This document shows, piece by piece, positions 1-64,000 of a stretch of DNA of 64,000 nucleotides. Origin of the DNA: Acidobacteriota bacterium (GTDB lineage Bacteria; Acidobacteriota; Holophagae; Holophagales; Holophagaceae); NCBI GenBank assembly GCA_016213735.1, contig JACQZU010000017.1, positions 1 to 64,000 on the forward strand, written 5' to 3'. Numbering within the stretch: position 1 is the first letter of the stretch; each line of letters starts with the position of its first letter. The notes beneath the pieces were generated by a model. That model did not search any database. It worked only from the letters and a program-made list of their open reading frames with translations, and had not been told where the DNA came from. Both the position numbers and the translations under genes were made by a program.

Positions 1-213
1 GGCGCTGCGGGGCAGCACCAAGTGAGGAGCCCGGAGCAAGTTGACGCCAGCAATAGCATCCGGGCCGAACTTGGCGCTGCGGGGCAGCACCAAGTGAGGA
101 GCCCGGAGCAAGTTGACGCCAGCAATAGCATCCGGGCCGAGCTTGGCGCTGCCGGGCAGGGCCAAGCGAGAAGCCTTGAGCAAGGTGGGGCCAGCACCCC
201 ACCTGCTTTTTGA
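1..213. repeat. 72-bp tandem repeat, about 3 copies
   Basis: Units begin at 1, 73 and 145. The first two are nearly identical, differing by one base near the end; the third is diverged and decays near 213. The period equals 24 codons, so the plus strand stays open through the whole array until a TGA at 211-213. The array enters from the window edge, so it may be the C-terminal end of a repetitive protein starting upstream, or simply an intergenic array. It lies directly beyond the stop of glmS, which is read on the other strand. No protein family is recognised in the translated unit. Confidence 0.85.
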
Positions 214-233
214 ACCCAGGGGCTGCGACCCCC

Positions 234-2069
234 CTATTCCACCGTCACGGATTTGGCCAAATTCCTGGGCTGGTCCACGTCGCAGCCCCTCAAGACCGCG
301 ATGTGGTACGCCAGCAGTTGCAGGGGAATGGTGTACAGGATGGGGGCAAGCCAGGGGTGGATCCGGGGCATGGGAAGGGCGTCCTCGGCGATGCCGTTCA
401 GGCCCTCCTCCCCTTCCTGGACCAGGGCTAGGATCCGCCCGTCCCGGGCGGCGGCCTCCTGGAGGTTGGAGATGGCCTTCTCCCGATGGGCATCCGCGGG
501 CAGCAGGGCCACGATGGGCAAATGCCGGTCGATGAGGGCGATGGGTCCGTGCTTCATTTCGCCCGCGGGATAACCTTCGGCGTGGATGTAGGAAATCTCC
601 TTGAGCTTCAGCGCCCCCTCCAGGGCGATGGGGTACATGGGGCCCCGCCCCAGGTAGAGGAAGTCCCGGGCCTCCTTCCAGCGGTGGGCCCACTGGAGGA
701 TGCGCCCCTCCAGCGCCGCGGCACGCTCCAGCTGGGCGGGGAGCTGGCGCAGGCCCTCCAGGAGGGTCGCCCGGATCTCGGGCAGGACGCTGCCCCGTTC
801 CTCCCCGAGGCGGAGGGCCAGCAGGAGCAGCACGGCCAGTTGCGTGGTGAAGGCCTTGGTGGAGGCCACGCCGATCTCGGGTCCCGCATGCGTGAGCAGG
901 GTGGCCTGGGCGGAGCGGGTGGCCGAACTGCCTTGGACGTTGCAGATCGCCAAGGTTCGGGCGCCAAGGGCGGCGGCCTCCCGGAGGGCCGCCAGCGTGT
1001 CGGCGGTCTCTCCACTCTGGGTGATGCCCAGGGCGAGGGTTCCCGGTTGCACCACAGGCTGCCGGTAGCGGTACTCCGAGGCGTAGTCCACTTCCACCGG
1101 GACTCGGGCCAGCTGTTCGATGAAGAACTTCCCCACCAGCCCTGCGTGCCAGGAGGTCCCGCAGGCCACGATGTGGATGCGCTCGATGCCGCGCCAGTCT
1201 TCGGGCCCGTAAGGCAGATCCAGGGGGATGGCCTCGCCGGGTTCCACGGGAAGGCGGTTCAACAGGGTGTTCGAGAGGGCGGATCCCTGCTCGAAGATCT
1301 CCTTCTGCATGAAGTGCTTGTAGCGTCCTTTCTCGGCGGCCACGGGATCGAAGGGCACCTGGTGGACCCTGCGCTCCGGCGCCGGGCCGTCCAGGCGGAA
1401 CAGGCGGAGACCCTCGCGGGTGAGCTCCCCCAGGTCCCCGTCCTCCAGGTACACCACCCGACGCGTGTGGCGGAGGAGCGGGACCACGTCCGAGGCGAGG
1501 AACTGCTCGCCCTCCCCGAGGCCCACGGCCAGGGGGGGGCCGCTCCTGGCCACCAGGATCCGGTCCGGTTCGTCCGCCCGGAGGCAGGCCAGGGCCCAGA
1601 TGCCCCGGAGCCGGCCCACCGCCCCGGAGAAGGCCTCGAGGAACCCGGCGCCCTTGGACATGAGAAGGCCCACCAGCAGGGGGAAGCACTCCGTGTCGGT
1701 CTCGGTCTGGAAGGAGATCCCTTCCGAGGCCAGTTCCGCCCTCAATTCAAGGTAGTTCTCGAAGATCCCGTTGTGGACAGCCACCACCTTCCCATCCGAG
1801 CTTCGGTGGGGATGGGCGTTCTCCTCGCTGGGCCGGCCGTGGGTGGCCCACCGGGTGTGGCCGATTCCGCAGGAGGAAGGGTCCCCCCAGTCCACGCGGG
1901 TCTGGAGCTGGATCAGCTTTCCCGAGGCGCGGAAGACCCGGAAGCCCTCCGCCCCATCGTGGAGCGCGATGCCCGCGCTGTCGTAGCCCCGGTACTCCAG
2001 GGCCCGCAGACCCTCCACGAGGATGGGCGCGGCGGCCTGGCGGCCGACATACCCCACGATGCCGCACAT
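234..2069 (-). CDS. glmS: glutamine--fructose-6-phosphate aminotransferase (isomerizing)
   Basis: Makes glucosamine-6-phosphate from fructose-6-phosphate and glutamine, the first step toward UDP-GlcNAc for peptidoglycan and LPS. The chosen start gives MCGIVGYVG, placing the catalytic cysteine at residue 2 after Met removal, as in the family; the reading frame stays open about 300 bases further upstream, but only through a tandem repeat. The protein is 611 residues, the usual length. An N-terminal class-II amidotransferase domain (about 1-220) is followed by two SIS sugar-isomerase domains (SQSGET motif in the first, GEMKHGP in the second) and the canonical C-terminus AKSVTVE with the catalytic Lys at 606. 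It follows the flagellar operon on the same strand but is separated from it by about 315 bases of repeats, so it is probably transcribed separately. Confidence 0.97.
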   Translation of the reverse strand: MCGIVGYVGRQAAAPILVEGLRALEYRGYDSAGIALHDGAEGFRVFRASGKLIQLQTRVDWGDPSSCGIGHTRWATHGRPSEENAHPHRSSDGKVVAVHNGIFENYLELRAELASEGISFQTETDTECFPLLVGLLMSKGAGFLEAFSGAVGRLRGIWALACLRADEPDRILVARSGPPLAVGLGEGEQFLASDVVPLLRHTRRVVYLEDGDLGELTREGLRLFRLDGPAPERRVHQVPFDPVAAEKGRYKHFMQKEIFEQGSALSNTLLNRLPVEPGEAIPLDLPYGPEDWRGIERIHIVACGTSWHAGLVGKFFIEQLARVPVEVDYASEYRYRQPVVQPGTLALGITQSGETADTLAALREAAALGARTLAICNVQGSSATRSAQATLLTHAGPEIGVASTKAFTTQLAVLLLLALRLGEERGSVLPEIRATLLEGLRQLPAQLERAAALEGRILQWAHRWKEARDFLYLGRGPMYPIALEGALKLKEISYIHAEGYPAGEMKHGPIALIDRHLPIVALLPADAHREKAISNLQEAAARDGRILALVQEGEEGLNGIAEDALPMPRIHPWLAPILYTIPLQLLAYHIAVLRGCDVDQPRNLAKSVTVE

Positions 2070-2171
2070 GCGCCACCTCCTCCGGAATCCTGAACCTACC
2101 CCAGGACCCGCAGGCCCCCCAATGTGGTCGGCCCGACACGGTGCGAGGCATCCCCGGGACACCACACCTGC

Positions 2172-2209
2172 GGCAAACGGGCGCCCAGGGCGCGGGGCGC
2201 CCGTTTGCC
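2172..2209. repeat. perfect 15-bp inverted repeat upstream of glmS
   Basis: Arms 2172-2186 and 2195-2209 are exact reverse complements with an 8-base loop. The right arm is also the first part of the adjacent 82-bp tandem repeat, so the left arm is an inverted partial copy of that repeat. It lies about 100 bases before the glmS start and would form a strong hairpin in a glmS leader. It could be a terminator/attenuator or merely a by-product of repeat expansion; there is no T-run after it. Confidence 0.7.
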
Positions 2210-2384
2210 CCCACGGAGAAAAGCGCGAGGGCGGCTTCGCCGCGGGAGCGCGCGGGGTGTGGGGGCCCAGGGCACAGGGCGCCGGTTTGCCCCCACGGAG
2301 AAAAGCGCGAGGGCGGCTTCGCCGCGGGAGCGCGCGGGGTGTGGGGGCCCAGGGCGCAGGGCGCCCGTTTGCCCCCACGGAGAA
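2196..2384. repeat. 82-bp tandem repeat, 2.3 copies
   Basis: Units start at 2196, 2278 and 2360 (the last is partial) and are almost identical. Each contains a short GC hairpin (GCGGC-TTC-GCCGC). The array fills most of the gap between the fliN stop and glmS and ends right at the fliN stop codon. On the minus strand it happens to stay open in the glmS frame, but the translation is low-complexity Pro/Arg/Ala and is not part of GlmS. Together with the inverted repeat it accounts for the 2070-2384 gap. Confidence 0.88.
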
Positions 2385-3329
2385 TCATCCCAGGCTTCGG
2401 ATCCTTGCGGCCGTGCTCTCGATTTCCGTGATCCGGAAGGCAAAGTTGCCGTCGACCACCACCACCTCCCCACGGGCGATCTGCTTTCCGTTCACCAGGA
2501 GGTCCACCGGGGCATCCGCGGCCCGGTTGAGCTCGATGATGGCCCCCGGCGTGAGCTTGAGCAGCTCCCCGAGGGGCATTTCGGTTTGTCCCATGCGGAC
2601 CACCACCTGCAACTCGATGTCCATGATCAGGTCCAGGTTTCCGGCGTCCACCGTGATCGTGGCGGGGCCGGCGGCGGGAGTACGCTGGGCCGGGGGCGCC
2701 CCGGCCGCAGCCCTGGAGGTCTCGGCGCGGGAGGCCTCGGGGAGTGGGGCAGGCGAGGATTCCTGGAAGCCGAGCTTGCGCTTCAACTGCTGGACCAGAA
2801 GATCGGGGAAGAGGGCGTGGACCACCGCGGACAGGCCGTCCTGTTTCGCTTCAAGGGGAACGGCGTGGAAGGGCGGTGGCCCCAGCAGTTCCTCGAGGCC
2901 CTTGGCCTCGGACTCCACGGCCAGGATCTCCACATTGGAGATGGAGATGGTCTCCCCCGCCTGGTCGGAAAGGGTCTGGTTCGCGCTGCCCATCACCTGG
3001 TTGAAGGTCTCGGCCAGGGCATCCCGGCTGTCCCCTACCAGTTCGTCCGCCGGGGCGCCTTCGCCGCCGAGCATGAGGTCCACCAGGCGAGTCCCCTCCC
3101 TGAGGTGGAGGGCGAAGATGAGGGGGCCGCTGAGCCCCTTGGTGTAGTGGGCCTTCACCAGGATCGTCGTGCCCTCGTGCAGGGCCGCGACGCCCGGAGT
3201 GTCCAGGGTCGTGAAGGCCCCAGGAGAGAGGGTGAACTCCCGTCCGGTGAGCATGGAGAACACGGAGGCCATGCTCTCCGAGAAGCACTGGCCAAGCTTT
3301 TTCTGGAGGTCGGGGGGCAGAGGATCCAC
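2385..3329 (-). CDS. fliN: flagellar motor switch protein FliN/FliY
   Basis: C-ring component of the flagellar switch. At 314 residues it is much longer than enterobacterial FliN (about 137). Residues 1-190 resemble the CheC-like region of FliY/FliM-type proteins; the SpoA/FliN domain (about 225-300) contains the DIELQVVVRMG and GAIIELNRAADAPVDLLVNG elements that form the switch dimer. An Ala/Pro-rich hinge (about 190-222) links the two. The start is GTG at 3327-3329, one base past the fliM stop; its ribosome binding site GAGGAG lies inside the last fliM codons, so translation is coupled. Whether the CheC-like part still dephosphorylates CheY-P cannot be told; I see no clear catalytic E/N pair. 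Confidence 0.9.
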   Translation of the reverse strand: MDPLPPDLQKKLGQCFSESMASVFSMLTGREFTLSPGAFTTLDTPGVAALHEGTTILVKAHYTKGLSGPLIFALHLREGTRLVDLMLGGEGAPADELVGDSRDALAETFNQVMGSANQTLSDQAGETISISNVEILAVESEAKGLEELLGPPPFHAVPLEAKQDGLSAVVHALFPDLLVQQLKRKLGFQESSPAPLPEASRAETSRAAAGAPPAQRTPAAGPATITVDAGNLDLIMDIELQVVVRMGQTEMPLGELLKLTPGAIIELNRAADAPVDLLVNGKQIARGEVVVVDGNFAFRITEIESTAARIRSLG

Positions 3330-3330
3330 G

Positions 3331-4338
3331 TCATTTCTCCTCTTGGGCGGTGGTGACCTGGAAGACCCGCTTCTGGATGTTGTTCAGGGCCAGGAACCCC
3401 TGGTAGCGGGGAATCCCGTCGATGGTGAGGTCCAGCATGGCGTCGAAGCGCTTGGTGAGCGGGATCAGGTCTCCCGCCTGGAGCTTCAGGACGTCCGACA
3501 CCCTGAGGGTGGTTCCACGGATCTCGGCGGCCACGGACATTTCGCAGCGCTTGAGGCTCTCCATGAGCAGGCGCGCTTCCAGGTAGGTGGCGGACTTCTT
3601 GTAGCCGGTGAACATCTCCTGGTCGAATTTGCTGGCGATGGGCTCCAGGATGATGGAGGGGATCGCGAGGTTGATCATCCCCACCACGGGTCCCATCTTC
3701 ACTTCGAAAACCACCAGGAGCACCACCTCGTTGGGCGCCACGATCTGGATCAACTGAGGGCTGGTCTCCTTGGCCTGGATCTTGAAGTCGAAGTCCACGA
3801 TGCCGCGCCAGGACTCCTTGAGGTCCTCCAGCACCAGCTTGAGCACGCCGTCGAAGATGCTCTGCTCGATGTCGGTCATCGTCCGGAGCGTCTTCAGGGG
3901 TTCCCCGGGCCCGCCCAGCATCTTGTCGATCATGGGGAAGACCAACTGGGGATTCACTTCCAGCGCGAAGGCCCCCTCCAGGGGACGGATCCCGATGGCG
4001 TTGAAACAGGTGGGATCGGGCACCGAAAGAAGGAATTCCTGATAGCTGAGCTGCTCCACACTGACCAGGTTCACCTCCGTGATGGTCCGGAGGTAGGCCG
4101 AGAGGCTGCTCGAGAAATTCCGGGCGAAACGGTCGTGCATGAAGTGCAGCGAGCGCATCTGCTCGCGGCTGACCCGGTCCGGCCTTCGGAAGTTGTAGAG
4201 GCTGACCTTTTTCTGGACCTGGGCTTTTTTTGCCCTGGAAGGCAGTCCTTTGTCCATCCCGGGAGACGCCTTCGGACCCTTGGTGGCATGGGTCCGTAGG
4301 AGGGCGTCAACTTCTTCCTGGCTGAGGATTTTGGCCAT
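3331..4338 (-). CDS. fliM: flagellar motor switch protein FliM
   Basis: Rotor switch protein that binds phosphorylated CheY and FliG. The 335-residue length is normal. The N-terminus carries the CheY-binding motif (LSQEEVDALL, residues 5-14), followed by a basic linker, the CheC-like middle domain (about 50-230) with the MIDKMLGGPGEP segment, and a C-terminal SpoA domain ending near 330. It lies between fliA and fliN in the order flhA-flhF-flhG-fliA-fliM-fliN and overlaps the fliN ribosome binding site. Confidence 0.96.
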   Translation of the reverse strand: MAKILSQEEVDALLRTHATKGPKASPGMDKGLPSRAKKAQVQKKVSLYNFRRPDRVSREQMRSLHFMHDRFARNFSSSLSAYLRTITEVNLVSVEQLSYQEFLLSVPDPTCFNAIGIRPLEGAFALEVNPQLVFPMIDKMLGGPGEPLKTLRTMTDIEQSIFDGVLKLVLEDLKESWRGIVDFDFKIQAKETSPQLIQIVAPNEVVLLVVFEVKMGPVVGMINLAIPSIILEPIASKFDQEMFTGYKKSATYLEARLLMESLKRCEMSVAAEIRGTTLRVSDVLKLQAGDLIPLTKRFDAMLDLTIDGIPRYQGFLALNNIQKRVFQVTTAQEEK

Positions 4339-4353
4339 GGTCAGAGGGTTCCG

Positions 4354-5223
4354 TCAGCGCTCGATGCGCCGTTCCAGAAGTTTGCCCCGCAGGCGGAGCA
4401 TGGACTTGGTATGCAATTGCGATACCCGGCTTTCGGTGATGTTCAGCAGGGTCCCGATCTCCTTCATGGTGAGCTCGTCGAAATAATACAACTGCACCAC
4501 GAAACGCTCCTTCTTCGGGAGAAGATCCACCGCATCCTTGAGGATGGCCTTGAGTTCCCGGCTCTGAAAGGTCGCCTGGGGATCATCCGCGTCCGGATCG
4601 GGGATGAAGCTGATCATGTTTTCCCCGTCGCCGTCCTCGCCCACCTCCACGAAGGAGCCCAGGGTGACGCCCTTCAGCTCGTCCAGGCTGTGGTGGAGCT
4701 CCTCCAGGGGAACGCCGAGGTGGGCGGCCACCTCCTCGTCGGTGGCCGCCCTCCCGAACTGCTGCTCCAGGAGGTGGTAGGCGTTCTCGATGTCCTTCTT
4801 CTTCCGGCGCAGGCTGCGGGGGACCCAGTCCAGGTCCCGCAGCCCGTCCAGGATGGCCCCTTTGATCCGAAGCTCCGCGTAGGTCTTGAACTTGATCCCC
4901 CGGGCGGGCTCGAACTTCTCGATGGCGTCCATCAGGCCGAGGATCCCGCTGTGGATGAGATCATCCAGTTCCACGTGGCTCGGCAGGCGGTTGGCGATGC
5001 GGTGGGCGACGAACTTGACCAGGGGGACGTACTCCCGGACCAGACCCTCGCGGTCCCGCCGGTCGAAGGGCTCGGGCGCCTCCCCCTCCGGGTTCACGGG
5101 GGCGGCCTTCGGCGCCGGGCCGGTCCCGTAGGCCTTGGCGGCGGCCTTGGCGGCCCCGGGTTTGGCGGCCGTGGGGCGCGGGCTTTCCGGCACCGGGGGG
5201 GTGGGCTTGGGGGGAGGCGTCAT
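4354..5223 (-). CDS. fliA: RNA polymerase sigma factor for flagellar operons (sigma-28, FliA)
   Basis: Directs transcription of late flagellar and chemotaxis genes. Regions 2-4 are all present: region 2 (about 58-130, with VKFVAHRIANRLP and DLIHSGILGLMDAIEKF), region 3 (about 135-200) and a region 4 helix-turn-helix (LTMKEIGTLLNITESRVSQ, about 250-270). Unusually for this family, the first ~55 residues are a Pro/Ala-rich low-complexity extension. The ATG overlaps the flhG stop by four bases. Nearby FlhF/FlhG is the arrangement typical of bacteria that number and place polar flagella. Confidence 0.95.
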   Translation of the reverse strand: MTPPPKPTPPVPESPRPTAAKPGAAKAAAKAYGTGPAPKAAPVNPEGEAPEPFDRRDREGLVREYVPLVKFVAHRIANRLPSHVELDDLIHSGILGLMDAIEKFEPARGIKFKTYAELRIKGAILDGLRDLDWVPRSLRRKKKDIENAYHLLEQQFGRAATDEEVAAHLGVPLEELHHSLDELKGVTLGSFVEVGEDGDGENMISFIPDPDADDPQATFQSRELKAILKDAVDLLPKKERFVVQLYYFDELTMKEIGTLLNITESRVSQLHTKSMLRLRGKLLERRIER

Positions 5224-6083
5224 TCGGGTCCAGCCCCCAGGTTGTTCCAGAAGGCCGTGAACCCCTCCTTCTTCAAAGGGACCCGGTCCAGAAGCAGGCG
5301 GGCCATCTGCTGGAAGGCCCTCGTGGAAGGGCTCCGGGGGAAGAGCTGGGCCACGCAGCGCTGCTGCCGGACCGCCTGGAGCATGAAGGGATCCGACGGG
5401 ATCATGCCCAGCACCTGCAGGCTCCTTCCGAGGAAGCGCTCCGCGGCGGCCTGGAGCTGGCCGATGGTCTCCTCCGCCTCTTCGGGGCTCTGCCCGTTGT
5501 TCACGAGGATCCAGAAGGGTTTCCGGGGATCCCTGAGGTGGACGACCTTCACCATGGCGTAGGCGTCCACCAGGCTGGTGGGTTCCGGGGTGGTGACCAG
5601 GATGACTTCCTGGGCGGCCATGAGCAGTTTCACCACCGAATCGTGGATGCCTGCCGCGGTGTCGATCAACAGCCAGTCCGCGGTGGCGGAGACCCGCTGC
5701 AGTCCCTGCACCAGGCGCAACTCGGAGGTGGTGTCGAGGCGGGTCAGCTCCTGGATGCCGCTGCTGGCCGGCAGGATGCGGATGCCCTCGGGGCCCTCCA
5801 CCAGGATGTCCTCCAGCACCCGCTCCCCCCGGAGGACGTGCTCCAGGGTGAATTCGGGGGAAAGGCCCAGGAGGATGTCCAGGTTCGCCAGGCCGAAGTC
5901 CGCGTCCAGGACGATCACGCGCTGCCCGAGGCGGGCCAGGGAGACCGCGAGCCCCGCGACGACGTTGGTCTTGCCCACGCCCCCCTTCCCGGAGGTGATG
6001 GCCACCACCCGGCAGTTGAAGAGGGTCGGCTCCGCCCGCTGGCCCTGGGCCAGGTCGCGCAGTCGGGAGGCCTGATCGCTCAT
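5220..6083 (-). CDS. flhG: flagellar number regulator FlhG (MinD-like ATPase)
   Basis: ParA/MinD-family ATPase that limits flagellar number together with FlhF. It is 287 residues, with a deviant Walker A SGKGGVGKTN at 31-40, the DADFGLANLDILLG switch segment near 60, and the TTPEPTSLVDAYA motif of FlhG/YlxH proteins. The 30 residues before the P-loop hold a DQASRLRDL segment that resembles the FlhF-activating motif of FlhG proteins. It overlaps both flhF and fliA by four bases, so the operon is translationally coupled. Confidence 0.93.
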   Translation of the reverse strand: MSDQASRLRDLAQGQRAEPTLFNCRVVAITSGKGGVGKTNVVAGLAVSLARLGQRVIVLDADFGLANLDILLGLSPEFTLEHVLRGERVLEDILVEGPEGIRILPASSGIQELTRLDTTSELRLVQGLQRVSATADWLLIDTAAGIHDSVVKLLMAAQEVILVTTPEPTSLVDAYAMVKVVHLRDPRKPFWILVNNGQSPEEAEETIGQLQAAAERFLGRSLQVLGMIPSDPFMLQAVRQQRCVAQLFPRSPSTRAFQQMARLLLDRVPLKKEGFTAFWNNLGAGPE

Positions 6084-7330
6084 GGGAGGGTGGGGGCCGG
6101 GAGGATCAAGTCTGCCACACGGCGGCTGGTGGCGAGCTCCAGATCATCGGGCACCTCCTGGCCGGTTCCCAGGTAGCTGAGCGGACGCTTGATGCGGACC
6201 AGCGTGGACAGCAGGGGACCGTAGGTGGAGGTCTCGTCCAGCTTGGTGAAGATGAGCCGTGTGGGCCGGAGGGGCTCGAACCGTTGGACGATCTCCACCA
6301 GGTCCCGCGGCTTGGTGGTGGCCGAGAGCACCAGGTGGGTCTCCACGGCGGGCAGGTCGGCCAGGAATCCGTGGAGGTGCGCCAGGGTGTCGGCGTCCTT
6401 GGGGCTCCGGCCGGGGGTGTCGATGAGCACCAGGGAGCGGTCCTGGTAGAAGCGCAGGGCGCTCCGAAGGTCCTCGACGGTGATCGCCACGTGGAGGGGG
6501 ACCTGCAGGATCTGGGCGTACTGCTGGAGCTGGTCCACCGCCGCCATGCGGAAGGTGTCCAGCGTGACCAGGGCCACCTTCTGGTTGAGCTTGAGCTTGG
6601 CGAAGGAGGCGAGCTTGGCAATGGTGGTGGTCTTGCCCACCCCGGTGGGGCCCACCAGGGCCGCGACCCGGGTGACCCCAGGGTCCAGCTGGATGGGGTT
6701 GGCCACGGGGATGAAGTCCGCGATGACCCGACGCAGGAAGAGGCGGGCCTTCTCCCCATCCAGGGAACCCTCGCCGCCGTGCTCCACCAGGGCGCGCTGG
6801 GTGTATTCGCAGAGCCGGAGCGCAATCATGGGTTCGAGGTCGTTGGCCACCAGATCGCCGTAGAGGTCCATGAGGCAGGGGGGAAGCTGGAGCTGGGCCG
6901 GAGGCATGCCCTGGCGCTGAAGGCGGCCCATCATGGCCTTGAGGAGGTCCAGCTCCTTGAGGATGGCCGCGTTGCGCAGTTCCTGGTCCCGGAGGGCCTC
7001 CACGGCGCCCTTGATCTCCAGCAGCTCCCGCCGGATGGGCTGGAGGTCCTGGGGAGCCGGAGGGGGGGCGGGGCGGGGGGGCGCCGGGGTCCTCCGGGCC
7101 GCGAGGGGGGGCAGGAGCCCATAGGTGCCCGTGGCGGGAAGGGAGGAGGGCTGCGCCGGGGCAGCCTCGTCCACCGCGGCCGTCACCACGATCACCGATT
7201 CGGGGCGGCTGCCGGTTCCTTCCGCCCGGCGGGTCTTGGTGGAAAGGATGAAGGCCTCGTCGCCCATCTCCCGCTTGATGGTGTCCAGGGCCTCCTGCAT
7301 GGTGGCGGCTTCGAAGGTCTTCACGCGCAT
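6080..7330 (-). CDS. flhF: flagellar biosynthesis GTPase FlhF (SRP family)
   Basis: SRP-type GTPase that marks the site of polar flagellum assembly. The 416 residues comprise an N-terminal B domain (1-60, MRVKTFEAATMQEALDTIK), a Pro-rich linker (about 60-95), an N-domain helical bundle and a G domain with P-loop GPTGVGKTTT at 227-236, the DTFRMAAVDQLQQYA segment, the DTPGR G3 motif and the TKLDE G4-like motif. It lies 34 bases downstream of flhA and overlaps flhG. Confidence 0.95.
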   Translation of the reverse strand: MRVKTFEAATMQEALDTIKREMGDEAFILSTKTRRAEGTGSRPESVIVVTAAVDEAAPAQPSSLPATGTYGLLPPLAARRTPAPPRPAPPPAPQDLQPIRRELLEIKGAVEALRDQELRNAAILKELDLLKAMMGRLQRQGMPPAQLQLPPCLMDLYGDLVANDLEPMIALRLCEYTQRALVEHGGEGSLDGEKARLFLRRVIADFIPVANPIQLDPGVTRVAALVGPTGVGKTTTIAKLASFAKLKLNQKVALVTLDTFRMAAVDQLQQYAQILQVPLHVAITVEDLRSALRFYQDRSLVLIDTPGRSPKDADTLAHLHGFLADLPAVETHLVLSATTKPRDLVEIVQRFEPLRPTRLIFTKLDETSTYGPLLSTLVRIKRPLSYLGTGQEVPDDLELATSRRVADLILPAPTLP

Positions 7331-7364
7331 GGATCGTCCTTGAGCTCGAAGGTGGAGGAGGACA

Positions 7365-9458
7365 TCAAGAGACCGTCCCCAGGTTGACCACGTGGATGTC
7401 GGTGGGGATCTCGCTGTGGCTCAGGACCACAAGGTGGGGGAGGGCCCGCTCCAGGAGCCGGCGCAGGTGGGGCCGGACCATGGGATTGGTGAGCAGGACA
7501 GGCTGGGCCCCAGGCAGAAGGTCGTTGACCCCCTGGGCGATGCGCCGGAGCAGTTCCTCCAGGCGGGTGGGTTCCAGGGCCAGGAAGCTGCCCCGCTCGG
7601 TGGTTTCGATTCCGCCCTGCAGGGTCTGTTCCAGCTGAGGGTCCAGAACCAGGACGCCCAGCTCGTTCCCCTCCCCCAAGTGGGGGCTGGTGAGGGAGCG
7701 CCCGAGCTGCTGCCTCACGAATTCTGTGAGGGTCACCGGGTCCCGGGTGAGGGAGACCCCGTCGGCCACGGCTTCCAGAATGCGTCCCAGGTCCCGCACG
7801 GAAACGCGCTCCCGCAGGAGGTTCTGGAGCACCTTCTGCAGGATCCCCATGGACACCGAGGAAGGGATCAGTTCCTCCACCAGTTTCGGGCTCTGCTCCT
7901 TCAGGGCGTCCACGAGCTGCTGCACTTCGGGCCGACCCAGGAGTTCCGGGGCATGCTGCTTGAGCAATTCAGAGAGGTGGGTGGTCAGCACCGTGGGGGG
8001 GTCCACCACTGTGTAGCCAGCCAGCTGGGCGGGTTCCCGCTGGGCTTCGGCGATCCAGAAGGCCGGCAAACCGAAGGCCGGTTCGGTGGTGGGGGTCCCC
8101 GCGAGGTCCTCGGCCGCGGTGCCGGGGTTCATCGCCAGGACTTGATTGGGGATGAGGTCGGCCCGGGCGATTTCCTCGCCCCGGAGCATGACCCGGTAGG
8201 CGTTCGGCGGCAGCTGGAGGTTGTCCCGAATCCGGATGGGGGGAACGACGATTCCGAGATCCTGGGCCATCTGGCGCCGCAGGCCACGGATTCGTTCGAG
8301 CACGGTGCCGCCCTGGGCATGGTCCAGGAGGGGAATGAGTCCGTAGCCGACCTCGAGGCCCAAGGGATCCACCTTCAGGAGGCCCTCCACCCGTTCGGAA
8401 CCCTCCCCTGCTGGCGCGGGTTTTTCCCCCGCCTCGGCCGCCTTCTCGGCGGCCTTCTGGCGGGCCAGGGACCAGGTGGCGTAGGTCATCAGGCCGAAGA
8501 GGGAGCCCATGGCCCAGAAGGGCAGGAGGGGCAGGCCCGGCATGGCGCCGAAGAAGACGAGCACCGCGGCGGCGATGCCGAGGGGTCGCCAGTCCATGCC
8601 CAGCTGGCCCATGACTTCGCTGCCCAGGTTGAGAGAATCCGAACCGCTGCGGGTGGTGAGCAGGGCGCCTCCCACGCTCACCAACAGGCTGGGAATGGCG
8701 GTGACCAGGCCGTCTCCTACGGTCAGGAGGGTGAAGACTTCCATGGCCTGGAGCGGGGGGAGGTTGTAACGGATGATGCCGATGAGGATGCCGGCGACGA
8801 TGTTGACCGCAAGGATGATGAAGGAGGCCACGGCGTCCCTCTGGGTGAATTTCACCGCGCCGTCCATGGCTCCGTAGAAATTCGCCTCCTCTCCTAGGTC
8901 CTTTCGCCTCCGGCGGGCCTCGTGCTCGTCGATGTAGCCGGCGTTCAGGTCTGCGTCGATGGCCATCTGCTTGCCGGGCATGGCGTCCAGGGTGAAGCGG
9001 GCGGTGACTTCGGCGATCCGCCCTGCTCCGTGGTTGATGACGATGAACTGGATGGCGAGGAGGATGAGGAAGACCACGAGGCCGATGATGTAATTCCCGC
9101 CCACCACGAACTGGCCGAAGGCCTTGATCATGTGGCCCGCGGCGTCCGTCCCCTGGTCCCCGGCGTAGAGGAGGATCCGTCGCGTGGCCGCCACGTTCAG
9201 GCTGAGGCGGAAGAGGGTGGCGATCAGGAGGACCGAAGGGTAGGCGCTGAACTCCTTGGGGCGGGGTACGTACATGCCGACCAGGAGGATCAGGAGCGAC
9301 AGGGTGATGTTGGCCACGATCAGGAGGTCGAGGATGATCGCCGGCAGAGGCAGGATCATCACCACCATCACGATCAGGACGAACAGAGGCGCCGCCAGGT
9401 CCGAGCGCTTGGCGAGCCGGGCCATGGTGGGCATGAGCCTGTCCAGGAGGGTCAGCAT
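7365..9458 (-). CDS. flhA: flagellar export apparatus protein FlhA
   Basis: Inner-membrane export-gate subunit of the flagellar type III secretion system. I chose the ATG at 9456-9458 (697 residues, MLTLLDRLMPTMARL), which matches the family length; the frame is open for 24 more codons, but those would cover the sigma-54-like promoter. Eight membrane segments occupy about 20-310, with the conserved FHIPEP-type cytoplasmic loop (YPSVLLIATLFRLSLNVAATR) and the VTARFTLDAMPGKQMAIDADL segment. The large cytoplasmic substrate-docking domain runs from about 350 to the end. First gene of the flagellar operon here. Confidence 0.95.
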   Translation of the reverse strand: MLTLLDRLMPTMARLAKRSDLAAPLFVLIVMVVMILPLPAIILDLLIVANITLSLLILLVGMYVPRPKEFSAYPSVLLIATLFRLSLNVAATRRILLYAGDQGTDAAGHMIKAFGQFVVGGNYIIGLVVFLILLAIQFIVINHGAGRIAEVTARFTLDAMPGKQMAIDADLNAGYIDEHEARRRRKDLGEEANFYGAMDGAVKFTQRDAVASFIILAVNIVAGILIGIIRYNLPPLQAMEVFTLLTVGDGLVTAIPSLLVSVGGALLTTRSGSDSLNLGSEVMGQLGMDWRPLGIAAAVLVFFGAMPGLPLLPFWAMGSLFGLMTYATWSLARQKAAEKAAEAGEKPAPAGEGSERVEGLLKVDPLGLEVGYGLIPLLDHAQGGTVLERIRGLRRQMAQDLGIVVPPIRIRDNLQLPPNAYRVMLRGEEIARADLIPNQVLAMNPGTAAEDLAGTPTTEPAFGLPAFWIAEAQREPAQLAGYTVVDPPTVLTTHLSELLKQHAPELLGRPEVQQLVDALKEQSPKLVEELIPSSVSMGILQKVLQNLLRERVSVRDLGRILEAVADGVSLTRDPVTLTEFVRQQLGRSLTSPHLGEGNELGVLVLDPQLEQTLQGGIETTERGSFLALEPTRLEELLRRIAQGVNDLLPGAQPVLLTNPMVRPHLRRLLERALPHLVVLSHSEIPTDIHVVNLGTVS

Positions 9459-9479
9459 CTTGACACCGCCCCACCGCAG

Positions 9480-9496
9480 GGCGAAGGGGATGCCAA
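9480..9496 (-). promoter_or_regulatory. putative sigma-54 promoter of flhA operon
   Basis: Read on the minus strand the site is TTGGCATCCCCTTCGCC. It has the invariant GG and GC dinucleotides exactly ten bases apart and the TGGCA half of the -24 element; the -12 element is CGC rather than TGC. A start site about 12 bases past the GC would fall near 9470 and leave an 11-base leader before the chosen flhA ATG. flhA is under sigma-54 control in many polar-flagellated bacteria. No enhancer site was identified. Confidence 0.45.
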
Positions 9497-9556
9497 GGGC
9501 TCTTCGGAAGGGACCTGTGCGAAAATCCACTCCAGGAAGCCCCGGCCTTCACCAGG

Positions 9557-11299
9557 ATGCGCCCTTTGCCCACCATGGCCCCCAAACACAGATGGATGCG
9601 GTTGGTCCCTGGGCTCCTGGCCGCCGCCCTGTTGGCCGGGGAAGGTTGCGGCACCGGCTCCCACAGACCCCCTCCCCCCGCCTTCTCCCTGGCCCTTGAG
9701 CCGGGGACCGCCCGTCTGCTTCCCGGTCTCAGCCTCCTCGTCATGCTTGACCTGGCTGCGGACCCAGGCTTTTCAGGGGAGGTGGAGCTCAGCCTTCCGG
9801 AACCGGCCGCTGACTTGGCCGGCTCCTTCTCCCCCGCCCGCCTCCAACTGTCTCCAGGGACTGCCGGCCACGCCACGCTCCTCCTCAAGGCCAGCCCCGA
9901 GGCAGCCCCGGGGCCGAGGCTTCTGACCCTCCGGGCCTCGTGTGGACTCCTGGTCCGGGAGGCGGTCCTCAAGCTCGACCTGCCCCAGGTCCCCTTTTTC
10001 ACCGTCAGGACCTACAACGGCTTCCAGCAGGAGAACTTCCCCCTCCTCCTCTACCAGGACGGCGGGGGGCCCTGGATTCCCGTGGAGGGCGACCAGGGAT
10101 TGTACAAACTTCCGGTCTCCGATCCCGGTGGGCGCTTCGGGGTGCTCTTCGGCATGGCTTGTCCCCAGGGGCCCGACACGGGCGTCCTCGTCAATGGGTT
10201 CTTCGAGACCCTGGCCGAAACCCAGTCCCTCCAGGCCTATTTCTTCTGCACCCTGCCCCCGCCGGGCCCCCCCCCGGAGACCTTCGATCTCAGCGGCAGC
10301 CTTGCCGGGGCCGAGACCCAGACGGTGCTCTTGAGCGGGAATTCCGGGCTCTGGCGCCTGGAACCCGGGGCGGCGAACTACAAGATCCCCCTGGTGAAGG
10401 GCTTGGGGGATCTGGTGGCCGGGGCCTATCCGAGCCCGGAGAATTTCATCCCCTCCAGGCTCGTGGTGGAGCGCCGGAGGAACACCCAGGGGAATTCCCG
10501 GAGGGACTTCGACTTCTCCTCTCAGGGCCTGCCCACCCCTGTCAGGGAGAGCATCCCTCGACCCCTGCTCGACCCATTGGAGTTGTTCCACGGGACCGTC
10601 CAGGTTCAGACCGGCGGCGGGCAGACAGCCTTCCTGGGCTACGGGCCGGACTTGGAGTCCTATGCGGTCTTCCCTGAGGCGCTGGCAGAGGAGGGGGATA
10701 CCCACGCCTACGCCTTCCAGGCGACCGGGCCCGGCTGGGGGCGGGGCGTGACGGGGTACCGGAGCAGCCCCCCGGGCCGGCTTCTGCCTGGCCTCCCCCC
10801 CGTGATCCCTGAATTCCAGGTGGAGACCTTCGGGGAATCCCACCGGCGCTTCGGAGTGCGCTGGCAGTCTGTTCTCGCGGGCCTCAGCGTCTCCGAACTG
10901 ACCCTGTTCCAGCGGGTGGGACAGGGTTATGTGTACTGGTACACCCATTTTTCCAAGGGCTGGACGGGTTCCCAGGACTTTCCCGCCTTTTCCCAGCCCG
11001 ACCTGACCCCGATGGCCAGGTTGTCTGGCTACCAGTTCCGCCCTGGGCTCCCCGTGGACCTCACCCTTTCACAGTACGGCGGGGCGGACCTTCAGGGGGC
11101 GGCCTTCCCGGTACCCTTCCCTCGATCGGGGGATCCCCTCCCCCGAATGCCCCGCAGCCTGTTCACCCCCCCCGACCTTCCCACCGGATCGGTGTTCCGG
11201 ATCCGGCGCGCCGCGCCCCCGCCCCCACCTTGGGCCGCGGCCGCCGGCGGGGGCAGGGAGTACACACAATCCTGGCGGACCCGGAACCTGATTCCCTGA
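9557..11299 (+). CDS. exported protein of unknown function
   Basis: I do not recognise this 580-residue protein. The N-terminus has a basic start and a hydrophobic stretch (about 15-28) ending in AGEGCGTGS; Cys31 could be a lipidation site, though the preceding residues are a poor lipobox. The first ~140 residues read as an Ig/BACON-like beta module (FSLALEPGTARLLPGLSL, then alternating hydrophobic strands), as in other exported proteins. The rest is rich in Gly, Pro and aromatic residues and looks like beta structure, with no catalytic motif. It is divergent from flhA and convergent with fabG. The C-terminal ~40 residues are low complexity. Confidence 0.75.
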   Translation: MRPLPTMAPKHRWMRLVPGLLAAALLAGEGCGTGSHRPPPPAFSLALEPGTARLLPGLSLLVMLDLAADPGFSGEVELSLPEPAADLAGSFSPARLQLSPGTAGHATLLLKASPEAAPGPRLLTLRASCGLLVREAVLKLDLPQVPFFTVRTYNGFQQENFPLLLYQDGGGPWIPVEGDQGLYKLPVSDPGGRFGVLFGMACPQGPDTGVLVNGFFETLAETQSLQAYFFCTLPPPGPPPETFDLSGSLAGAETQTVLLSGNSGLWRLEPGAANYKIPLVKGLGDLVAGAYPSPENFIPSRLVVERRRNTQGNSRRDFDFSSQGLPTPVRESIPRPLLDPLELFHGTVQVQTGGGQTAFLGYGPDLESYAVFPEALAEEGDTHAYAFQATGPGWGRGVTGYRSSPPGRLLPGLPPVIPEFQVETFGESHRRFGVRWQSVLAGLSVSELTLFQRVGQGYVYWYTHFSKGWTGSQDFPAFSQPDLTPMARLSGYQFRPGLPVDLTLSQYGGADLQGAAFPVPFPRSGDPLPRMPRSLFTPPDLPTGSVFRIRRAAPPPPPWAAAAGGGREYTQSWRTRNLIP

Positions 11300-11314
11300 C
11301 CCGGCGGGGTCCCA

Positions 11315-11329
11315 GGCGGCGCAGCCGCC
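11315..11329. terminator. short GC hairpin between convergent genes
   Basis: GGCGGC (11315-11320) pairs with GCCGCC (11324-11329) around a three-base loop, followed on the plus strand by GTGTTCC. It sits in the 49-base gap between the convergent unknown exported-protein gene and fabG and could terminate both. The stem is only six pairs and there is no clean T-tract, so this is tentative. Confidence 0.3.
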
Positions 11330-11348
11330 GTGTTCCCCCCACGGGCCC

Positions 11349-12101
11349 TCAGGGCATGAGCATCCCGCCGTTCACCGGGATCGTGCAGCCCGTAATGTAG
11401 CTGGCCTCCTCGCTGGCCAGGAAGGCCACGGCGGCCGCGATGTCCGCCGGGGTGCCCATGCGGCCCAGGGGGATCTGCCGGTTGAACTCGGCCTTCACCT
11501 CTTCGGGGAGATTCTCGGTCATGGGCGTGGCGATGTAGCCCGGGGCTACGGCGTTGGCAGTGATGTTCCGGCCCGCCAGCTCCCGTGCGGTGGTCTTGGT
11601 GAGGCCGATGAGCCCGGCCTTGGAGGACACGTAGTTGGCCTGGCCGGCGTTCCCCATCTGTCCCACCACCGAGGCGATGTTGATGATTCGGCCCCACCGC
11701 TGCTTCATCATGGGCCGCGCCGCCGCCTGGGTGCAGAGGAAGGCGCCCTTGAGGTTGATGTTCAGGACCGCGTCCCACTCCTCCTCCTTGAGCTGGATGA
11801 GGAGGCGATCCTTGGTGATCCCGGCGTTGTTCACGAGCACGTGGAGGGCCCCGTGCCGTTCAACCACGGTGGTGACCATGGCCCGCACGCTGTCCCCGTT
11901 GGAAACGTCCGCAAGAACGTAGTCGGCCTTGCCGCCCGCCTCTCCGATGGCGGCCAACACCCTCTGCAGATCCCCCTCGGTCGCCGGAATGGAGGCGCAC
12001 ACCACCTGGGCTCCCATCTGCGCGAGGCAGGTGGCAATGACCTCCCCGATTCCCTGACTGGCGCCGGTGACGAGGGTGACCTTGCCGCTGAGATCGAACA
12101 T
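11349..12101 (-). CDS. fabG: 3-oxoacyl-[acyl-carrier-protein] reductase (SDR family)
   Basis: NADPH-dependent reduction of 3-oxoacyl-ACP in fatty acid synthesis, or a related SDR reaction. The chosen ATG (MFDLSGKVTLVTG) has GGAG eight bases upstream and gives 250 residues. Classical SDR motifs: TGASQGIG at 12-19, NNAG at 91-94, catalytic Asn116, Ser144, Tyr157 and Lys161. The C-terminus (YITGCTIPVNGGMLMP) is typical of FabG. No other fab gene is adjacent, so it may be a paralogue with another 3-hydroxyacyl substrate, for example in PHB metabolism. Confidence 0.88.
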   Translation of the reverse strand: MFDLSGKVTLVTGASQGIGEVIATCLAQMGAQVVCASIPATEGDLQRVLAAIGEAGGKADYVLADVSNGDSVRAMVTTVVERHGALHVLVNNAGITKDRLLIQLKEEEWDAVLNINLKGAFLCTQAAARPMMKQRWGRIINIASVVGQMGNAGQANYVSSKAGLIGLTKTTARELAGRNITANAVAPGYIATPMTENLPEEVKAEFNRQIPLGRMGTPADIAAAVAFLASEEASYITGCTIPVNGGMLMP

Positions 12102-12136
12102 CGGGGCTCCGGGAGGCAAAGGGCCAGTCTAGCAAA

Positions 12137-12835
12137 TCAGATGGTCCGCACCATCCAGTCCTCCGGCATCAGAACGCGGTCCCACCAGACCCCCTTCCCT
12201 GATCGGCGCCCCACGGCCAGGAACATGCACACTTCGGCCCCTCGGCCCAGGCCCAGGAGGCGCCGGGCCCGCCAGGGGTCGAAGCCCTCCATGGGGCAAC
12301 TGTCGAATCCCTCGGCGGAAAGGGCGAGCATGAAGGTCTGGGCCGCCAGGGCCGTGCTCTTGTGCACGAGGACCCGAAGGTCGGCCCGGCCGTGGAAGGT
12401 GGGGGTGGGCCGGAAAAGGGACAACACGCGGCTGATCCCGGTCTTGACCGGCCCCAGGATGCCGAAGGGGCCCGTCCGGTAGACCAGCGGGATGAGGGTG
12501 CGGTAGTACTTGCCGAGACTCGGTCGGACCCCGCCTCTGGATTCATGCGCCCGGAGCACCTCGTCCCGGTTCCGCCTCCAGGTGTCGAGGTGGGCCACCA
12601 CCGCCAGCAGAAGGGGAGCCGTCTGGGCGGGCTTCTGCTCCAGGCAGATCCGCTCGGCCTCCTTCCGGGCCGCCGGGTTCTGGATCAGAACGAATTCCCA
12701 GGGTTGGAGGTTGCTGCTGCTGGGAGCCAGCAGGGCGGCCTCCAGGCATCGCCGCAGGACCTCTTCGGGAACAGGGTCCGGAAGGAATTCCCGGACGGTC
12801 CGGCGGCGCTCCACGGCCTCGAAGAACTCACCCAC
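12137..12835 (-). CDS. nitroreductase-family protein
   Basis: FMN-dependent oxidoreductase of the nitroreductase superfamily, 232 residues. The N-terminal AVERRRTVREFLPDPVP and APSSSNLQPWEFVLI segments are the FMN-binding and dimer signature. The start is a GTG at 12833-12835 with GGAG seven bases upstream; the GTG overlaps the stop codon of the RND pump, so it is the last, translationally coupled member of the efflux operon. A longer frame would overlap the pump by 47 bases and lacks support. Substrate unknown; coupling to the pump suggests modification of the same compounds that are exported. Confidence 0.87.
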   Translation of the reverse strand: MGEFFEAVERRRTVREFLPDPVPEEVLRRCLEAALLAPSSSNLQPWEFVLIQNPAARKEAERICLEQKPAQTAPLLLAVVAHLDTWRRNRDEVLRAHESRGGVRPSLGKYYRTLIPLVYRTGPFGILGPVKTGISRVLSLFRPTPTFHGRADLRVLVHKSTALAAQTFMLALSAEGFDSCPMEGFDPWRARRLLGLGRGAEVCMFLAVGRRSGKGVWWDRVLMPEDWMVRTI

Positions 12836-15800
12836 GGGGGATCTCCTCCCCCGACCCGCCCGTTCGGGTTCCACGGATGCGGGCCCAAAGGTCCTTGAAT
12901 CGGAACTCGTCCATCATGTCGAAGAACACCGGGATGACCACCAGGGTCAGCAGGGTGGAGGTGACGATGCCGCCCACCACCGCCCGGGCCATCGGGGCCC
13001 GCATCTCGGCGCCCGCCCCCAGGGCCAGGAACAGGGGGAGCATCCCGCCCACCATGGCGAAGCTCGTCATGAGGATGGGGCGCAACCGGGTCATGCCCGC
13101 CTCGATGATGGCCTCCCGCCGTGGAATCCCCTCCTCCCGCATCATCTGGAGGGCCCGGTCCACGAGGAGGATGGCGTTCTTGGTCACCAGCCCCATCAGC
13201 AGGATGAGGCCGATGCTCGTCATCATGCTCATGGGATCCCCGGTCACCAGCAGCATGAGCACCATGCCCACCATGGACAGGGGCAGGGACACCATGATGG
13301 TGACGGGGAGCTTGAAGCTTTCGAACTGGCTGGCCAGCACCAGGTAGATGAAGGCCACCGCCAGCAGGAGGGCGCTCCCCATGTGCTGGCCGGTCTCCTT
13401 GTTGTGCCGGGCCTGGCCCACGAAATCGACATTCACGCCCTCGGGCAGGCTGCCTTTCGCCTTGAGTTCCTGGAGCCCCTTCTGGAGTTCATTCACGACC
13501 TCCTGAAGGGTCTTTCCCTCCTTGTTGGCGCTGAGCATGACCTGGGCCTGGAGCTGCCGCCTCTGGAGCTTGGCGGGGGCCACGGTCTCCTCGAAGCGCG
13601 CCACATTGCTCAGGCGGACCTGGAGGTTGTTGCCGGCCTTGTCCTTCTTGGTGGAGGTGACCATCATCCCGGAGAGCTGCTCCGCCCTCGCGCGGCCCTC
13701 GTCCGAGAGCCGGACGGTGACGTCGTACTGCTCGCCGCTCTCGTTCTCGAACTTGGCCACGTCGGCCCCGTCCACCATGGGGCGGACCACGTTCGCGATG
13801 GCCATGGGGGAGACCCCCAGGTCCGAGGCCTGCTTCCGGTCCACCGTGAGGCGGATTTCCGGTTTGCCGAGGTCGCGGCTGCTGGTGATGTCCACCGCCC
13901 CCGTGATCCTCTGGAACATGGCCTTCACCTGAGGTTCGGCCTGCTCCGCAAGGCGGCGGTCAGGGCTCAGGATGGCGATGTTGAAGGGCTTCTCGTCGCC
14001 GAAGTCGGCCACGGGCCCCACGCCCGCCTCCACCCCCGGCAGGCCCTGGAGGCGCTCCCGCAGCTCCCGGCGGATGGCCACATGGTTCCGGCGCCGGCCC
14101 TCCTTGAGCTTGATGTACATGCGCCCCTCGTTGACGCTGGCGGTGAGGCCGGTCCCGATGGTGGTGAAGACCAGATCCACCTCCTTCGTCTTCTTGAGGA
14201 GCTTCTCGATCTCCTCGGCCTTGGCGCGGGTGGCCTCCAGGCTCGCCCCGGGCTCGGTCTTGAAGCCGAGCTGCATGTCGCCCCGGTCGAAGTCCGGCAT
14301 GAAGTCGCTGCCCAGGAGACCCATCAGGCCCATGGCAAGGATGAAACTGCCGAAGCCGATGCCCATCACCGTCTTTCGGTGGCCCAGGGCCCAGGTGATC
14401 GTCCGCCGGTACGCCTTCTCCCACCCGTCCAGGCGGTCGTTGAACCATTCCACGCTCTTCATCACGAAATGACGATGGCCGTGGTGGCTCTCCTGGTAGC
14501 CCTTCTCGTGCTCGGGGTCCGGCCAGACGGCGGAGAGCATGGGGTCGAGGGTGAAGCTCACGAGCAGGGAGACGGCCACGGCGAAGGCCACCGTGATGGC
14601 AAAGGGATAGAAGAAGCGCCCCACGATTCCGCCCATGAAGGCCACGGGAACGAACACCGCCAGGAGGCTCAGCGTGGTGGCCAGCACGGCGGGTCCGATC
14701 TCGGAGGTACCTTCAATGGCGGCGGTGACGTGGTCCTTGCCCATCTCGGCGTGCCGGGTGATGTTCTCCCGCACCACGATGGCGTCGTCGATGAGGATGC
14801 CGATGGCCAGGGAGAGGCCCATCAGGGTCATGGTGTTCAGGGTGAAATCCAGGATCTTCATGATCGTGAAGGAGCTGATCACGGACACCGGGAGGGTCAG
14901 GCTGGTGATCACCGTGGAGCGCCAGCTCTTCAGGAAGTAGAAGACGATGAGCACGGTGAGGGCCCCACCCAGGAGGATGGACACCTTCACGTCCTCCACT
15001 GCGTCGTGGATGAACTTGGAGTTGTCCTTGGCCTTCAGCACCCGGATCCCCATCTTCTTGAGCTCGGGGTCCAGCTCCGCCAGGGCCTTGTCCACCGCCT
15101 GTACCATGGCCACGGTGTTGCCGCCGATCTGGCGCTGCAGTTCAAGCGCCACGGCGTTGTGGCCGTCCAGGCGCGCGAGGGTCCGGCGTTCCTTCACGCC
15201 GTCCACCACCGTGGCCACCTCCCTGAGTTCGATGGGACGGCCCTTCTGGTTGCCCACCACCACGCGTTCGAAATCCTTGACCTGCCTGGCCTTGGCGTCC
15301 ACCCGCACGGCGATCTCCCGGGTGTCCTGGAGAAGATTGCCGCTGGGCACGGCCCGGGTGTCCTGACCCAGGGCGGCCATCACCCCCTGGAGGGTGGCGC
15401 CCACGGCCTCCAGGCGGGCGGGATCCACCTGCACGAGGATGCGCCGGGAGGCCCCCCCCACCAGGCTGACCCCGCCCACCCCTGGGATGTTCTCGAGGCG
15501 ACGCTTGAGGAATTCGTCGGCGATGCGGGTGAGTTCCCGGTCATCCATGCCGCCGTGGGTCTCGTCGGGTTTGAGCACCAGGGAGAGGACCGGGATCGAT
15601 GCGGGGTCCATCTTCTGGATGATGGGTTCCTTGATCGCGTCCGGGAGGTCCTTCCGGATCTGCCCGACCCTGGAACGCACGTCCTCCAGGGCCTTGTCCA
15701 CATCGCGCTCCAGCTGGAACTCCGCCACCACGGTGCCGACGGAATCCTGGCTGGTGGAGAAGATCTCCCGGACCTTCTCGAGGGAGTTGAGGCCCTCCTC

Positions 15801-16001
15801 GATCTTGCGCACCACGTCCTGCTCCACGGCGTCGGGGCTGGCGCCGGGGTAGGGAACGCTCACCGTCACCACGGGGAAGTCGATCTTGGGGTACTGGTCG
15901 ATGCCGAGGCCCTTCACCGAAGAGAGGCCCACCACCACCAGCGCCAGCATGGCGGCGGTCGTGAGGACGGGCCGCTTGATGGAGAGGTTCGAAAGGAACA
16001 T
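12828..16001 (-). CDS. RND efflux transporter, HAE1 family
   Basis: Proton-driven inner-membrane drug exporter of the AcrB/MexB type, 1057 residues. Twelve membrane segments in the usual 1+6+5 arrangement with two large periplasmic loops. The start MFLSNLSIKRPVLTT is typical. The proton-relay pair lies in TM4 as Asp405-Asp406 (GILIDDAIVV), and the SLPLSMVGMVLMLLV and GLVTKNAILLVD elements of the C-terminal half are present. Its ATG is three bases from the adaptor stop. Substrates cannot be read from the sequence. Confidence 0.95.
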   Translation of the reverse strand: MFLSNLSIKRPVLTTAAMLALVVVGLSSVKGLGIDQYPKIDFPVVTVSVPYPGASPDAVEQDVVRKIEEGLNSLEKVREIFSTSQDSVGTVVAEFQLERDVDKALEDVRSRVGQIRKDLPDAIKEPIIQKMDPASIPVLSLVLKPDETHGGMDDRELTRIADEFLKRRLENIPGVGGVSLVGGASRRILVQVDPARLEAVGATLQGVMAALGQDTRAVPSGNLLQDTREIAVRVDAKARQVKDFERVVVGNQKGRPIELREVATVVDGVKERRTLARLDGHNAVALELQRQIGGNTVAMVQAVDKALAELDPELKKMGIRVLKAKDNSKFIHDAVEDVKVSILLGGALTVLIVFYFLKSWRSTVITSLTLPVSVISSFTIMKILDFTLNTMTLMGLSLAIGILIDDAIVVRENITRHAEMGKDHVTAAIEGTSEIGPAVLATTLSLLAVFVPVAFMGGIVGRFFYPFAITVAFAVAVSLLVSFTLDPMLSAVWPDPEHEKGYQESHHGHRHFVMKSVEWFNDRLDGWEKAYRRTITWALGHRKTVMGIGFGSFILAMGLMGLLGSDFMPDFDRGDMQLGFKTEPGASLEATRAKAEEIEKLLKKTKEVDLVFTTIGTGLTASVNEGRMYIKLKEGRRRNHVAIRRELRERLQGLPGVEAGVGPVADFGDEKPFNIAILSPDRRLAEQAEPQVKAMFQRITGAVDITSSRDLGKPEIRLTVDRKQASDLGVSPMAIANVVRPMVDGADVAKFENESGEQYDVTVRLSDEGRARAEQLSGMMVTSTKKDKAGNNLQVRLSNVARFEETVAPAKLQRRQLQAQVMLSANKEGKTLQEVVNELQKGLQELKAKGSLPEGVNVDFVGQARHNKETGQHMGSALLLAVAFIYLVLASQFESFKLPVTIMVSLPLSMVGMVLMLLVTGDPMSMMTSIGLILLMGLVTKNAILLVDRALQMMREEGIPRREAIIEAGMTRLRPILMTSFAMVGGMLPLFLALGAGAEMRAPMARAVVGGIVTSTLLTLVVIPVFFDMMDEFRFKDLWARIRGTRTGGSGEEIPRG

Positions 16002-16004
16002 GGC

Positions 16005-17105
16005 TCACTTCCCCCTTGCCGCGAGGAGGCGGGTCCCCTCGGCGATCTGGTCCCGGCCCTGGGCCACGACCTCCGCCCCCTTGGCCAGTCCCTCCACGGG
16101 CCGCCAGCCTTCCTGCTCCGCGCCCACCACGATGCGGCGCTTCCGGGCCACGCCGGATTCCGCCACGAAGACCTCCGCGTCCCGGCCGAGCGTGGTCAGA
16201 ATCGAGGCGGGAAGGGCGTTCCGTTTCTGGAAACCCTCGGCCTGGAACTCTCCCTCCGCGAACAGGCCGCCCTTGAGGCGCCCGTCCGGGTTGGGGACCT
16301 CGAGGCGCACGCGCAGGGTCCGTCCCTCCGCCAGCACCGAGGGGCTCACCTGGGTGAGGGTGGCCTGGAAGGGCTTGTCGAAGCCCGCAACCCTGAAGGA
16401 AGCGCGGAGCCCCACCTTCACGAGGGCCACGCTCTCGGCGGGCAGGTCGGCCTGGATCTCCAGGCGCCGGTTGTCCACCACCACGAAGGCGGGCTGGCCT
16501 GGGGCGAGCATCTCCCCGGGCTGGACGGCCCGGGCCGCCACCTCCCCGTCGAAGGGCGCCGTGATGCGGGCCTTGTGGAGCCGGGACTGGGCCAGGCCCA
16601 GGTTGCTCTCGGCGGCCCGCACCCCGGCGGCGCTGGCATTGAAGAAGGTCTCCGCCTGCTGGGCGGCCTGCCTGGTGATGCTGCGCTTCTCCAGGAGCAT
16701 CTGGGCGCGTTCATTGTCCCTCCGGGCCTGCTGGGCCTGGGCCTGGGCCTGGACCAGCTGCGCCTCAGCGGCCTGAACGGCCAGGAGGAGATCCTCCTCG
16801 TCCTGGGCCGACAGCAGCGTACCCTTGGCCACGCGGTCCCCCTCGTGGACGGTGACCCGGGTGACTCGCCCCGCCACCTCGGCCTTGAGTTCGGCCCGGT
16901 TCACGGCCAGGAGGGTGCCGGTGAAAGGGATGGCGGCCCGGAAGGGGCGCTCCTCGACCGCGACCGTGGTCACGGCCACGGCACCCTCCCGCTTCAGGAC
17001 GGCCTGCTTGGCCAGCTCCTTGTTGCGGCCGGAACGGTGCCAGGCGGCGGCGCCCGCGATGACGAGAACGGGAATCCCGGCGTAGATGATGGCTCGACGG
17101 TTCAT
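16005..17105 (-). CDS. RND efflux periplasmic adaptor (membrane fusion protein)
   Basis: Links the RND pump to the outer-membrane channel. The start MNRRAIIYAGIPVLVIAG has AGGAG eight bases upstream and gives 366 residues; upstream in-frame codons have no such site. A single N-terminal membrane anchor (about 4-19) is followed by the barrel-sandwich lipoyl halves (ELKAEVAGRVTRVTVHEGDRVAKG and GEVAARAVQPGEMLAPGQ), an alpha hairpin rich in Gln/Ala between them (about 95-165) and beta-barrel domains (about 190-290). The gene is 28 bases after the TolC-like gene and 3 bases before the RND gene. Confidence 0.94.
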   Translation of the reverse strand: MNRRAIIYAGIPVLVIAGAAAWHRSGRNKELAKQAVLKREGAVAVTTVAVEERPFRAAIPFTGTLLAVNRAELKAEVAGRVTRVTVHEGDRVAKGTLLSAQDEEDLLLAVQAAEAQLVQAQAQAQQARRDNERAQMLLEKRSITRQAAQQAETFFNASAAGVRAAESNLGLAQSRLHKARITAPFDGEVAARAVQPGEMLAPGQPAFVVVDNRRLEIQADLPAESVALVKVGLRASFRVAGFDKPFQATLTQVSPSVLAEGRTLRVRLEVPNPDGRLKGGLFAEGEFQAEGFQKRNALPASILTTLGRDAEVFVAESGVARKRRIVVGAEQEGWRPVEGLAKGAEVVAQGRDQIAEGTRLLAARGK

Positions 17106-17133
17106 GGGTCGGCTCCTGTCGTTTTCTCGGGGA

Positions 17134-18420
17134 TCAGAGGGGGGGAAGTCCAAGGGCGCGGCGGTGGTCGAAGAGCGCGGACCAGACGCCAAGCTCGGCG
17201 CGCCGGCGCTGGCTCTCCAGCTGGCGCTCCGTGCGCTCCGCCTGGAGCAGGTCCAGGCTGGTGATGAGGCCCTGCTCGAAGGATTCCCGGCTCATCCGCA
17301 GGGCCTCCATTCCGGCGTCATGGGCCTTGGTGGCGGCTTCCTGGAAGGCGGCGGCCTTCTCGAGCTCGCGTTCGGCGCTGCGGCGCTCCACGGCGATGGC
17401 CCGGTCCTTGTCCAGCCGCGCCTGACGTACCTGTTCGAGCTGGGCATTGTTCTGGGCCCGCTTGCCCGCCGACCTCAGGCCGTCGAAGATCGGCCATTTC
17501 ATCGTGACGCTCACGCGCCAGGCATCGTAGGGCTCCTTGTACAGGTTGCCGCTCTTGCCGGCCTGGTAGCCGTAGCTGGTGCTGAAGTCGAACTTCGGGC
17601 GGAGGTCGGAGGTGATGATCTTGTCGTTGGCCCGCAGCATCTGCTCCTGGACCTTGAACTGGGTGATCTCGCTGCGCTCCGCGGCCTGGAGGGCGGCCCT
17701 GGAGTCGGCCGATCCCAGCTCCCCGAGCCGGAGGGGGGTCCGTGGATCCACCCCGAGCTGGCCGTTGAGCACTTCCATGGCCCGCCGGAGGTTGGCCTCC
17801 GCCTGGAGGGATTCGGGGAGGACGGCGAGGAGCTCGCTCTCCGCGCGCAGCCGGTCCAGTTCGGTGGCCGTCTGGGCTTCGAGCTTTGCCTTCACGTCGG
17901 CAAGGAATCGCTCCGCCGTCCGCCTGCGGGATTCCACCACCTCCTGCTCGGCCTGGGCGACCAGCACGCCGAGGTAGGCCTTGGCCACCCCGTGGAGCAC
18001 TTCGAGCTCGGCCGTGGTGTAGCCGGCTTCCGCCTCCTTCGCGCCCATCTCTGCGATGTCGATGGCGGTGCCGATCTTGCCCCAGTAGAACAGGGGCTGG
18101 CTGAGGTCCAGGCGGCTGGTGTAGGCGTTCCTCGCCCCCACCAGGTTCTCGGCCTTGAAACCGAACTGGGCCGCCGACTCGCCGAAGCCGCTGTTGAGGA
18201 TGCTCACGTCCCGGACCCTGGTGAAGTCGTTCAGCATCGTGAGCTGGGGCAGGGCATCGGCCCGGACCGTGGTGATGAGTCCCTTGCGCTCCTCGATGCG
18301 CGCCCGGGCGGCCCGGATCATCGCGTTCTCGGCCTTGGCTCGGGCCAGGGCGCCCGCGAGGTCGAGGGCAAGGGGCGGTGGGGCCTGAACGTCCTGGATG
18401 GCTGGGGGTGCGAACAGCAT
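17134..18420 (-). CDS. TolC-family outer membrane efflux protein (no visible signal peptide)
   Basis: Outer-membrane channel of the tripartite pump, 428 residues with the two-fold repeat of long coiled-coil helices (about 20-215 and 225-425). AAGGAG lies ten bases upstream of the ATG. The N-terminus MLFAPPAIQDVQAPPPLALDL goes straight into the first helix and has no hydrophobic signal sequence, although this family must be exported through Sec. The in-frame codon before GCC-ATG is the TGA that ends the TetR gene, so no longer start exists in this frame. Either the signal was lost, a frameshift lies upstream, or the sequence has an error here. Confidence 0.88.
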   Translation of the reverse strand: MLFAPPAIQDVQAPPPLALDLAGALARAKAENAMIRAARARIEERKGLITTVRADALPQLTMLNDFTRVRDVSILNSGFGESAAQFGFKAENLVGARNAYTSRLDLSQPLFYWGKIGTAIDIAEMGAKEAEAGYTTAELEVLHGVAKAYLGVLVAQAEQEVVESRRRTAERFLADVKAKLEAQTATELDRLRAESELLAVLPESLQAEANLRRAMEVLNGQLGVDPRTPLRLGELGSADSRAALQAAERSEITQFKVQEQMLRANDKIITSDLRPKFDFSTSYGYQAGKSGNLYKEPYDAWRVSVTMKWPIFDGLRSAGKRAQNNAQLEQVRQARLDKDRAIAVERRSAERELEKAAAFQEAATKAHDAGMEALRMSRESFEQGLITSLDLLQAERTERQLESQRRRAELGVWSALFDHRRALGLPPL

Positions 18421-18423
18421 GGC

Positions 18424-19113
18424 TCAGGCTCCTTGGCATCCCGGGGGGCAGGCCAGGCCGAGGCCCCGGAAGGTGAATTCGACGAGGTGGCGGGTGATGC
18501 GATCCAGGTCCCTGGGGTATTCCGGGTCCTGGCGCATGGCCCGGGCGATGCCCAGGTGGGTCCGGTAGAACATGGCCATCCCGTGGATGGCCATGCCGCA
18601 TTCGAAACGCCGCTCGGCATCCAGGTGAGGGCACAGCACCTTCAGGCATCCCTCGAGGTGGTCCACGTAGGGCTGGAAGAGGTCGGGGAGGAAGGCCTTC
18701 AGGCCAGGCCGCGGATCCTGGGTCTCGCGGCTCCACAACAGCCCGGCGGCCCGCTCCAGCTCGCCGCCGTGGGGCGCGCAGGTGCCCTCCATGAGTTCGT
18801 GGAAGAGCGCCGACACATGGTCCTGGAGACCCTGGACCGCCAATTCATGGGCCCCCGGCGTGCCGGGTTCGGGAATCGGGGGCAGGGCGGCCACGAGGGA
18901 ATGCTTCTGGGCCACCAGGAAGCGGAAGGCGTGTTCGTAGAGCCCCTCCTTGCCTCCGAAGTGGTACTGGACCAGGGCACTGTTGGCCTGGGCCCGCTGG
19001 GCGATCTCCCGGATCCCCGTGCCCTCGAAGCCCTTTTCCGCGAAGCAGAGCACCGCGGCCTCGAGGAGGCGGGTCCGCGTGTCGTGGCCGCTGTCGGTGC
19101 TGGAATGGGGCAT
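18424..19113 (-). CDS. TetR-family transcriptional regulator of the efflux operon
   Basis: 229 residues with an N-terminal TetR helix-turn-helix (about 12-58: LLEAAVLCFAEKGFEGTGIREIAQRAQANSALVQYHF) and a C-terminal ligand domain resembling the DUF1956/CecR group. It is the first gene of the efflux operon; its stop is three bases before the TolC-like start. It is expected to repress itself and the pump through the paired palindromes just upstream. Ligand unknown. Confidence 0.92.
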   Translation of the reverse strand: MPHSSTDSGHDTRTRLLEAAVLCFAEKGFEGTGIREIAQRAQANSALVQYHFGGKEGLYEHAFRFLVAQKHSLVAALPPIPEPGTPGAHELAVQGLQDHVSALFHELMEGTCAPHGGELERAAGLLWSRETQDPRPGLKAFLPDLFQPYVDHLEGCLKVLCPHLDAERRFECGMAIHGMAMFYRTHLGIARAMRQDPEYPRDLDRITRHLVEFTFRGLGLACPPGCQGA

Positions 19114-19125
19114 GGGGACCTCGAA

Positions 19126-19183
19126 TCAATCAATCGAATGATTAATTCCAAAAAAACTTTAATCAAGCGATTGATTGAGTCAA
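19126..19183 (-). promoter_or_regulatory. TetR promoter with two operator-like palindromes
   Basis: An 11-bp inverted repeat (19126-19136 and 19168-19178, TCAATCAATCG/CGATTGATTGA) flanks an AT-rich core. Each arm belongs to a smaller palindrome with the same half-sites: 19128-19143 (AATCA-N6-TGATT) and 19161-19176 (AATCA-N6-TGATT), 33 bp apart. A TTGACT -35 box on the minus strand (19178-19183) abuts the second palindrome, with a poor AAAGTT-like -10 seventeen bases on. This AT-rich island in a GC-rich genome is the natural binding site for the adjacent TetR protein and may also affect the plus-strand gene at 19247. Confidence 0.65.
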
Positions 19184-19246
19184 GCCTTTTTTCGATTCCC
19201 CTGTGGAGAATGGACTTGCGTATCCTGGAGGGACCGGAGGGGAAGG

Positions 19247-19594
19247 ATGTTGTTCTATGTGGTTTTCTACGTCCTCAGTTCCGTCCTGGTCTTCCAGGGA
19301 GTGCAGCAGTTGATGGAGCTCCGGGAGCCCATGGGCGTGCTCCCCCAGGAGGTGGTCCAGCGCCGGGACGTGCACAGCTTCTGGGGCTGGGGTCTGGTCT
19401 GCCTTGGGCTGTTGGGCCTGGGGCTGGCCCTTCTGAGCCATGTGCAGCCGGGAGCCCGCCCGCTGCTGAGGGTGCTGCTTTGGGTGGAACTCAGCGCGGT
19501 GGCGCTGTTCGGCATCTCCCTGGTCTTCCTGGGCCGGAAGGTCGAATACGTCGGGAAACCCACGGCCTCCCACGGGGATCACGGCCACCCCTGA
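19247..19594 (+). CDS. small membrane protein of unknown function
   Basis: 115 residues with three hydrophobic segments (about 1-20, 48-66 and 76-98) and a His-rich C-terminus (TASHGDHGHP) that might bind metal. The ATG at 19247 has GGAAGG directly upstream and starts with the first membrane segment; an earlier in-frame start would add 24 polar residues. It is divergent from the TetR gene across the operator region and ends 12 bases from the convergent DUF4403 gene. No family recognised. Confidence 0.72.
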   Translation: MLFYVVFYVLSSVLVFQGVQQLMELREPMGVLPQEVVQRRDVHSFWGWGLVCLGLLGLGLALLSHVQPGARPLLRVLLWVELSAVALFGISLVFLGRKVEYVGKPTASHGDHGHP

Positions 19595-19606
19595 TCCGGG
19601 GACCTT

Positions 19607-20989
19607 TCATCGGCGGGGCAGGGCGCCCAGGTCCCGGACCGCCAGTTCCACGAAGCCCTCGAGGCTCGCCTGCACCTGCACCCGGTCCTCCAGGAGGCGG
19701 GGCTGCGCCAGGCGCAGCGTTCCGACCTCCCCCCGCAGCCCCACACCGGGCAGCAGGTCCCGGTTCAGGCCCAGCCTCAGGGCTTCCCGGATCTCCCCCA
19801 GGCGCTGGCCCAGGAACCAGTCCGCCTTCTCCTGCAGGGTCCGCCGGAGGCTGGAGCGGAAGAGCCAGGCCCCCGCGCGGGTGATCCATCCCCGGCTTTC
19901 CAGGGTGTAGTCCAGGTCCTCCACACGGAGGAGTTCCCTGGCCTCGTCGAAGACCGGCCGCCCGGCAAGGGCGAGCCGTCCTTCCAGGCGGCCCTGGAGC
20001 TGGACTTCCAGCACGAGCTTTCCACCTTCGGCGCGCACCGAGGCGTCGAGGATCCCGAAGCGGCCCTGTTCGGTCTCGAACTCGCGTCCCGCCACCTGGG
20101 ACCGCAGCTGCCGGGTGGCCTCCTGGAAGGGCAGGTCCAGGTCCACGCGAACCCTGAATCCCGGTTGGACCGCGGCCCCGGTTTCCAGGGGCGGAAGCGG
20201 CAGAAGGGGGGTGGACGCCGGTGCCCCCAGCACGATCCCCGGCCTGGCCTGGATTTCAGGGGTGAGGACGAGCTGGCGCCCCTCGCTCCGGATGGGGGCG
20301 AAGCGGATCCGCTCCGGATTCAGCAGCAGGTGGATGCCCGGCGCCAGCTCCTGGGGGGCCTGCGCCGCCCGCCAGAAAGCCTCGGCCTGTTGGCGCACGA
20401 GGGCACTTTCCCGGACGGTCCGCTCCATGGAGGCTGCGGCCTTGAGCAGCTCGGCCCGCATCCCCGCGGTCACCTGACCGGTGATGTCGTAGCCCAGGAA
20501 AGTGATGAGGCATGGGTTGGAGGGAAGGGGAGCCTCGGCCCAGGTGCGGATCTCCAGGCCCCAGTCGGGGGTGGGAGCCAGTTCGGCCCGCACCTGCAGG
20601 AGCACCGACCTGAGGCCTTCGGCGCCCCTCCCGCAGCCGCCCACGGTCTGGTGCCATCCCCCCGCCACCCGGGCGCCCACCTCGAGCCAGTAACGAGCGT
20701 CGGTCCGGACCCCGATCTGGTTGTCCCGCACGGTGAAACGGAGTTTTTCCCTTTCCATCCAGAATCGGAAGGCGGCGCCGTGGGGGGGGCCCGGCAGGGC
20801 CGTCCAGGTTTCCACGCCGGGGGGAACCCTGGGAGCAAGGCGCTCGACCTCCTGGAACACGGGATCCAGGGCGATGCGGATGGGGCAGGCCAGGACGGAC
20901 GGGCCCGGATCCGCCTCCTGGGCCAGGGCCGGGGCCTGGGCCGGCAGCGGGGCCTGGAGCAGCAGGAACACGAGGGACGCCCGGAGCAT
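19607..20989 (-). CDS. DUF4403 family exported protein
   Basis: 460 residues with an N-terminal signal peptide (about 1-19, ending PAQA). The body matches the layout of DUF4403 proteins: an N-terminal beta-rich half (PIRIALDPVFQEVERLAPRVP), a central helix with WRAAQAPQELAPGIHLLLNPERIRFAPI, and a C-terminal half with LEDLDYTLES-like segments and an amphipathic helix region. The fold is thought to be lipid-binding in the TULIP/BPI style, but no function has been established. It is a single gene and convergent with the small membrane protein gene. Confidence 0.75.
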   Translation of the reverse strand: MLRASLVFLLLQAPLPAQAPALAQEADPGPSVLACPIRIALDPVFQEVERLAPRVPPGVETWTALPGPPHGAAFRFWMEREKLRFTVRDNQIGVRTDARYWLEVGARVAGGWHQTVGGCGRGAEGLRSVLLQVRAELAPTPDWGLEIRTWAEAPLPSNPCLITFLGYDITGQVTAGMRAELLKAAASMERTVRESALVRQQAEAFWRAAQAPQELAPGIHLLLNPERIRFAPIRSEGRQLVLTPEIQARPGIVLGAPASTPLLPLPPLETGAAVQPGFRVRVDLDLPFQEATRQLRSQVAGREFETEQGRFGILDASVRAEGGKLVLEVQLQGRLEGRLALAGRPVFDEARELLRVEDLDYTLESRGWITRAGAWLFRSSLRRTLQEKADWFLGQRLGEIREALRLGLNRDLLPGVGLRGEVGTLRLAQPRLLEDRVQVQASLEGFVELAVRDLGALPRR

Positions 20990-21050
20990 GGGGGCATTAT
21001 CGCCCGTCCCGGCAGGCTCCTTGCCTCAAGGAGGGAAGAGGTCCGGAAAC

Positions 21051-21230
21051 ATGACGCCTTCGATCCCCCGTCCCCAGGATCAGGAAAGCTCCAGGAAGGC
21101 AGGCGGCCAGGATCGAGGAAGGATCTCCGCGGACTGCTTCGCTGGGATGTGGATCGCCGAAGTGCCCAAGATCGTCGCGCTGCATGAGGCGGAACGGCGC
21201 CAGGTACGGGAGGCCCTGGGCCTGGCCTGA
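21051..21230 (+). CDS. possible 59-residue protein, unknown
   Basis: Candidate small gene in the gap between the DUF4403 gene and the bacilliredoxin gene. It starts at ATG 21051 with AAGGAGG about 20 bases upstream and GGAAGAGG nearer, and ends at TGA 21228-21230. The first ~30 residues are polar and low complexity; the rest (FAGMWIAEVPKIVALHEAERR) could form an amphipathic helix. The frame is open further upstream but antisense to DUF4403. Apart from this the 20990-21268 gap shows nothing. Confidence 0.3.
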   Translation: MTPSIPRPQDQESSRKAGGQDRGRISADCFAGMWIAEVPKIVALHEAERRQVREALGLA

Positions 21231-21268
21231 TCCCTCCGGCCGGCGCCTGACCCGGGCCCGCCCTCGAT

Positions 21269-21694
21269 TCAGGCCTCGGCGAGGGCCCCGCGGTAGGCGG
21301 CCTCGATCCGGTCGGCGATCTCCTCTGGACCGCGGTCCAGGAACTCGCTCCGCTGCAGCAGGCGAAGGAGCTGGCCGTCCTTGAGGATGGCCACCTGGGG
21401 GCTGGTGGCCATGGCTCCCTCGAAGTATTCCCGGGCCTGCTGGGTGGCGTCCTTCTCCATGCCCGCGAAGACCGTCAGGAGCTGGTCGAACTTCAGTCCC
21501 CGGCCCAGGGCTTCACGCACCCCCGGCCGGGCGCTCGCCGCGGCGCAGCCGCAGACGGAATTCACCACCAGCAGCGAGAGGCCTGGCCGGGCCAGGGCAG
21601 CGTCCACCTCCCCGGGGGACAGCAGGTGTCGAAACCCCGCCGCCGAAAGTTCATCCCGCATGGGGGCGACCAGGTCTTCGGGGTAGTTGCCCAT
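21269..21694 (-). CDS. BrxA/BrxB-family bacilliredoxin-like protein
   Basis: Thioredoxin-fold protein of the YphP/YqiW family, 141 residues, the usual size. The active site is CGC at 48-50 in VNSVCGCAAASARPGV, the family signature; the FAGMEKDATQQAREYF segment is also conserved. In Firmicutes these proteins remove bacillithiol from oxidised protein thiols; in this lineage the partner thiol is uncertain. The start MGNYPEDL has a weak AAGGGA site. It is divergent from the flavin reductase gene with only 63 bases between the starts. Confidence 0.88.
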   Translation of the reverse strand: MGNYPEDLVAPMRDELSAAGFRHLLSPGEVDAALARPGLSLLVVNSVCGCAAASARPGVREALGRGLKFDQLLTVFAGMEKDATQQAREYFEGAMATSPQVAILKDGQLLRLLQRSEFLDRGPEEIADRIEAAYRGALAEA

Positions 21695-21757
21695 TTTGAG
21701 TCCCTTTCTCAATCAACGATAAAGTTTACTATATTGGTCAAGAAAAAGGGAGGCGTT
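21695..21757. promoter_or_regulatory. shared divergent promoter region of redox gene pair
   Basis: A 63-base AT-rich gap between two divergent redox genes. On the minus strand TTGACC is followed by an AT-rich run with TAAACT/TTTAT as possible -10 elements; on the plus strand TTGAGT and TAAAGT are 18 bases apart. The run around 21720-21735 holds a small palindromic core, AGT-TT-ACT. A thiol-sensing regulator acting on both genes would be economical, but none is encoded next to them. Confidence 0.4.
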
Positions 21758-22309
21758 GTGAACCTGGTCCTCATGGGTGGGAGTCTTCGTCAGAATTCCT
21801 TGAACGGCCGCTTCATGGAACACGTGGCGACCCTCCTCGAAGGGGCGGGGCATGGGGCGGAGGTCTTTTCGGCGACGACGCTGCGCCTGCCCCTGGTCGA
21901 AGAGGGCCTGCCCATGCCGGAAGGCTTGATTCCAGTGGCTCGGGCCCTGACCGCGGCCCAGGGCCTCGTCCTCGTGAGCCCGGAGTACAACGCCGGCATT
22001 CCGGGGCACCTCAAGAACGCGGTGGATTGGCTGAGCCTCCAGTCCCCCTCGCCCTTCCGGGGACTTCCGGTCCTGCTCTGCGCCTGCTCCCCCGGGGCCC
22101 TGGGCGGGGCGAGGGGCCTGCTCCAGTGGCGGGCCACCCTGGCCAACCTGGGCGCCCTCGCCCTTCCGGGGGTGGTCACGGTCCCCCAGGCCGACCGGAG
22201 CCTCGACGCCCGGGGCGCCCCCACCGACGGGCGGACCCGCGAATTCCTCCGCTCGGCCCTCGAGGAATTCCTCCGGGTGGCCGGCCGCCTGGGGGACCGA
22301 GGTGCGTGA
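21758..22309 (+). CDS. NADPH-dependent FMN reductase family protein
   Basis: Flavodoxin-like NAD(P)H:FMN/quinone reductase, 183 residues. The GTG start at 21758-21760 has GGGAGG four bases upstream. GGSLRQNSLN (7-16) is the FMN phosphate-binding loop and the SPEYNAGIPGHLKNAVDWLS segment (about 76-95) is the family signature. Related enzymes reduce quinones, azo dyes or chromate. The divergent bacilliredoxin suggests a shared role in oxidative or electrophile stress. Confidence 0.88.
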   Translation: MNLVLMGGSLRQNSLNGRFMEHVATLLEGAGHGAEVFSATTLRLPLVEEGLPMPEGLIPVARALTAAQGLVLVSPEYNAGIPGHLKNAVDWLSLQSPSPFRGLPVLLCACSPGALGGARGLLQWRATLANLGALALPGVVTVPQADRSLDARGAPTDGRTREFLRSALEEFLRVAGRLGDRGA

Positions 22310-22336
22310 GATCCTGGAGGCCGTGCGGGAGTCCCC

Positions 22337-24127
22337 ATGAAGATCTTCCTCAAGAGCTTTTTCGCCAGCCTGCTGGCCCTCGCCTGCTTCACCGGCCTGG
22401 CCCTGGCGGCCCTCCTGCTCCTGGCCGCCTCCATGGGATCCCAGAAGCCGGTGGTGCCCGACAAGGCCGTCCTGATCCTGGACCTGTCGGCACCCATTCC
22501 GGACGGCCCCCGGGAATCCGATCCCTCGGATGCCTTCCGCCAGGCGCTCACCGGGAAGGAGTCCGAAAGCCTTCCGCTTCGCACCCTGATCCTCACCCTG
22601 GATCGGGCCGCGAAGGATGCCCGGATTTCAGGGCTCTACATCACGGGCAACCTGTTCCCGGCGGGCTACGCCAGCGGCCCCGCCGCGCTGAAGGAGCTTC
22701 GGGAGGCGCTGCAGCGATTCCGGAAGGAGAGCGGCAAGCCCGTCGTCGCGTACAACCAGGGCTGGTCCAAAAAGGAGTACTACCTCTGCGCCGGCCTGGG
22801 CAACCTGGTCGTCAACCCCTTCGGCGGCGTCGAGGTCACGGGGATCTCCAGCGAACCCATGTTCTTCGGGGAAGCCTTCAAGAAGTACGGCGTCGAGGTC
22901 CAGGTCACCCGCGTCGGCAAGTACAAGAGCGCCGTGGAGCCCTTCATCACCGACCGCATGAGCGAGGCCTCCCGCGAGCAGTCCCAGAAGCTCCTCGACG
23001 ACCTCTGGGCCGAATGGAAGGGCACCGTGGCGGCGGACCGGAAGCTCAAGCCCGAGGAACTCCAGCGGATCGCCGATGAACGGGCGATTCTTCTCTCGGA
23101 AGAGGCGAAGGCCTCGGGGCTGGTGGACCGCATCGCGGCCCACGACGAGGTGCTGAACGACCTGAAGAAAATGGCGGGGAAGACCGAGAAGGACAGGGAA
23201 TTCCCTCAGATCGACATCGCCACCTATGCCCAGATCCCGGGCGACGCGGTCAAGGGCAAGAACCGGGTCACCGTCGTCTACGCCGAGGGGGACATCGTGG
23301 ACGGTGAGGGGGGCCCAGGCCTCATCGGGGGGGACAAGCTGGCCCGGGAGCTTCGCAAATTGCGCCTCGACAAGAACGTCAAGGCCGTGGTTCTGCGGGT
23401 GAACAGCCCCGGGGGTTCCGCCGCCGCCTCGGAACTCATCCAGCGGGAGACGGTGCTCATGAAGAAGGAGAAACCCCTGGTGGTGAGCATGGGCACCGTG
23501 GCCGCCAGCGGGGGCTACTGGATCAGCGCCTTCGCCGACCGCATCTTCGCCGAGCCCAACACGCTCACGGGGAGCATCGGGGTGTTCGGGATGCTTCCCA
23601 ACGTCAAGAAGCTGGCGAACGATCACGGCATCACTTTCGACCAGGTCCAGACCGCACGCCTGGGCAACGTGACCAGCATGGCCCGCCCCAAGACCGAGGC
23701 CGAGCTGGCGCGGATCCAGGCCACGGTGGACTTCGTCTACGAGCAGTTCCTGGCCAAGGTTGCCGAAGGCCGCAAGCTCAAGAAGGACGGAGTCCACGAG
23801 ATCGCCCAGGGCCGCGTGTGGAGCGGCCAGGAGGCCCTGAAGCTGGGCCTGGTGGACGAGTTCGGTGGCCTGGAAGCCGCGATCCGCCACGCCGCCAGGG
23901 CCGCCAAGATCGAGAACGACTACCGGGTGGATCCCATCGGCGCCCCCAAGAAGCCCATCGAGAAGCTTCTGGAGGCCCTGGGGGGCGGGAAGCACCGCTA
24001 TGCCGACGCCCGGGGGCCCTGGCACCAACTGCAGGCGGGCCTGGAACGGCAGTTCGCCGTGCTCAGGTCCCTCAACGACCCCCTGGGGGTCTACGCCCGC
24101 CTGCCCCTGGAATTCGAGCTTCGCTGA
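22337..24127 (+). CDS. sppA: signal peptide peptidase SppA, 67-kDa type
   Basis: Membrane-anchored serine protease that degrades released signal peptides. 596 residues with one N-terminal membrane segment (about 8-30) and two ClpP/crotonase-like halves, as in E. coli SppA. The catalytic dyad is intact: Lys197 in YKSAVEPF in the N-terminal half and Ser391 in AASGGYW in the C-terminal half. The VNSPGGSAAASELIQ and LTGSIGVFG segments are also conserved. GGAG lies upstream of the ATG. The stop is immediately next to the stop of the convergent acyltransferase (TGATCA holds both). Confidence 0.95.
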   Translation: MKIFLKSFFASLLALACFTGLALAALLLLAASMGSQKPVVPDKAVLILDLSAPIPDGPRESDPSDAFRQALTGKESESLPLRTLILTLDRAAKDARISGLYITGNLFPAGYASGPAALKELREALQRFRKESGKPVVAYNQGWSKKEYYLCAGLGNLVVNPFGGVEVTGISSEPMFFGEAFKKYGVEVQVTRVGKYKSAVEPFITDRMSEASREQSQKLLDDLWAEWKGTVAADRKLKPEELQRIADERAILLSEEAKASGLVDRIAAHDEVLNDLKKMAGKTEKDREFPQIDIATYAQIPGDAVKGKNRVTVVYAEGDIVDGEGGPGLIGGDKLARELRKLRLDKNVKAVVLRVNSPGGSAAASELIQRETVLMKKEKPLVVSMGTVAASGGYWISAFADRIFAEPNTLTGSIGVFGMLPNVKKLANDHGITFDQVQTARLGNVTSMARPKTEAELARIQATVDFVYEQFLAKVAEGRKLKKDGVHEIAQGRVWSGQEALKLGLVDEFGGLEAAIRHAARAAKIENDYRVDPIGAPKKPIEKLLEALGGGKHRYADARGPWHQLQAGLERQFAVLRSLNDPLGVYARLPLEFELR

Positions 24128-25549
24128 TCAACCCGGCACCAGGTGGGCGATGGCGTTGGCGTAATAGGCCAGGGCCTCCCCCTGGGCAGGGTCCGCGTGG
24201 AGCAGGCCCCCGCTCTCCCGCAGAATCCTGCGCAGGGTGAGCATCCGAAGGCCGACCCCGAAGGCATAGTCGTGGTCCTGGCGGGGGATGTAGAGGTGGG
24301 CGCCCCGGGCCTCCAATTGGGCCATGAGGGCGTGGGCCTCGGCCTTCAGCTCCAGCTCGGAGAATTGCCGCCCGGGGTTCCGCGCCAGCACCGTGGCCAC
24401 CAGGGAGACGGGCAGCACGGGCACCACCGCCCCGATGGCCTCCATGAGGCGGTCACCCACCCGCGCGACCTCGGGCCTGCGCTGCTCGTCCCCCAGGTCG
24501 GGGAAGTGCAGTCCCCGTTCCCGGACATAGGCCCGCATGGAGATGGGCGTGCCGAAGTTCACGCAGGCGTAGCCCAGACGGTGCCAGCGGCCGGTGGCGA
24601 CGAGCAGAAGGTTCTCCATGAGGAACCCGGAGGCGCGAAGGACCGTGCCGGCGAAGCCAGGTCGGGGCGCGTTGGGATGAAGGGCCAGGAGCTGGGTGCG
24701 GTCCTCCAGGACCCGGTCGTAGTTGAGGCCCACCGGGATGAAGACCAGGTCCCGGCGCCCCTCCCCGTCCCGGCCGTCGAAGCCCTTCAGCATGTAGTCC
24801 AGGAGGCCCAGCTTGGGCGGCCGAAGGCGGCCGTCCTGGGTGAGACCCCCCTCCGGGAACACCGCCTGGATCACACCCCCCTCGGTGGCCATGTGGACAT
24901 AACGGGCGAGCACCGCGCGGTAGAGGGGGTCCCCGGAATTGCGCCGGACGAAGTAGCCCCCCATGGCCCGGACCATCTGCTGCAGGGGCCAGATCCGGGC
25001 CCACTCTCCCACCGCGTAGGAGAGGGCGGCCCGCTCCGCGGCCAGGAAGGCCACCAGGATGTAGTCCATGTTGCTCCGGTGGTTGATCACGAAGACGATG
25101 GACGCGGTCGGGTCCACCTCTCCCAGGGCAGCCTCGTCCACATGGCCGATCCGAACCCGGTAGAGGGCCCTGGCCGCCGCCCGGGCCAGGGCGTAGCCCA
25201 CGCGGAAGTAGAGGTAGGCGTTGAAGCCCGGGACGATCTCACGGGCGTAGCGGTCCACCCGCCGCCACACCTCCCCCAGCGGTTCCCCCTGCTCCGCGGC
25301 CCAGGAGGCGGCCGCGGCCTGGACCTTGGGGTCGTGGAAGAGGCGATCGATGAGCACCTGCCGCCGCGTGAGCTTGAAGGTGGGCAGGCCTACGTGCAGG
25401 CGGGCGTTCACCTGGGTGATGACCTTGTTCAACCGCCGCCGGAGAAACCACCGGACCCCTGGCGCCAGCACCAGGGCCAGCAGCGCCCAGGCCGCCAGCG
25501 CGACCAGCAGCACCACGAGCCAGAGCGGCAGCGTGACGGGGGCCCCCAT
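24128..25549 (-). CDS. PlsB-like glycerol-3-phosphate/lysophospholipid acyltransferase
   Basis: Membrane acyltransferase of phospholipid synthesis, 473 residues. N-terminal membrane anchor (about 8-30). The four acyltransferase blocks are present: HRSNMD at 157-162 (the HX4D catalytic pair), GGYFVRR at 198-203, FPEGG at 231-235 and VFIPVGLNYDRV. This pattern fits PlsB-type G3P acyltransferases more than PlsC, but the protein is only about 60 percent of the length of E. coli PlsB. It shares no gap with sppA, so termination must be within or beyond the opposite gene. Confidence 0.82.
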   Translation of the reverse strand: MGAPVTLPLWLVVLLVALAAWALLALVLAPGVRWFLRRRLNKVITQVNARLHVGLPTFKLTRRQVLIDRLFHDPKVQAAAASWAAEQGEPLGEVWRRVDRYAREIVPGFNAYLYFRVGYALARAAARALYRVRIGHVDEAALGEVDPTASIVFVINHRSNMDYILVAFLAAERAALSYAVGEWARIWPLQQMVRAMGGYFVRRNSGDPLYRAVLARYVHMATEGGVIQAVFPEGGLTQDGRLRPPKLGLLDYMLKGFDGRDGEGRRDLVFIPVGLNYDRVLEDRTQLLALHPNAPRPGFAGTVLRASGFLMENLLLVATGRWHRLGYACVNFGTPISMRAYVRERGLHFPDLGDEQRRPEVARVGDRLMEAIGAVVPVLPVSLVATVLARNPGRQFSELELKAEAHALMAQLEARGAHLYIPRQDHDYAFGVGLRMLTLRRILRESGGLLHADPAQGEALAYYANAIAHLVPG

Positions 25550-25621
25550 GTGAAAACTCCCTGGATCGAGGACGGTGAAAGTCCTGGGATCTTAGCACCC
25601 GGCTCCCCCGTTCCCTGGAAT

Positions 25622-26479
25622 TCAGGGGCTCCCCGGGACCCCCCGCGAGGCCTCGACGAGGAGTCGCTCCGCCCCCTCGGCCTCCCCCACCACCGCCAGG
25701 ACATGGGCCCCTCGCCGGAGGATCCGCAGGGCCCCGTGGTGGGGGTCCTGGACGCGGAGAGGCTCCTCCCCCGTCGGCGCCTCGCGCCGGCCCAGGGACT
25801 TCAGGTAGTCGCCCAGCCGGGCCCGGGCCCGGGCCTCGTCCCCGGGAGCCAGGATCCAGAGGGTGCAGCGCTTTCCCCCGAGGAGGTATTCGGCGGTGAA
25901 GCCCCGATCCAGGAAGGGATAGCCGAGGACATTCCGCGGAATGAAGCGCTCCGATCCGGGCACCTTGCCCCCCGCGGGGAAAGCCTTCAGGAGTGCGGGA
26001 AGGGAGGTCCGGCCGGGGATCCGGGACGCCACCTGCTCCGCGAGCCTGGTGAGCAGGGCGCGGTCGCCCGCTCCCAGCTTGAAGCCGGCGAGCTTCACGT
26101 AGCAGTCGCCCTTCAGGAAGTTCAGGATGCCCGGTTCGTGGTAGCCCTCGGCCGCGATGGGGAGGAAGTGGGCTTCCCGGGAGCGCTCCTGACTGTAGAT
26201 CCCGTAGGCGCAGTCAGGGTCGGCGTGGCGGTAGATCTCCACGGTGAGGCTTCCTCCGCCGGGACCCTCGTAGACCTGGGCCGCAAGCTCCCGGAACTCG
26301 CACTCCAGGAAGCCGTCCGCGGCGCCGTTGATGTGCTCGAAGAGGTTGTCCGGGGTGAAGCGGCGGGGCGCCTCCCGGGTGGCCCAGCCCTCCAGGGCCG
26401 GCAGCAGGGCGGCGAGCTGGGGTGGGGGCAGGGCAGGCGCTGGGGGGGCGCCGAGGAGGAGGGCTGGCCAGAGGATCAC
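25622..26479 (-). CDS. DUF6599 family protein, probably exported
   Basis: 285 residues. The segment FTPDNLFEHINGAADGFLECEF matches the NLFEYINGAAE signature of DUF6599, a family of Acidobacteriota and related bacteria with no known activity. The short hydrophobic N-terminus (VILWPALLLGAPPAPAL) looks like a signal peptide. The start is GTG, eight bases after the stop of the Fe-S aldo/keto reductase, so the two are probably one operon. Confidence 0.75.
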   Translation of the reverse strand: MILWPALLLGAPPAPALPPPQLAALLPALEGWATREAPRRFTPDNLFEHINGAADGFLECEFRELAAQVYEGPGGGSLTVEIYRHADPDCAYGIYSQERSREAHFLPIAAEGYHEPGILNFLKGDCYVKLAGFKLGAGDRALLTRLAEQVASRIPGRTSLPALLKAFPAGGKVPGSERFIPRNVLGYPFLDRGFTAEYLLGGKRCTLWILAPGDEARARARLGDYLKSLGRREAPTGEEPLRVQDPHHGALRILRRGAHVLAVVGEAEGAERLLVEASRGVPGSP

Positions 26480-26486
26480 GGGGGGG

Positions 26487-27689
26487 TCAGACCAGGAACG
26501 CGTCCTGGAGGGTGCGGAGCGACATCAACTCCTCGATGCGGGGCCTCACCTCGAAGCCCTGGACGCATCCCACGGCGCAGGTTCCGCAGGCGGCGCAGGG
26601 GGACTCGGGCAGGGCCAGGGAGTGCACGAGGTCCTTGGCCTGAAGCAGGTTGTGGTAGCCCGCGGCGTACATGTAGCCCCGCATGAGGTCCGGGATGGGC
26701 AGGCCCTGGGGGCACTGAGGCAGGCAGGTCGCGCACTGCTGGCAGTAGAGCCCCGTGGCTTTCGCGGCCCCGGAGAGATCCAGCTTCTCGCCCTCCGTGA
26801 GGGCGAGGTTCTCCATCACCGTCAGGTCCTCCGCCAACTGGTCGAAGGTGGTGAACCCAGGGATCGCGGTGGTGATGCAGGGATCCTGGAGGGCCCACTT
26901 GAGGGCGGCCTTCATGTTCACCGGCGCCGCCTGGCCCCGGGAGAAGCGGCCCCCCGCCTGGGTCTTCATGGCCACGATGCCCAGCCCCGCCTTGACGGCC
27001 TCGCAGCAGGCGGCCTTCACCTCGGCGTGGTGGGCCTGTCGGTAGTTGTAGGCCGTGAGCACGACGTCGTAGACCTTGCTCTCCGCCGCGGCCCGGATGA
27101 CCTCCGGCTCGTTGCCGTGCGTGGAGACGCCGATGAAGCGGGTCTTCCCCTCTTTTTTCAGTTGCTGAAGGGCCTTCAGGATGGGTTCGAAAAGGACGGC
27201 TTCCCGCTTGGTGACGTTGTGGAGGTAGAGGATGTCCACGTGGTCCATCTGGAGCCGCTTGAGGCTCAGGTGGAAGGTCTCGATGAAGGCCTCGGGCTTG
27301 GTGTCGGCCGTGAAAAGGCCCGTCGCCCGGTCCCCGCCCGTGGCCACGACCTTGGTGGCCAGGACAAAGCGCTCCCGCTTCACGCCCTTGAAGACCTCTC
27401 CCAGCATCTCCTCGTTGCGGCCGCGCATGTAGCCATGGGCGGTGTCGAAGTGGACGATGCCCCCCTCCAGGGCAGCCCGCACCAGGTTGGGGTTGTCGGC
27501 GTTCATCACGCCCATGGAGACCACCGGAAGCGTGACCCCGGTCTTCCCCAGGGGCCGTTTCACCACCGTTCTGGCCTTGGGAGGTGGCGCGGAGGCGACC
27601 GGTTTCCCGTCCTGCCCCCGCAGGGCGGGGGTCAGGCCCAGGGCCAACCCCGCGGCGCTGTTCCGAAGGAAGCTGCGGCGATCCACCAT
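26487..27689 (-). CDS. Tat-exported aldo/keto reductase with C-terminal Fe-S domain
   Basis: 400 residues. The N-terminus DRRSFLRNSAAGLALGL is a twin-arginine signal. An aldo/keto reductase barrel follows (about 40-310), with LGKTGVTLPVVSMG, FDTAHGYMRGRNEEMLG (catalytic Asp and Tyr) and a late AIPGFTTFDQLAED cofactor-binding strand. The C-terminus has two four-cysteine clusters: C-x2-C-x2-C-x3-CP (CQQCATCLPQCP) and C-x2-C-x2-C-x3-C (CAACGTCAVGC), enough for two [4Fe-4S] centres. This is a known AKR subtype, but Tat export suggests a periplasmic redox role. Followed directly by the DUF6599 gene. Confidence 0.87.
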   Translation of the reverse strand: MVDRRSFLRNSAAGLALGLTPALRGQDGKPVASAPPPKARTVVKRPLGKTGVTLPVVSMGVMNADNPNLVRAALEGGIVHFDTAHGYMRGRNEEMLGEVFKGVKRERFVLATKVVATGGDRATGLFTADTKPEAFIETFHLSLKRLQMDHVDILYLHNVTKREAVLFEPILKALQQLKKEGKTRFIGVSTHGNEPEVIRAAAESKVYDVVLTAYNYRQAHHAEVKAACCEAVKAGLGIVAMKTQAGGRFSRGQAAPVNMKAALKWALQDPCITTAIPGFTTFDQLAEDLTVMENLALTEGEKLDLSGAAKATGLYCQQCATCLPQCPQGLPIPDLMRGYMYAAGYHNLLQAKDLVHSLALPESPCAACGTCAVGCVQGFEVRPRIEELMSLRTLQDAFLV

Positions 27690-27895
27690 GGTCCACCTCT
27701 GGGAATGGACCCGTTGTACCTCAAAACAAGAGGCTCATGTCAGGAATTCTTCAACCCCCGACCCGGCTCTTGTCGGCCCTTCCTCCACCAGGGAGCCGAC
27801 CCCCCTCGGGTTGATCCCCCGGGGGGCTTCGGGTCTCATGTCCCCAGGGCCCGGACCCGGAGCGGGAGGGGCCATCCCATGGAGGCAGGACCCCC

Positions 27896-28375
27896 GTGAC
27901 GACCCCATCCTCCAGACGTCCCGGCGGGGGACCGGAGAACCCGGTTTCCGAGGAATCCAGGCGGATCTTCCAGGCCTGCCCCTTCATCGAGGATCTCGGC
28001 CTCGTGCTCGAACGCCTGGCGCCCGGCGAATGCGAGACCTCGCTGGCCCTCCGCCCCAGGCACCTGCAGCAGGACGGTTACGTTCACGCAGGGGTCCAGG
28101 CCACCATGGCCGACCACACCGGGGGCGGCGCGGGGGCCACGCTGCTCCCGGAAGGCCGCATCGTCCTCTCCATCGAGTTCAAGATCAACCTCCTCCGGCC
28201 CGCCCGGGGCCAATCCCTCCGCTGCCGGGCCAAGGTCCTCAAGGCCGGGCGGCAGGTGACCGTGGTGGAATCGGAGGTCTTCGCCCTGGACGAGGGGAAG
28301 GAGAGTCTGACCTCCAAGGCGACCATCACCCTGGCCACGCTCCCCGCGCCGCGCCGCGCCCCGGGAGTCAGCTGA
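27896..28375 (+). CDS. PaaI-like hotdog thioesterase
   Basis: 159 residues. Single hotdog domain (about 25-150), with the FKINLLRPARGQSLRCRAKVLKAGR strand typical of PaaI/DUF4442-like acyl-CoA thioesterases and an HAGVQATMADHTGGGAGA helix that carries the active-site region. GTG start with GGAGG about 12 bases upstream. Overlaps the 3' end of the next, convergent hotdog gene by eight bases. Substrate unknown. Confidence 0.82.
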   Translation: MTTPSSRRPGGGPENPVSEESRRIFQACPFIEDLGLVLERLAPGECETSLALRPRHLQQDGYVHAGVQATMADHTGGGAGATLLPEGRIVLSIEFKINLLRPARGQSLRCRAKVLKAGRQVTVVESEVFALDEGKESLTSKATITLATLPAPRRAPGVS

Positions 28376-28853
28376 CCATGTAGGCGCCCGTGGCCGTGGC
28401 GAGGAGCAGGCCCTCTTCGTCGCACAGGCGGGACTGCGCCGTGCCGACCCGCCCCCCCAGGCGGAGGACCTCGGCGCTTGCGACGAAGGAACTCCCGAGA
28501 CCCGGACGAAGGTAGTCCACGCGGAGGTCGATGGTTCCCAGCTTGGAGAAACGCGCCAGGGCCTGCTCGGGGGTCTCCTGGGCATGGCGATCGCAGAGCG
28601 CGCAGAAAATCGCCGTCCCCCCCAGGGCATCCAGCGCGGCGGAGATCACCCCGCCGTGGAGCCGCCCGAAATGGAAGTGCCCCACCAGCTCGGGTCGCAT
28701 GTCGAAGCACACCACCATCTCCGGCCGGAGCTGCCGGACCTTCAGGCCCAGCACCTGGTTGAAGGAGATCTTCTTCTCGAAGATTTCGATGAGCGCGGAA
28801 TCGAGGCGGGCCTGCTCCTCCGCGCTCCTTCGTTCTGAACGGGGGCTGGACAT
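28368..28853 (-). CDS. hotdog thioesterase family protein (YigI-like)
   Basis: 161 residues. Hotdog fold with FGRLHGGVISAALDALGG (about 63-80, the active-site helix) and TIDLRVDYLRPGLGSSFVASAEVLRLGGRV (about 108-137), which resembles the YigI/PaaI group. Convergent with the preceding thioesterase gene. The two proteins are not close copies and lie on opposite strands, so this is not a recent tandem duplication. Confidence 0.82.
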   Translation of the reverse strand: MSSPRSERRSAEEQARLDSALIEIFEKKISFNQVLGLKVRQLRPEMVVCFDMRPELVGHFHFGRLHGGVISAALDALGGTAIFCALCDRHAQETPEQALARFSKLGTIDLRVDYLRPGLGSSFVASAEVLRLGGRVGTAQSRLCDEEGLLLATATGAYMVS

Positions 28854-28930
28854 GGGACGAGGATAACGCGGGGTGTCGGAGGCGAGGTCCCCTCCGCGGA
28901 ATCCTTCCGGCCCCCCGGATGCGAGTCCGG

Positions 28931-29356
28931 TTAGATCTTCCCGGCCGCCGCCAGTTCGACGATGCGGCCCAGGGAACGCTCCAGTTGGCCCTGGAGCAGT
29001 TTCTCGGCGCCCATCATGGCGAACATCATGGGGAAGTCGGCCTCGTCGGCCATGCGCAGCCGGGAACCGCCATTGCCGTCGGATTCGATGTCGAAGCGCA
29101 GGCTCTGGTCGAAGGCCTTCTTCTCCCCGGCCACCAGCACCACCCGGGCCGGAGCCACCCGCTCCTGGACCTTCATGTCCAGGGGGAGGCGCATCCCCAT
29201 GACCTCAAGCTTGTATCGGTGCCCGTCCGCGTCCCCGGTGAAGTCGAGGGCGTCCGGCTCCAGGAAGGCGCGGTGGGCCGAGGCGTCCGCGAGGAAGGCG
29301 AAGAGGCGGTCCGGCGGGACCGGGAGATCGGCGGGGGGCAGGGCGATGCGGACCAT
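28931..29356 (-). CDS. SRPBCC-family lipid/ligand-binding protein
   Basis: 141 residues. The alternating pattern VPVPPDRLFAFLADASAHRAFLEPDALDF ... YKLEVMGMRLPLDMKVQERVAPARVVL ... EADFPMMFAMMGAEKLLQGQLERSLGRI fits the START/SRPBCC helix-grip fold with its long C-terminal helix. No catalytic residues can be assigned. It lies between the thioesterase gene and the NhaR-like regulator gene on the same strand. Confidence 0.72.
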   Translation of the reverse strand: MVRIALPPADLPVPPDRLFAFLADASAHRAFLEPDALDFTGDADGHRYKLEVMGMRLPLDMKVQERVAPARVVLVAGEKKAFDQSLRFDIESDGNGGSRLRMADEADFPMMFAMMGAEKLLQGQLERSLGRIVELAAAGKI

Positions 29357-29459
29357 CGTTCGATTGAGCCCGAGGCGGAGGTGGAGGGCCAGACCCTACC
29401 CGGGGTCAGTCGGGAGGGCCTCCTGGGCGTGGCTCCAACCCTCCAGGATCCCGCCGCCC

Positions 29460-30359
29460 TCAGGCGAACACCTCCTCCTGGGCCGATTTCAGGATCGCCA
29501 GCACGCCGGGGTGGACCAGGCGCCGCTCGGTGGAGACCGCGTAGATCCGTTCGCTGAGGCCGTCGGCGCTTCCCACCCGGCGGACGCCGTAGGTGCGGGC
29601 CAGGTCCGCCGCCATGGGGGCCGGGGCGAGGAAGAAGCCTTCGCCCTCGGCGCCGAAGGTCTTGAGCAGGGCGCTGTCGTCGAAATCCCCCGCCACCACG
29701 GGGCGCAGGCCCCGGGCCTCCAGCCACCGCTCCAGGGCCGCGCGGGCGCGGCTGCCTTCCGAGGGCAGCAGCATCGGGGCCCCGTCCAGGCAGGCGGGGA
29801 AGGCCCGGCGGTGGCGTCGGAGCAGGGACGGGGCGGCGAAGAAGTCCTGGCCGCATTCCCCCAGCAGGTGGTTGAAGGCCCGGGGGCCGCCGCGCCCGGG
29901 ATGCGGGGCGTCGCTCAGCACCAGGTCCACCTCGTGGGCGAACAGGGCGTCGAGCAGGGCCGGGAGGCCCCGCTCACGGCAGCTCAGCCGGAGGGGCTCC
30001 GGCAGTTCCAGGGCCGGCCTCAGCAGGCGGTGCACCATCAGCTTGGGCAGGGCGTCGGAGATTCCCACCACCAGGCGGAGGGGCCGCCCGGTGGGTCGGC
30101 CCTTGAGCTCGCTCTGGAATTCCCGCCCCAGGGTGAAGATTTCGTCCGCGTAGCGGAAGGCCAGCCGGCCCGCGTCGGTCAACTCCAGGCGCCGGCCCGC
30201 CCGCCGGAGCAGCTGCTCACCCAGGCTTTCCTCCAGCTGCCGGAGCTGGGTGCTGAGCGCCGGCTGGGAAATCCGGAGGGTCTCCGCCGCGGCCGTCACG
30301 GTCCCTTCCCGGACCACGGTCCAGAAGTAGAGAAGATGGTGATAGTTGAGCCATTCCAT
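29460..30359 (-). CDS. nhaR: LysR-family regulator, NhaR-like
   Basis: 299 residues. The N-terminal helix-turn-helix (1-62, MEWLNYHHLLYFWTVVREGT ... LRISQPALSTQLRQLEE) and the following RYADEIFTLGREF segment are closest to NhaR, the activator of Na+/H+ antiporter and stress genes. A periplasmic-binding-like effector domain covers about 90-295. The ATG at 30357-30359 is preferred over a TTG two codons earlier. No nhaA is adjacent; the divergent HPF/HtpX/TerC cluster is the natural first target to consider. Confidence 0.82.
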   Translation of the reverse strand: MEWLNYHHLLYFWTVVREGTVTAAAETLRISQPALSTQLRQLEESLGEQLLRRAGRRLELTDAGRLAFRYADEIFTLGREFQSELKGRPTGRPLRLVVGISDALPKLMVHRLLRPALELPEPLRLSCRERGLPALLDALFAHEVDLVLSDAPHPGRGGPRAFNHLLGECGQDFFAAPSLLRRHRRAFPACLDGAPMLLPSEGSRARAALERWLEARGLRPVVAGDFDDSALLKTFGAEGEGFFLAPAPMAADLARTYGVRRVGSADGLSERIYAVSTERRLVHPGVLAILKSAQEEVFA

Positions 30360-30473
30360 GCCCAAATGATATATCCAAAAAACAAATGAATTCTTAAGAA
30401 ATTATAAATTGGATGGAATTGAAACACGATCGCATCCTTTCCCTGCGCCCCGGAGGCGCCAGGGAGGCGAAGG
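30360..30473. promoter_or_regulatory. AT-rich divergent control region with perfect palindrome
   Basis: The 114-base gap between the NhaR-like gene and the HPF-like gene is markedly AT-rich over 30365-30425. It contains the perfect palindrome TTCTTAAGAA (30391-30400) inside a longer imperfect one, the kind of dyad LysR proteins bind, plus several TATA-like stretches usable as -10 boxes. Near 30440-30465 a GC hairpin precedes AGGGAGG, the binding site of the HPF-like gene. Confidence 0.45.
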
Positions 30474-30776
30474 ATGAGGATCGAGATCAGGAGCGTCGGA
30501 TTCACCACCACGGAGGCGCTGCGGGCCCATGTCCTGCGCCGCCTGGGGAGCGCCCTGGCCCGGCGGGCGGACAGGATCCGCAGGGTCATCGTCCGGATGA
30601 GCGACGAGAACGGACCCAGGGGCGGCCTCGACAAGAGCTGCAGGATCGAAGCCGTCCTGGCCGGCCATCCGACGAGGGTCAGCGAAGGCCTGGCCGCCGA
30701 CCTCTACACCGCGATCGACGCCGCCGCCCGCCGGCTCGGCCGACTCCTGGACCGCGGGCAGCGCCCTTACCTCTGA
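30474..30776 (+). CDS. HPF/RaiA-like ribosome-associated protein (short form)
   Basis: 100 residues with the beta-alpha-beta-beta-beta-alpha pattern of the sigma-54 modulation/hibernation factor fold: MRIEIRSVGFTTTEALRAHVLRRL, VIVRMSDENG, CRIEAVLAG and a final helix (DLYTAIDAAARRLGRLL). Such factors bind the ribosomal A/P site and stabilise idle ribosomes. Length matches short HPF without the dimerisation domain. It is eleven bases before htpX, likely cotranscribed. Confidence 0.8.
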   Translation: MRIEIRSVGFTTTEALRAHVLRRLGSALARRADRIRRVIVRMSDENGPRGGLDKSCRIEAVLAGHPTRVSEGLAADLYTAIDAAARRLGRLLDRGQRPYL

Positions 30777-30786
30777 GGAGACCGCC

Positions 30787-31647
30787 ATGAACCGCTTCAA
30801 GACCTTCCTTCTGCTCGGGCTCGCCACCTCCCTGGTGGTGTTCCTTGGCTCCCGCATGGGCACCGGCTGGCTGGTCGGCTCCGTGGCCGTGGCCTTCGCC
30901 ATGAACCTTGGCGCCTACTTCTGGAGCCACAAGCTGGTCCTGCGCATGCAGGGCGCCCAGGAACTCCCCGAAAACGAGGCGCCGTGGCTTCACCGCGACG
31001 TGGCCGAACTGGCCGCCCTGGCCGGCATCCCCAAGCCGAAGGTCTACCTGATCCCCGACGACGCGCCGAACGCCTTTGCCACGGGCCGGGACCCCAAGCA
31101 CGGAGTGGTGGCCTTCACGGAGGGCATCCTTCGCACCATGCCGCGCCGGGAGCTGCGTGGGGTCATCGCCCACGAGCTGAGCCACATCCTCCACCGGGAC
31201 ATCCTGGTGGCCACCGTGGCCGCAGGCCTGGCCGGCGCGGTCAGCCTCCTGGCCAATGTGGTCCAGTGGGGAGCCCTGCTGGGTGGAAGCCGCGATGAGG
31301 AGGGGGGCGGGAGCCCTCTGGGCGGGCTGCTGTTCGCCCTGCTCGCCCCGGTGGGCGCCTCGCTGATCCAGTTCGCGATCTCCCGTTCCAGGGAGTTCAT
31401 GGCCGATGCCAGGGCCGCCGAACTCACCGGCGATCCCGAGGGGTTGGCCCAGGCCCTCCTGCGGCTCGGCCGCGGCCAGGACCCGGAACTGCAAGGTCCC
31501 ACCGCCCAGCCCGCCACCGCCAGCCTGATGATCGCCAGCCCCTTCAGCGGCGCCGGCCTCCTCAGCTGGTTCAGCACCCACCCGCCCATCGAGGCCCGGG
31601 TGGCCCGCCTCCTCTCAATGACCCCCCACCGCCGCCGCGCGGCCTGA
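30787..31647 (+). CDS. htpX: protease HtpX
   Basis: Heat-shock zinc metalloprotease (M48B) of membrane-protein quality control, 286 residues. Two N-terminal membrane segments (about 7-22, 27-47), the zinc motif HELSH at 129-133, two more hydrophobic segments (about 140-162, 177-198) and the third ligand Glu203 in SREFMADARA. The STHPP segment near the C-terminus is also typical. Preceded by GAGGAG. Part of the HPF-HtpX-TerC-ExoD cluster. Confidence 0.95.
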   Translation: MNRFKTFLLLGLATSLVVFLGSRMGTGWLVGSVAVAFAMNLGAYFWSHKLVLRMQGAQELPENEAPWLHRDVAELAALAGIPKPKVYLIPDDAPNAFATGRDPKHGVVAFTEGILRTMPRRELRGVIAHELSHILHRDILVATVAAGLAGAVSLLANVVQWGALLGGSRDEEGGGSPLGGLLFALLAPVGASLIQFAISRSREFMADARAAELTGDPEGLAQALLRLGRGQDPELQGPTAQPATASLMIASPFSGAGLLSWFSTHPPIEARVARLLSMTPHRRRAA

Positions 31648-31661
31648 CCCGGGAGCCCTGA

Positions 31662-32597
31662 ATGGAATCGATCGGATCTGTCTGGATGTGGGGCGGCTTC
31701 GTGGCCTTCGTCCTGGGGATGCTTGCGCTGGACCTCGGGGTCTTCCACCGCCAGGCCCACAAGGTCACCGTCAAGGAGGCGGCGGTCTGGAGCCTGGTCT
31801 GGGTGGCGCTGGCGCTGGCCTTCAACGGCCTGATCTGGAAGGGCTTCGGGGCCGACCGGGGGATGGAATTCCTGACCGGCTACCTGATCGAGAAGGCCCT
31901 GAGCGTGGACAACATCTTCGTGTTCGTCCTGATCTTCGGAGCTTTTTCGGTGCCGGAGGCCTACCAGCACCGGGTGCTCTTCTGGGGCATCCTGGGTGCC
32001 CTGGTCATGCGCGCGGTGTTCGTCGGGCTGGGGGCGGCCCTCCTCGCCAGCTTCCACTGGGTGATCTACCTTTTCGGAGCCTTCCTTCTGATCACCGGGA
32101 TCAAGATGCTGGTGCTCCGCGACCAGGGATTCGACCCCAGGAGCAACCCGGTCTTCCGTCTGTTCAAGCGGCTGGTCCCCTCCGTGGACACCTACCACGG
32201 CGCGGCCTTCACTGTCGTCCAGGACGGCCGTCGGCTCGCCACCCCGCTGCTGCTGGTGCTGGTGGCGGTGGAGCTGACCGACCTGGTCTTCGCGGTGGAC
32301 AGTGTCCCGGCCATCTTCGCGGTCACCCGGGACCCCTTCATCGTGTTCACCTCCAACATCTTCGCCATCCTGGGCCTGCGATCCCTCTACTTCCTGCTCG
32401 CGGGGGTCGTGCAGCAGTTCCGCCACCTGAAGGTGGGCCTGAGCCTGGTGCTCGTGTTCGTCGCCCTGAAAATGCTCGCCGTCGACTTCTACAAGGTCCC
32501 CGTGGCCTGGAGCCTGGGAGTGATCGCCGTCCTGATCGGCGGCTCCATGCTGGCCTCCCGCCTCCTGCCGGGCACCCCCGTCCGGGAGCTCCGATGA
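31662..32597 (+). CDS. TerC/Alx-family membrane protein
   Basis: 311 residues with about nine membrane segments. The acidic intramembrane motifs of the family are present: EKALSVDNIFVFVLIF (about 78-93) and ELTDLVFAVDSVPAIFAVTRDPFIVF (about 206-231). Alx/TerC proteins act in metal (Mn) efflux, tellurite resistance and metalation of exported proteins. The stop overlaps the next start by four bases (ATGA). Confidence 0.92.
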   Translation: MESIGSVWMWGGFVAFVLGMLALDLGVFHRQAHKVTVKEAAVWSLVWVALALAFNGLIWKGFGADRGMEFLTGYLIEKALSVDNIFVFVLIFGAFSVPEAYQHRVLFWGILGALVMRAVFVGLGAALLASFHWVIYLFGAFLLITGIKMLVLRDQGFDPRSNPVFRLFKRLVPSVDTYHGAAFTVVQDGRRLATPLLLVLVAVELTDLVFAVDSVPAIFAVTRDPFIVFTSNIFAILGLRSLYFLLAGVVQQFRHLKVGLSLVLVFVALKMLAVDFYKVPVAWSLGVIAVLIGGSMLASRLLPGTPVRELR

Positions 32598-33121
32598 ACG
32601 CCGCCACCTCGCCCGTTTCCCGCGACGCCTATGGGGCCCTGCTGGTGATGATTGCCGCGCCGGCCCTGGTCCCCGGCCTCGGTGCCCTGGCCGCCCCCTT
32701 CGCGGGCCTTGCCGGCCTCGCCCTCGGCGCCCAGCTGGCGATCGGTCGCCGCATCCCCTGGGTCCCCTCCCGGGTCCGCGCCTGGGTCACCACCGCCCCC
32801 ATGGGCCCGAGGATGTCTCTCTGGATCCAGAAACGTCTGCAGCCGTTCCTGCGGCTGCCCTCCCCCGGCTTTCCCCGGGTGCTTGCGGGGCTGACCGTGG
32901 CCTGGAGCAGCCTGCTCCTGGTTCTGCCGCTGGCCTTCGTTCCCTTCAGCAACATGGCCCCGGCGCTGGCCCTGGGCCTGGTGGGCCTCGGCCTGGCCGC
33001 CCGCAAGAGCCTGTTCGGCTGGCTCGGGGCCGCCCTTTCGGGCGGGTACACCGCCCTGCTGATCCTGGTCGGCGAAGCGGTCCTGCTCGCCGGCAAGGCG
33101 CTCCTGGAAAACCTTTCCTGA
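32594..33121 (+). CDS. exopolysaccharide synthesis protein ExoD family
   Basis: 175 residues with several hydrophobic segments (about 13-45, 98-125, 128-165) and the GRRIPWVPSRVRAWVT element plus MGPRMSLWIQKRLQPFLR, which are typical of ExoD-family membrane proteins. ExoD was named from rhizobial exopolysaccharide mutants, but its biochemical role is unknown. The ATG overlaps the TerC stop. Confidence 0.82.
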   Translation: MNAATSPVSRDAYGALLVMIAAPALVPGLGALAAPFAGLAGLALGAQLAIGRRIPWVPSRVRAWVTTAPMGPRMSLWIQKRLQPFLRLPSPGFPRVLAGLTVAWSSLLLVLPLAFVPFSNMAPALALGLVGLGLAARKSLFGWLGAALSGGYTALLILVGEAVLLAGKALLENLS

Positions 33122-33144
33122 ACCCCGTCCCTCAAGGAGGATCC

Positions 33145-33450
33145 ATGCCCGTCAAACCCACCACCCAGGAAGACGCGTTCTTCGCCCAGCAGGAGGCCGA
33201 ACGCCGTGCAGCCCTCGCCCGCGCCCAGGCTGACCGGGCCCGCGCCCGGGAAAAGGAATCGCGCCGCCAGCAGCACTGGATGCGCTGCCCCAAGTGCGGG
33301 GACCTTCTGACCGAGATCAGCTACCGGGACCAGCGGGTGGATCGCTGCGACAGTTGCGGCGGGGTCTGGTTGGACGCCGGGGAGATGGAGGCCCTCGCCC
33401 TGAAGGAGGGCGGCTTCCTGTGGGGCCTGCGCAAGGTCTTCCAAGGTTGA
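33145..33450 (+). CDS. TFIIB-type zinc-ribbon protein
   Basis: 101 residues. A charged, coiled-coil-like helix (about 9-43) is followed by a zinc ribbon with CPKC (Cys48, Cys51) and CDSC (Cys68, Cys71) and the GGVWLDAGEMEAL signature of the zf-TFIIB family. Preceded by AAGGAGG. Function unknown; follows exoD by 23 bases and probably ends the operon. Confidence 0.85.
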   Translation: MPVKPTTQEDAFFAQQEAERRAALARAQADRARAREKESRRQQHWMRCPKCGDLLTEISYRDQRVDRCDSCGGVWLDAGEMEALALKEGGFLWGLRKVFQG

Positions 33451-33460
33451 GGGCGTCAGG

Positions 33461-33557
33461 CCCCGCCCTCCACCTCTCGAACACCCGACGGTTCTCGAGG
33501 GCGAGGATCCCCCCCGGTTTGCTTCCGGGGCGGCTCCATCCCTCCCGGAGGGCGGGG
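33461..33557. repeat. 11-bp inverted repeat downstream of the zinc-ribbon gene
   Basis: CCCCGCCCTCC (33461-33471) is the exact reverse complement of 33547-33557. The 75 bases between hold further partial pairings (for example around CCCCCCGG/TTCCGGGG). It begins ten bases after the zinc-ribbon stop and could fold into a large terminator structure closing the stress operon; there is no T-tract. Confidence 0.4.
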
Positions 33558-33589
33558 TGCTGCGCGGGGACGGGAGTCCCGGCCCGGCC

Positions 33590-33618
33590 TTGACAGCCGG
33601 GACCCGCGGCCGAAACTG
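33590..33618 (+). promoter_or_regulatory. possible promoter of the Cys/His-repeat gene
   Basis: A perfect TTGACA (33590-33595) is followed 17 bases later by AAACTG (33613-33618), a poor -10. The start would fall about 20-25 bases before the ATG at 33646, with AAGGA as binding site in between. The perfect -35 and spacing make it plausible; the weak -10 suggests an activator or another sigma factor. Confidence 0.4.
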
Positions 33619-33645
33619 GAACGAACAATCCCAAAAAGGATCTCC

Positions 33646-33828
33646 ATGCGACGAGCCCTCGCCATCGCCCTCCTGGCCTGCGTCCCCTTCGCCTTCGGGG
33701 CCAAACCCTGCCAGTGGTGCGCGGACCACCACAAATCCTGCGGGGCCTGCGCCCAGACCCACAAGAACTGCAGCACCTGCCACAACCACCACAACAGCTG
33801 CAAGGACGGCTGCTACCCCAAGAAGTAG
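33646..33828 (+). CDS. exported Cys/His-rich decapeptide-repeat protein
   Basis: 60 residues: a signal peptide (1-19, ending FAFGA) and a 41-residue mature part with 8 Cys and 6 His. The mature part is a tandem repeat with a period of exactly ten: Cys22/32/42/52, Cys25/35/45 and His29/39/49 recur, that is CxxCxx(H/T)H(K/N)(S/N) three times plus a final CxxxC (Cys52, Cys56). The third unit contains a CxxCH (42-46), formally a haem-c attachment motif. No family recognised. Metal binding or a periplasmic redox/metal chaperone role is plausible. RBS AAGGA six bases from the ATG. Confidence 0.8.
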   Translation: MRRALAIALLACVPFAFGAKPCQWCADHHKSCGACAQTHKNCSTCHNHHNSCKDGCYPKK

Positions 33829-33861
33829 GCCGCCCGGGGGACCGGACGCCAGGGGTGCCCC

Positions 33862-35103
33862 CTACCGGGGCGTCGCGTCGAGCTTCTTCTTCACGTCGAG
33901 GTATTCCTGGTACACCTCCCGCATCTCGCGGGAGGTGGCCGCATCGTGGCCGCCGCTGGCGTCCAGCTGACGCTTCAGCTCGCGGTGGCGCTCCCGCAGT
34001 TCGTTCATGCGGGCCTCCAGGGCCGCGCGGCCGGAGGGGGCGGGTTTGGGGGCGGACTTCGGAGCCGCGTTGTTGTCGAAAACACCCTCGGGCGGAGGGT
34101 GCAGTTTCCGTCCCGCGGGGTCCGCGGGTTTCCGGCCCTTGAGGGCGCCCCGCAGCGCCTCCCGCTGGGCGGGGGTGGAACGGCCTTCGGTCCAGGCCTT
34201 GAGGGCCGATTCAAGGGCCGGGTTCCCGGCCACCTGTTTCTGGAGTTTTCGGAAGAGCTTGAGGCGCTTGACCTGGTCCTCCGTGGCACGGCCCGCGATC
34301 AGTGCCTCGATGTCTCCCGCCAGGCCCGGGTATTCGGCGGCGATGCCCCGCCACTTGGCGATGGACGCTGCCAGGGCCTGGGCCCGGTGCTCCTCCACGG
34401 CCTTCCGCAGGTCCTTCTCGCCGATCTCGCCCCTCAGGTAGGCCAGCACGGCGGGGTGGCGGATCCGGGCACCGGCGTACTCGGCCATCTTCTCGAGGTT
34501 CTTCACCTGCTGGGCCATCTTCTCGAAGGCGGCCTCCCCCCCCAGGCCCTTCCAGGCCTCCTCTCCCAGGGCCGCGCCCCCCACCGTCCCCACCGGGGTG
34601 CCGGTGAGACTGCCCAGGAAAGCCCCGGCCTTGGAACAAAGTTGCTTGCCCAGTTCCTGGGGGATCACGATGAGGGCCCCGCTGGTGTCGCCCTCCGCGA
34701 TGTGGCCGGCCACCTTGGCCCCCACGTCGAAGATGGAGATGGCCTTTCCCAGCTTCTCCAGCTTGTCCGAGAGGGCCTTGCAGTTGTCCTTCAAGGCCTG
34801 GACCTTGGCGCTCTTGCCGCCGCCGTCCACCATGCCCCGGAGCTGCCCCCGGGTGAGGGGCGTGCCGTCCGGCCCCCGCCCCTCCGAGAGGTTCTTGAAG
34901 TGTTCCCCCAGCAGGTCCAGGGCCTTCCCCGTGCCCTCGTGGCTGGCGACGGTTCCCGTGGTCTCGACGGCCGCCTCGCCCCGGGCCTTGAGGTCGTCCC
35001 ACATCCGCTGGTCCTGGGGGGTCCAGGCCTGGGCCCCCAGGGGCAGGGCGGCTCCCGCCACCAGGGCCGCCGCAGGGAGGGAGGAAGGGAAGAGGCCGGG
35101 CAT
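33862..35103 (-). CDS. exported helical protein of unknown function
   Basis: 413 residues from the start MPGLFPSSLPAAALVAGAALPLGAQA, which reads as a signal peptide; in-frame codons extend 30 residues further upstream without a signal or clear binding site. The mature protein is mostly alpha-helical and charged: a segment (about 60-150) with KVQALKDNCKALSDKLEKLGKAISIFDVGAKVAGHIAEGD, a Gly/Ala region, then long helices rich in Lys/Glu/Arg; a Pro/Ala linker (about 340-365) and a C-terminal coiled coil (LEARMNELRERHRELKRQLD). No family recognised. Divergent from the FHA protein gene. Confidence 0.7.
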   Translation of the reverse strand: MPGLFPSSLPAAALVAGAALPLGAQAWTPQDQRMWDDLKARGEAAVETTGTVASHEGTGKALDLLGEHFKNLSEGRGPDGTPLTRGQLRGMVDGGGKSAKVQALKDNCKALSDKLEKLGKAISIFDVGAKVAGHIAEGDTSGALIVIPQELGKQLCSKAGAFLGSLTGTPVGTVGGAALGEEAWKGLGGEAAFEKMAQQVKNLEKMAEYAGARIRHPAVLAYLRGEIGEKDLRKAVEEHRAQALAASIAKWRGIAAEYPGLAGDIEALIAGRATEDQVKRLKLFRKLQKQVAGNPALESALKAWTEGRSTPAQREALRGALKGRKPADPAGRKLHPPPEGVFDNNAAPKSAPKPAPSGRAALEARMNELRERHRELKRQLDASGGHDAATSREMREVYQEYLDVKKKLDATPR

Positions 35104-35210
35104 GGGGAGTTCGTCGGAGGAGCCCATGATGGCGCGGCCCGGGCCGGAGGAGCCACCCAAAAGGGACGCACAGATCGTGAGACCCCGGCACAATGGCGGC
35201 GAGGCCGGAC

Positions 35211-36152
35211 ATGAACCGAAGCGAATCCCTCCCTGGAGCCCCGCCGCAGCTGGTGCGCCGCTCGGGGGAGGCGCCGGAGGAATGGGAGGCCGCCCTCCGG
35301 GAGGTCCTGGCCTGCTTCGAGGAGGCCGAGGGCAAGGGGGCGCTGCCCTCCCGCATCACGGTGGCCTGGGAGAACGCCGCGGTGGGCCTGCGGGCCGAGG
35401 ACTACCGGGACTTCAAAGCCGGCCGGGTTGAGCTGGCCGACCTCGGGGGCCGGACGGAGATCCTGTCGGGGGCCGACCCCAAGGTGGAGGCGTCCGCGAC
35501 GATCTCCCTGGCCCCAGCCCAGAACCCCATTCCCAAGTCGGGACCCGAAGCCTCCCCGGGTGCCGGCAGCAGCGCCCTTCCCGGTCCGGTCTGGGCCTGG
35601 GTGGGAGGACTGGGATGCGGATTCCTCGTCTTGGTGACGATCCTCCTCGTCCTGGTGTTCCGGAAAGGGCCAAGGCCCAGGCCCCGCCGTGGCCATGCCG
35701 CGCCGCCACCCCTTCCACCTCCGCTCCCCCCGGCTCCCGCCCCAGGATGGAACCCACCGCCCACTCCCCCGGGGTCCCAGGCCCCGTCCGTGGCCGTGGC
35801 ACCCCCACCCCTTCCTGTCCGGGATGCGCATCCCCCGGCCCTTCCACCGCCCCTCCCGGCGGGGTTCCCCACCGGGCTCCGCTTCGAAGACGGCCCCCTG
35901 GCCGGACGCAGGATCCCGCTGGCGCCTCTGCTCCGGGTGGGCCGGGAGCCCCAGGGCAATGACCTGGTGGTGGAGGATCCAAGCGTGTCCCGGCGCCACG
36001 CCGAACTGCGCCTTGAGGGAGGAATCCTCACGGTGCGGGACCTCGGCAGCGCCAATGGCACGCGCCTGAACGGTCTCCGCCTGGACGGTCCAGGGAACCT
36101 GAATCCGGGGGATCTTCTGGTCTTCGGAAACGTGCGGGTGCGGGTGGAGTGA
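35211..36152 (+). CDS. membrane protein with C-terminal FHA domain
   Basis: 313 residues (ATG at 35193 would add six). N-terminal acidic region (1-100), one membrane segment (about 127-147: WAWVGGLGCGFLVLVTILLVLVF), a long Pro-rich linker (about 155-225) and an FHA domain at the C-terminus: LLRVGREPQGNDLVVEDPSVSRRHAELRLEGG ... DLGSANGTRLNG, with the phosphothreonine-binding Arg, SRRH and NG signatures. It should bind phosphothreonine targets at the membrane; two Ser/Thr kinases are encoded in this window. Divergent from the helical exported protein gene. Confidence 0.85.
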   Translation: MNRSESLPGAPPQLVRRSGEAPEEWEAALREVLACFEEAEGKGALPSRITVAWENAAVGLRAEDYRDFKAGRVELADLGGRTEILSGADPKVEASATISLAPAQNPIPKSGPEASPGAGSSALPGPVWAWVGGLGCGFLVLVTILLVLVFRKGPRPRPRRGHAAPPPLPPPLPPAPAPGWNPPPTPPGSQAPSVAVAPPPLPVRDAHPPALPPPLPAGFPTGLRFEDGPLAGRRIPLAPLLRVGREPQGNDLVVEDPSVSRRHAELRLEGGILTVRDLGSANGTRLNGLRLDGPGNLNPGDLLVFGNVRVRVE

Positions 36153-36366
36153 AGTCCTGCCTCGGGGAGTCCTCCCGGAAGGGTCGCCTCCCCCCGCACC
36201 TGCGGCCCGGGCATGGGGGCCTGGCCGATCCCTCGCCCGGTCGTACCGCTGAAGGACCCCTGCATGCCATTGAGGGAGCACGGGTCGATGCCGGCCTCAG
36301 GAAGGGGTATCCCATGGAGGGCGGCCATGGGGGACCCTTCCCCGGGGAGCCGCGTGGGGTGGGGCG

Positions 36367-37146
36367 ATGGGACGGCGGATCCGGAATGGGATGATCTTGG
36401 TTGCCGCAGGCCTCCTGGGTTTCGGAGTTGCCTGTGGAGGGGGCGGGCAGGACGGGGGAGCTCCGCCGGCATTGACCCAGCGGAGCGAGACGGCCCACCT
36501 CGTGTACCATGCGGCGCCCGGGGACGGGGTGGACGAGGTCTGGGAGGAGAGCTACATCGTCTGGCTCCAGGGAGCCCTTCAGGTGACCCCGTCGGGGAAG
36601 CTCCAGTACTACAAATACCGGGACCGGGCGCACATGGTCGCGCTCACCGGCAAGGAGACCAATGGGTGGGCGGACACCCGCGGAAACCTCGAATTCCACA
36701 CCATCTGGCCCAAGGACAATCATGAATCGGTCCATGCCCTGGTGCTCAACCGGTTGGGGTTTCCCGCCGCCCTCTTCACCGAAGGCATGGCCGTGGCCCA
36801 TTCCGTGGATCTGGCCCAGGGTTGGACCTCCCCCCGCTGGAACGGGGAGCCGGTGCACAGCATCGCGGCCCGGGTCCGCCGCCAGGGAAGTCTCCCCTCC
36901 CTGGACCGCATGCTGGAAAGCAATGGCTTCCGCCAGTACAGCGACCAGTTCAGTTATCCGCTGGCGGGCTCCTTCCTTCGATTCCTGATCGACGCCCGGG
37001 GGTTGGACCCGCTCAAGTCCTTCTTCGCAGCCAGCGGCTACGGGGACGGTTCCGCCGCGATCCGCCAGGCTTTCCAGCAGGCCTACGGAACCAGCGTGGA
37101 TTCAGCGTGGGCGGACTGGCTGGCCTTCCTCGACGCCCAACCCTGA
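36367..37146 (+). CDS. lipoprotein with gluzincin-type zinc protease motif
   Basis: 259 residues. The N-terminus MGRRIRNGMILVAAGLLGFGVACGGGG is a lipoprotein-like signal with Cys23 as the probable lipidated residue. The zinc motif HESVH lies at 119-123 and a second glutamate, Glu139, follows in LFTEGMAVAH, the arrangement of peptidase MA-like (gluzincin) families. The C-terminal part is helical (GSFLRFLIDARGLDPLKSFFAASG), as in those families. The 214-base gap before it shows no gene. Substrate unknown. Confidence 0.8.
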   Translation: MGRRIRNGMILVAAGLLGFGVACGGGGQDGGAPPALTQRSETAHLVYHAAPGDGVDEVWEESYIVWLQGALQVTPSGKLQYYKYRDRAHMVALTGKETNGWADTRGNLEFHTIWPKDNHESVHALVLNRLGFPAALFTEGMAVAHSVDLAQGWTSPRWNGEPVHSIAARVRRQGSLPSLDRMLESNGFRQYSDQFSYPLAGSFLRFLIDARGLDPLKSFFAASGYGDGSAAIRQAFQQAYGTSVDSAWADWLAFLDAQP

Positions 37147-37216
37147 AGGCCGATGCGGCCAGGGCAGCCCCGGCCCTACGCCGAAGGGAATGAACGCGTG
37201 GGACGGGGAGGGGACC

Positions 37217-39646
37217 TCAGCGCAGCGTGATCATGGTGGCCCCCGCCCCGCCCTGGGCCTGGGGAGCATCCTCCACGGTCGCGATGCCGGGATGGCCCTT
37301 GAGGGCGGCCCGCACCGCCGCCTTGAGGCGCCCGGTGCCGTGGCCGTGGACGATCCGGACGAAGCGCTGGCCGCCCGCCAGGGCGGACTCGATGAAGCGG
37401 TACACCTCGGTCTCCACGTCGTCGGAGGCCCGGCCGATGAGGTTGATCTCCGACTCGACCGTCTGGGACTCGGCCCACACCCGCACCCGGCCCTTTCGCG
37501 GGGCCTGGAGGTCTCTGCGGGCCAGCGGTTCCAGCTCGGCCCGGTGGGCCTCCATGCGTTTCCCGTGGCCCGTTTCCAGCACCGCCCGCTCCCCCCGCAA
37601 TTCCACGACCCGGCCTTCCATTCCCAGCCCCCGGTGGCGGGCCCAGGATCCTTCCACCAGCTCCCGGGGGGACGCCTCGGCACGGCCACGGGGCTCAAGG
37701 GGCTTCAGTTCGGACGCGGCGATCCGGCCCAGCAGCTTCACCCTTTCGTGGGCCTCCGTGCCCACGCGGTCCGGGTGTCCCTCGGCCTCCTTCTGCCGGG
37801 CCTTCAATTCCTTCACCAGCCGCTTGCCCTCGTGGTCCAGGAATTCCAGGACCCGCCTCACCTTCTCCTCGGCCTCCGCGTGGATCCGCTCCTGTTGGAC
37901 CCGGAGCTGCTCCTCCCGGCGGGACAGAATGGCCCGATCCTTCTGGACCTGGGCCTCCCGCGTCTTCAATTCGGCCTCCAGGGCCTGGACCCGAAGGCGG
38001 TCCGCCTCCAGCCTCCGGAGAAACTCCCTCCAATCCTGCTCCCGCTTCCCCAGGGCCTCCTCCGCCCGGGCCAGGACGGGGGCCGGCAGCCCCAGCTTGG
38101 CGGCGATGGTGAGGGCCCGGCTCTGACCGGGAAGGCCCACCAGGAGGTGATAGGTGGGGGCCAGGCGGGCCTCGTCGAACTGCACCGAGGCGTTCAGAAA
38201 ACGCCGCTGACCAAGGGCGAACTGGCTCACCTCGCCCAGGTGGGTGCTGGCCAGAACCCAGCAGCCGCGTCGCACCAGGGCCTGAAGCACGGCGATGCCG
38301 AGGGCCGAACCCTCCTTGGGGTCGGTCCCCGTGCCCAGCTCGTCCAGGAGGACCAGACCCCCGGGACGGGCTTCCTCGAGGATCGCTTTCAGGTGCAGGA
38401 CGTGGGAGCTGAAGGTGGAGAGGCTGCCGGAGAGGGTCTGGTGGTCTCCGATGTCCGCGTGCAGGGTGGGGAGTCCGGGCAGGGCGCTCCCCTCAGCCGC
38501 CGGAATCGCACAACCACTGGCTCCCAGGGCCCAGAGCAGACCGACGGTCTTGAGCACCACCGTCTTGCCCCCGGTGTTGGAGCCGGAGACCACGAGCCCC
38601 GGCTGTTTGGAATCCATGGACAGGGAGAGCGGGACCAGGGGGTGGCCCAGGGGTTCGAGCCCGAGGGAAGCCCGCACCTCGTCGAGGAGGAGAGGATGTC
38701 GGGCCTCCATCAGGTCCAGCCGGGCGGCGCCCTCCCCCGGCAGACGGCCCTCGCAAAGGGACTGCCAGCGAAGCAGGGCCAGGGCCTCGTCCACTTCTCC
38801 CTGGAAGACGCGCCAGCGCTCGAAGTCCTCCCGATGTCCCCGCAGCTCCTCCAGGAGCCGGCGCAAGAAGGCCTGGACGGCGAGGTTGTATTCCCGGTCG
38901 GCCTCCACGAAGTCGTTGTTCAGGGGGACGGCGTCGAAGGGCTCCACGAACACCGTGGCCCCGCTGGAACTGTGGTCCAGCACCAGGCCCCCGATCATGC
39001 CCTTTCGGTCCAGGCGAACCGGCAGGCAGAAGCGCCCATTGCGCTCCACCAGGGTGGACTCCATGAAGGCGTCGGGGAACTGCCGCAGCAGCTTGGCGAG
39101 TTTGGCCTGCACGGCCTGGAAGGCGTTCTGGCGGGCCCGGAAGCGTTCCGCCAGGCCCGGAACACGGCCAGGCTCCAGTTCTCCTTCCGCGTTGAACACC
39201 TTGCCCAGCCGTTCCGCCAGGGGGCCCGGGTCGGGAAGGATCGCCGCGGTGACCTGAAGACGGTCCAGGTCCAGATGGGTGCCCGCGGGAGCCGGGACCT
39301 CCGGAGGCCAGGGAATTTCTGCCACCGCGCGGAGCAGCTGCGCCAGGGCTTTCAGACCCTCCCGCAACTGGCGCCAGTGCCCGGGCTGGAGCCAGCCCCC
39401 GGGGCTCAGAAGCTCCTCCAGGGCCCCGTCGAAGGGAAGCACGGGGAGGGTGGAAGGGTTTATTCTCCAGCGTTCCAGCAATTCCATTTGACGCAGGCGG
39501 CGCAGCCCCGTCCGGCCGTCCCAGGGGTGCAGGCGGGTCAGGGCGTCCCGGCCGGCAACCGTGCGGGCGAAGGAGGCCACGAGATCCCGGAGGACTTGGA
39601 AGTCCAGGGCCTCGAGTTCGGTTCGAAAGGGATCAGCTTGCGCCAT
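37217..39646 (-). CDS. mutS2: endonuclease MutS2
   Basis: 809 residues. MutS-family ATPase with P-loop GSNTGGKT at 355-362, Walker B LVLLDELGTGTDP around 431-443, a long coiled coil (about 510-640) and a C-terminal Smr nuclease domain (about 735-809, with VRIVHGHGTGRLKAAVR). MutS2 acts on recombination intermediates or on collided ribosomes rather than mismatch repair; the sequence does not decide between these. The ATG at 39644-39646 starts MAQADPFRTELEALDF; twelve earlier in-frame codons are not family-like. Confidence 0.95.
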   Translation of the reverse strand: MAQADPFRTELEALDFQVLRDLVASFARTVAGRDALTRLHPWDGRTGLRRLRQMELLERWRINPSTLPVLPFDGALEELLSPGGWLQPGHWRQLREGLKALAQLLRAVAEIPWPPEVPAPAGTHLDLDRLQVTAAILPDPGPLAERLGKVFNAEGELEPGRVPGLAERFRARQNAFQAVQAKLAKLLRQFPDAFMESTLVERNGRFCLPVRLDRKGMIGGLVLDHSSSGATVFVEPFDAVPLNNDFVEADREYNLAVQAFLRRLLEELRGHREDFERWRVFQGEVDEALALLRWQSLCEGRLPGEGAARLDLMEARHPLLLDEVRASLGLEPLGHPLVPLSLSMDSKQPGLVVSGSNTGGKTVVLKTVGLLWALGASGCAIPAAEGSALPGLPTLHADIGDHQTLSGSLSTFSSHVLHLKAILEEARPGGLVLLDELGTGTDPKEGSALGIAVLQALVRRGCWVLASTHLGEVSQFALGQRRFLNASVQFDEARLAPTYHLLVGLPGQSRALTIAAKLGLPAPVLARAEEALGKREQDWREFLRRLEADRLRVQALEAELKTREAQVQKDRAILSRREEQLRVQQERIHAEAEEKVRRVLEFLDHEGKRLVKELKARQKEAEGHPDRVGTEAHERVKLLGRIAASELKPLEPRGRAEASPRELVEGSWARHRGLGMEGRVVELRGERAVLETGHGKRMEAHRAELEPLARRDLQAPRKGRVRVWAESQTVESEINLIGRASDDVETEVYRFIESALAGGQRFVRIVHGHGTGRLKAAVRAALKGHPGIATVEDAPQAQGGAGATMITLR

Positions 39647-39767
39647 GGCGGAAAGGGAGACTCCGACGGAGCATTTCATCATGGCCCGGGGGCGGGACTC
39701 TCAGGGGGCGGGGCCAGGGTGCCCCCCGGGGTTCACGAGGGTCGAAAATCCAGCACCCCCAATGCGA

Positions 39768-39792
39768 CGAGGCCCGGCATCGCCGGGCCTCG
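39768..39792. terminator. strong hairpin downstream of rpsU
   Basis: CGAGGCCCGGC (39768-39778) and GCCGGGCCTCG (39782-39792) are perfect complements with a three-base loop, an 11-bp stem. It lies 20 bases past the rpsU stop and upstream of mutS2. No run of T follows in the rpsU direction (TCGCATTGGGGG), so it may terminate inefficiently, or act as an mRNA 3' stabiliser. Confidence 0.6.
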
Positions 39793-39811
39793 AGGGAGGT
39801 GCCAGGGAGGC

Positions 39812-40021
39812 TCAGCCTCCGAGCATCCTTCGTTCCTGGGCGAGACGCTTCAGCGTCTTCTTGCGGGCGGCGAGCATCTTCCGCTTTCGCTTGGCACTGG
39901 GCTTCTCGTAGTGCTGGCGTTTCTTCAATTCGCTCATGATGCCGGACTTCTCGCATTTTCGCTTGAATCGGCGCAGCGCGTTCTCGAAGGTTTCGTCTTC
40001 CTTGATCTTGACGAGCGGCAA
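39812..40021 (-). CDS. rpsU: 30S ribosomal protein S21
   Basis: 69 residues of a full S21 ([27 protein letters not shown] ... [17 protein letters not shown]), basic and helical. The start appears to be TTG (40019-40021), with GGGGGGA six bases upstream; no ATG or GTG fits the family N-terminus. S21 helps the 30S subunit interact with mRNA leaders. Followed by a strong hairpin and mutS2. Confidence 0.94.
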
Positions 40022-40086
40022 GTGGTATCCCCCCTTTCCCAGTGGAGTCGCCCCGGGGTCCGAAACCCGGTCGGGGCCGAAGGGAA

Positions 40087-40118
40087 ATCATACCCGTATT
40101 TCGCTGGATGCGCGAAGG
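40087..40118 (-). promoter_or_regulatory. probable rpsU promoter
   Basis: On the minus strand TATGAT (40087-40092) is a good -10 box; the sequence about 18 bases upstream, TTCGCG, is a weak -35. The start site would fall near 40080, about 60 bases before the rpsU start. The divergent kinase gene starts about 75 bases away on the other side. Confidence 0.4.
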
Positions 40119-40195
40119 ATGTTTTTCCCCCGCCGCCTTCCCATCCCTTGGGGGGGCTCCTATGCTGGAAGGCTCACGCCTAGCCCTCGGAACCC

Positions 40196-42553
40196 ATGCC
40201 CCGCCCTCTCCTTCTCATCGTGGACGGCGAGCCCCTGAAGACGCCGGGGCTGGTGGAGACCCTCGAGCAGGACGGGTGGGAAATCCGGTGGCTGAACGCG
40301 CACGAGGCCCTGTCGGCGCTCGGGGTCGGCCTGGTCCCGGACCTCATGCTCCTGGACACCAGCCGCCACGCCGAATCGAGCTTCGACGCCGCCGCCGCCT
40401 TCCGGCGCGCCAACCCCCGGCTGCCCGTGCTCGTCATCCAGGACGTGAAGGATCCGGCGCGGCCCGCCCCGCTTCCCCTCCAGGGAATTCTGGGCCGCCA
40501 GGATCCCGTGAAGACCTGGCCCCCCGCCCTCCGCCCCTTCAAGCCCGCCCCCAGGAAGGAGAAGCTGGAAACAGAGGACATTTTCGGAGACATCCTGGCG
40601 GACCTGGATGAGATCCCTCCGCCCTCCAGGATCCCCAGCGGGCCCATTCCGGCCCAGGTCCCTTCGCCCCGCCCTCCGACGGCGCCCATTCCCGTCTTCA
40701 AGGTCGCTGCGCCCAAGGTCCCGAGCGCTCCCATTCCCGTGGTTCCCCCGCCGCCCAGGGTCCCCACCACCCCCATTCCCATCGCCAAACCAGCCCCCAT
40801 GCCGGCGCCCACCGCCCCGGCGCCGAGGACCTCCGCGGCACCCGTCCCCACCGACAGGCCTGCTTCCGCCCCGGCCCCCCCCGCTCCCAGGATTCCCACG
40901 GCGCCCATTCCTGTCGCCCATCCCGCCTCCCCGTCTCCGTTGGCCGCTCCTACGCCGCCGAGGGTCCCCACGGCGCCCCTGCCGGTTTTCAAGATGCCCG
41001 CCCCCAAGGCCTCCTCTCCCGCTGTCCCTGGGGCCCCGAAGGCGGCCAGTGCCCCGGCTCCCGCCCCGAAGCCCCCGGTCCCGCCTCTCCAGGAGGCGGG
41101 CCGGGCTCCCTCGCCCTCCCGTCCCCTGGAAACAGAAGACATTTTCGGAAGCGTGCTCGCGGATCTGGACGCCGTTCCCGCGTCGCCTCCCCGGAAGGGG
41201 AAGGACGAGTTCACCCTCAGCGGAATTCCTGGCGTGGCGGACCCCTTCGGAGCACCCGTGGAGAGCAGGACCGCCAGCGCCTCCACCACGGCGCAGGCGG
41301 AAGGGCCCTCCTCCATCCCCACTGGGGGTGCCTTCCCGGCGGCCGGCGCGGACTCCAGCGGGTCGGGCTACGAGGAGTTCGGGAACTACTACCTCCTCGA
41401 GAAGATCGCCGTGGGGGGCATGGCCGAACTCTTCAAGGCCAAGCAGCGGGGGGTCCACAATTTCCAGAAGATCGGCGCCATCAAGCGCATCCTGCCGCAC
41501 CTGTCCGACAACGACGAGTTCGTCACGATGTTCATCGACGAGGCCAAGCTCGCCGCCCAGCTGACGCATCCGAACATCGTCCAGATCTTCGATCTGGGAA
41601 AGGCCAGCGGGGCCTACTACATCGCCATGGAGTTCGTGGACGGGAAGGATCTGCGCTCCCTCCTCCGCCGGGTCCGGGAATACCAGCTGCCCTTCCCCGA
41701 AAGCGTGGTCGCCTATGTCGGGGTGCGCCTGGCCCAGGCCCTGGATTACGCGCATCGCAAACGGGGGATGAACGACAAGGAACTGAAGCTGGTGCACCGG
41801 GACATCAGCCCCCAGAACATCCTGCTGAGCAACGAGGGCGCCGTGAAGCTGGTGGACTTCGGCATCGCCAAGGCCGCCACCAAGAGCACCCAGACCATGG
41901 CGGGGGCCCTCAAGGGCAAGCTGCTCTACATGAGTCCCGAACAGGCCCTGGGCCAGCCCCTGGACGCCCGGTCGGACATCTACTCCCTGGGACTGGTCCT
42001 TTTCGAGCTGCTCACGGGGGAGCGTTGCTTCCAGGCGGACAGCGAGCTCGGAGTTCTTGAGAAGGTGCGCCTGGGACGGGTGGCCGACGTCAAGGACTTC
42101 AATCCGGGGGTGTCCGAGGACATGGTGACGGTCCTCAACAAGGCCCTGGCCCGGAGCGTGGAGCAGCGGTACGCCTCCGCCCGGCTCATGGAGAGGGATC
42201 TCCGGGACCTGCTCGCCCGCCAGGGTGGCGAACCCACCGAACACGACGTCGCGGAATACGTGCACGCCCTCCTCCGGGGCACCAAGGAGCAGGTGGAACA
42301 GATCATGGGCCTGCGATTCCGAGCCCAGGGCAGGCCCCAGCCCCTCCCGCCCCCGCCCCAGAGTTCGGCGAGGATCCTGGACGATCTGCCCACCGCCGCG
42401 GACATCCGGAAGGGCAAGTCCCCGCAAATTTCACAGGTCAGCCTTCCCCAGCTTGACGTCGGGCCGCAAGGTCGTCCCCGATGGGTGCTGCCCGTGGTGA
42501 TCTTCCTGGCCATCCTCATTGCAGGCCTGATCTGGATCGCCTCGACGGCGTGA
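40196..42553 (+). CDS. receiver-like/Ser-Thr protein kinase fusion with membrane anchor
   Basis: 785 residues. Residues 1-110 resemble a degenerate response-regulator receiver (LLLIVDGEP ... DLMLLDTSRHAESS). A long Pro/Ala linker (142-310) of repeated (T/S)APIPV-like units is bracketed by two near-identical 18-residue motifs, LETEDIFGDILADLDEIP (124-141) and LETEDIFGSVLADLDAVP (311-328). A complete Hanks-type kinase domain follows (about 398-680): Gly-rich loop VGGMAELF (406-413), catalytic Lys430, HRDISPQN (His534, Asp536, Asn541), DFG at 554-556 and YMSPEQ. It ends with a membrane segment (763-785), so the kinase is cytoplasmic and tail-anchored. Confidence 0.9.
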   Translation: MPRPLLLIVDGEPLKTPGLVETLEQDGWEIRWLNAHEALSALGVGLVPDLMLLDTSRHAESSFDAAAAFRRANPRLPVLVIQDVKDPARPAPLPLQGILGRQDPVKTWPPALRPFKPAPRKEKLETEDIFGDILADLDEIPPPSRIPSGPIPAQVPSPRPPTAPIPVFKVAAPKVPSAPIPVVPPPPRVPTTPIPIAKPAPMPAPTAPAPRTSAAPVPTDRPASAPAPPAPRIPTAPIPVAHPASPSPLAAPTPPRVPTAPLPVFKMPAPKASSPAVPGAPKAASAPAPAPKPPVPPLQEAGRAPSPSRPLETEDIFGSVLADLDAVPASPPRKGKDEFTLSGIPGVADPFGAPVESRTASASTTAQAEGPSSIPTGGAFPAAGADSSGSGYEEFGNYYLLEKIAVGGMAELFKAKQRGVHNFQKIGAIKRILPHLSDNDEFVTMFIDEAKLAAQLTHPNIVQIFDLGKASGAYYIAMEFVDGKDLRSLLRRVREYQLPFPESVVAYVGVRLAQALDYAHRKRGMNDKELKLVHRDISPQNILLSNEGAVKLVDFGIAKAATKSTQTMAGALKGKLLYMSPEQALGQPLDARSDIYSLGLVLFELLTGERCFQADSELGVLEKVRLGRVADVKDFNPGVSEDMVTVLNKALARSVEQRYASARLMERDLRDLLARQGGEPTEHDVAEYVHALLRGTKEQVEQIMGLRFRAQGRPQPLPPPPQSSARILDDLPTAADIRKGKSPQISQVSLPQLDVGPQGRPRWVLPVVIFLAILIAGLIWIASTA

Positions 42554-42624
42554 TCCCAGGCGCACCCCGAATCCGGTATCCTTTCGACGCTCTCCCAACC
42601 GTCTCCCTTCCCACGGAGTCCCCC

Positions 42625-42858
42625 ATGGACCTCAGCAAGGACCAGCAATCTTTCTACGAAGGCACCCGCGACCGCTGCCGCGAGGAGGTCGCCCAGATCA
42701 ACAACACCATTGCCTCGGAAGTCCAGCGGGTGCGGGATCTCCTGACCAGCCTCAGCAATCGGAAGTCCGCGGTGCTCCAGATGTACGCCGCCACCTGCGC
42801 CGTTCTTGGCGTGGACAACGACCTGGCGGCCGAAGAGGAAATGAACATCGAGTTCTGA
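42625..42858 (+). CDS. small coiled-coil protein of unknown function
   Basis: 77 residues, mostly one or two helices (MDLSKDQQSFYEGTRDRCREEVAQINNTIAS ... VRDLLTSLSNRKSAVLQMYAA) with an acidic tail (LAAEEEMNIEF). No signal or membrane segment. ATG with GGAG about eight bases upstream. Follows the kinase by 71 bases on the same strand. No family recognised. Confidence 0.68.
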   Translation: MDLSKDQQSFYEGTRDRCREEVAQINNTIASEVQRVRDLLTSLSNRKSAVLQMYAATCAVLGVDNDLAAEEEMNIEF

Positions 42859-42883
42859 TCCCCCGGGACGGCACCCGCGGGAA

Positions 42884-43117
42884 TCAGGCCCCGAACAGGG
42901 GGGCGGAGCACTTGGTGCAATGACTCCGGTGAGGGGGGTTGCGCAGCCCGCAGTGGCTGCAGATCCGGTCCCGGGAGCGGCGGCGCAACATCAGTCGCAG
43001 CCAGAGGAGCCCCAAAAGGAGAACGACGAGGCCCACCTTGGTGCTCTGCTTCAGGACGAAGGGGCCTGCTGGAACGGGCGCCGCCTCACCCTGGATGGTG
43101 AAGGAGGGCTGGTTCAT
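42884..43117 (-). CDS. small membrane protein with C-terminal zinc ribbon
   Basis: 77 residues: a membrane segment (about 26-42, VGLVVLLLGLLWLRLML) followed by RRRSRDRICSHCGLRNPPHRSHCTKCSAPLFG, whose CxxC pairs form a one-zinc ribbon. The preferred ATG at 43115-43117 overlaps the stop of the small frame that follows lepA. Function unknown; zinc ribbons of this type usually mediate protein contacts. Convergent with the coiled-coil gene. Confidence 0.68.
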   Translation of the reverse strand: MNQPSFTIQGEAAPVPAGPFVLKQSTKVGLVVLLLGLLWLRLMLRRRSRDRICSHCGLRNPPHRSHCTKCSAPLFGA

Positions 43118-43365
43118 CAATTCCCTGCCCTCTCGGCCCCCCGGAATCCCCGGGGTGCCAGGCGCCCCCCTCGGGACAGAACACGGAGTCTTTTCCGCTC
43201 GGGACCCGGCTGCGCCTCGGCCTGCGGGATCTCCACGCTGCCGATGGAATTCACTCGGCCCCTCCCGGGCCTCGCCCTGCGGGCCATCGCTTCGCGAGGG
43301 TGGGCCTCCGCATGTTGCTCTGGCCTCATTCGGGTCAAATTCATTTTCAAGAAGCGGAGGATCAT
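43117..43365 (-). CDS. doubtful 82-residue frame after lepA
   Basis: The frame opens with an ATG two bases after the lepA stop and ends with a TGA that overlaps the start of the zinc-ribbon gene, a layout suggestive of coupling. The protein is Arg/Pro-rich and low complexity, except for the segment [11 protein letters not shown], which copies the LepA C-terminus. It may be a small gene, or a remnant of a duplicated lepA end. It is the only content of the 43118-43367 gap. Confidence 0.25.
   Translation of the reverse strand: MILRFLKMNLTRMRPEQHAEAHPREAMARRARPGRGRVNSIGSVEIPQAEAQPGPERKRLRVLSRGGRLAPRGFRGAERAGN
43221..43257. repeat. 37-bp direct copy of the lepA 3' region
   Basis: This stretch matches 43403-43439, inside the lepA 3' end, at 33 of 37 positions in the same orientation, 182 bp apart. 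In frame both encode SIGSVEIPQ. Similarity stops abruptly on both sides. It lies downstream of the intact lepA, so lepA itself is complete. Confidence 0.75.
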
Positions 43366-43367
43366 TC

Positions 43368-45185
43368 CTAGTTCTCCACCTTCAGGATCGCCAGGAATGC
43401 TTCCTGCGGGATCTCAACGCTGCCGATGGACTTCATCCGCTTCTTGCCTTCCTTCTGCTTGGCGAGGAGCTTCTTCTTGCGGGAGACGTCCCCTCCGTAG
43501 CACTTGGCGAGAACATCCTTCCGGCGGGCCTTCACATTGGTCCGGGCGATGATCTTGCTGCCAATGGCGGCCTGGACGGCCACGTCGAAGAGCTGCTGGG
43601 GGATGACTTCCTTCATCCTCTGGCATAGGGACAGCCCGAGGCTTTGGCTCTTGCTCCGGTGCACCAGCAGGGCCAGGGCGTCCACGGGGTCGCCGTTCAC
43701 CAGGATGTCCAGCTTCACCAGGTCGGACTCACGGTAGTCCTTCATGTGGTAGTCGAAGCTCGCGTATCCCTTCGAGAGGCTTTTGAGCTTGTCGTAGAAG
43801 TCGAGCACCACCTCGTTGAGGGGGAGGTCGTACACGATCATCACCCGGTCCGAGGACACGTACTCCAGCCTCTGCTGGAGCCCCCGGCGCTCCTCGCAGA
43901 GTTTGAGCAGGGGGCCCACGAAATCGGTGCGTGTGAGGATGGTGGCCTCGATGAACGGCTCCTCGATCCGGGCAATCTTGTTGAGGACCGGCAGGCGGCT
44001 GGGGTTGTCGATCTCCCCCAGGGTGCCGTCGGTGAGGTGCACTTTGTACCGCACCGAGGGAGCCGTGGTGATGAGGTCGAGGTCGAATTCGCGCTCTAAA
44101 CGCTCCTGGACGATCTCCATGTGGAGCAGGCCCAGGAAGCCGCACCGGAATCCGAAGCCCAGGGCCTGGCTGGTCTCCGGTTCATAGGTGAAGCTGCTGT
44201 CGTTGAGCCGAAGCTTCTCCATGGCGTTGCGCAGGTTCTCGAAATCGTCGCTGTTGGTGGGGAAGATCCCCGCGAACACCACGGGCTGGATCTCCTTGAA
44301 ACCCTTCAGCATGTCGGCGGCTGGCTTGGTGTTGTGGGTGAGCCCGTGGGTGACGGTGTCTCCCACCTTCACGTCGGCGAGCTGCTTGATGCTTGCGATG
44401 AGGTAGCCCACTTCACCGACCGATAGGGAGGGCTGACGGTCCATTTTGGGGTCGAAAATCCCCACCTCGTCCACCCGGTACTCCCCCCCGGAAGCCATGA
44501 ACCGGACCGTTTCCCCGGGGCGGAGGGTGCCGTTCACGACCCGGATCAGGCTCACCACGCCGCGGTAGGGGTCGTAGTAGCAGTCAAAGACCAGGGCCTG
44601 GAGGGGTGCCTCGGGGTCTCCCGAAGGAGGGGGGATGCACTTCACGATCTGTTCGAGGACGGCCTCGCAGTTCTGTCCCGTCTTGGCGCTCACCTGCACG
44701 GCGTGGGCGGTGTCCACGAGGCCGATCACGGTGTCGATCTGCTCCAGAACCCGGGCGGGGTCCGAACTGGGAAGGTCCACCTTGTTCAGGACCGGGAAGA
44801 CCTCCAGCTCGTTTTCCAGGGCCAGGTAGGTGTTGGCCAGGGTCTGGGCCTCCACTCCCTGGGTGCTGTCCACCACCAGAATCGCACCTTCGCAGGCGGC
44901 CAGGCTGCGGCTCACCTCGTAGGTGAAGTCCACATGGCCCGGGGTGTCGATCAGGTTGAGGGTGTAGGTGTTCCCGTCAAGGGCCGGGTATTTCAGGGTC
45001 ACGGCATGCGCCTTGATGGTGATCCCACGCTCCCGCTCCAGGTCCATGTCGTCCAGAATCTGTTCCTGCATGTCCCGCTGGGCCACGGTTTTCGTCAGCT
45101 CCAGCAGCCGGTCCGCCAGGGTGCTCTTCCCGTGGTCGATGTGGGCGATGATGGAAAAATTCCGGATGTGCCTGGGATCCGCCAA
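43368..45185 (-). CDS. lepA: elongation factor 4 (LepA)
   Basis: Ribosomal GTPase that acts in initiation or back-translocation. From the TTG at 45183-45185 (GGAG seven bases upstream) it is 605 residues, matching the family's ~600; an in-frame GTG at 45222-45224 would add 13 low-complexity residues. G1 [10 protein letters not shown]3 DTPGHVDF and G4 NKVDLPS are present, followed by domains II, III, V and the LepA-specific C-terminal domain ending [25 protein letters not shown]. The N-terminus [19 protein letters not shown] is typical. Confidence 0.96.
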
Positions 45186-45410
45186 ATTGATGCTCCGCGC
45201 CGGTCCCTTCCCGGTCCCGTCCACCCCCCGGGGAGGGCCCCGATGGCGGCCGGACCCCGTGGCCGGGCCCAAGTCCAACCCGCCATCATAACCCGGGGAG
45301 CCTCCAGGCCCTAGCGGGGTTCCCGGGGTGGGGGGACGACAAAGCAAAAGCCTTCAGGCCTTGGCGCCGATCATTGTAAGTTGAGGCACGGTCTCGGCAG
45401 GGAGGTGGCT

Positions 45411-46214
45411 TTGGCGGAGAAGGGCTCTGGACGAATCCTCCTCGTGGATGACCTGGCCCTCTACCGTCGGGTGGTCCCCGCAAGGTTGGGGGCCCTGGGC
45501 CGAGAGGTGGACGCCTGCGCCAATGCCGAAGAGGCACGCTCCTACCTGGCCCGCCGCCGGCCCGAGCTGATTCTCCTGGACGTGATCATGCCCGGGACGG
45601 ATGGTCTCACTTTCTGCCGGGAACTGAAGGAGGACCCCAGGACCCGGGACATCCCCGTGCTCATGCTCACCGACCTCCGGGGCAATGCCCACGAGCGGAG
45701 CCTGGAGGCCGGGGCGGACGACTACCTCCCCAAACGACTGGACGACGCCCTTTTCCGGATCCGGGTCCAGCTCCACCTCCACCTGGTGGATCTCCGCCGG
45801 CGGGACGGCGGGGCCCCGTCCCCCAGCGTCCCGGCCCCCATCCTCGTGGCCACCCGGTCTCCCCTCCTTCGCGCCCAGTTGCCGGCTCAGTTCTCCGGCG
45901 GGGGCCACACCACGCGGCTCGTGGACCAGCTGGAGGACGTCCCCCTCGCGCTGATGCCTGAGGACCGCCTGGTGGTGATGGACATGGAGCTCGGCGTGGA
46001 GGAGATGCACGCGGCCGTCTCCCAGATCCGCATGGAGCCAACCACAGCGGGGCTTCCCGTCCTCCTTCTCTGCGAGAAGGAAGAACTCAGCCACCTCCTG
46101 GCCATCGAGTTCATGATCGATGACGTGCTCTGGAAGCCCTTGAAGGCGCAAGTCACCCGGCACCGCCTGGCCCTGCTGCTCGAATTGGCCCGAAGGACCT
46201 TCCGGGAAGGATGA
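45411..46214 (+). CDS. response regulator with second receiver-like domain
   Basis: 267 residues. The first domain (about 6-125) is a full receiver: acidic pair Asp13-Asp14, phosphoacceptor Asp57 in LILLDVIMPGTDG, Thr87 and Lys108. The C-terminal half (about 150-260) has receiver-like hydrophobic strands (ILVATRSPLLR, RLVVMDME, LPVLLLCEKEE) but no complete acidic site, so it is probably a degenerate receiver; there is no DNA-binding or enzymatic domain. The start is TTG with GGGAGG five bases upstream; earlier in-frame GTG/TTG codons are possible. Divergent from lepA. Confidence 0.82.
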   Translation: MAEKGSGRILLVDDLALYRRVVPARLGALGREVDACANAEEARSYLARRRPELILLDVIMPGTDGLTFCRELKEDPRTRDIPVLMLTDLRGNAHERSLEAGADDYLPKRLDDALFRIRVQLHLHLVDLRRRDGGAPSPSVPAPILVATRSPLLRAQLPAQFSGGGHTTRLVDQLEDVPLALMPEDRLVVMDMELGVEEMHAAVSQIRMEPTTAGLPVLLLCEKEELSHLLAIEFMIDDVLWKPLKAQVTRHRLALLLELARRTFREG

Positions 46215-47698
46215 ACGGCCGCCTCCCCCGCCTGGCCGGGATCGGCTTCCTGTTCCTGGGAGTGCTCCAGGCAGAGGAAGTCCAAGGCCGAGTGCTGGCG
46301 GCAGGTCAGCCCCTGGCTGGGGTCCGGGTGCATCCCGACCGCCCCCCTCGGATCGCCCCGGAAAGGCCGGTCCCGGGGACGGAAACCGACGCCGAGGGCC
46401 GCTTCCGGCTGGTCGTGGAGCCCTCCGATGCGGCGCTCGTGATTGAAAAGCGGGGCTTCCGGAGGGACCTGGTCCCCCGGGGCAACTGGGGATCGCCCCT
46501 CAGCCTGGCCCCGGCGCCCAGGTTCTCGGAGGAGCGGGTCCTGGTGGTCCGACTGGATTTTGCCGGGGCTCTGTCCCGACGGACCGATGCCCAAATCCGC
46601 AGCCTGTACTTCGGCCGGGACCCTGGGGCGGCCACCGTGGCCAACTATTTTTATGAAGCGTCGAAGGGAGAGCTGCTCCTGGCAGAGGGAGACCTGCTCC
46701 ACCTCACCGTCCCGGCGGACGGCCCGCCGCCTGTGGAATCCAGCAAGGCGGCCCTGGCCCGCTTCGTCCTGTCCGCCCTTCGGGGCAGACCCCTGGGGGA
46801 TCTGGATCGCGTGGACAATGCCACCGGGGCCCCACGCCCGGATGGCCGCCCGGACCATCTTTGGATCGTACTCCCGGGGCCCCCGGGCTCCGTCACTCCG
46901 GACCCTGCCCACCTCCATCCGGCTTCCCTCCTCGTGCGCCCGCCGGGGAGGTCCCCCCGCCCTTGGCCCCTGCTTCTCCTCACGGAGGAGACGCCCCTGG
47001 GGAATGTGGTCCACGAGGCCCTGCACGCCATGGGTGAGCACCGGGCCGGCGACCTGTACGGTGCGCGGTCGGGACCCCCCAAGGCGGGAATCTGGGATCT
47101 CATGGACGGTGGACAGTACCGGGGCTGGGATGCCCGGCATCCCGAAACCGGTCCCTGGGTGGAGGACACAGGCTACAGCCCCTCCCACCCCGGGCCCTGG
47201 GTTCGCACCGAGCTGTGGTACCGGGGCCGCTTCGCGGGCACCGTCCCCCAACTCCGGGTGCTGGGAAGGCGATGGGAAGGCTGGCTGGACCCCATCGTCA
47301 GGGCTCCGGGGGGACCTCCGCAGCGCCTGACCGTGGCCGACCCCCGCCGGGCCGGGGCCTTCTGGGAATTCTGGGTGGCCCGGCCCTGGGGGTTCGAGGC
47401 CGGGCGCATCGGGGGCCGCTTCGGTCCCGGCCACGAGGGCTTGGTGGTGGCCCATGTGGATCCCCGGCGCCCGGGGGGTCCGGTGCAGGTGCGGGACGCC
47501 CATCCCGGAAGTGCCCGGCCGGGTGAGCCCCGACTTCCCGGGCGCGGCTGGGAGCTGGAGGATGCGGCCTTCAACCTGGGACCAGGAGAGCAATCCGCCG
47601 GCCGGGACGGTCCTCTGAGCTGGGTGGTGCAAGGCGTGGATCCTTCAGGACGGATGAACGTCCAGATCATGCTTCAATCTCCCGGGAGGCCCCGATGA
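46211..47698 (+). CDS. exported M6-like metalloprotease
   Basis: 495 residues with a signal peptide (about 1-21). Residues 22-100 look like a carboxypeptidase regulatory beta-sandwich (VQGRVLAAGQPLAGVRV ... TETDAEGRFRLVVE). The catalytic zinc motif is HEALHAMGEHRAGD (His268, Glu269, His272, Asp281), with GIWDLMDGG (Met298) downstream, as in the M6 immune-inhibitor-A family. The ATG overlaps the response-regulator stop and the stop overlaps the next gene, so the three are coupled. The zinc ligand pattern with Asp281 differs slightly from canonical HExxHxxGxxH. Confidence 0.8.
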   Translation: MNGRLPRLAGIGFLFLGVLQAEEVQGRVLAAGQPLAGVRVHPDRPPRIAPERPVPGTETDAEGRFRLVVEPSDAALVIEKRGFRRDLVPRGNWGSPLSLAPAPRFSEERVLVVRLDFAGALSRRTDAQIRSLYFGRDPGAATVANYFYEASKGELLLAEGDLLHLTVPADGPPPVESSKAALARFVLSALRGRPLGDLDRVDNATGAPRPDGRPDHLWIVLPGPPGSVTPDPAHLHPASLLVRPPGRSPRPWPLLLLTEETPLGNVVHEALHAMGEHRAGDLYGARSGPPKAGIWDLMDGGQYRGWDARHPETGPWVEDTGYSPSHPGPWVRTELWYRGRFAGTVPQLRVLGRRWEGWLDPIVRAPGGPPQRLTVADPRRAGAFWEFWVARPWGFEAGRIGGRFGPGHEGLVVAHVDPRRPGGPVQVRDAHPGSARPGEPRLPGRGWELEDAAFNLGPGEQSAGRDGPLSWVVQGVDPSGRMNVQIMLQSPGRPR

Positions 47699-48159
47699 GC
47701 GTCGCCTTGACGGCCCTGCTGATGCTGGCTATGGCTCCCGCGCCTCCCCTGGAAGACCCCGCCCGGGTGTTGGATGCCTGGCACCTCGCCGCGGCCCAGT
47801 GCGACGAAGCCCGCTACTTCGGGTTGATGACCGAGGATGCGGTCTTTCTGGGCACCGATCCCGGCGAACGGTGGGGTCGGGAGGAGTTCAGGACCTGGGC
47901 GGCCCCCTACTTCAAGCGCGGGAAGGCCTGGACCTTCAAGGCGACGCGCCGGTCCGTGGCCTATTCAAGGGATGGGAAAGTGTCCTGGTTCGAGGAAGAC
48001 CTCGCCACGCCGAACCTCGGTCCGGCCCGGGGGAGCGGGGTACTCGTGAAGTCCGGGAAGGAGTGGCGCATCGTCCAGTACAACCTTTCGGTCCCCATCC
48101 CCAACGGCGTATTCAAGGACGTCAAGCTGTTGATCGAGCAGTCCGCTGGGAAGAAGTAG
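47695..48159 (+). CDS. exported SnoaL/NTF2-like protein
   Basis: 154 residues. Hydrophobic N-terminus (about 1-18), then an NTF2-like alpha+beta cone: VLDAWHLAAAQCDEARYFGLMTEDAVFLGTDPGERWGREEFRTWAAPYF followed by long strands (WTFKATRRSVAYSRDGKVSWFEEDL, EWRIVQYNLSVPIPN). Many exported NTF2-like proteins are of unknown function. The ATG overlaps the metalloprotease stop by four bases. Confidence 0.78.
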   Translation: MSVALTALLMLAMAPAPPLEDPARVLDAWHLAAAQCDEARYFGLMTEDAVFLGTDPGERWGREEFRTWAAPYFKRGKAWTFKATRRSVAYSRDGKVSWFEEDLATPNLGPARGSGVLVKSGKEWRIVQYNLSVPIPNGVFKDVKLLIEQSAGKK

Positions 48160-48190
48160 GGTTCCGGCACACCGCCTAGTAAAGTGAGGC

Positions 48191-49564
48191 ATGCCCATCC
48201 GTCCTTGCCTCGTCCTCCTCCTCCTGGCGCCAGCCTTCGGCGCCGCTCCCGGCTGGGATCCCCGGCCTGGCTTGGCGCGGATCCAGGCGGAGGCCACGGC
48301 GAACGAGCGGGCCTACGCCAACCTCCAGTGGCTTTGCGACCGCATCGGCCACCGCCTGGCAGGTTCCAAAGGGTTGGAGGCCGCCGTCGCCTGGAGCCGG
48401 GACGAGATGCGGCGGGAGGGCTTCCAGAACGTGCGCACCGAGAAGGTCATGGTCCCCCGATGGGAGCGGGGACCGGAGAAGGCGGAGATGCTCGTGCCCG
48501 TGCGAAAACCCCTTCGCGTGCTGGCCCTGGGGGGCAGCGTGTCCACGCCCCAGGGCGGGCTGGAGGCTGACCTCGTGAAGGTGGGCTCCCTGGCGGAACT
48601 CGAGGGACTGCCGGAGGGGGCCGCCCGGGGTCGCATCGTTCTCTTCCAGGCTCCCTGGAAGGGCTACGGCGAATACAGCGAGGTCCGCGTGAAGGGGGCC
48701 AGCGCCGCCGCCCGGAAGGGGGCATTGGCCATGCTGCTGGGGGCCCACGCCCCCCGCACCCTGGACACCCCCCACACCGGGGTCCTTCACTACGACGAGA
48801 AGGTCCCCAGGATCCCCGCGGCGGGCATCTCCCTGGAGGCCGCGACCCAGATGCAGCGGCTCCTGGACGGCGGGGCCACGGTGCGCGTGCGATTGGACCT
48901 TCAGAGCCGTGAATACCCCGATGCGGAGAGCGCGAACGTGGTCGGTGAACTAAGGGGGGGGGAGAAGCCGGAGGAGATCGTGGTGGTGGGCGGCCACCTG
49001 GACTCCTGGGACGTGGGCCAGGGGGCCCAGGACGACGGGGTGGGCTGCATGCTGGCCATGGAGGCGGCCCAGCTCATCCACCGTGCGGGACTCAAGCCCC
49101 GGCGCACCATCCGGGTCGTGTTCTTCACCAATGAAGAGAACGGAAGCCGGGGGGGCGCCGCCTACCTGGAGGCCCACAGGGCGGAATTGGACCGGCACGC
49201 CGGGGCCATCGAGTCCGACATCGGCAACGGACTGATCCAGGGCTTCAGCCTGGACGTCCGGGCCCTCCAAGGGGACGAGGCGCGGAAGCAGCGAGCCAAG
49301 GAGATGGTTCAGGGACTCATGGAACACCTCAAGCCCCTCGGGGCGGGGCGGCTCAGCAGCGGCTGGAGTGGCGTGGACATCGGCCCCACCGTGGCCGCAG
49401 GTGTCCCGGGCTTCGGGGCCGGCCACGACACCACCCGCTACTGGGACGTGCACCACACGGAAGCCGACACCTTCGACAAGATCGACAAGCAGGACCTTCG
49501 GAAGAACCTGGCCATCCTGGCCTCCATGCTCTACCTTCTGGCGGACATGCCTGAACGGCTGTAG
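48191..49564 (+). CDS. exported M28-family aminopeptidase/carboxypeptidase
   Basis: 457 residues with a signal peptide (about 1-18). Zinc exopeptidase of the M28 family, closest in layout to plasma glutamate carboxypeptidase-like enzymes: a PA-domain insertion (about 125-235) and the di-zinc site GGHLDSWDVGQGAQDDGVG (His269, Asp281), NEEN (Glu315/316), ESD (Asp343) and HHTEADT (His422). It is 31 bases after the NTF2-like gene. It probably trims peptides in the periplasm or outside the cell. Confidence 0.92.
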   Translation: MPIRPCLVLLLLAPAFGAAPGWDPRPGLARIQAEATANERAYANLQWLCDRIGHRLAGSKGLEAAVAWSRDEMRREGFQNVRTEKVMVPRWERGPEKAEMLVPVRKPLRVLALGGSVSTPQGGLEADLVKVGSLAELEGLPEGAARGRIVLFQAPWKGYGEYSEVRVKGASAAARKGALAMLLGAHAPRTLDTPHTGVLHYDEKVPRIPAAGISLEAATQMQRLLDGGATVRVRLDLQSREYPDAESANVVGELRGGEKPEEIVVVGGHLDSWDVGQGAQDDGVGCMLAMEAAQLIHRAGLKPRRTIRVVFFTNEENGSRGGAAYLEAHRAELDRHAGAIESDIGNGLIQGFSLDVRALQGDEARKQRAKEMVQGLMEHLKPLGAGRLSSGWSGVDIGPTVAAGVPGFGAGHDTTRYWDVHHTEADTFDKIDKQDLRKNLAILASMLYLLADMPERL

Positions 49565-49568
49565 GAGA

Positions 49569-49583
49569 TCCCGGACACCGGGA
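49569..49583. terminator. small hairpin between convergent genes
   Basis: TCCCGG-ACA-CCGGGA forms a six-bp stem within the 31-base gap between the M28 peptidase gene and the last gene of the hydrogenase-like operon. It could serve both strands. No T-tract. Confidence 0.3.
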
Positions 49584-49595
49584 CCGGACCGGGGC

Positions 49596-50384
49596 TCATA
49601 GGGTCCGAGAAGTGGTGCCCACCTTCTCCAGGCGGCCGAGGAGGCGCAGGAGGCCATCCAGAATCGTCAGGGGGTGAGGCGGGCAGCCGGGGATGAAAAG
49701 GTCCACGGGAACCACCGCCGCGGCCCCTCCCAGCTGTTCCGGGCGGTGGTGGAACGGCCCCCCGGAGAGGGCGCAACTCCCCACCGCGATGACGATGCGC
49801 GGTTCGGGCATCGCCTCCCAGGTCTTCCGAAGGCCTTCCTCCATGTTTCGGGTCACGGGGCCGCAGACCACCAGGCCGTCGGCGTGGCGTGGGGAAGCCA
49901 CAATCTGGATGCCGAACCGGCCCAGGTCCCAGGCCACCGTGGAGAGGACGTTCACGTCCACCTCGCAACCGTTGCAGCCGCCCGCGCTCACCACCCGCAG
50001 CTTGAGCGAGCGGCCGAAGAGGCGCATCAATTCGCCTTCCAGGGCACCCGCCAGGCGCAGCTCGGCGCCGGGTCCCAGGTGAAGATCCTCCCGTTCCCGG
50101 ACCGAGAGACGGTGGTCCCGGGTGAAGGAGATGGCTCCCTCGGGACAGGCCTCGACGCAATCGGGGCAGAATAGGCAGCGGCCCAGGTCAATGCGGGGGC
50201 CCTTTTCCTCGATCCGGATGGCTTCGGTCGGGCAGGCCTCGGCGCAGGTCCGGCATCCATCCGGGCACCTGGAGGCGTTCACCGCGGGGAGACCGCGGAA
50301 TCGTTCCGGCAAGGTGGGCAGGGCCTTCGGGTAGGGCAGCGTGCGGTGACCCTGGCGCAAGCGGGAAAGCAGGATGGAGATCAT
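49596..50384 (-). CDS. Ehr/hydrogenase-like small subunit fused to a 2[4Fe-4S] ferredoxin
   Basis: 262 residues. The N-terminal part (about 35-90) is a two-cluster ferredoxin: Cys40/44/47/51 and Cys70/73/76/80, like HycF/NuoI. The C-terminal part (about 100-255) is NuoB/HycG-like with all four ligands of the proximal [4Fe-4S] cluster: Cys137 and Cys140 in GCNGCE, Cys204 in GSC, Cys234 in GCP. These parts are separate proteins in most group-4 hydrogenases. GGAG sits ten bases upstream of the ATG. The ATG follows directly after the inverted-repeat element; the gene closes the operon. Confidence 0.9.
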   Translation of the reverse strand: MISILLSRLRQGHRTLPYPKALPTLPERFRGLPAVNASRCPDGCRTCAEACPTEAIRIEEKGPRIDLGRCLFCPDCVEACPEGAISFTRDHRLSVREREDLHLGPGAELRLAGALEGELMRLFGRSLKLRVVSAGGCNGCEVDVNVLSTVAWDLGRFGIQIVASPRHADGLVVCGPVTRNMEEGLRKTWEAMPEPRIVIAVGSCALSGGPFHHRPEQLGGAAAVVPVDLFIPGCPPHPLTILDGLLRLLGRLEKVGTTSRTL

Positions 50385-50385
50385 G

Positions 50386-50654
50386 GAGTCGAACTCCCCC
50401 TGGGGCGGGTCCGCGCGTGAGGCGGCGGGCAAGCGAGACAACGTAGGTGAGATCCCAGCGGAGCGGGACTGCGTGAACCGAACCGGAGGAGGTATCGCGC
50501 AGCCCGCCGCCCCACCCCCTCCGGGTTGGGGCCGACCGGGCGTCCCGCGGTGTCACGGCGCATGAACGATGTCTGGCATCGCCCTGCGGGCCCTTCCTGG
50601 CGGGCCCTCCCGGCGGGCCAGCCACGCGCGGACGCCCCAAGGGGAGTTCGACTC
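50386..50654. mobile_element. 269-bp element with 32/34-bp terminal inverted repeats
   Basis: The ends 50386-50419 and 50623-50654 are inverted repeats: aligned over 32 positions they differ at one base and by one 2-bp indel. On the minus strand the first arm begins with the last two bases of the large-subunit TGA stop, and the second arm ends one base before the small-subunit ATG, so the element exactly fills the intergenic space. Inside are further short GC repeats and no convincing gene. No target-site duplication is visible. It may be a MITE-like repeat, or a long RNA stem controlling expression between the two genes. Confidence 0.6.
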
Positions 50655-52167
50655 ATAGGTCGTGCCCGCAGTAGGAAAGGTTGAAGCTCTTGTTGCACAG
50701 AGGGAAGTCCGAGATCTGCTCCCCGCGCAGGGCCAGGGCCAGCCCGAACCAGTTGTGGAAGGAAGGATCCACCACCTTGTAACGGGCGAAGCGGCCCTCC
50801 CCATCCGTGACCGCCGCGTGCAGGATCTCCCCCCGCCAGCCCTCCGTGAGGGCGACCACAAAGCGTTCCAGGGCCAGGGGAGGGAGCGGTTCCGGCGCCG
50901 CCTCTGCCGGGCTGCGACCCAGGGCCTCGAGGGCCTCGGCGAGGTGTCGGTGGCTCTCCTTGAGTTCGTTCCAGCGCACCCAGGCCCGGGCGTGGACGTT
51001 TCCGCTCTCTGCGATCGCGGGCGCCACGGGGTGTGCGGTGTAGGGGCCGAAAGGATGGTCCTTCCTCACGTCCCGGGGATGGCCGCATGCCCGAAGGGCG
51101 ACGCCCACCAGGCCCGCGTCCTTCGCCTGGGCCGGGTCCACCTTCCCGGCGGCCTCGAAGCGGTTCATCACCGAGGCGGCACCCCAGAGCAGCTCCACGG
51201 CATCCTGGGTGTCGGCCCAGGCTTTCTCCACCCGCGGAAGCATGCGCTCCGCCAGACCAGGGTCCAGCTCATGGCGGAGTCCCCCGGGCCGCAGCCAGTC
51301 CCGTCCAAGACGGCTGCCGCAGACCTCCGCGCTGAGGTTCAGCCAATCGCCCCGGATCCGACCGCAATAGGAAGCGGTCGGCAGGAAACCGACGTCGCCG
51401 GCCAGCGCCCCCAGGTCCCCGACGTGATTGGCCATGCGCTCCAGCTCAAGGGCAACTCCGCGCACCCGGTCCACCCGAGGAGAAAGGGACCGGCCCACAA
51501 GACCTTCCAGGGCCATGCAGTAGGCCCATGCGTGGCCGATGCTGGTGTCCCCCGCGAGGGTCTCGGCCTGCTTGAGGCTGAGAGGATGGGGGCCGGCCAA
51601 GAAGGCCCGCTCGATCCCGCGGTGCTGGTAACCGAGGGCGATCTCCAGATGGAAGACATGCTCTCCGTGGCACTGGAAGCGGAAGTGTCCGGGCTCGATG
51701 ACCCCCGCGTGGACGGGGCCCACGGCCACCTCGTGGACTTCCTCCCCCGATACCGTGTAGAAGTCCATCACCCCCGGGCGTGGCTCTCCGGCTCTGCCCC
51801 AGGCATCCGGCCCCTCGTTCCAGGGACGATGGAAGCGCACCGGTTTCAGCCAGGGGTGCCCGGTGGGGATGATGCCGAACTGTTCGGCGATCTCCCGCTC
51901 GAAGAGGTGGGCCTGGGGGCACTTGGGTGTGAGGGCGGCGAAGCTGGGCTGGGATAGATGGGTCCGGCCCACCTGGAGGGTGCCGGTATCATCGTCGGCC
52001 AACACCGCCCATAGGGAGGGCCCATCGTCTGCGAAGAGGGCCGCCAGGCGGAAACCTTCCCGGACGCGGTCCAGGATCCCCTCCCGGAATTCGGGAGTCG
52101 GGATGAACGGCAGGTCGGCAAGGGAGACGGGCAGGCCGTTGCGCGTGGAGACGAATGGGACGCTCAC
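50653..52167 (-). CDS. Ehr complex large subunit: NuoC-NuoD/HyfG-like, NiFe ligands absent
   Basis: 504 residues. N-terminal ~130 residues are NuoC/30-kDa-like (HLFEREIAEQFGIIPTGHPWLKPVRF); the remainder is NuoD/hydrogenase-large-subunit-like (GHVFHLEIALGYQHRGIER, VRGVALELERMANHVGDLG). Where group-4 hydrogenases have ERICGIC for the nickel, this protein has ETLAGDT (202-208): both Cys are lost (Ala205, Thr208). The C-terminal DPCxxC is absent too; the end is DFPLCNKSFNLSYCGHDL. So it is unlikely to be a hydrogenase. GTG start with GGGAGG upstream overlaps the stop of the HyfF-like gene. Confidence 0.88.
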   Translation of the reverse strand: MSVPFVSTRNGLPVSLADLPFIPTPEFREGILDRVREGFRLAALFADDGPSLWAVLADDDTGTLQVGRTHLSQPSFAALTPKCPQAHLFEREIAEQFGIIPTGHPWLKPVRFHRPWNEGPDAWGRAGEPRPGVMDFYTVSGEEVHEVAVGPVHAGVIEPGHFRFQCHGEHVFHLEIALGYQHRGIERAFLAGPHPLSLKQAETLAGDTSIGHAWAYCMALEGLVGRSLSPRVDRVRGVALELERMANHVGDLGALAGDVGFLPTASYCGRIRGDWLNLSAEVCGSRLGRDWLRPGGLRHELDPGLAERMLPRVEKAWADTQDAVELLWGAASVMNRFEAAGKVDPAQAKDAGLVGVALRACGHPRDVRKDHPFGPYTAHPVAPAIAESGNVHARAWVRWNELKESHRHLAEALEALGRSPAEAAPEPLPPLALERFVVALTEGWRGEILHAAVTDGEGRFARYKVVDPSFHNWFGLALALRGEQISDFPLCNKSFNLSYCGHDL

Positions 52168-53597
52168 GGCAGGCCTCCCAGGAAACGCGTGGCCCCATCC
52201 AGCATCTCCTGAAGGGGGCGGGGCAGCCAGAGTCCCATCACCAGGGCCAGGACCAGGGCCCCGACCAGGGGTGCGGTCGTGGCGATGGTGTCCTTGTAGG
52301 GCGTCCGGACCCGCTCGTGGCTGGGGGTGCCGAACACCACCTGGAGCACGGTATCGCTCATGCCGAGGAAGATGGCCGACAACAGGAGCAGGAAGGCCGC
52401 CCCGATCCAGACGTGGCCCCCGTTCAGTGCAGCGGCGGCGATGTTGAATTCGCTGATGAAGGGGGCAAAGGGCGGCGTGCCTGTAATGGCCAGGAAGCCC
52501 AGGAGAAAGAGCCACCCGGAGACCGGGGTGCGGCGGATGGCCCCCGTGACGAAGGGCAGGGTCTTGCTCGCGTAGCTGCGATGGATGTTCCCTGCGCTGA
52601 GGAAAAGCACGCTCTTGACCAGGGCGTTGGCGGCGAGGTGGAAGAGGGCAAAGCGCGTGGCGTTCCCCCCGATGCCGATCCCGAGCACGAGGATACCCAT
52701 GTGCTCGACGCTGGAGTAGGCCAGCAGGCGCTTGAAGTCCGCCTGGCGAACCATGAAGACCAAGGCCCAGGCCATGGAGAGCAGGCCGAAGCCGATCAGC
52801 AGTTCCTGAGCGAAGGCCGCCTCCCCGGCCGCGGCCACCACGGCATAGATCCGCAGCAGGGCCAGGAAGGCGCAGCTGGTGACCCCGCCTGCCAGCAAGG
52901 CGCCCACGATTCCGGGAGACTCTCCGTAGGCATCCGGCTTCCAGGCATGCAGGGGGGCGATGCCCATCTTGGTGCCGTACCCCACCAGGCTCAGCACGAA
53001 GCCTGCCCGCAGCCAGGGCTTCGAGAGCAGGGCGGACTCCCGCATCAGGCGGGAGTACTGAAGGGGTTCGCTGAGGCCTCCCGTCTGGGCGGCGTAGGCG
53101 ATGAACAGCGTTCCAAGAAGGGCCAGGGCGATGCCGACGGAGCCGATGAGGAGGTATTTCCAGGTGGCCTCGAGGGAGCGACGGTTCCGGTTGAAGTAGA
53201 CCAGGGGGGCGGTGGCGAGGGTCGTGGTCTCCATGGCCACCCACGCCAGGCCGGGATGCCTCGCCTGGGCCAACAGGGAGGCCATGGCCAGGAAGGTGAG
53301 TAGACTGCCTGTGAAGATCCGGTGGTCCCGGTCAGGACGGAGCTCCAGGTAGGCCGGGGCATAGAGGGCGCAGACCAGGAAGAGGACGCTCACCACCAGG
53401 AGCACCCAGCCCCCCAGCGCGTCGAGGCCCAGCCAGGCGTCCGGGGGAAGGGTGCCCCATCCCCGCAGGGCGCCGACCAGGGCCCCCAGGTGGAGGAGCC
53501 CGGTCACGGCCAGGATGCGGGCACGGACCGTGGGGGAGGGCGTGGCGAAGGCGATGGCCGCGGCGAAGAGGGGGAGGGCGATGAGCAGCCAGGCCAT
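52164..53597 (-). CDS. Ehr/hydrogenase-4 subunit F-like membrane protein (NuoN/Mrp-type)
   Basis: 477 residues, about 13-14 membrane segments. Proton-conducting transporter fold with the central Lys/His helices (GYGTKMGIAPLHAWKPDAYGESPGIVGALLAGGVTSCAFLALLRIY and RLLAYSSVEHMGILVLGIGIG), typical of HyfF. The GTG/TGA overlap links it to the large subunit gene; the HyfE-like gene ends three bases before its start. Confidence 0.9.
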   Translation of the reverse strand: MAWLLIALPLFAAAIAFATPSPTVRARILAVTGLLHLGALVGALRGWGTLPPDAWLGLDALGGWVLLVVSVLFLVCALYAPAYLELRPDRDHRIFTGSLLTFLAMASLLAQARHPGLAWVAMETTTLATAPLVYFNRNRRSLEATWKYLLIGSVGIALALLGTLFIAYAAQTGGLSEPLQYSRLMRESALLSKPWLRAGFVLSLVGYGTKMGIAPLHAWKPDAYGESPGIVGALLAGGVTSCAFLALLRIYAVVAAAGEAAFAQELLIGFGLLSMAWALVFMVRQADFKRLLAYSSVEHMGILVLGIGIGGNATRFALFHLAANALVKSVLFLSAGNIHRSYASKTLPFVTGAIRRTPVSGWLFLLGFLAITGTPPFAPFISEFNIAAAALNGGHVWIGAAFLLLLSAIFLGMSDTVLQVVFGTPSHERVRTPYKDTIATTAPLVGALVLALVMGLWLPRPLQEMLDGATRFLGGLP

Positions 53598-53600
53598 GGG

Positions 53601-54236
53601 TCAGTCCTTCAACTCGGCCATGCGGAGCGTGTCGGTGGAGTCGAAGGCCGCGCGGATGTGGTTGATGACGATCCCCATGACGAAGATGCCCACGAAGAGG
53701 TCCAGAAGAATGCCCGTTTCCACCAGCAAGGGCATCTGCTCCACCAGGAGCATGCCGAAGAGGTAGATCCCGTTCTCCAGCACCAGGTAGCCCACCACTT
53801 GGGTGAGGGCCTTGCGGCGGGAGACCAGGAGCAGGAAACCCGTGAAAAGGGTGGAGAGGGCCGCAGGCACGAAGAGTCCGTGGGCGTCCCCGGGCTTGAG
53901 CGGAAGGTTGTGGGCCAGCACCAGGCTGATCCCGGTGCCGAGGGCGCAGAGCATCAACGAAAGGGTGTAGCTGATGTAGGGGTTCACCTCCCGGTGGATC
54001 TGCACCTGGCGCATGGCCCGGCGCAGCAGGAAGGGAATCAGCCACCCCTTTACCAGGATGGTGGCCGCGGCCAGAAGCAGGACGTGGGTGTGCCTCCAGA
54101 GCCCCATGCTGAGGGGGAGAAAGCCCAGCAGAACACCCTGGAAGGCGGCCACCTGGATGGATTTTTGAACCCGATGGGTGGCCACCAGCGTGAAGTTGGT
54201 GAGCATCGTAAGGGCAATGAGGAGGTCGTGCAGCAT
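53601..54236 (-). CDS. Ehr/hydrogenase-4 subunit E-like membrane protein (HyfE/NuoK-like)
   Basis: 211 residues, about six to seven membrane segments. MLHDLLIALTMLTNFTLVATHRVQKSIQVAAFQGVLLGFLPL at the start and VVGYLVLENGIYLFGMLLVEQMPLLVE later match the HyfE family, whose C-terminal part is related to NuoK. The ATG at 54234-54236 fits the family N-terminus; an earlier in-frame codon would add 24 non-membrane residues overlapping the previous gene. Confidence 0.88.
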   Translation of the reverse strand: MLHDLLIALTMLTNFTLVATHRVQKSIQVAAFQGVLLGFLPLSMGLWRHTHVLLLAAATILVKGWLIPFLLRRAMRQVQIHREVNPYISYTLSLMLCALGTGISLVLAHNLPLKPGDAHGLFVPAALSTLFTGFLLLVSRRKALTQVVGYLVLENGIYLFGMLLVEQMPLLVETGILLDLFVGIFVMGIVINHIRAAFDSTDTLRMAELKD

Positions 54237-54240
54237 CGGG

Positions 54241-55167
54241 TCACACCAGCAGAAGGAGGAACGCGAAGGCGGTGGCGAGGATTCCCGCCACAAGGAACTG
54301 GGGAACACGGTTCATCCGGAGGCGGGCCGTGAAACTTTCCACCAGGCCCACCCCCACCGCCAGGAGGACGAGGAGCCCCCAGAAAGCGGCCCAGTTGAGC
54401 AGACCCCCGAAGGCGCGCGTGAAGAGGGGACCGATGAGCAGCGCCCCGAGAACCAGGAGTTTCAGGGAGGCACCGTAGAGCACCAGGGCCAGGGGCCGTC
54501 CCGAGTGATCCAGCACCATCACCTCGTGGATCATGGTGAGCTCCAGGTGGGTGTTGGGATCATCCACGGGTATGCGGGAATTCTCCGCCAGGTAGACGAT
54601 CGCCCACCCTGCGAGCACCAGGATCAGGGGTGCCATGGCGCGAGAGAACGAAAACCCCGGTGAGGCCAGCATGGTGGAGAGGGACAGGCTGCCGGTGGAC
54701 TTCGCCAGGGCGGCAAAGCCCAGAAAGAGGGCGGGCTCGGCGAGGACCGCGAAGCTCACCTCCCTGGCTGCGCCCATGCCCTCGAAAGCCGAGCCCGTGT
54801 CCAACGCCGACAGGACCGTAAGGAAACGCGCCAGGCCGAAGAGGTAGGCGAAGAACACCGCATCGCCCTGGAAGTGCAGGGGTGCCGGGGAACTGCCGAA
54901 GGGCACCAGAAGGGAGGCGGTGGCCACCGCAGCCACGGTGCCCACGGGCCCCGCCAGGAAGACCCAGGTGGTGGTGCGGCTGAAGACCGCCCGCTTCCGG
55001 GAGAGACGGGCCAGGTCGTAGTAGAGCTGCAGCACCGGAGGCCCGGTACGGCCGGCCACCATGGCCTTGGTCTTGGCAATGAGGCCGGGAAGCAACGGGG
55101 GCAGCAGCAGGGCCGTGGTGAGGTGGAGGGCCACGTGGACGGCGCGGACGAGGAAGGTTTCGAGCAT
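54241..55167 (-). CDS. Ehr/hydrogenase-4 subunit C-like membrane protein (HyfC/NuoH-like)
   Basis: 308 residues, about eight membrane segments. NuoH/HyfC family: GLIAKTKAMVAGRTGPPVLQLYYDLARLSRKRAVF near the N-terminus, and the acidic loop ENSRIPVDDPNTHLELTMIHEVMVLDHSGRPLAL, whose charged residues correspond to those linking the quinone/Fe-S module to the proton channels in complex I. Three bases from the HyfB-like gene upstream. Confidence 0.92.
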   Translation of the reverse strand: MLETFLVRAVHVALHLTTALLLPPLLPGLIAKTKAMVAGRTGPPVLQLYYDLARLSRKRAVFSRTTTWVFLAGPVGTVAAVATASLLVPFGSSPAPLHFQGDAVFFAYLFGLARFLTVLSALDTGSAFEGMGAAREVSFAVLAEPALFLGFAALAKSTGSLSLSTMLASPGFSFSRAMAPLILVLAGWAIVYLAENSRIPVDDPNTHLELTMIHEVMVLDHSGRPLALVLYGASLKLLVLGALLIGPLFTRAFGGLLNWAAFWGLLVLLAVGVGLVESFTARLRMNRVPQFLVAGILATAFAFLLLLV

Positions 55168-55170
55168 GGG

Positions 55171-57108
55171 TTAGGCCACCATCCAGACAAAGAGTCCGAG
55201 CAGGGTGAGCAGGACATAGAGCAGGTAGATGGGAAGGTGCCCCGCCTGGAGGAATCGGAGAGCCCCCAGCCCTCGAGCGGCCCCGCCCAGGCCGGGCTCC
55301 GCGGCCCGGTCCAGGACCAGGTCGGGGAGGTGGCTGGAGAAGGGGCGAGGCCGGGGGACGAAGCCCGCCACCCGCCCCCCGGCGGTCACGGGCCAGAGCA
55401 CCCATCTCATCCCTCTCATCAGCCCTTCCGCGAAGGAGGACGCCGTGTACTGCATGCGGGCAGCCGGGGCGGTGTACCCACAGTCCCAGGTGGGCACGCC
55501 CTCACGGAATGACCGGCCCCGGCTCCAACGCACCAACATCCATGCGCCCGCCAGCAGGGGCAGGGCCATGAGGCTCAGCATGGTCAGGCTCGCCATGGCC
55601 GCCAGGGGGGGGCCCTGCGCGCCCGCCAGCTGGGTCGCCGCACGGTCCAGGGGGCGCCCCAGGAGCACCGGGAAGAACCCGATGAAAGCACAGGCCCCGG
55701 CCAGGACACCCATCGGGCCCACCATAGACGGTGGGGATTCCCGGGCTTCGACCGCTGCGGGGCTCCTGGCCTCCCCCAGGAAGGCGGCGCCGAAGGCCTT
55801 GGCGAAGCAGGCGAGAGCAAGTGCGCCGATGAGGGCCAGCGCTCCCAAGGCCGCCACCGACCAGAGCGCGTGGGGGCGCCCCAGGCCCTGGAAGGCGGCG
55901 AGGTAGATCATCCACTCGCTGACGAAACCGTTGAGGGGAGGGAGCCCGCAGATCGCCCAGGCGCCCGCCAGGAAGGCCAGGGAGGTGCGCGGCATGCGCC
56001 GGGCCAGGCCGCCGAGGGCCTCCAGGTCCCGGGTCCCCGCGGCCTTGGCCGCGGAGCCTGCCGCCAGGAAGAGCAGACCCTTGAACAGGGCGTGGTTCAC
56101 CACATGCAGGAGGGCTCCCCCGAAACCCAGGAGCTGGATGGGCAGGCTGCCGGCGTGCTTGCCGATCAGGCCAAGGCCCAGGCCCAGGAGGATGATGCCG
56201 ATGTTCTCGATGGAGTGGTAGGCCAGGAGCCGTTTCAGGTCGTGCTGCCCCAGTGCGAAGGCCACGCCCAGCACTCCGGAGGCCAGGCCGAGGGCGGTGA
56301 CGCTCCCCCCCCACCAGATCGGGGGGTCCGGCACCCACGCGACGAGACGGGCGAGGCCCAGGATCCCCATCTTGATCAGGACGCCGGACATGACGGCGGA
56401 GACATGCGAGGGTGCAGCGGAATGGGCCGGGGGAAGCCAGAAGTGCAGGGGGAGGGCACCGGCCTTGAAGGCGAAGCCCGCCAGGAAGAGGAGGAAGAGG
56501 GCGCTGCCCAGGGGGGAGGAGGCGAATCCCGGGGTCCAAGGGCCGAAGGCCAACCCCCCCGCGGCTTTTGGCAGGAGCGCGAAGGCCGAGAAGAGGAAGA
56601 GGGTGCCTGTGTGCGTGGCGGCCAGGTAGACATAGCCCGCCCGCCGCGTGGCAGGATCCCGGTCCTCCGCCATGACGAGGACGAAGGCGGCCAGGGCCAT
56701 GCCCTCCCAGCCCAACAGGAATGTAAAGGCGTGCTGGGCGCCCGTCAGCAGGATGAGAAAGCCTGCCAGGACGCCGAACGCGGCCCTCACCGTGCGGCTG
56801 TTCTCCCGGTGGTCGTCCCAGTAGGCGAGGCCGTACACCGAGGCCGATCCGAAGAGGATGCACACCGGAATCAGGAAGATTGCCCCCAGGGGATCCAGAT
56901 GCAGAAAGCCCCAATCCAGCACCCTCTGGTTGGGCAGGGCCACGGCGCCGGTGGCTCTCCCCAGCAGGACCTGCAATGCGGCCAGGAGGCCCGAGGCGGC
57001 CGAGGAACCCATCAGCAGGGCGGCACTCCGCCCGCCCCCACGCTTCATGAAGAGTCCCGGCAACCCCGAGAGGAAGGCAAGAAGGAGGGTGGCGCCGAAG
57101 AGGATCAT
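55171..57108 (-). CDS. Ehr/hydrogenase-4 subunit B-like antiporter protein (second copy)
   Basis: 645 residues, about 15-16 membrane segments. NuoL/HyfB-type: FKAGALPLHFWLPPAHSAAPSHVSAVMSGVLIKMGILGLARL and KRLLAYHSIENIGIILLGLGLGLIG include the conserved Lys and His helices. The C-terminal stretch TWDCGYTAPAARMQYTASSFAEGL is shared with the gene upstream. The ATG overlaps the stop of that gene by four bases. The two antiporter proteins are diverged paralogues. Confidence 0.91.
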   Translation of the reverse strand: MILFGATLLLAFLSGLPGLFMKRGGGRSAALLMGSSAASGLLAALQVLLGRATGAVALPNQRVLDWGFLHLDPLGAIFLIPVCILFGSASVYGLAYWDDHRENSRTVRAAFGVLAGFLILLTGAQHAFTFLLGWEGMALAAFVLVMAEDRDPATRRAGYVYLAATHTGTLFLFSAFALLPKAAGGLAFGPWTPGFASSPLGSALFLLFLAGFAFKAGALPLHFWLPPAHSAAPSHVSAVMSGVLIKMGILGLARLVAWVPDPPIWWGGSVTALGLASGVLGVAFALGQHDLKRLLAYHSIENIGIILLGLGLGLIGKHAGSLPIQLLGFGGALLHVVNHALFKGLLFLAAGSAAKAAGTRDLEALGGLARRMPRTSLAFLAGAWAICGLPPLNGFVSEWMIYLAAFQGLGRPHALWSVAALGALALIGALALACFAKAFGAAFLGEARSPAAVEARESPPSMVGPMGVLAGACAFIGFFPVLLGRPLDRAATQLAGAQGPPLAAMASLTMLSLMALPLLAGAWMLVRWSRGRSFREGVPTWDCGYTAPAARMQYTASSFAEGLMRGMRWVLWPVTAGGRVAGFVPRPRPFSSHLPDLVLDRAAEPGLGGAARGLGALRFLQAGHLPIYLLYVLLTLLGLFVWMVA

Positions 57109-59066
57109 CCCCGCATCCAGGCCCGCACGAGCATCCAGAGGAAGACGCCCAGGAGCGCAATCAGAACGTAGAGCAGATAGACGGAGAGGTTGCCCTGCTG
57201 GAGGCGGCGGAAGCGAAGAAGGCGGTCCGCGAGTTGGGCCAGGCGGGGTTCGAGGGCGTCCAGACCCAGGGGGTCCCGCTGCGTGGGATGGAATCCCGTC
57301 GGGGGGGGAAAAAGGGCCCGGGGGGTCCGTACCCTTGCCCGGATGCCCGGAAGGAGCGCGGACCATAGGTCGGCGAAGGACCCCCCCGTGTACTGCATCC
57401 TTGCGGTGGGGGCGGCGTAACCGCAGTCCCAGGTGGGCGGAACGGAGGTTTTTTCCGCGAAGCCCCGACGCACCCAGGCCACCAGGGGAACCCCTGCTGC
57501 GATGAGCAGGAGCTGGAGCACCAGGAAGAGACGAAGGTCTCCACTCAGGAGGGTGGACAGGGGAATCGGGGTGCCTGGAAGGAGGGGGCTGAGCGCCCGC
57601 TCGAGCAGGGGCAGCAGGGGGACCGCGGCGAGTCCGAGGGCGAGGCAGAGGACCCCCAGGATGGCCAAGGGCCACGTCATCGGCGTCGGGGGGTCGTGGG
57701 CCCCCGCCCCGGCGGGGCCCCTGGCCTCACCCAGGAAGACTGCACCGTAGAATTTCCCGAAGGCCACCGCAGCGAGGCCCCCCGTGAGGGCGAGGGCCGG
57801 AAGGGCCAGGCTCGCGGACCAGGGATTCCCCCGCAGGAGGCCGGCGAAGAGGCCCCGGTAGAGGAACCACTCGCTTGCAAAGGCCGCGAAGGGCGGGAGG
57901 GCCGAGACTGTCAGCACCCCCGGCAGCATGGCCAGCGCCGTGCGCGGCATGAGCTTGGCTAGCCCTCCCAGCTCGTCGATCCGCCGCGTGCCCGTGGCGT
58001 GGAGCAAGGCCCCCGACCCCAGGAAGAGAAGCCCCTTGAAGGCGGCGTGATTCAGCATGTGGAACAGGGCCCCAGCAAAGCCCAGGGCGGCGAGCGCGGG
58101 GTCGCCGACGGCGCGCCCGGCCATTCCCAATCCGATCCCCATCGCGATGATTCCGAGGTTCTCGATGCTGCTGTAGGCCATGAGGCGCTTGTAGTCCGCC
58201 TGGGCCAGGGCGTAGGCCGCTCCGTAGAGGGCGGTGAAGGCCCCCAGGGCGAGCAGCAGCGCGCCGGCGTGGGGGACCGGCGGCAGGAGGGAGGAGACCC
58301 GCAGGATTCCGTAGATTCCCGCCTTCAGCATCACCCCGGACAAGAGGGCGGAAACGTGGCTGGGGGCCCCCGCGTGGGCCGCGGGAAGCCAGAAGTGCAG
58401 AGGGAGCAGGCCCGCCTTGAAACCGAAGCCCACCACCGCCAGCGCGAGGATGGCCAGGTCCAGTCCGCTCGCGGGCCCCTGGGCCGGGACCCACAGAGGC
58501 CCCCCCACCCGCCGGGCTAGAAGGATGGCCATCGCCACCAGGGCTGCGGTGCCGACGTGGGTGGCAGCCAGGTACACCCAGCCGGCCTTGGCAGCCTCGG
58601 GCTTGTCGTGCTCGGTGGAAATCAGGAAGAAGGCCGAGACCGCCATCAACTCCCAGGCCACGAGGAAGAGGAGTCCCTGACGGAGCACGAAGACGAGGGT
58701 CAGTCCCGCCACCAGCAGGGCGTAGCAGCAGCGGAGGGGGACTCCGCGACCCTTGCCCACGGGGAGGGGCCAGTAGGCGCTTCCATAGACCAGGCCAAGG
58801 GCACCTAGGACCTGCAGGGGCACCAGGAAGAGGGCCGAAAGGGAGTCCATCTCCGCCCAGGCCGTCAGGCCCCAGAAGCGGAAGGCCAGGCCGGAGAGGT
58901 GGCCCGTCCAGAGGGCGTGGGCCGCCCCTCCGGCGGCCAGGAGGGCGGCCGCCAATCCCAACCCCAGAAAGGTTCGCTCGCTGGTCCGGGCGAGCGCCCC
59001 CGCCCCCGCAGCGATGATCCAGCACCCGGCGGCTGCTAAGACCAGGAGGAGATCGGTGGAGGGCAT
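57105..59066 (-). CDS. Ehr/hydrogenase-4 subunit B-like antiporter protein (first copy)
   Basis: 653 residues, about 16 membrane segments. NuoL/HyfB family with FKAGLLPLHFWLPAAHAGAPSHVSALLSGVMLKAGIYGILRV and KRLMAYSSIENLGIIAMGIGLG. C-terminus with TWDCGYAAPTARMQYTGGSFADLW, almost the same as in its paralogue. First gene of the operon. With the second HyfB-like protein and HyfF it gives three antiporter-like modules, so the complex could translocate several ions per turnover. Confidence 0.91.
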   Translation of the reverse strand: MPSTDLLLVLAAAGCWIIAAGAGALARTSERTFLGLGLAAALLAAGGAAHALWTGHLSGLAFRFWGLTAWAEMDSLSALFLVPLQVLGALGLVYGSAYWPLPVGKGRGVPLRCCYALLVAGLTLVFVLRQGLLFLVAWELMAVSAFFLISTEHDKPEAAKAGWVYLAATHVGTAALVAMAILLARRVGGPLWVPAQGPASGLDLAILALAVVGFGFKAGLLPLHFWLPAAHAGAPSHVSALLSGVMLKAGIYGILRVSSLLPPVPHAGALLLALGAFTALYGAAYALAQADYKRLMAYSSIENLGIIAMGIGLGMAGRAVGDPALAALGFAGALFHMLNHAAFKGLLFLGSGALLHATGTRRIDELGGLAKLMPRTALAMLPGVLTVSALPPFAAFASEWFLYRGLFAGLLRGNPWSASLALPALALTGGLAAVAFGKFYGAVFLGEARGPAGAGAHDPPTPMTWPLAILGVLCLALGLAAVPLLPLLERALSPLLPGTPIPLSTLLSGDLRLFLVLQLLLIAAGVPLVAWVRRGFAEKTSVPPTWDCGYAAPTARMQYTGGSFADLWSALLPGIRARVRTPRALFPPPTGFHPTQRDPLGLDALEPRLAQLADRLLRFRRLQQGNLSVYLLYVLIALLGVFLWMLVRAWMRG

Positions 59067-59383
59067 GGGGCTCCGCGGGATACGGGCCGGGAAGCCCGGT
59101 GGCAGGGCCTCCGGGGCTTCCTGGGGCAGGATGACCGGCGCTCAGGGGCTACCTTAAGACCATCATAACCTCAGATACCGGCAAGGACCCGGTGACGATG
59201 CCCGCTGGTTCAGGGACCTGGGTTCCGGGGACTTCAACCAGTCCGGGCGGCGGGGTCCAAGGCAATCCTGGAGAAGGCCGGACCCTGCCCCGGGATGGAT
59301 TCCCGGGAAGGGCCCACCTGGAAGGGTCAGGGGGCGACGCCCGCGCCGGCCAACCGGTGGCCGGGTCCCCCAGGAGGGCGGGG
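59067..59383. other. intergenic region upstream of the Ehr operon
   Basis: About 317 bases without a gene. Near 59160 the minus strand has TATGAT, a good -10 box without a recognisable -35, which could drive the Ehr operon about 90 bases downstream. GGAAGCCC (59090-59097) and GGGCTTCC (59114-59121) form an 8-bp inverted repeat in the leader. The half near the ABC ATPase gene holds only short GC-rich inverted repeats. Confidence 0.45.
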
Positions 59384-60664
59384 TCACTCCGGCGTGATCA
59401 CCGCCTCGTCCTCCCGGTAGGCGAAGAGCTCCCCGAAGCGGGCCCAGGCCACCAAGGTCCCGAAGGTCTGCTCGGCGTTCTCCGTGGGCAGGCGATGGGC
59501 GATTTCGTGGAGCAGCTCTTCCTTGTGGAGCCGGCCCTCCCGGAGGTCCAGCAGCTCCATGACCACCCTGAAGAGGCGCAGCTTGAGGAGCTGCTCGCGC
59601 CACAGGTCCTTGCGGGCGTCCATGTCCAGCGTGAGGAACCGCTTGCCGATGTCCGTGAACTTCACCGAGCGCTTCGGAGTGTCCACGAAATCCAGCATCT
59701 CCGCGGCCTTCACCGTGGTGAGCACGAACTCGAAGGGCACGTGGGTCTGGCTGGCCACCACGAAAAGGTCGCACTGCCCCCCCTGGGCCTCCAGGAACTC
59801 CATGAGCCCCAGGATGTCGGGACTGCCCACGTGGGGAAGGGGCTCGATGGGCTCCGGGAGGTTGGCCATGCTCGGGGCGCTCACCTCCACGTCCGGGAGC
59901 TCCGCGCTGGTGATGATGTCGTGAAGCTTGTCCACCAGGCGCATGAATTCCGGGCTGCGGGGATTCCGGGGACGGGACAGGGGGACCGGCAGGATGGTTC
60001 GGATGTGGGACGGATTGCCTGAAAGCACCACGATGCGGTCGGCCAGCAGGACCGCCTCGCGAAGGCTGTGGCTCACCAGGACGATGGAGCTGGGGTTTCG
60101 CTCGGCGTCCTCCCAGATGTCCAGGATTTCCGCGCGGAGGGCTTCGGCGGTCAGGGCGTCCACCTGGCTGAAGGGCTCGTCCATCACGAGGATCTCCGGG
60201 TCCACCGCCAGGGCCCGGGCCACGCCCACGCGCTGCTTGGAGCCCCGGGACAGTTCCCGGGGGTAGGCCTCCTCGAAACCCTCCAGGCCCACCTTACGGA
60301 TGGCTTCGTGCGCCTTCTGTCGAACCTCCTCGTCCGGAAGGTCCCGGGCCTGGAGCACCACCCGGACGTTCTGCTCCACCGTCATCCAGGGGTACAGCGC
60401 GAAATCCTGGAACACCATGGCCACGCCGGGATTCAGTCCCACCAGGCGCTGGCGATGGAAGCGGATCTCCCCCCGCGTGGGCTCCGCAAGCCCGGCCATC
60501 AGCCGGAGCAGGGTGGACTTGCCGCTGCCGTTCGGGCCAACGATGGCCAGGATCTCGTCCTGAAGGACCTTGAGATTGACATCCTCCAGGACGCGGATTT
60601 CCTTGCCCTTCGGGCCCTGGAAGCTCTTCTGGACGCCCCGGAGTTCGCAGATGGGAGCCGACAT
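59384..60664 (-). CDS. ABC transporter ATP-binding protein, NitT/TauT-like with C-terminal extension
   Basis: 426 residues. The ATPase domain (about 5-235) has Walker A GPNGSGKST (43-51), signature LSRGSKQRVGVARAL, Walker B ILVMDEPFSQVD and switch His VSHSLREA. The signature is LSRGS rather than LSGGQ, as in some members of this subfamily. The C-terminal ~150 residues (SPDILGLMEFLEAQGGQCDLFVVASQTHVPFEF ... TLVAWARFGELFAYREDE) correspond to the AAA-associated domain fused to some nitrate/sulfonate-type ATPases. Downstream of the fused permease gene; no substrate-binding protein gene is nearby. Confidence 0.9.
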   Translation of the reverse strand: MSAPICELRGVQKSFQGPKGKEIRVLEDVNLKVLQDEILAIVGPNGSGKSTLLRLMAGLAEPTRGEIRFHRQRLVGLNPGVAMVFQDFALYPWMTVEQNVRVVLQARDLPDEEVRQKAHEAIRKVGLEGFEEAYPRELSRGSKQRVGVARALAVDPEILVMDEPFSQVDALTAEALRAEILDIWEDAERNPSSIVLVSHSLREAVLLADRIVVLSGNPSHIRTILPVPLSRPRNPRSPEFMRLVDKLHDIITSAELPDVEVSAPSMANLPEPIEPLPHVGSPDILGLMEFLEAQGGQCDLFVVASQTHVPFEFVLTTVKAAEMLDFVDTPKRSVKFTDIGKRFLTLDMDARKDLWREQLLKLRLFRVVMELLDLREGRLHKEELLHEIAHRLPTENAEQTFGTLVAWARFGELFAYREDEAVITPE

Positions 60665-60774
60665 GGATCGTCCTCAACGCTGAAGCGCAGCAGCGCCATG
60701 AACACGATGGGAGCCCCGGAGGAAGGCCGCGGGGGAACCCTGCGCATCATGGTGCTGGGGCGTGGATGGGTGTT

Positions 60775-62517
60775 TCACCGCGTCACCGAGTACTTGGTCT
60801 CGGCCAGGCGGTAGAGCGGGACCCAGACGAGACGGTTGAAGAGCACCACCAGGCCGGCCATGAGCAGCGCGCTGGCGGTCAGGAGGGGGATGTTGCCCTG
60901 GTCCGCCATCTGGGCCACGGTGGCCCCGAGGCCGAAGGTGGTGAAGGTCTGGCCGCGCAGTTGGACGTACTCCGTGATGATGCTCGCGTTCCAGGCTCCC
61001 CCTGTGGCGGTCACCCAACCCGTCACCAGGAAAGGGAAGACCGACGGGAAGTACAGCTTCCAGGCCGTTCCCCAGAGGCCGAACCGGTAGGCCCGGGCGG
61101 CCTCCCGCAGGTTGCTGGGAATCGCCTGGGCTCCGGCGATGATGTTGAAGAGGAGGTACCACTGGGTGCTGAGGGACATCAGCAGGATGCTGCTGGTGAA
61201 GAGGCCGATGCCGGTCCGCTGCAGCAGCACGACGAAGGTCACGAACAGGATGCTGGCGGGGAAGCTGGCGACCACCTGGACCACGGGCTGAAGGCGGCGG
61301 GACCAGGTGGGGGAAAGGCCGATCCAGAGGCCGACCGGGACCGTCCAGCAGGTGGCCAGGGCGGTGGAGGTGAGCACCCGCCCCATGGAGGCGGCCCCGG
61401 CCTGGAAGATGGTTCCCCATTCCCGGGCCGTCACCAGGCTGAGGAGGCCCCAGAGCTTGAAGGCCCCCAGGGCCAGCATGATGAGCAGCATCACCAGCAT
61501 CCCCAGGCCCAGGCCCCTCTGGAAGGCGGTGTTGGACTTCTGGGCGGTGTCGAGGGTGGTGCGGGGCCGCGGGGCCCAGGCTCGCATCCGCTCGCGCCAG
61601 GCGAGGCGCAGGCGGTTGGCCAGGGCCGAGCGGCGCAGCACCCGGAGCAGCCAGCTCTGGGGTTTCTCCACCTTCACCGCCTCGTCCATCTGGAACCGCT
61701 GGCTCCAGGCCACCACGGGCTTCCAGAGCAGCTGATCGAGCAGGACGACGATGAGCAGCATGGTCCCGATCGCGTAGAGCTGGGCCTTCACGTCCCCCTG
61801 GTTCACCGCCACCGACATGTAGGCCCCGATCCCGGGAAGCCGGAAGTCCCGGCTCCCCAGGTTGAAGGCCTCGCTGGCCATGAGGAAGAACCAGCCGTTG
61901 GCCACGCTGACCATGGAATTCCAGACGAGGCCCGGCGTGGCGAAGGGCAGCTCCACCCAGCGGAAGCGCTGGAGCCAATTGAGACCGTAGCCCCGGGCCA
62001 CCTCTTCAAGGTCCCGTGGCACGGTCTTGAGGCTCTGGTAGAGGCTGAAGGCCATGTTCCAGGCCTGGCAGGTGACGATGAGCAGCACCGCCGACAGCTC
62101 GATGCCGACGTTGCTCCTGGGGAAGAGGCCCACCATGGCCAGCAGCACCACCGGCATGAAGGCCAGGAGGGGCACGCTCTGGAGAATGTCGAGGATGGGG
62201 ATCAGAACCCGCTCCGCCAGGGTGTCCTTGGCCGCCCAGTAGGCCACACCCAGGGTGAAGGCGGCGGAGAGCGCGTAGGCCGCCCCGGCCCGCACGATGG
62301 ACAGGAAGGCGTAACGGGGCAGGGCCAGGGGGGAGAGATCGATCTCCACCTTGGGTCGCTGGAGGACGGTCCACTCCCTCGCGGCGATGACCAGGCCCGC
62401 GAAGAGTCCCGCGAGGGCGAGGAGCACGAGGATGTCCATCCACCGTCGCCGGCGGATGGGAGCGGTCAGCAGGTTGGTGGCCTGCCCCCACATGCTGTCG
62501 AGAATCCGGTTGAGCAT
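60775..62517 (-). CDS. ABC transporter permease, two permease domains fused
   Basis: 580 residues with two binding-protein-dependent permease domains (about 75-265 and 365-560), each with about six membrane segments and an EAA loop: EEVARGYGLNWLQRFRWVELPFATPG in the first and REAARAYRFGLWGTAWKLYFPSVFPF in the second. Fused double permeases of this kind occur in NitT/TauT-type transporters. The ATPase gene follows after 110 bases. Substrate unknown. Confidence 0.9.
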   Translation of the reverse strand: MLNRILDSMWGQATNLLTAPIRRRRWMDILVLLALAGLFAGLVIAAREWTVLQRPKVEIDLSPLALPRYAFLSIVRAGAAYALSAAFTLGVAYWAAKDTLAERVLIPILDILQSVPLLAFMPVVLLAMVGLFPRSNVGIELSAVLLIVTCQAWNMAFSLYQSLKTVPRDLEEVARGYGLNWLQRFRWVELPFATPGLVWNSMVSVANGWFFLMASEAFNLGSRDFRLPGIGAYMSVAVNQGDVKAQLYAIGTMLLIVVLLDQLLWKPVVAWSQRFQMDEAVKVEKPQSWLLRVLRRSALANRLRLAWRERMRAWAPRPRTTLDTAQKSNTAFQRGLGLGMLVMLLIMLALGAFKLWGLLSLVTAREWGTIFQAGAASMGRVLTSTALATCWTVPVGLWIGLSPTWSRRLQPVVQVVASFPASILFVTFVVLLQRTGIGLFTSSILLMSLSTQWYLLFNIIAGAQAIPSNLREAARAYRFGLWGTAWKLYFPSVFPFLVTGWVTATGGAWNASIITEYVQLRGQTFTTFGLGATVAQMADQGNIPLLTASALLMAGLVVLFNRLVWVPLYRLAETKYSVTR

Positions 62518-62729
62518 GTCGGACCCGGAGGAATCGCGGTGGAAGTGCGGGGAACCGCAGGATTCCAGCGCGGGAGACGGAAGGGCTGCAGCCTTGCTTC
62601 CGGCGTCAGCTCAGGGACGAGGGAGGTTCATCGTTCGCGCAGGGTTTGCCCAATCGAAACCTCCTTTCCGGCCCGTGGCCCAGAGGCAGGATGACCTGAG
62701 GAACGGGGCGGGGTCAATGTATTCGAAGC

Positions 62730-62743
62730 TATAGTGTTAGCCG
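62730..62743 (+). promoter_or_regulatory. -10-like box next to a kinase start; possible leaderless mRNA
   Basis: TATAGT (62730-62735) is a good -10 box only eight bases before the ATG at 62744. No -35 match lies at the right distance, and no Shine-Dalgarno sequence precedes the ATG (TAGTGTTAGCCG). Transcription would start within two or three bases of the ATG, giving a leaderless message. The rest of the 62518-62729 gap shows nothing else. Confidence 0.3.
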
Positions 62744-64000
62744 ATGACCCCCACCGAGCCCTCCCTGCAACCCGGCGGGGACCACGATGCCCGCCTTCTG
62801 GGCCTCGCCCTGCTCCATGGGTATGTGGGGGTGGACCAGCTCAAGGCCGCAGCAGACCTGGACCCCACCCCGTCCGCGATCCTGGAGGAATTGAAACGGG
62901 CGGGCGTCCTCGATGCCCCAAGCATGGAAGGCCTGGAGCAGGGGCTCAAGGAAGTGTCGCCCAGCCTGAGCAGGCCCCACCGCACTGGGCACACCTCTTC
63001 CGGGCCACCGGATCCGGAAGGGGACCGCCCCACTTCCGCCCTGGGGGCCCAGGCTGATCCGCCCACCCAGTCCCTTGAGGCGGATCCCGAGGACCGCGAA
63101 GAGGCGGCAATCCTCAGGCGGCTTCGGGTTCCAAGCTGGAAGCAATACCGGAACCTGCGCTTCGTGGGCGAGGGGGGGATGGGACGGATCTTCAAGGCCC
63201 TGGATCCCAACCTGAAGCGCACAGTGGCCCTGAAATTCCTCCGCGTCCAGGACGCCGTGCAGCTTCGCCGCTTCCTGTTCGAGGCCCAGGCTCAGGCCCT
63301 GCTCGAGCATCCAAGCATCTGCAAGGTCTACGAAGTGGGGGAATGGCGGGGCCAGCACTACCTCGCCATGCAGTTCGTCAACGGCCCCACCCTGCAGCGG
63401 CTGGCCCCCCGGCTGGCCCTCGACGCCAAACTCCAGATCCTGGAGACCGTGGCCGAGGCCGTCCACGAGGCCCACCGCTCCGGGCTGATCCACCGGGACC
63501 TCAAGCCGGCCAACATCCTGGTCGAGGAACTGGAAGGCGGGGGCCACCGTGCTTTCGTGCTGGACTTCGGCCTGGCCTTCGAGATGGGGGCCCCTGGCCT
63601 CACGGGCACGGGACAGGTGATGGGCACCACCTCCTACATGGCCCCCGAGCAGGCCCGGGGCGAGTCCCACCGCATCGACCGCAGGACCGACGTGTACGGT
63701 CTCGGCGCGACCATGTACGAGGTCTTCACCGGGGCCCCGCCCCACGGGGATGCCCAGGGTCTCACCTGCATGCAGAAGATCGTGGACGAAGAGCCCAGGC
63801 CCCTCCGCAAGGCCGCCAGGGGGCTCCCCCGGGATCTCGAGATCATCGTGATGAAGTGTTTGGAGAAGGAGCCGGGGCGGCGCTATGACGATGCCCGGGC
63901 CCTGGCGGAAGACCTCCGGCGCCTCCGACTGGGGGAACCCATCCTGGCCCGGCGGGCCTCCGTGGCCTACCGGCTGGGGCGCTTTGCCCGTCGGAATCGG
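62744..64000 (+). CDS. Ser/Thr protein kinase (partial, runs off window)
   Basis: 419 codons visible; the gene continues past 64000. N-terminal region (1-130) is not recognised: a winged-helix-like start (LLGLALLHGYVGVDQLKAAADLDPTPSAILEELKRAG) and a polar linker. The kinase domain starts near 137: Gly-rich loop VGEGGMGRIF (Gly142-Gly147), Lys164, HRDLKPAN (His250, Asp252, Lys254), DFG at Asp274, and YMAPEQARGES. All catalytic residues are intact. An in-frame TAG two codons before the ATG rules out an earlier start. The missing C-terminal part often carries a membrane segment and sensor in this family. Confidence 0.9.
   Translation, partial: MTPTEPSLQPGGDHDARLLGLALLHGYVGVDQLKAAADLDPTPSAILEELKRAGVLDAPSMEGLEQGLKEVSPSLSRPHRTGHTSSGPPDPEGDRPTSALGAQADPPTQSLEADPEDREEAAILRRLRVPSWKQYRNLRFVGEGGMGRIFKALDPNLKRTVALKFLRVQDAVQLRRFLFEAQAQALLEHPSICKVYEVGEWRGQHYLAMQFVNGPTLQRLAPRLALDAKLQILETVAEAVHEAHRSGLIHRDLKPANILVEELEGGGHRAFVLDFGLAFEMGAPGLTGTGQVMGTTSYMAPEQARGESHRIDRRTDVYGLGATMYEVFTGAPPHGDAQGLTCMQKIVDEEPRPLRKAARGLPRDLEIIVMKCLEKEPGRRYDDARALAEDLRRLRLGEPILARRASVAYRLGRFARRNR

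Follow-up and report, generated by a model that had tools for sequence, protein, structure and literature searches.

The window, the whole 64,000-nucleotide stretch of the Acidobacteriota contig that was analysed, carries a short open reading frame downstream of a gene cluster that runs in the same direction. The features of this region are as follows.

30474-30776, plus strand: HPF/S30AE gene (Pfam)
30787-31647, plus strand: HtpX-like M48 protease gene (Pfam)
31662-32597, plus strand: TerC gene (Pfam)
32600-33121, plus strand: ExoD gene (Pfam)
33145-33450, plus strand: Zn_ribbon_TFIIB gene (Pfam), the last gene of the cluster 30474..33450, upstream of the mini-protein gene
33460..33558, plus strand: GC-rich intergenic inverted repeat with 12-bp arms GCCCCGCCCTCC and GGAGGGCGGGGT and two inner hairpins
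33636..33640, plus strand: Shine-Dalgarno sequence AAGGA of the mini-protein gene, with a 5-nt spacer to the ATG, by direct sequence reading
33646-33828, plus strand: mini-protein ORF, complete from ATG to TAG, 60 amino acids
33646..33699, plus strand: predicted Sec-type signal peptide MRRALAIALLACVPFAFG, from sequence anatomy and a hydropathy filter, probably cleaved after AFG

The mini-protein ORF is genuine and coding. Coordinates and translation were read exactly from the sequence (MRRALAIALLACVPFAFGAKPCQWCADHHKSCGACAQTHKNCSTCHNHHNSCKDGCYPKK, which divides into MRRALAIALLACVPFAFG and AKPCQWCADHHKSCGACAQTHKNCSTCHNHHNSCKDGCYPKK), and inspection of in-frame starts found no alternative ATG, GTG or TTG available upstream in this frame. 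GC content at codon positions 1, 2 and 3 was 0.53, 0.54 and 0.93, and the third-position value of 93% is that of the adjoining genes. The codon log-likelihood was +13.8 bits in the mini-protein frame, the sole positive frame, with the other five ranging from -5.6 to -88; synonymous choice alone contributed +43.7 bits. Two longer overlapping ORFs, at 33557-33970 (plus strand, +1 frame) and 32629-33792 (minus strand), had negative codon scores and were set aside as composition artefacts of 69% GC DNA. The exported mini-protein ORF described in the initial annotation was thus borne out in its coordinates, ribosome binding site, codon bias and signal-peptide-like N-terminus, with the export itself best worded as exported-looking.

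A LysR gene lies divergent from the HPF-HtpX-TerC genes (29460-32597 of the window). A second genus of the family shares this conserved LysR and HPF-HtpX-TerC block (G004, locus L208), LysR and TerC are kept in a further genome (G009, locus L207), and LysR-HPF-Zn-ribbon occurs in loci L205 and L206, where the Zn-ribbon gene directly follows HPF. No small exported Cys-rich ORF was found at the counterpart loci L205-L208, and from this comparison the mini-protein gene seems to have been added where the conserved block ends. The 195-bp gap between the Zn-ribbon gene and the mini-protein gene holds the strong inverted repeat (arms at 33460-33471 and 33547-33558; fold z -1.78). Rfam gave no match of note for it, and no further copy of the intergenic DNA with the repeat was seen in the genome or in 12 relatives; it is a putative terminator or leader structure. 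The earlier placement of the gene at the end of a TerC/HtpX stress cluster is correct as to position, but across this gap the link to the cluster is only positional. On the other side, at 33862-35193 (minus strand), a gene for a 443-amino-acid exported-looking protein without a Pfam family is convergent with the mini-protein gene.

The N-terminus of the mini-protein, MRRALAIALLACVPFAFG, has a basic n-region followed by a hydrophobic h-region, as judged by sequence anatomy and the hydropathy filter, and from it we infer Sec export with loss of the first 18 residues. The mature part would comprise about 41-42 residues, of which Cys makes up about 20%, and would be basic, with a net charge of about +4 without His. 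A short lipobox-like motif, LLAC, lies at residues 9-12 within the signal peptide and contains a ninth Cys (C12); because the hydrophobic stretch ahead of it is very short, a lipoprotein appears less likely. By the same filter, neither the rest of the window nor about 50 related loci held a further exported small Cys-rich ORF.

Most of the mature part is made up of four ten-residue units.

33703..33732, plus strand: unit 1, KPCQWCADHH, which fits CxxCxxHH fully
33733..33762, plus strand: unit 2, KSCGACAQTH, with TH in place of HH
33763..33792, plus strand: unit 3, KNCSTCHNHH, which fits CxxCxxHH fully and holds the only CxxCH (CSTCH, residues 42-46)
33793..33822, plus strand: unit 4, NSCKDGCYPK, degenerate, with CxxxC and without His

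The initial annotation had counted eight Cys and six His after the signal peptide, which is correct: the Cys are residues 22, 25, 32, 35, 42, 45, 52 and 56, and the His are residues 28, 29, 39, 46, 48 and 49. It had also given the period as exactly ten over 41 residues, which is true of seven Cys out of eight, those whose residue number ends in 2 or 5, and fails for the fourth pair, C52-KDG-C56, a CxxxC instead of a CxxC in which C56 is one position off. His recurs at every tenth position (29, 39, 49), with additional His at 28, 46 and 48. Likewise, the description as CxxCxxHH-type units applies in full to units 1 and 3, but not to unit 2, with its TH, or to unit 4, which has no His. Comparison of the units with one another (nucleotide identity 15-19 of 30) shows conserved Cys and a conserved last His amid mostly divergent residues, as expected if selection acts on the ligands.

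This array is far above chance. When the mature part was shuffled at constant composition, five lag-10 Cys-Cys matches arose with a frequency of 2e-4, or 0.004 when any lag from 3 to 15 was allowed, and the combined Cys/His lag-10 statistic was reached with a frequency of 8e-5. At the DNA level, a 2.5-unit C/H pattern matched the window twice, both times in the mini-protein gene, and gave no match in 100 dinucleotide shuffles or in 8 Mb of composition-matched simulated DNA. The stronger regularity is a finer one, a C-C-H-C-C-H-C-C-H-C-C stripe with spacings of 3, 4, 3, 3, 4, 3, 3, 4, 3 and 4. In a Fourier test the strongest component fell at 106-108 degrees per residue (3.3-3.4 residues; p < 5e-5 for Cys plus His) and not at the ten-residue fundamental. 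Power at the alpha-helical 100 degrees was not significant (p = 0.11), so on a straight alpha-helix the stripe would follow a winding course. Single-sequence AlphaFold models with and without the signal peptide, made without an alignment, had low confidence (pLDDT 57 and 62) and tentatively place a short helix over each unit.

The CSTCH of unit 3 is, as previously claimed, a formal CxxCH, and it raises the possibility that the mini-protein is a mono-haem c-type cytochrome or haem carrier of minimal size. Genes for multi-CxxCH proteins exist in this genome (locus L247), so that c-type maturation is presumably present, and a predicted signal peptide with one CxxCH is what the mini-protein has in common with small c-type cytochromes. 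It differs from them in its surplus of Cys and His on the lattice: the haem motif occurs in only one of four units, leaving six other Cys and five other His unexplained. We therefore regard the haem reading as very improbable, and the earlier suggestion that haem attachment at several units could make it a minimal carrier is at odds with the single CxxCH.

Searches for relatives were uniformly negative. A protein search of 60 relatives and 93 class genomes, in which the host genus is represented by one genome, found no relative of the mini-protein (best foreign E 0.018), and the frames at the best-scoring foreign loci, when re-read, held no comparable exported Cys-rich peptide. One candidate from a search with the mature peptide alone (locus L004, E<=10) was rejected; it sits amid dehydrogenase and citrate-synthase-like genes. 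Class-wide, the exact three-unit pattern identified only the mini-protein gene, the other matches being non-peptide chance hits at about the rate of the reversed-pattern control. A scan of 396 genomes of the phylum with the 2.5-unit pattern found no relative, and none came from seeded tblastn across 84,980 species, from viral contigs (seeded search), from plasmids or from phages, the last giving one weak partial match (E 0.7). The most similar-looking pattern match in viral contigs (L273) proved to be antisense to a 570-amino-acid ORF. No Pfam or NCBIfam family matched even at E<=10, consistent with the original remark that the pattern resembles no metallothionein or zinc finger; PHROGs gave no match, and the sole PDB match, a cytosolic 5'-nucleotidase, arose by chance. 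In the literature we found no record of the repeat motif or of a periplasmic metallothionein. The initial annotation had named a lack of homologues with the repeat in any relative as one of two refuting outcomes, and on that half its case fails, since none was found in any relative searched. By these comparisons the mini-protein is a lineage-specific orphan.

The absence of a homologue in any relative, the shortness of the ORF and its location in intergenic DNA of convergent orientation bordering a conserved block are all compatible with an ORF that arose by chance or a young gene that has no selected role. However, a ribosome binding site, signal peptide, codon bias and repeat lattice coincide here, and simulated DNA of equal composition never yields the pattern. 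Among the matches listed in the genome-contig pattern scan, those in frame were mostly tandem-repeat DNA in the wrong frame or lacked a start and signal; such matches elsewhere, mostly tandem-repeat frame artefacts or antisense ORFs, do not share this combination. Since the units are internally repeated, with Cys and His kept and other residues diverged, the missing homologues point to a lineage orphan rather than to lack of function, and we consider an ORF without function improbable.

The state of the thiols bears on what the array could do. Profile searches of the host genome (97% complete) with the DsbB/VKOR models PF07884 and PF02600 gave no match, whereas positive controls matched. Across the host and 12 relatives DsbB was found in 0 of 13 genomes, and VKOR was found in 1 of 7 genomes; the class of the host may be without the usual envelope disulfide oxidases. 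Oxidation by the usual pathways is thus not expected, and reduced thiols are favoured over disulfides or a redox buffer. Envelope oxidants other than DsbB and VKOR exist.

The main remaining rival is a secreted mini-protein stapled by four disulfides, a basic peptide acting outside the cell as, for example, an antimicrobial, a signal or a thiol-disulfide buffer. The mature part has an even Cys count, which, like the export signal, the small size and the basic charge, would suit such a peptide. Besides the undetected DsbB and VKOR, the tandem periodicity with His at fixed places argues against it, as it is not typical of defensin-like peptides, and no immunity, export or processing genes were identified beside the gene. 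On balance we judge the disulfide-stapled form unlikely.

A further alternative is a bufferin-type RiPP precursor, a Sec-exported Cys-rich peptide modified by a host MNIO enzyme for copper chelation. MNIO precursors have Sec signal peptides, unusual among RiPPs, and a Cys content of 1 to 18, and in some cases their genes lie apart from the MNIO gene (PMC12452194). The mini-protein resembles these precursors and the oxazolins in its predicted export, shortness, Cys richness and presumed extracytoplasmic metal chelation, and the same genome holds one such locus, with one MNIO enzyme (PF05114, E 2.5e-82). At L246:3087-4321 (contig C6:81586-82820) the MNIO gene is preceded by a 118-amino-acid exported EGxCGK precursor, and by its sequence features this is a Buf_EGKCG/oxazolin-type copper-RiPP locus. 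Since the enzyme has its own adjoining precursor, with a signal peptide and repeated EGxCGK (L246:3965-4321), the mini-protein is not its obvious substrate. The mini-protein has the predicted Sec signal peptide but neither EGKCG nor a DUF2282 match; its gene is on contig C10, not adjacent to the genome's only PF05114 match on C6, and a scan of neighbouring genes identified neither MNIO nor DUF2063. Moreover, other genera with MNIO (G003, G004) are without the mini-protein. A bufferin-type precursor is accordingly a doubtful proposition.

Comparison with the remaining metal-binding families gave partial likenesses. The bacterial metallothioneins (SmtA/BmtA, MymT; Metallothio_Pro) are alike in small size, about 20% Cys and Cys/His as presumed ligands. 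They bind several Zn, Cd or Cu ions through Cys clusters, are cytosolic and are not known to have a ten-residue lattice, whereas the mini-protein carries a predicted export signal and matches no Pfam or NCBIfam profile, which places it outside Metallothio_Pro by both profile and predicted location. The copper storage protein Csp1 shares the concept of an exported Cys array at 3-4 residue spacing; Csp proteins are about 120-residue four-helix bundles, compared with 60 amino acids (42 mature) and no Pfam match here. Judged by sequence, the mini-protein passes the full membership test of no known family.

We therefore consider the mini-protein best read as an exported metal-thiolate/imidazole buffer acting outside the cytoplasm in the manner of a metallothionein and belonging to no known family, a reading to which we give a little less than an even chance. 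The Cys/His array together with the export signal suggests metal binding outside the cytoplasm. The peptide would bind thiophilic metal ions (Zn, Cu(I) or similar) there, leading to buffering or sequestration, with its Cys kept reduced, as the undetected DsbB and VKOR would imply. The candidate ligands are the four CxxC/CxxxC pairs and the His at every tenth position; eight thiolates would be enough for two tetrathiolate sites between neighbouring units, or alternatively a Cu(I)-thiolate cluster could form in which His residues serve as auxiliary ligands. The 3-4-3 spacing would align the 11 main ligands along one winding edge of the chain.

In favour of the metal-buffer reading are the array above chance, the ligand periodicity, the signal peptide, the ribosome binding site and the undetected DsbB and VKOR. 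The TerC proteins of Bacillus supply metal to exported proteins (PMC10550928), and by analogy the TerC neighbour may lend weak, positional support. Counting against it are the lack of any homologue found, and hence of an evolutionary test of which residues matter, and the low-confidence models; in addition, no metal-resistance gene was identified beside the gene and no metal-responsive promoter was found for it. Of the functions proposed in the initial annotation, a periplasmic metal-binding peptide appears the best reading, whereas a redox buffer is disfavoured by the undetected DsbB and VKOR. It is conceivable, though we think it unlikely, that the mini-protein represents a new class of exported metal-binding peptide of independent origin, whose continuous Cys/His stripe with 3-4-3 spacing (period 10/3 residues) forms a short periodic metal-thiolate ladder in an envelope without the usual disulfide oxidases.

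The mini-protein is a curious finding of moderate weight, and from its sequence it is probably metal-binding. If it binds nothing, it would be a lineage-specific orphan of little wider weight. If it does bind metal, it would be a metallothionein-like protein outside the cytoplasm that arose recently in one bacterial lineage, its very simple repeat rule would make it easy to test, and it would illustrate the use of free envelope thiols by bacteria without DsbB and VKOR.

Follow-up and report, generated by a model that had tools for sequence, protein, structure and literature searches.

The locus raises the question of what a hydrogenase-like complex does once its large subunit has lost the NiFe site. 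In the window, by which we mean the whole stretch of 64,000 nucleotides analysed here, seven genes on the minus strand (59066 to 49596) encode EhrA-1, EhrA-2, EhrB, EhrC, EhrD, EhrL and EhrS, in that order (Table 1). The original prediction had read this operon as two HyfB-like proteins, HyfC, HyfE and HyfF with a large and a small subunit, and had assigned it to the Ehr class. Pfam and NCBIfam matches bear out the seven-gene content, and gene content, subunit order and motif state agree with published Ehr (PMC7894505, PMC3569383, PMC4378227); the operon almost certainly encodes an Ehr complex. The class, its missing CxxC motifs and its unknown function have already been published (PMC3569383, PMC4378227, PMC10284858, PMC6349859), the function being called unknown in PMC4378227 and PMC10284858. 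The window adds a new member of this class, in a relative of Geothrix living in soil or sediment.

Table 1. Positions of the Ehr subunits, motif sites and the intervening element in the window, followed by the small subunits of relatives without N2 ligands
Feature	Position	Strand	Description
EhrA-1	57105..59066	-	HyfB/NuoL-type antiporter-like subunit; PF00361 8.9e-51; NCBIfam hydrogenase 4 subunit B 4e-147
EhrA-2	55171..57105 (start approximate)	-	Second HyfB/NuoL-type antiporter-like subunit; PF00361 1.3e-51; hydrogenase 4 subunit B 6e-148
EhrB	54241..55167	-	HyfC/NuoH-type; PF00146 1.1e-27; six acidic residues invariant across homologues
EhrC	53601..54308	-	HyfE-type; PRK11492 hydrogenase 4 membrane subunit 8e-25, match from residue 25; true start probably ~24 codons inside the annotated ORF
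EhrD	52164..53597	-	HyfF/NuoN-type antiporter-like subunit; PF00361 1.3e-42; hydrogenase 4 subunit F 7e-89
EhrL	50653..52167	-	HycE/NuoCD-like large subunit without NiFe site; PF00346 and PF00329; GTG start at 52167, 504 aa, zero internal stops
EhrL ETLAGDT (residues 202-208)	51544..51564	-	Former ERICGIC Ni-Fe motif position
EhrL C-terminal CNKSFNLSYCGHDL (residues 491-504)	50656..50697	-	Former DPCxxC site
269-bp element	50386..50654	-	~32-bp terminal inverted repeats; not part of the complex
EhrS	49596..50384	-	2x[4Fe-4S] ferredoxin domain fused to NuoB-like N2-cluster subunit; PF12838/PF13187 and PF01058; ATG start at 50384, longer TTG ORF begins at 50441
N2-less, Allomeiothermus silvanus			Ligand positions TDES; isolate plasmid
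N2-less, Mycobacterium branderi	L175, 13477..14271		NDDA; isolate plasmid
N2-less, a Planctomycetales			NEEW
N2-less, an Opitutae			DVCW
N2-less, two Verrucomicrobiota			SEEW
N2-less small-subunit loci	L048 15263..16144; L056 11522..12316; L102 5179..5976; L115 11551..12393; L150; L175 13477..14271

Among PDB chains, EhrL best matches HycE from the E. coli formate hydrogenlyase (7z0s_E, E=8e-43), with NuoD next, and the same chain is the nearest fold (TM 0.84) to its AlphaFold2 single-chain model, which has a pLDDT of 83 and a C-terminus of low confidence. The nickel-hydrogenase family PF00374 nevertheless finds no match in EhrL, though E. coli HycE matches it in Pfam. When EhrL QAETLAGDTSIGHAWAY is aligned with E. 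coli HycE SDRVCGICGFAHSTAY, ETLAGDT falls opposite DRVCGIC and NLSYCGHDL opposite DPCYSCTDR, so that all four positions of the NiFe-ligand cysteines are substituted (C to A, T, S and G). The loss of both NiFe-binding CxxC motifs was thus correctly predicted, as were ETLAGDT in place of ERICGIC (DRVCGIC in HycE itself) and the absence of the C-terminal DPCxxC. EhrL ends with DFPLCNKSFNLSYCGHDL and the stop codon at the aligned cleavage position of HycE, where APLIIGSLDPCYSCTDR is followed by MTVV; this is the point at which hydrogenase-3 is cut during maturation. The window's EhrL therefore lacks both marks of a group 4 [NiFe] hydrogenase, the four cysteine ligands and the C-terminal extension removed by an endopeptidase.

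Orthologues with intact CxxC motifs, which would have spoken against the original prediction, were not found: the motif occurs in none of 174 distinct EhrL sequences, and the first cysteine alone is retained in 8 of them. Because the absence runs through the whole set, the loss is an ancient, family-wide state, and it belongs to the entire Ehr clade and is not a peculiarity of the window's gene. Asp207, within ETLAGDT, is present in 171/174 distinct sequences and in 89/90 of a smaller homologue set, and nearly all of these 90 homologues end in a GxDL terminus. Cys491 and Cys500 are both present in the window's EhrL; in the MBX/MBS sulfur-reducing complexes, an active-site cysteine pair serves sulfane reduction. 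The possibility that Cys500 is a redox residue linked with the ferredoxin domain was considered and rejected: the by-locus correlation is near-perfect, but the residue changes once on the tree, which makes it a clade marker and not independent evidence.

In a tree from a quick search, with some long branches and an outgroup of only two rows (HycE and HyfG), the window's EhrL falls among the Ehr large subunits and not with the hydrogenases, in a Holophagaceae clade (100 SH-aLRT) within the ferredoxin-bearing clade. A scan of named genomes gave 80 Ehr loci, in Geothrix and other Holophagaceae, Geobacter, Desulfovibrio, Planctomycetota, Verrucomicrobiota, Elusimicrobia and others. More distant forms, mostly without the ferredoxin domain, are carried on plasmids of Burkholderiales, rhizobia, Azospirillum, Rhodococcus and methylotrophs. 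Two operons may also occur together: a Variovorax plasmid (L044) has two different Ehr operons adjoining (8857-16141 and 19553-26737), of which only one has the ferredoxin domain, and a Verrucomicrobia genome (L106) has two tandem operons of different types (4240-12290 and 12290-19900).

Geobacter and Geomonas are among the nearest named relatives of the window's EhrL (54-56% identity). The Ehr operon of Geobacter sulfurreducens (GSU0739-45, with EhrA-1, EhrC, EhrL and EhrS named in PMC7894505) likewise has seven genes and no NiFe ligands, and shares the NuoL-like, HyfE-like, large and small subunits; its physiological role was never investigated, according to the same paper. With E. coli formate hydrogenlyase and hydrogenase 4 (HycE/HyfG, group 4a), the window shares the subunit types HyfB, C, E, F, G, H and I, but it lacks the NiFe ligands, the cleavable C-terminal tail, the hyp linkage and the formate dehydrogenase, and the counterparts of HyfH and HyfI are fused in its EhrS. 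Among solved chains, EhrS matches mbhJ (6cfw_J, 4.6e-34). Formate hydrogenlyase-like loci of actinobacteria, on a Rhodococcus plasmid (L047) and the M. branderi plasmid, have the same six subunit families and no NiFe ligands; the former has no ferredoxin clusters, and in the latter both the N2 ligands and the GHDL tail have been lost. The Rv0082-Rv0087 locus of M. tuberculosis is presumably of this same actinobacterial kind.

Within the operon, the 269-bp element shares two bases with the end of the ehrL stop codon and occupies the space up to ehrS. In the other Holophagaceae checked there is no such element, and ehrL and ehrS overlap by 1-11 bp or sit 7 bp apart. The element is predicted to form a very stable hairpin (z -7.55) and is single-copy in the window's genome. 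Its inner ~200 bp recur at ~70-78% identity in 48 further family genomes, so that kin of this part are found in 49/77 family genomes counting the window's, often in nine or more copies. The inner part represents an undescribed MITE-like or RNA-like dispersed repeat.

The original prediction had also pointed to the lack of hydrogenase maturation genes nearby. No hyp gene indeed lies near the operon, but this is not evidence by itself, since the genome-wide search proposed alongside the prediction located HypD elsewhere (C15:52689), together with several PF00374 NiFe large subunits, true hydrogenases among them, on other contigs. These PF00374 homologues include C7:429524-431080, C15:72413-73786 and C12:121114-122343, at least one of them strongly hydrogenase-like. 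The relatives are more informative. Among 77 family genomes, Ehr is present in 43 and HypD in 33; HypD is missing in 20 of the 43 Ehr-bearing genomes, 12 of which are at least 96% complete. Ehr is thus kept without NiFe maturation in close relatives, and needs no such maturation.

Across 84-101 sequences, little or no variation is seen at the TM5 Glu, TM7 Lys and TM12 Lys of EhrA and EhrD, and at six NuoH-type acidic residues of EhrB; E139, K217 and K344 of the EhrA-1 ion path are invariant across the Ehr family. The small subunit was predicted to keep all its Fe-S ligands, and the window's EhrS does retain 8 ferredoxin-type and 4 N2-type cysteines. The N2 quartet is complete in about 155 of about 161 distinct complete small subunits, and most of them retain the ferredoxin clusters. 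Electron transfer is under selection in the large majority of Ehr complexes, that of the window included.

The reading that we prefer, and regard as about evenly poised between right and wrong, is that Ehr is an ion pump of the complex I and group 4 hydrogenase type, driven by ferredoxin and reducing an acceptor that is neither protons nor a quinone. The original description, an ion pump with an unknown partner, agrees with the invariance of the ion path and with the lack of ligands for H2 and for quinone. Reduced ferredoxin, the most likely low-potential carrier, would pass electrons to the pair of [4Fe-4S] clusters in the ferredoxin domain of EhrS and from there to the N2-type cluster, at which a small acceptor would be reduced in the remodelled EhrL cavity. 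This cavity would be unable to hold a NiFe centre, or a quinone head-group in the manner of complex I. Reduction would drive H+ or Na+ through the three antiporter-like subunits EhrA-1, EhrA-2 and EhrD, together with EhrB. We infer donor, direction, acceptor and ion from sequence; electron-transfer-coupled ion translocation is assumed for the family, and no demonstration of it was found in the Ehr literature cited here.

The neighbourhood of the operon does not name the partner. No donor or acceptor gene was seen to be conserved beside Ehr operons at the loci compared, which counts against the preferred reading, and no NuoEFG NADH-dehydrogenase module is found among the window's ORFs between 40000 and 64000. 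Just upstream, at 59384-62517 on the minus strand, the window encodes an ABC transporter with a double permease and an ATPase with a C-terminal AAA_assoc_C domain. It was rejected as a partner, since it was not found at any other locus searched, among them the four in Holophagaceae for which sequence upstream is available. A SulP transporter was likewise set aside, as it adjoins Ehr at 5 loci only.

A serious rival, though rather unlikely to be correct, holds that Ehr is a redox-gated or non-redox ion transporter, in which the membrane arm acts as antiporter or channel and the peripheral arm serves regulation or sensing, with Fe-S clusters that register redox state instead of carrying a catalytic current. 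The N2 quartet and the ferredoxin clusters, kept in most small subunits, speak against it. Support for it comes from six relatives that have lost the N2 ligands, through at least five changes on the tree (Table 1). Isolate plasmids represent A. silvanus and M. branderi, and the other four come from draft metagenome or unnamed assemblies; a seventh apparent loss, at L118, lies on a frameshifted contig and was excluded. In 5/6, acidic residues occupy two of the four N2 positions. The ion-path residues of the membrane arm are retained wherever they could be read in the four N2-less lineages covered (A. silvanus, the Planctomycetales, the Opitutae and one of the two SEEW genomes). Moreover, the two SEEW sequences differ by a dN of 0.10 and a dS of 1.06, a dN/dS of ~0.1, which means that the gene is maintained under purifying selection. 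With the ion path intact in such relatives, redox catalysis in the cavity cannot be essential to every member of Ehr, a point against the preferred reading.

The same rival draws on a gene with HTH_17 and PTS_EIIA_2 domains, which is present at 40/63 loci with enough upstream sequence, directly adjoining a HyfB gene in 32 and elsewhere in the locus in 8 more; the phospho-His of its EIIA domain is conserved in 39/42. The nitrogen-type PTS is known to regulate ion transport. Such PtsN-like genes, for example L063 4092-4847 and some 40 similar ones, stand beside Ehr operons in many phyla, and a partial literature search found no published link between them and Ehr. The Geobacteraceae loci L061, L079 and L083 have the gene beside the operon, whereas a PF00359 protein is wholly lacking from the window's genome; this counts against the gated transporter here, and for the same reason the gene was set aside as a component of the system in the window. 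Judging by the relatives, the half of the complex that moves ions seems to matter more than the old catalytic half. We tentatively propose a broader form, itself unlikely on present evidence, in which Ehr complexes would be redox-optional ion transporters, with ion movement as the first target of selection and the peripheral arm as a gate; redox state might set this gate, joined in many lineages by PTS phosphorylation through the adjacent HTH-EIIA protein.

Less probable still is menaquinone reduction, in which Ehr would be a ferredoxin:quinone oxidoreductase that resembles complex I but has its quinone pocket rearranged. EhrL is homologous to NuoCD overall, Ehr and complex I share fold and ion-path residues, and D258 is common to EhrL and NuoD and not found in HycE. 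Both ligands of the quinone head-group are, however, substituted in 90/90 EhrL sequences: the equivalent of NuoCD His224 is Ile, and that of Tyr273 is Gly, the Gly of CGIC as placed by alignment. The genome's own NuoD retains the His region GPQHPSTHG and RMDY. Eight residues (D207, N247, D251, D467, N492, K493, N496 and S498) reach a conservation of at least 95% among Ehr sequences and differ from those of HycE, HyfG and NuoCD, and two of these Ehr-only invariants, Asp207 and Lys493, stand where the quinone ligands of complex I are missing. On these alignments, the EhrL cavity is not a quinone site of the known complex I kind, and its conserved polar residues suggest that selection maintains a pocket here and that the site is not dead.

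A formate-linked complex of formate dehydrogenase and Ehr has been proposed for Margulisbacteria and Saganbacteria (PMC6349859). Ehr subunits of G. sulfurreducens are more abundant on formate (PMC7894505), and Ehr subunits are also more abundant in syntrophic coculture (PMC8691401). A distant formate dehydrogenase could still donate electrons, but no FdhF-like gene occurs in 1.69 Mb around 95 Ehr loci and the window (96 loci), Ehr and the TIGR01591 formate dehydrogenase show no association by a Fisher test over the 77 family genomes (p=0.26), and TIGR01591 has no match above cut-off in the window's genome; such a link is very improbable. A last reading makes Ehr a working hydrogenase whose active site is unusual. 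The reported four-cysteine EhrL of Desulfotomaculum ruminis (PMC3569383) and the hyp genes elsewhere in the window's genome might be cited for it, but it can hardly be upheld when the NiFe ligands and the cleavable tail are absent and many Ehr-bearing genomes are without HypD.

Ehr complexes occur widely among anaerobes, and many aerobes carry them on plasmids; two chemistries that might be assumed for them, those of H2 and of the canonical quinone, are removed by the present analysis. The N2-less relatives provide natural experiments, and the HTH-EIIA protein is a candidate regulator; whether Ehr is a redox pump at all becomes a directly testable question. If the redox-optional reading is true, the N2-less lineages would be relatives of complex I that work without electron transfer to the old active site.
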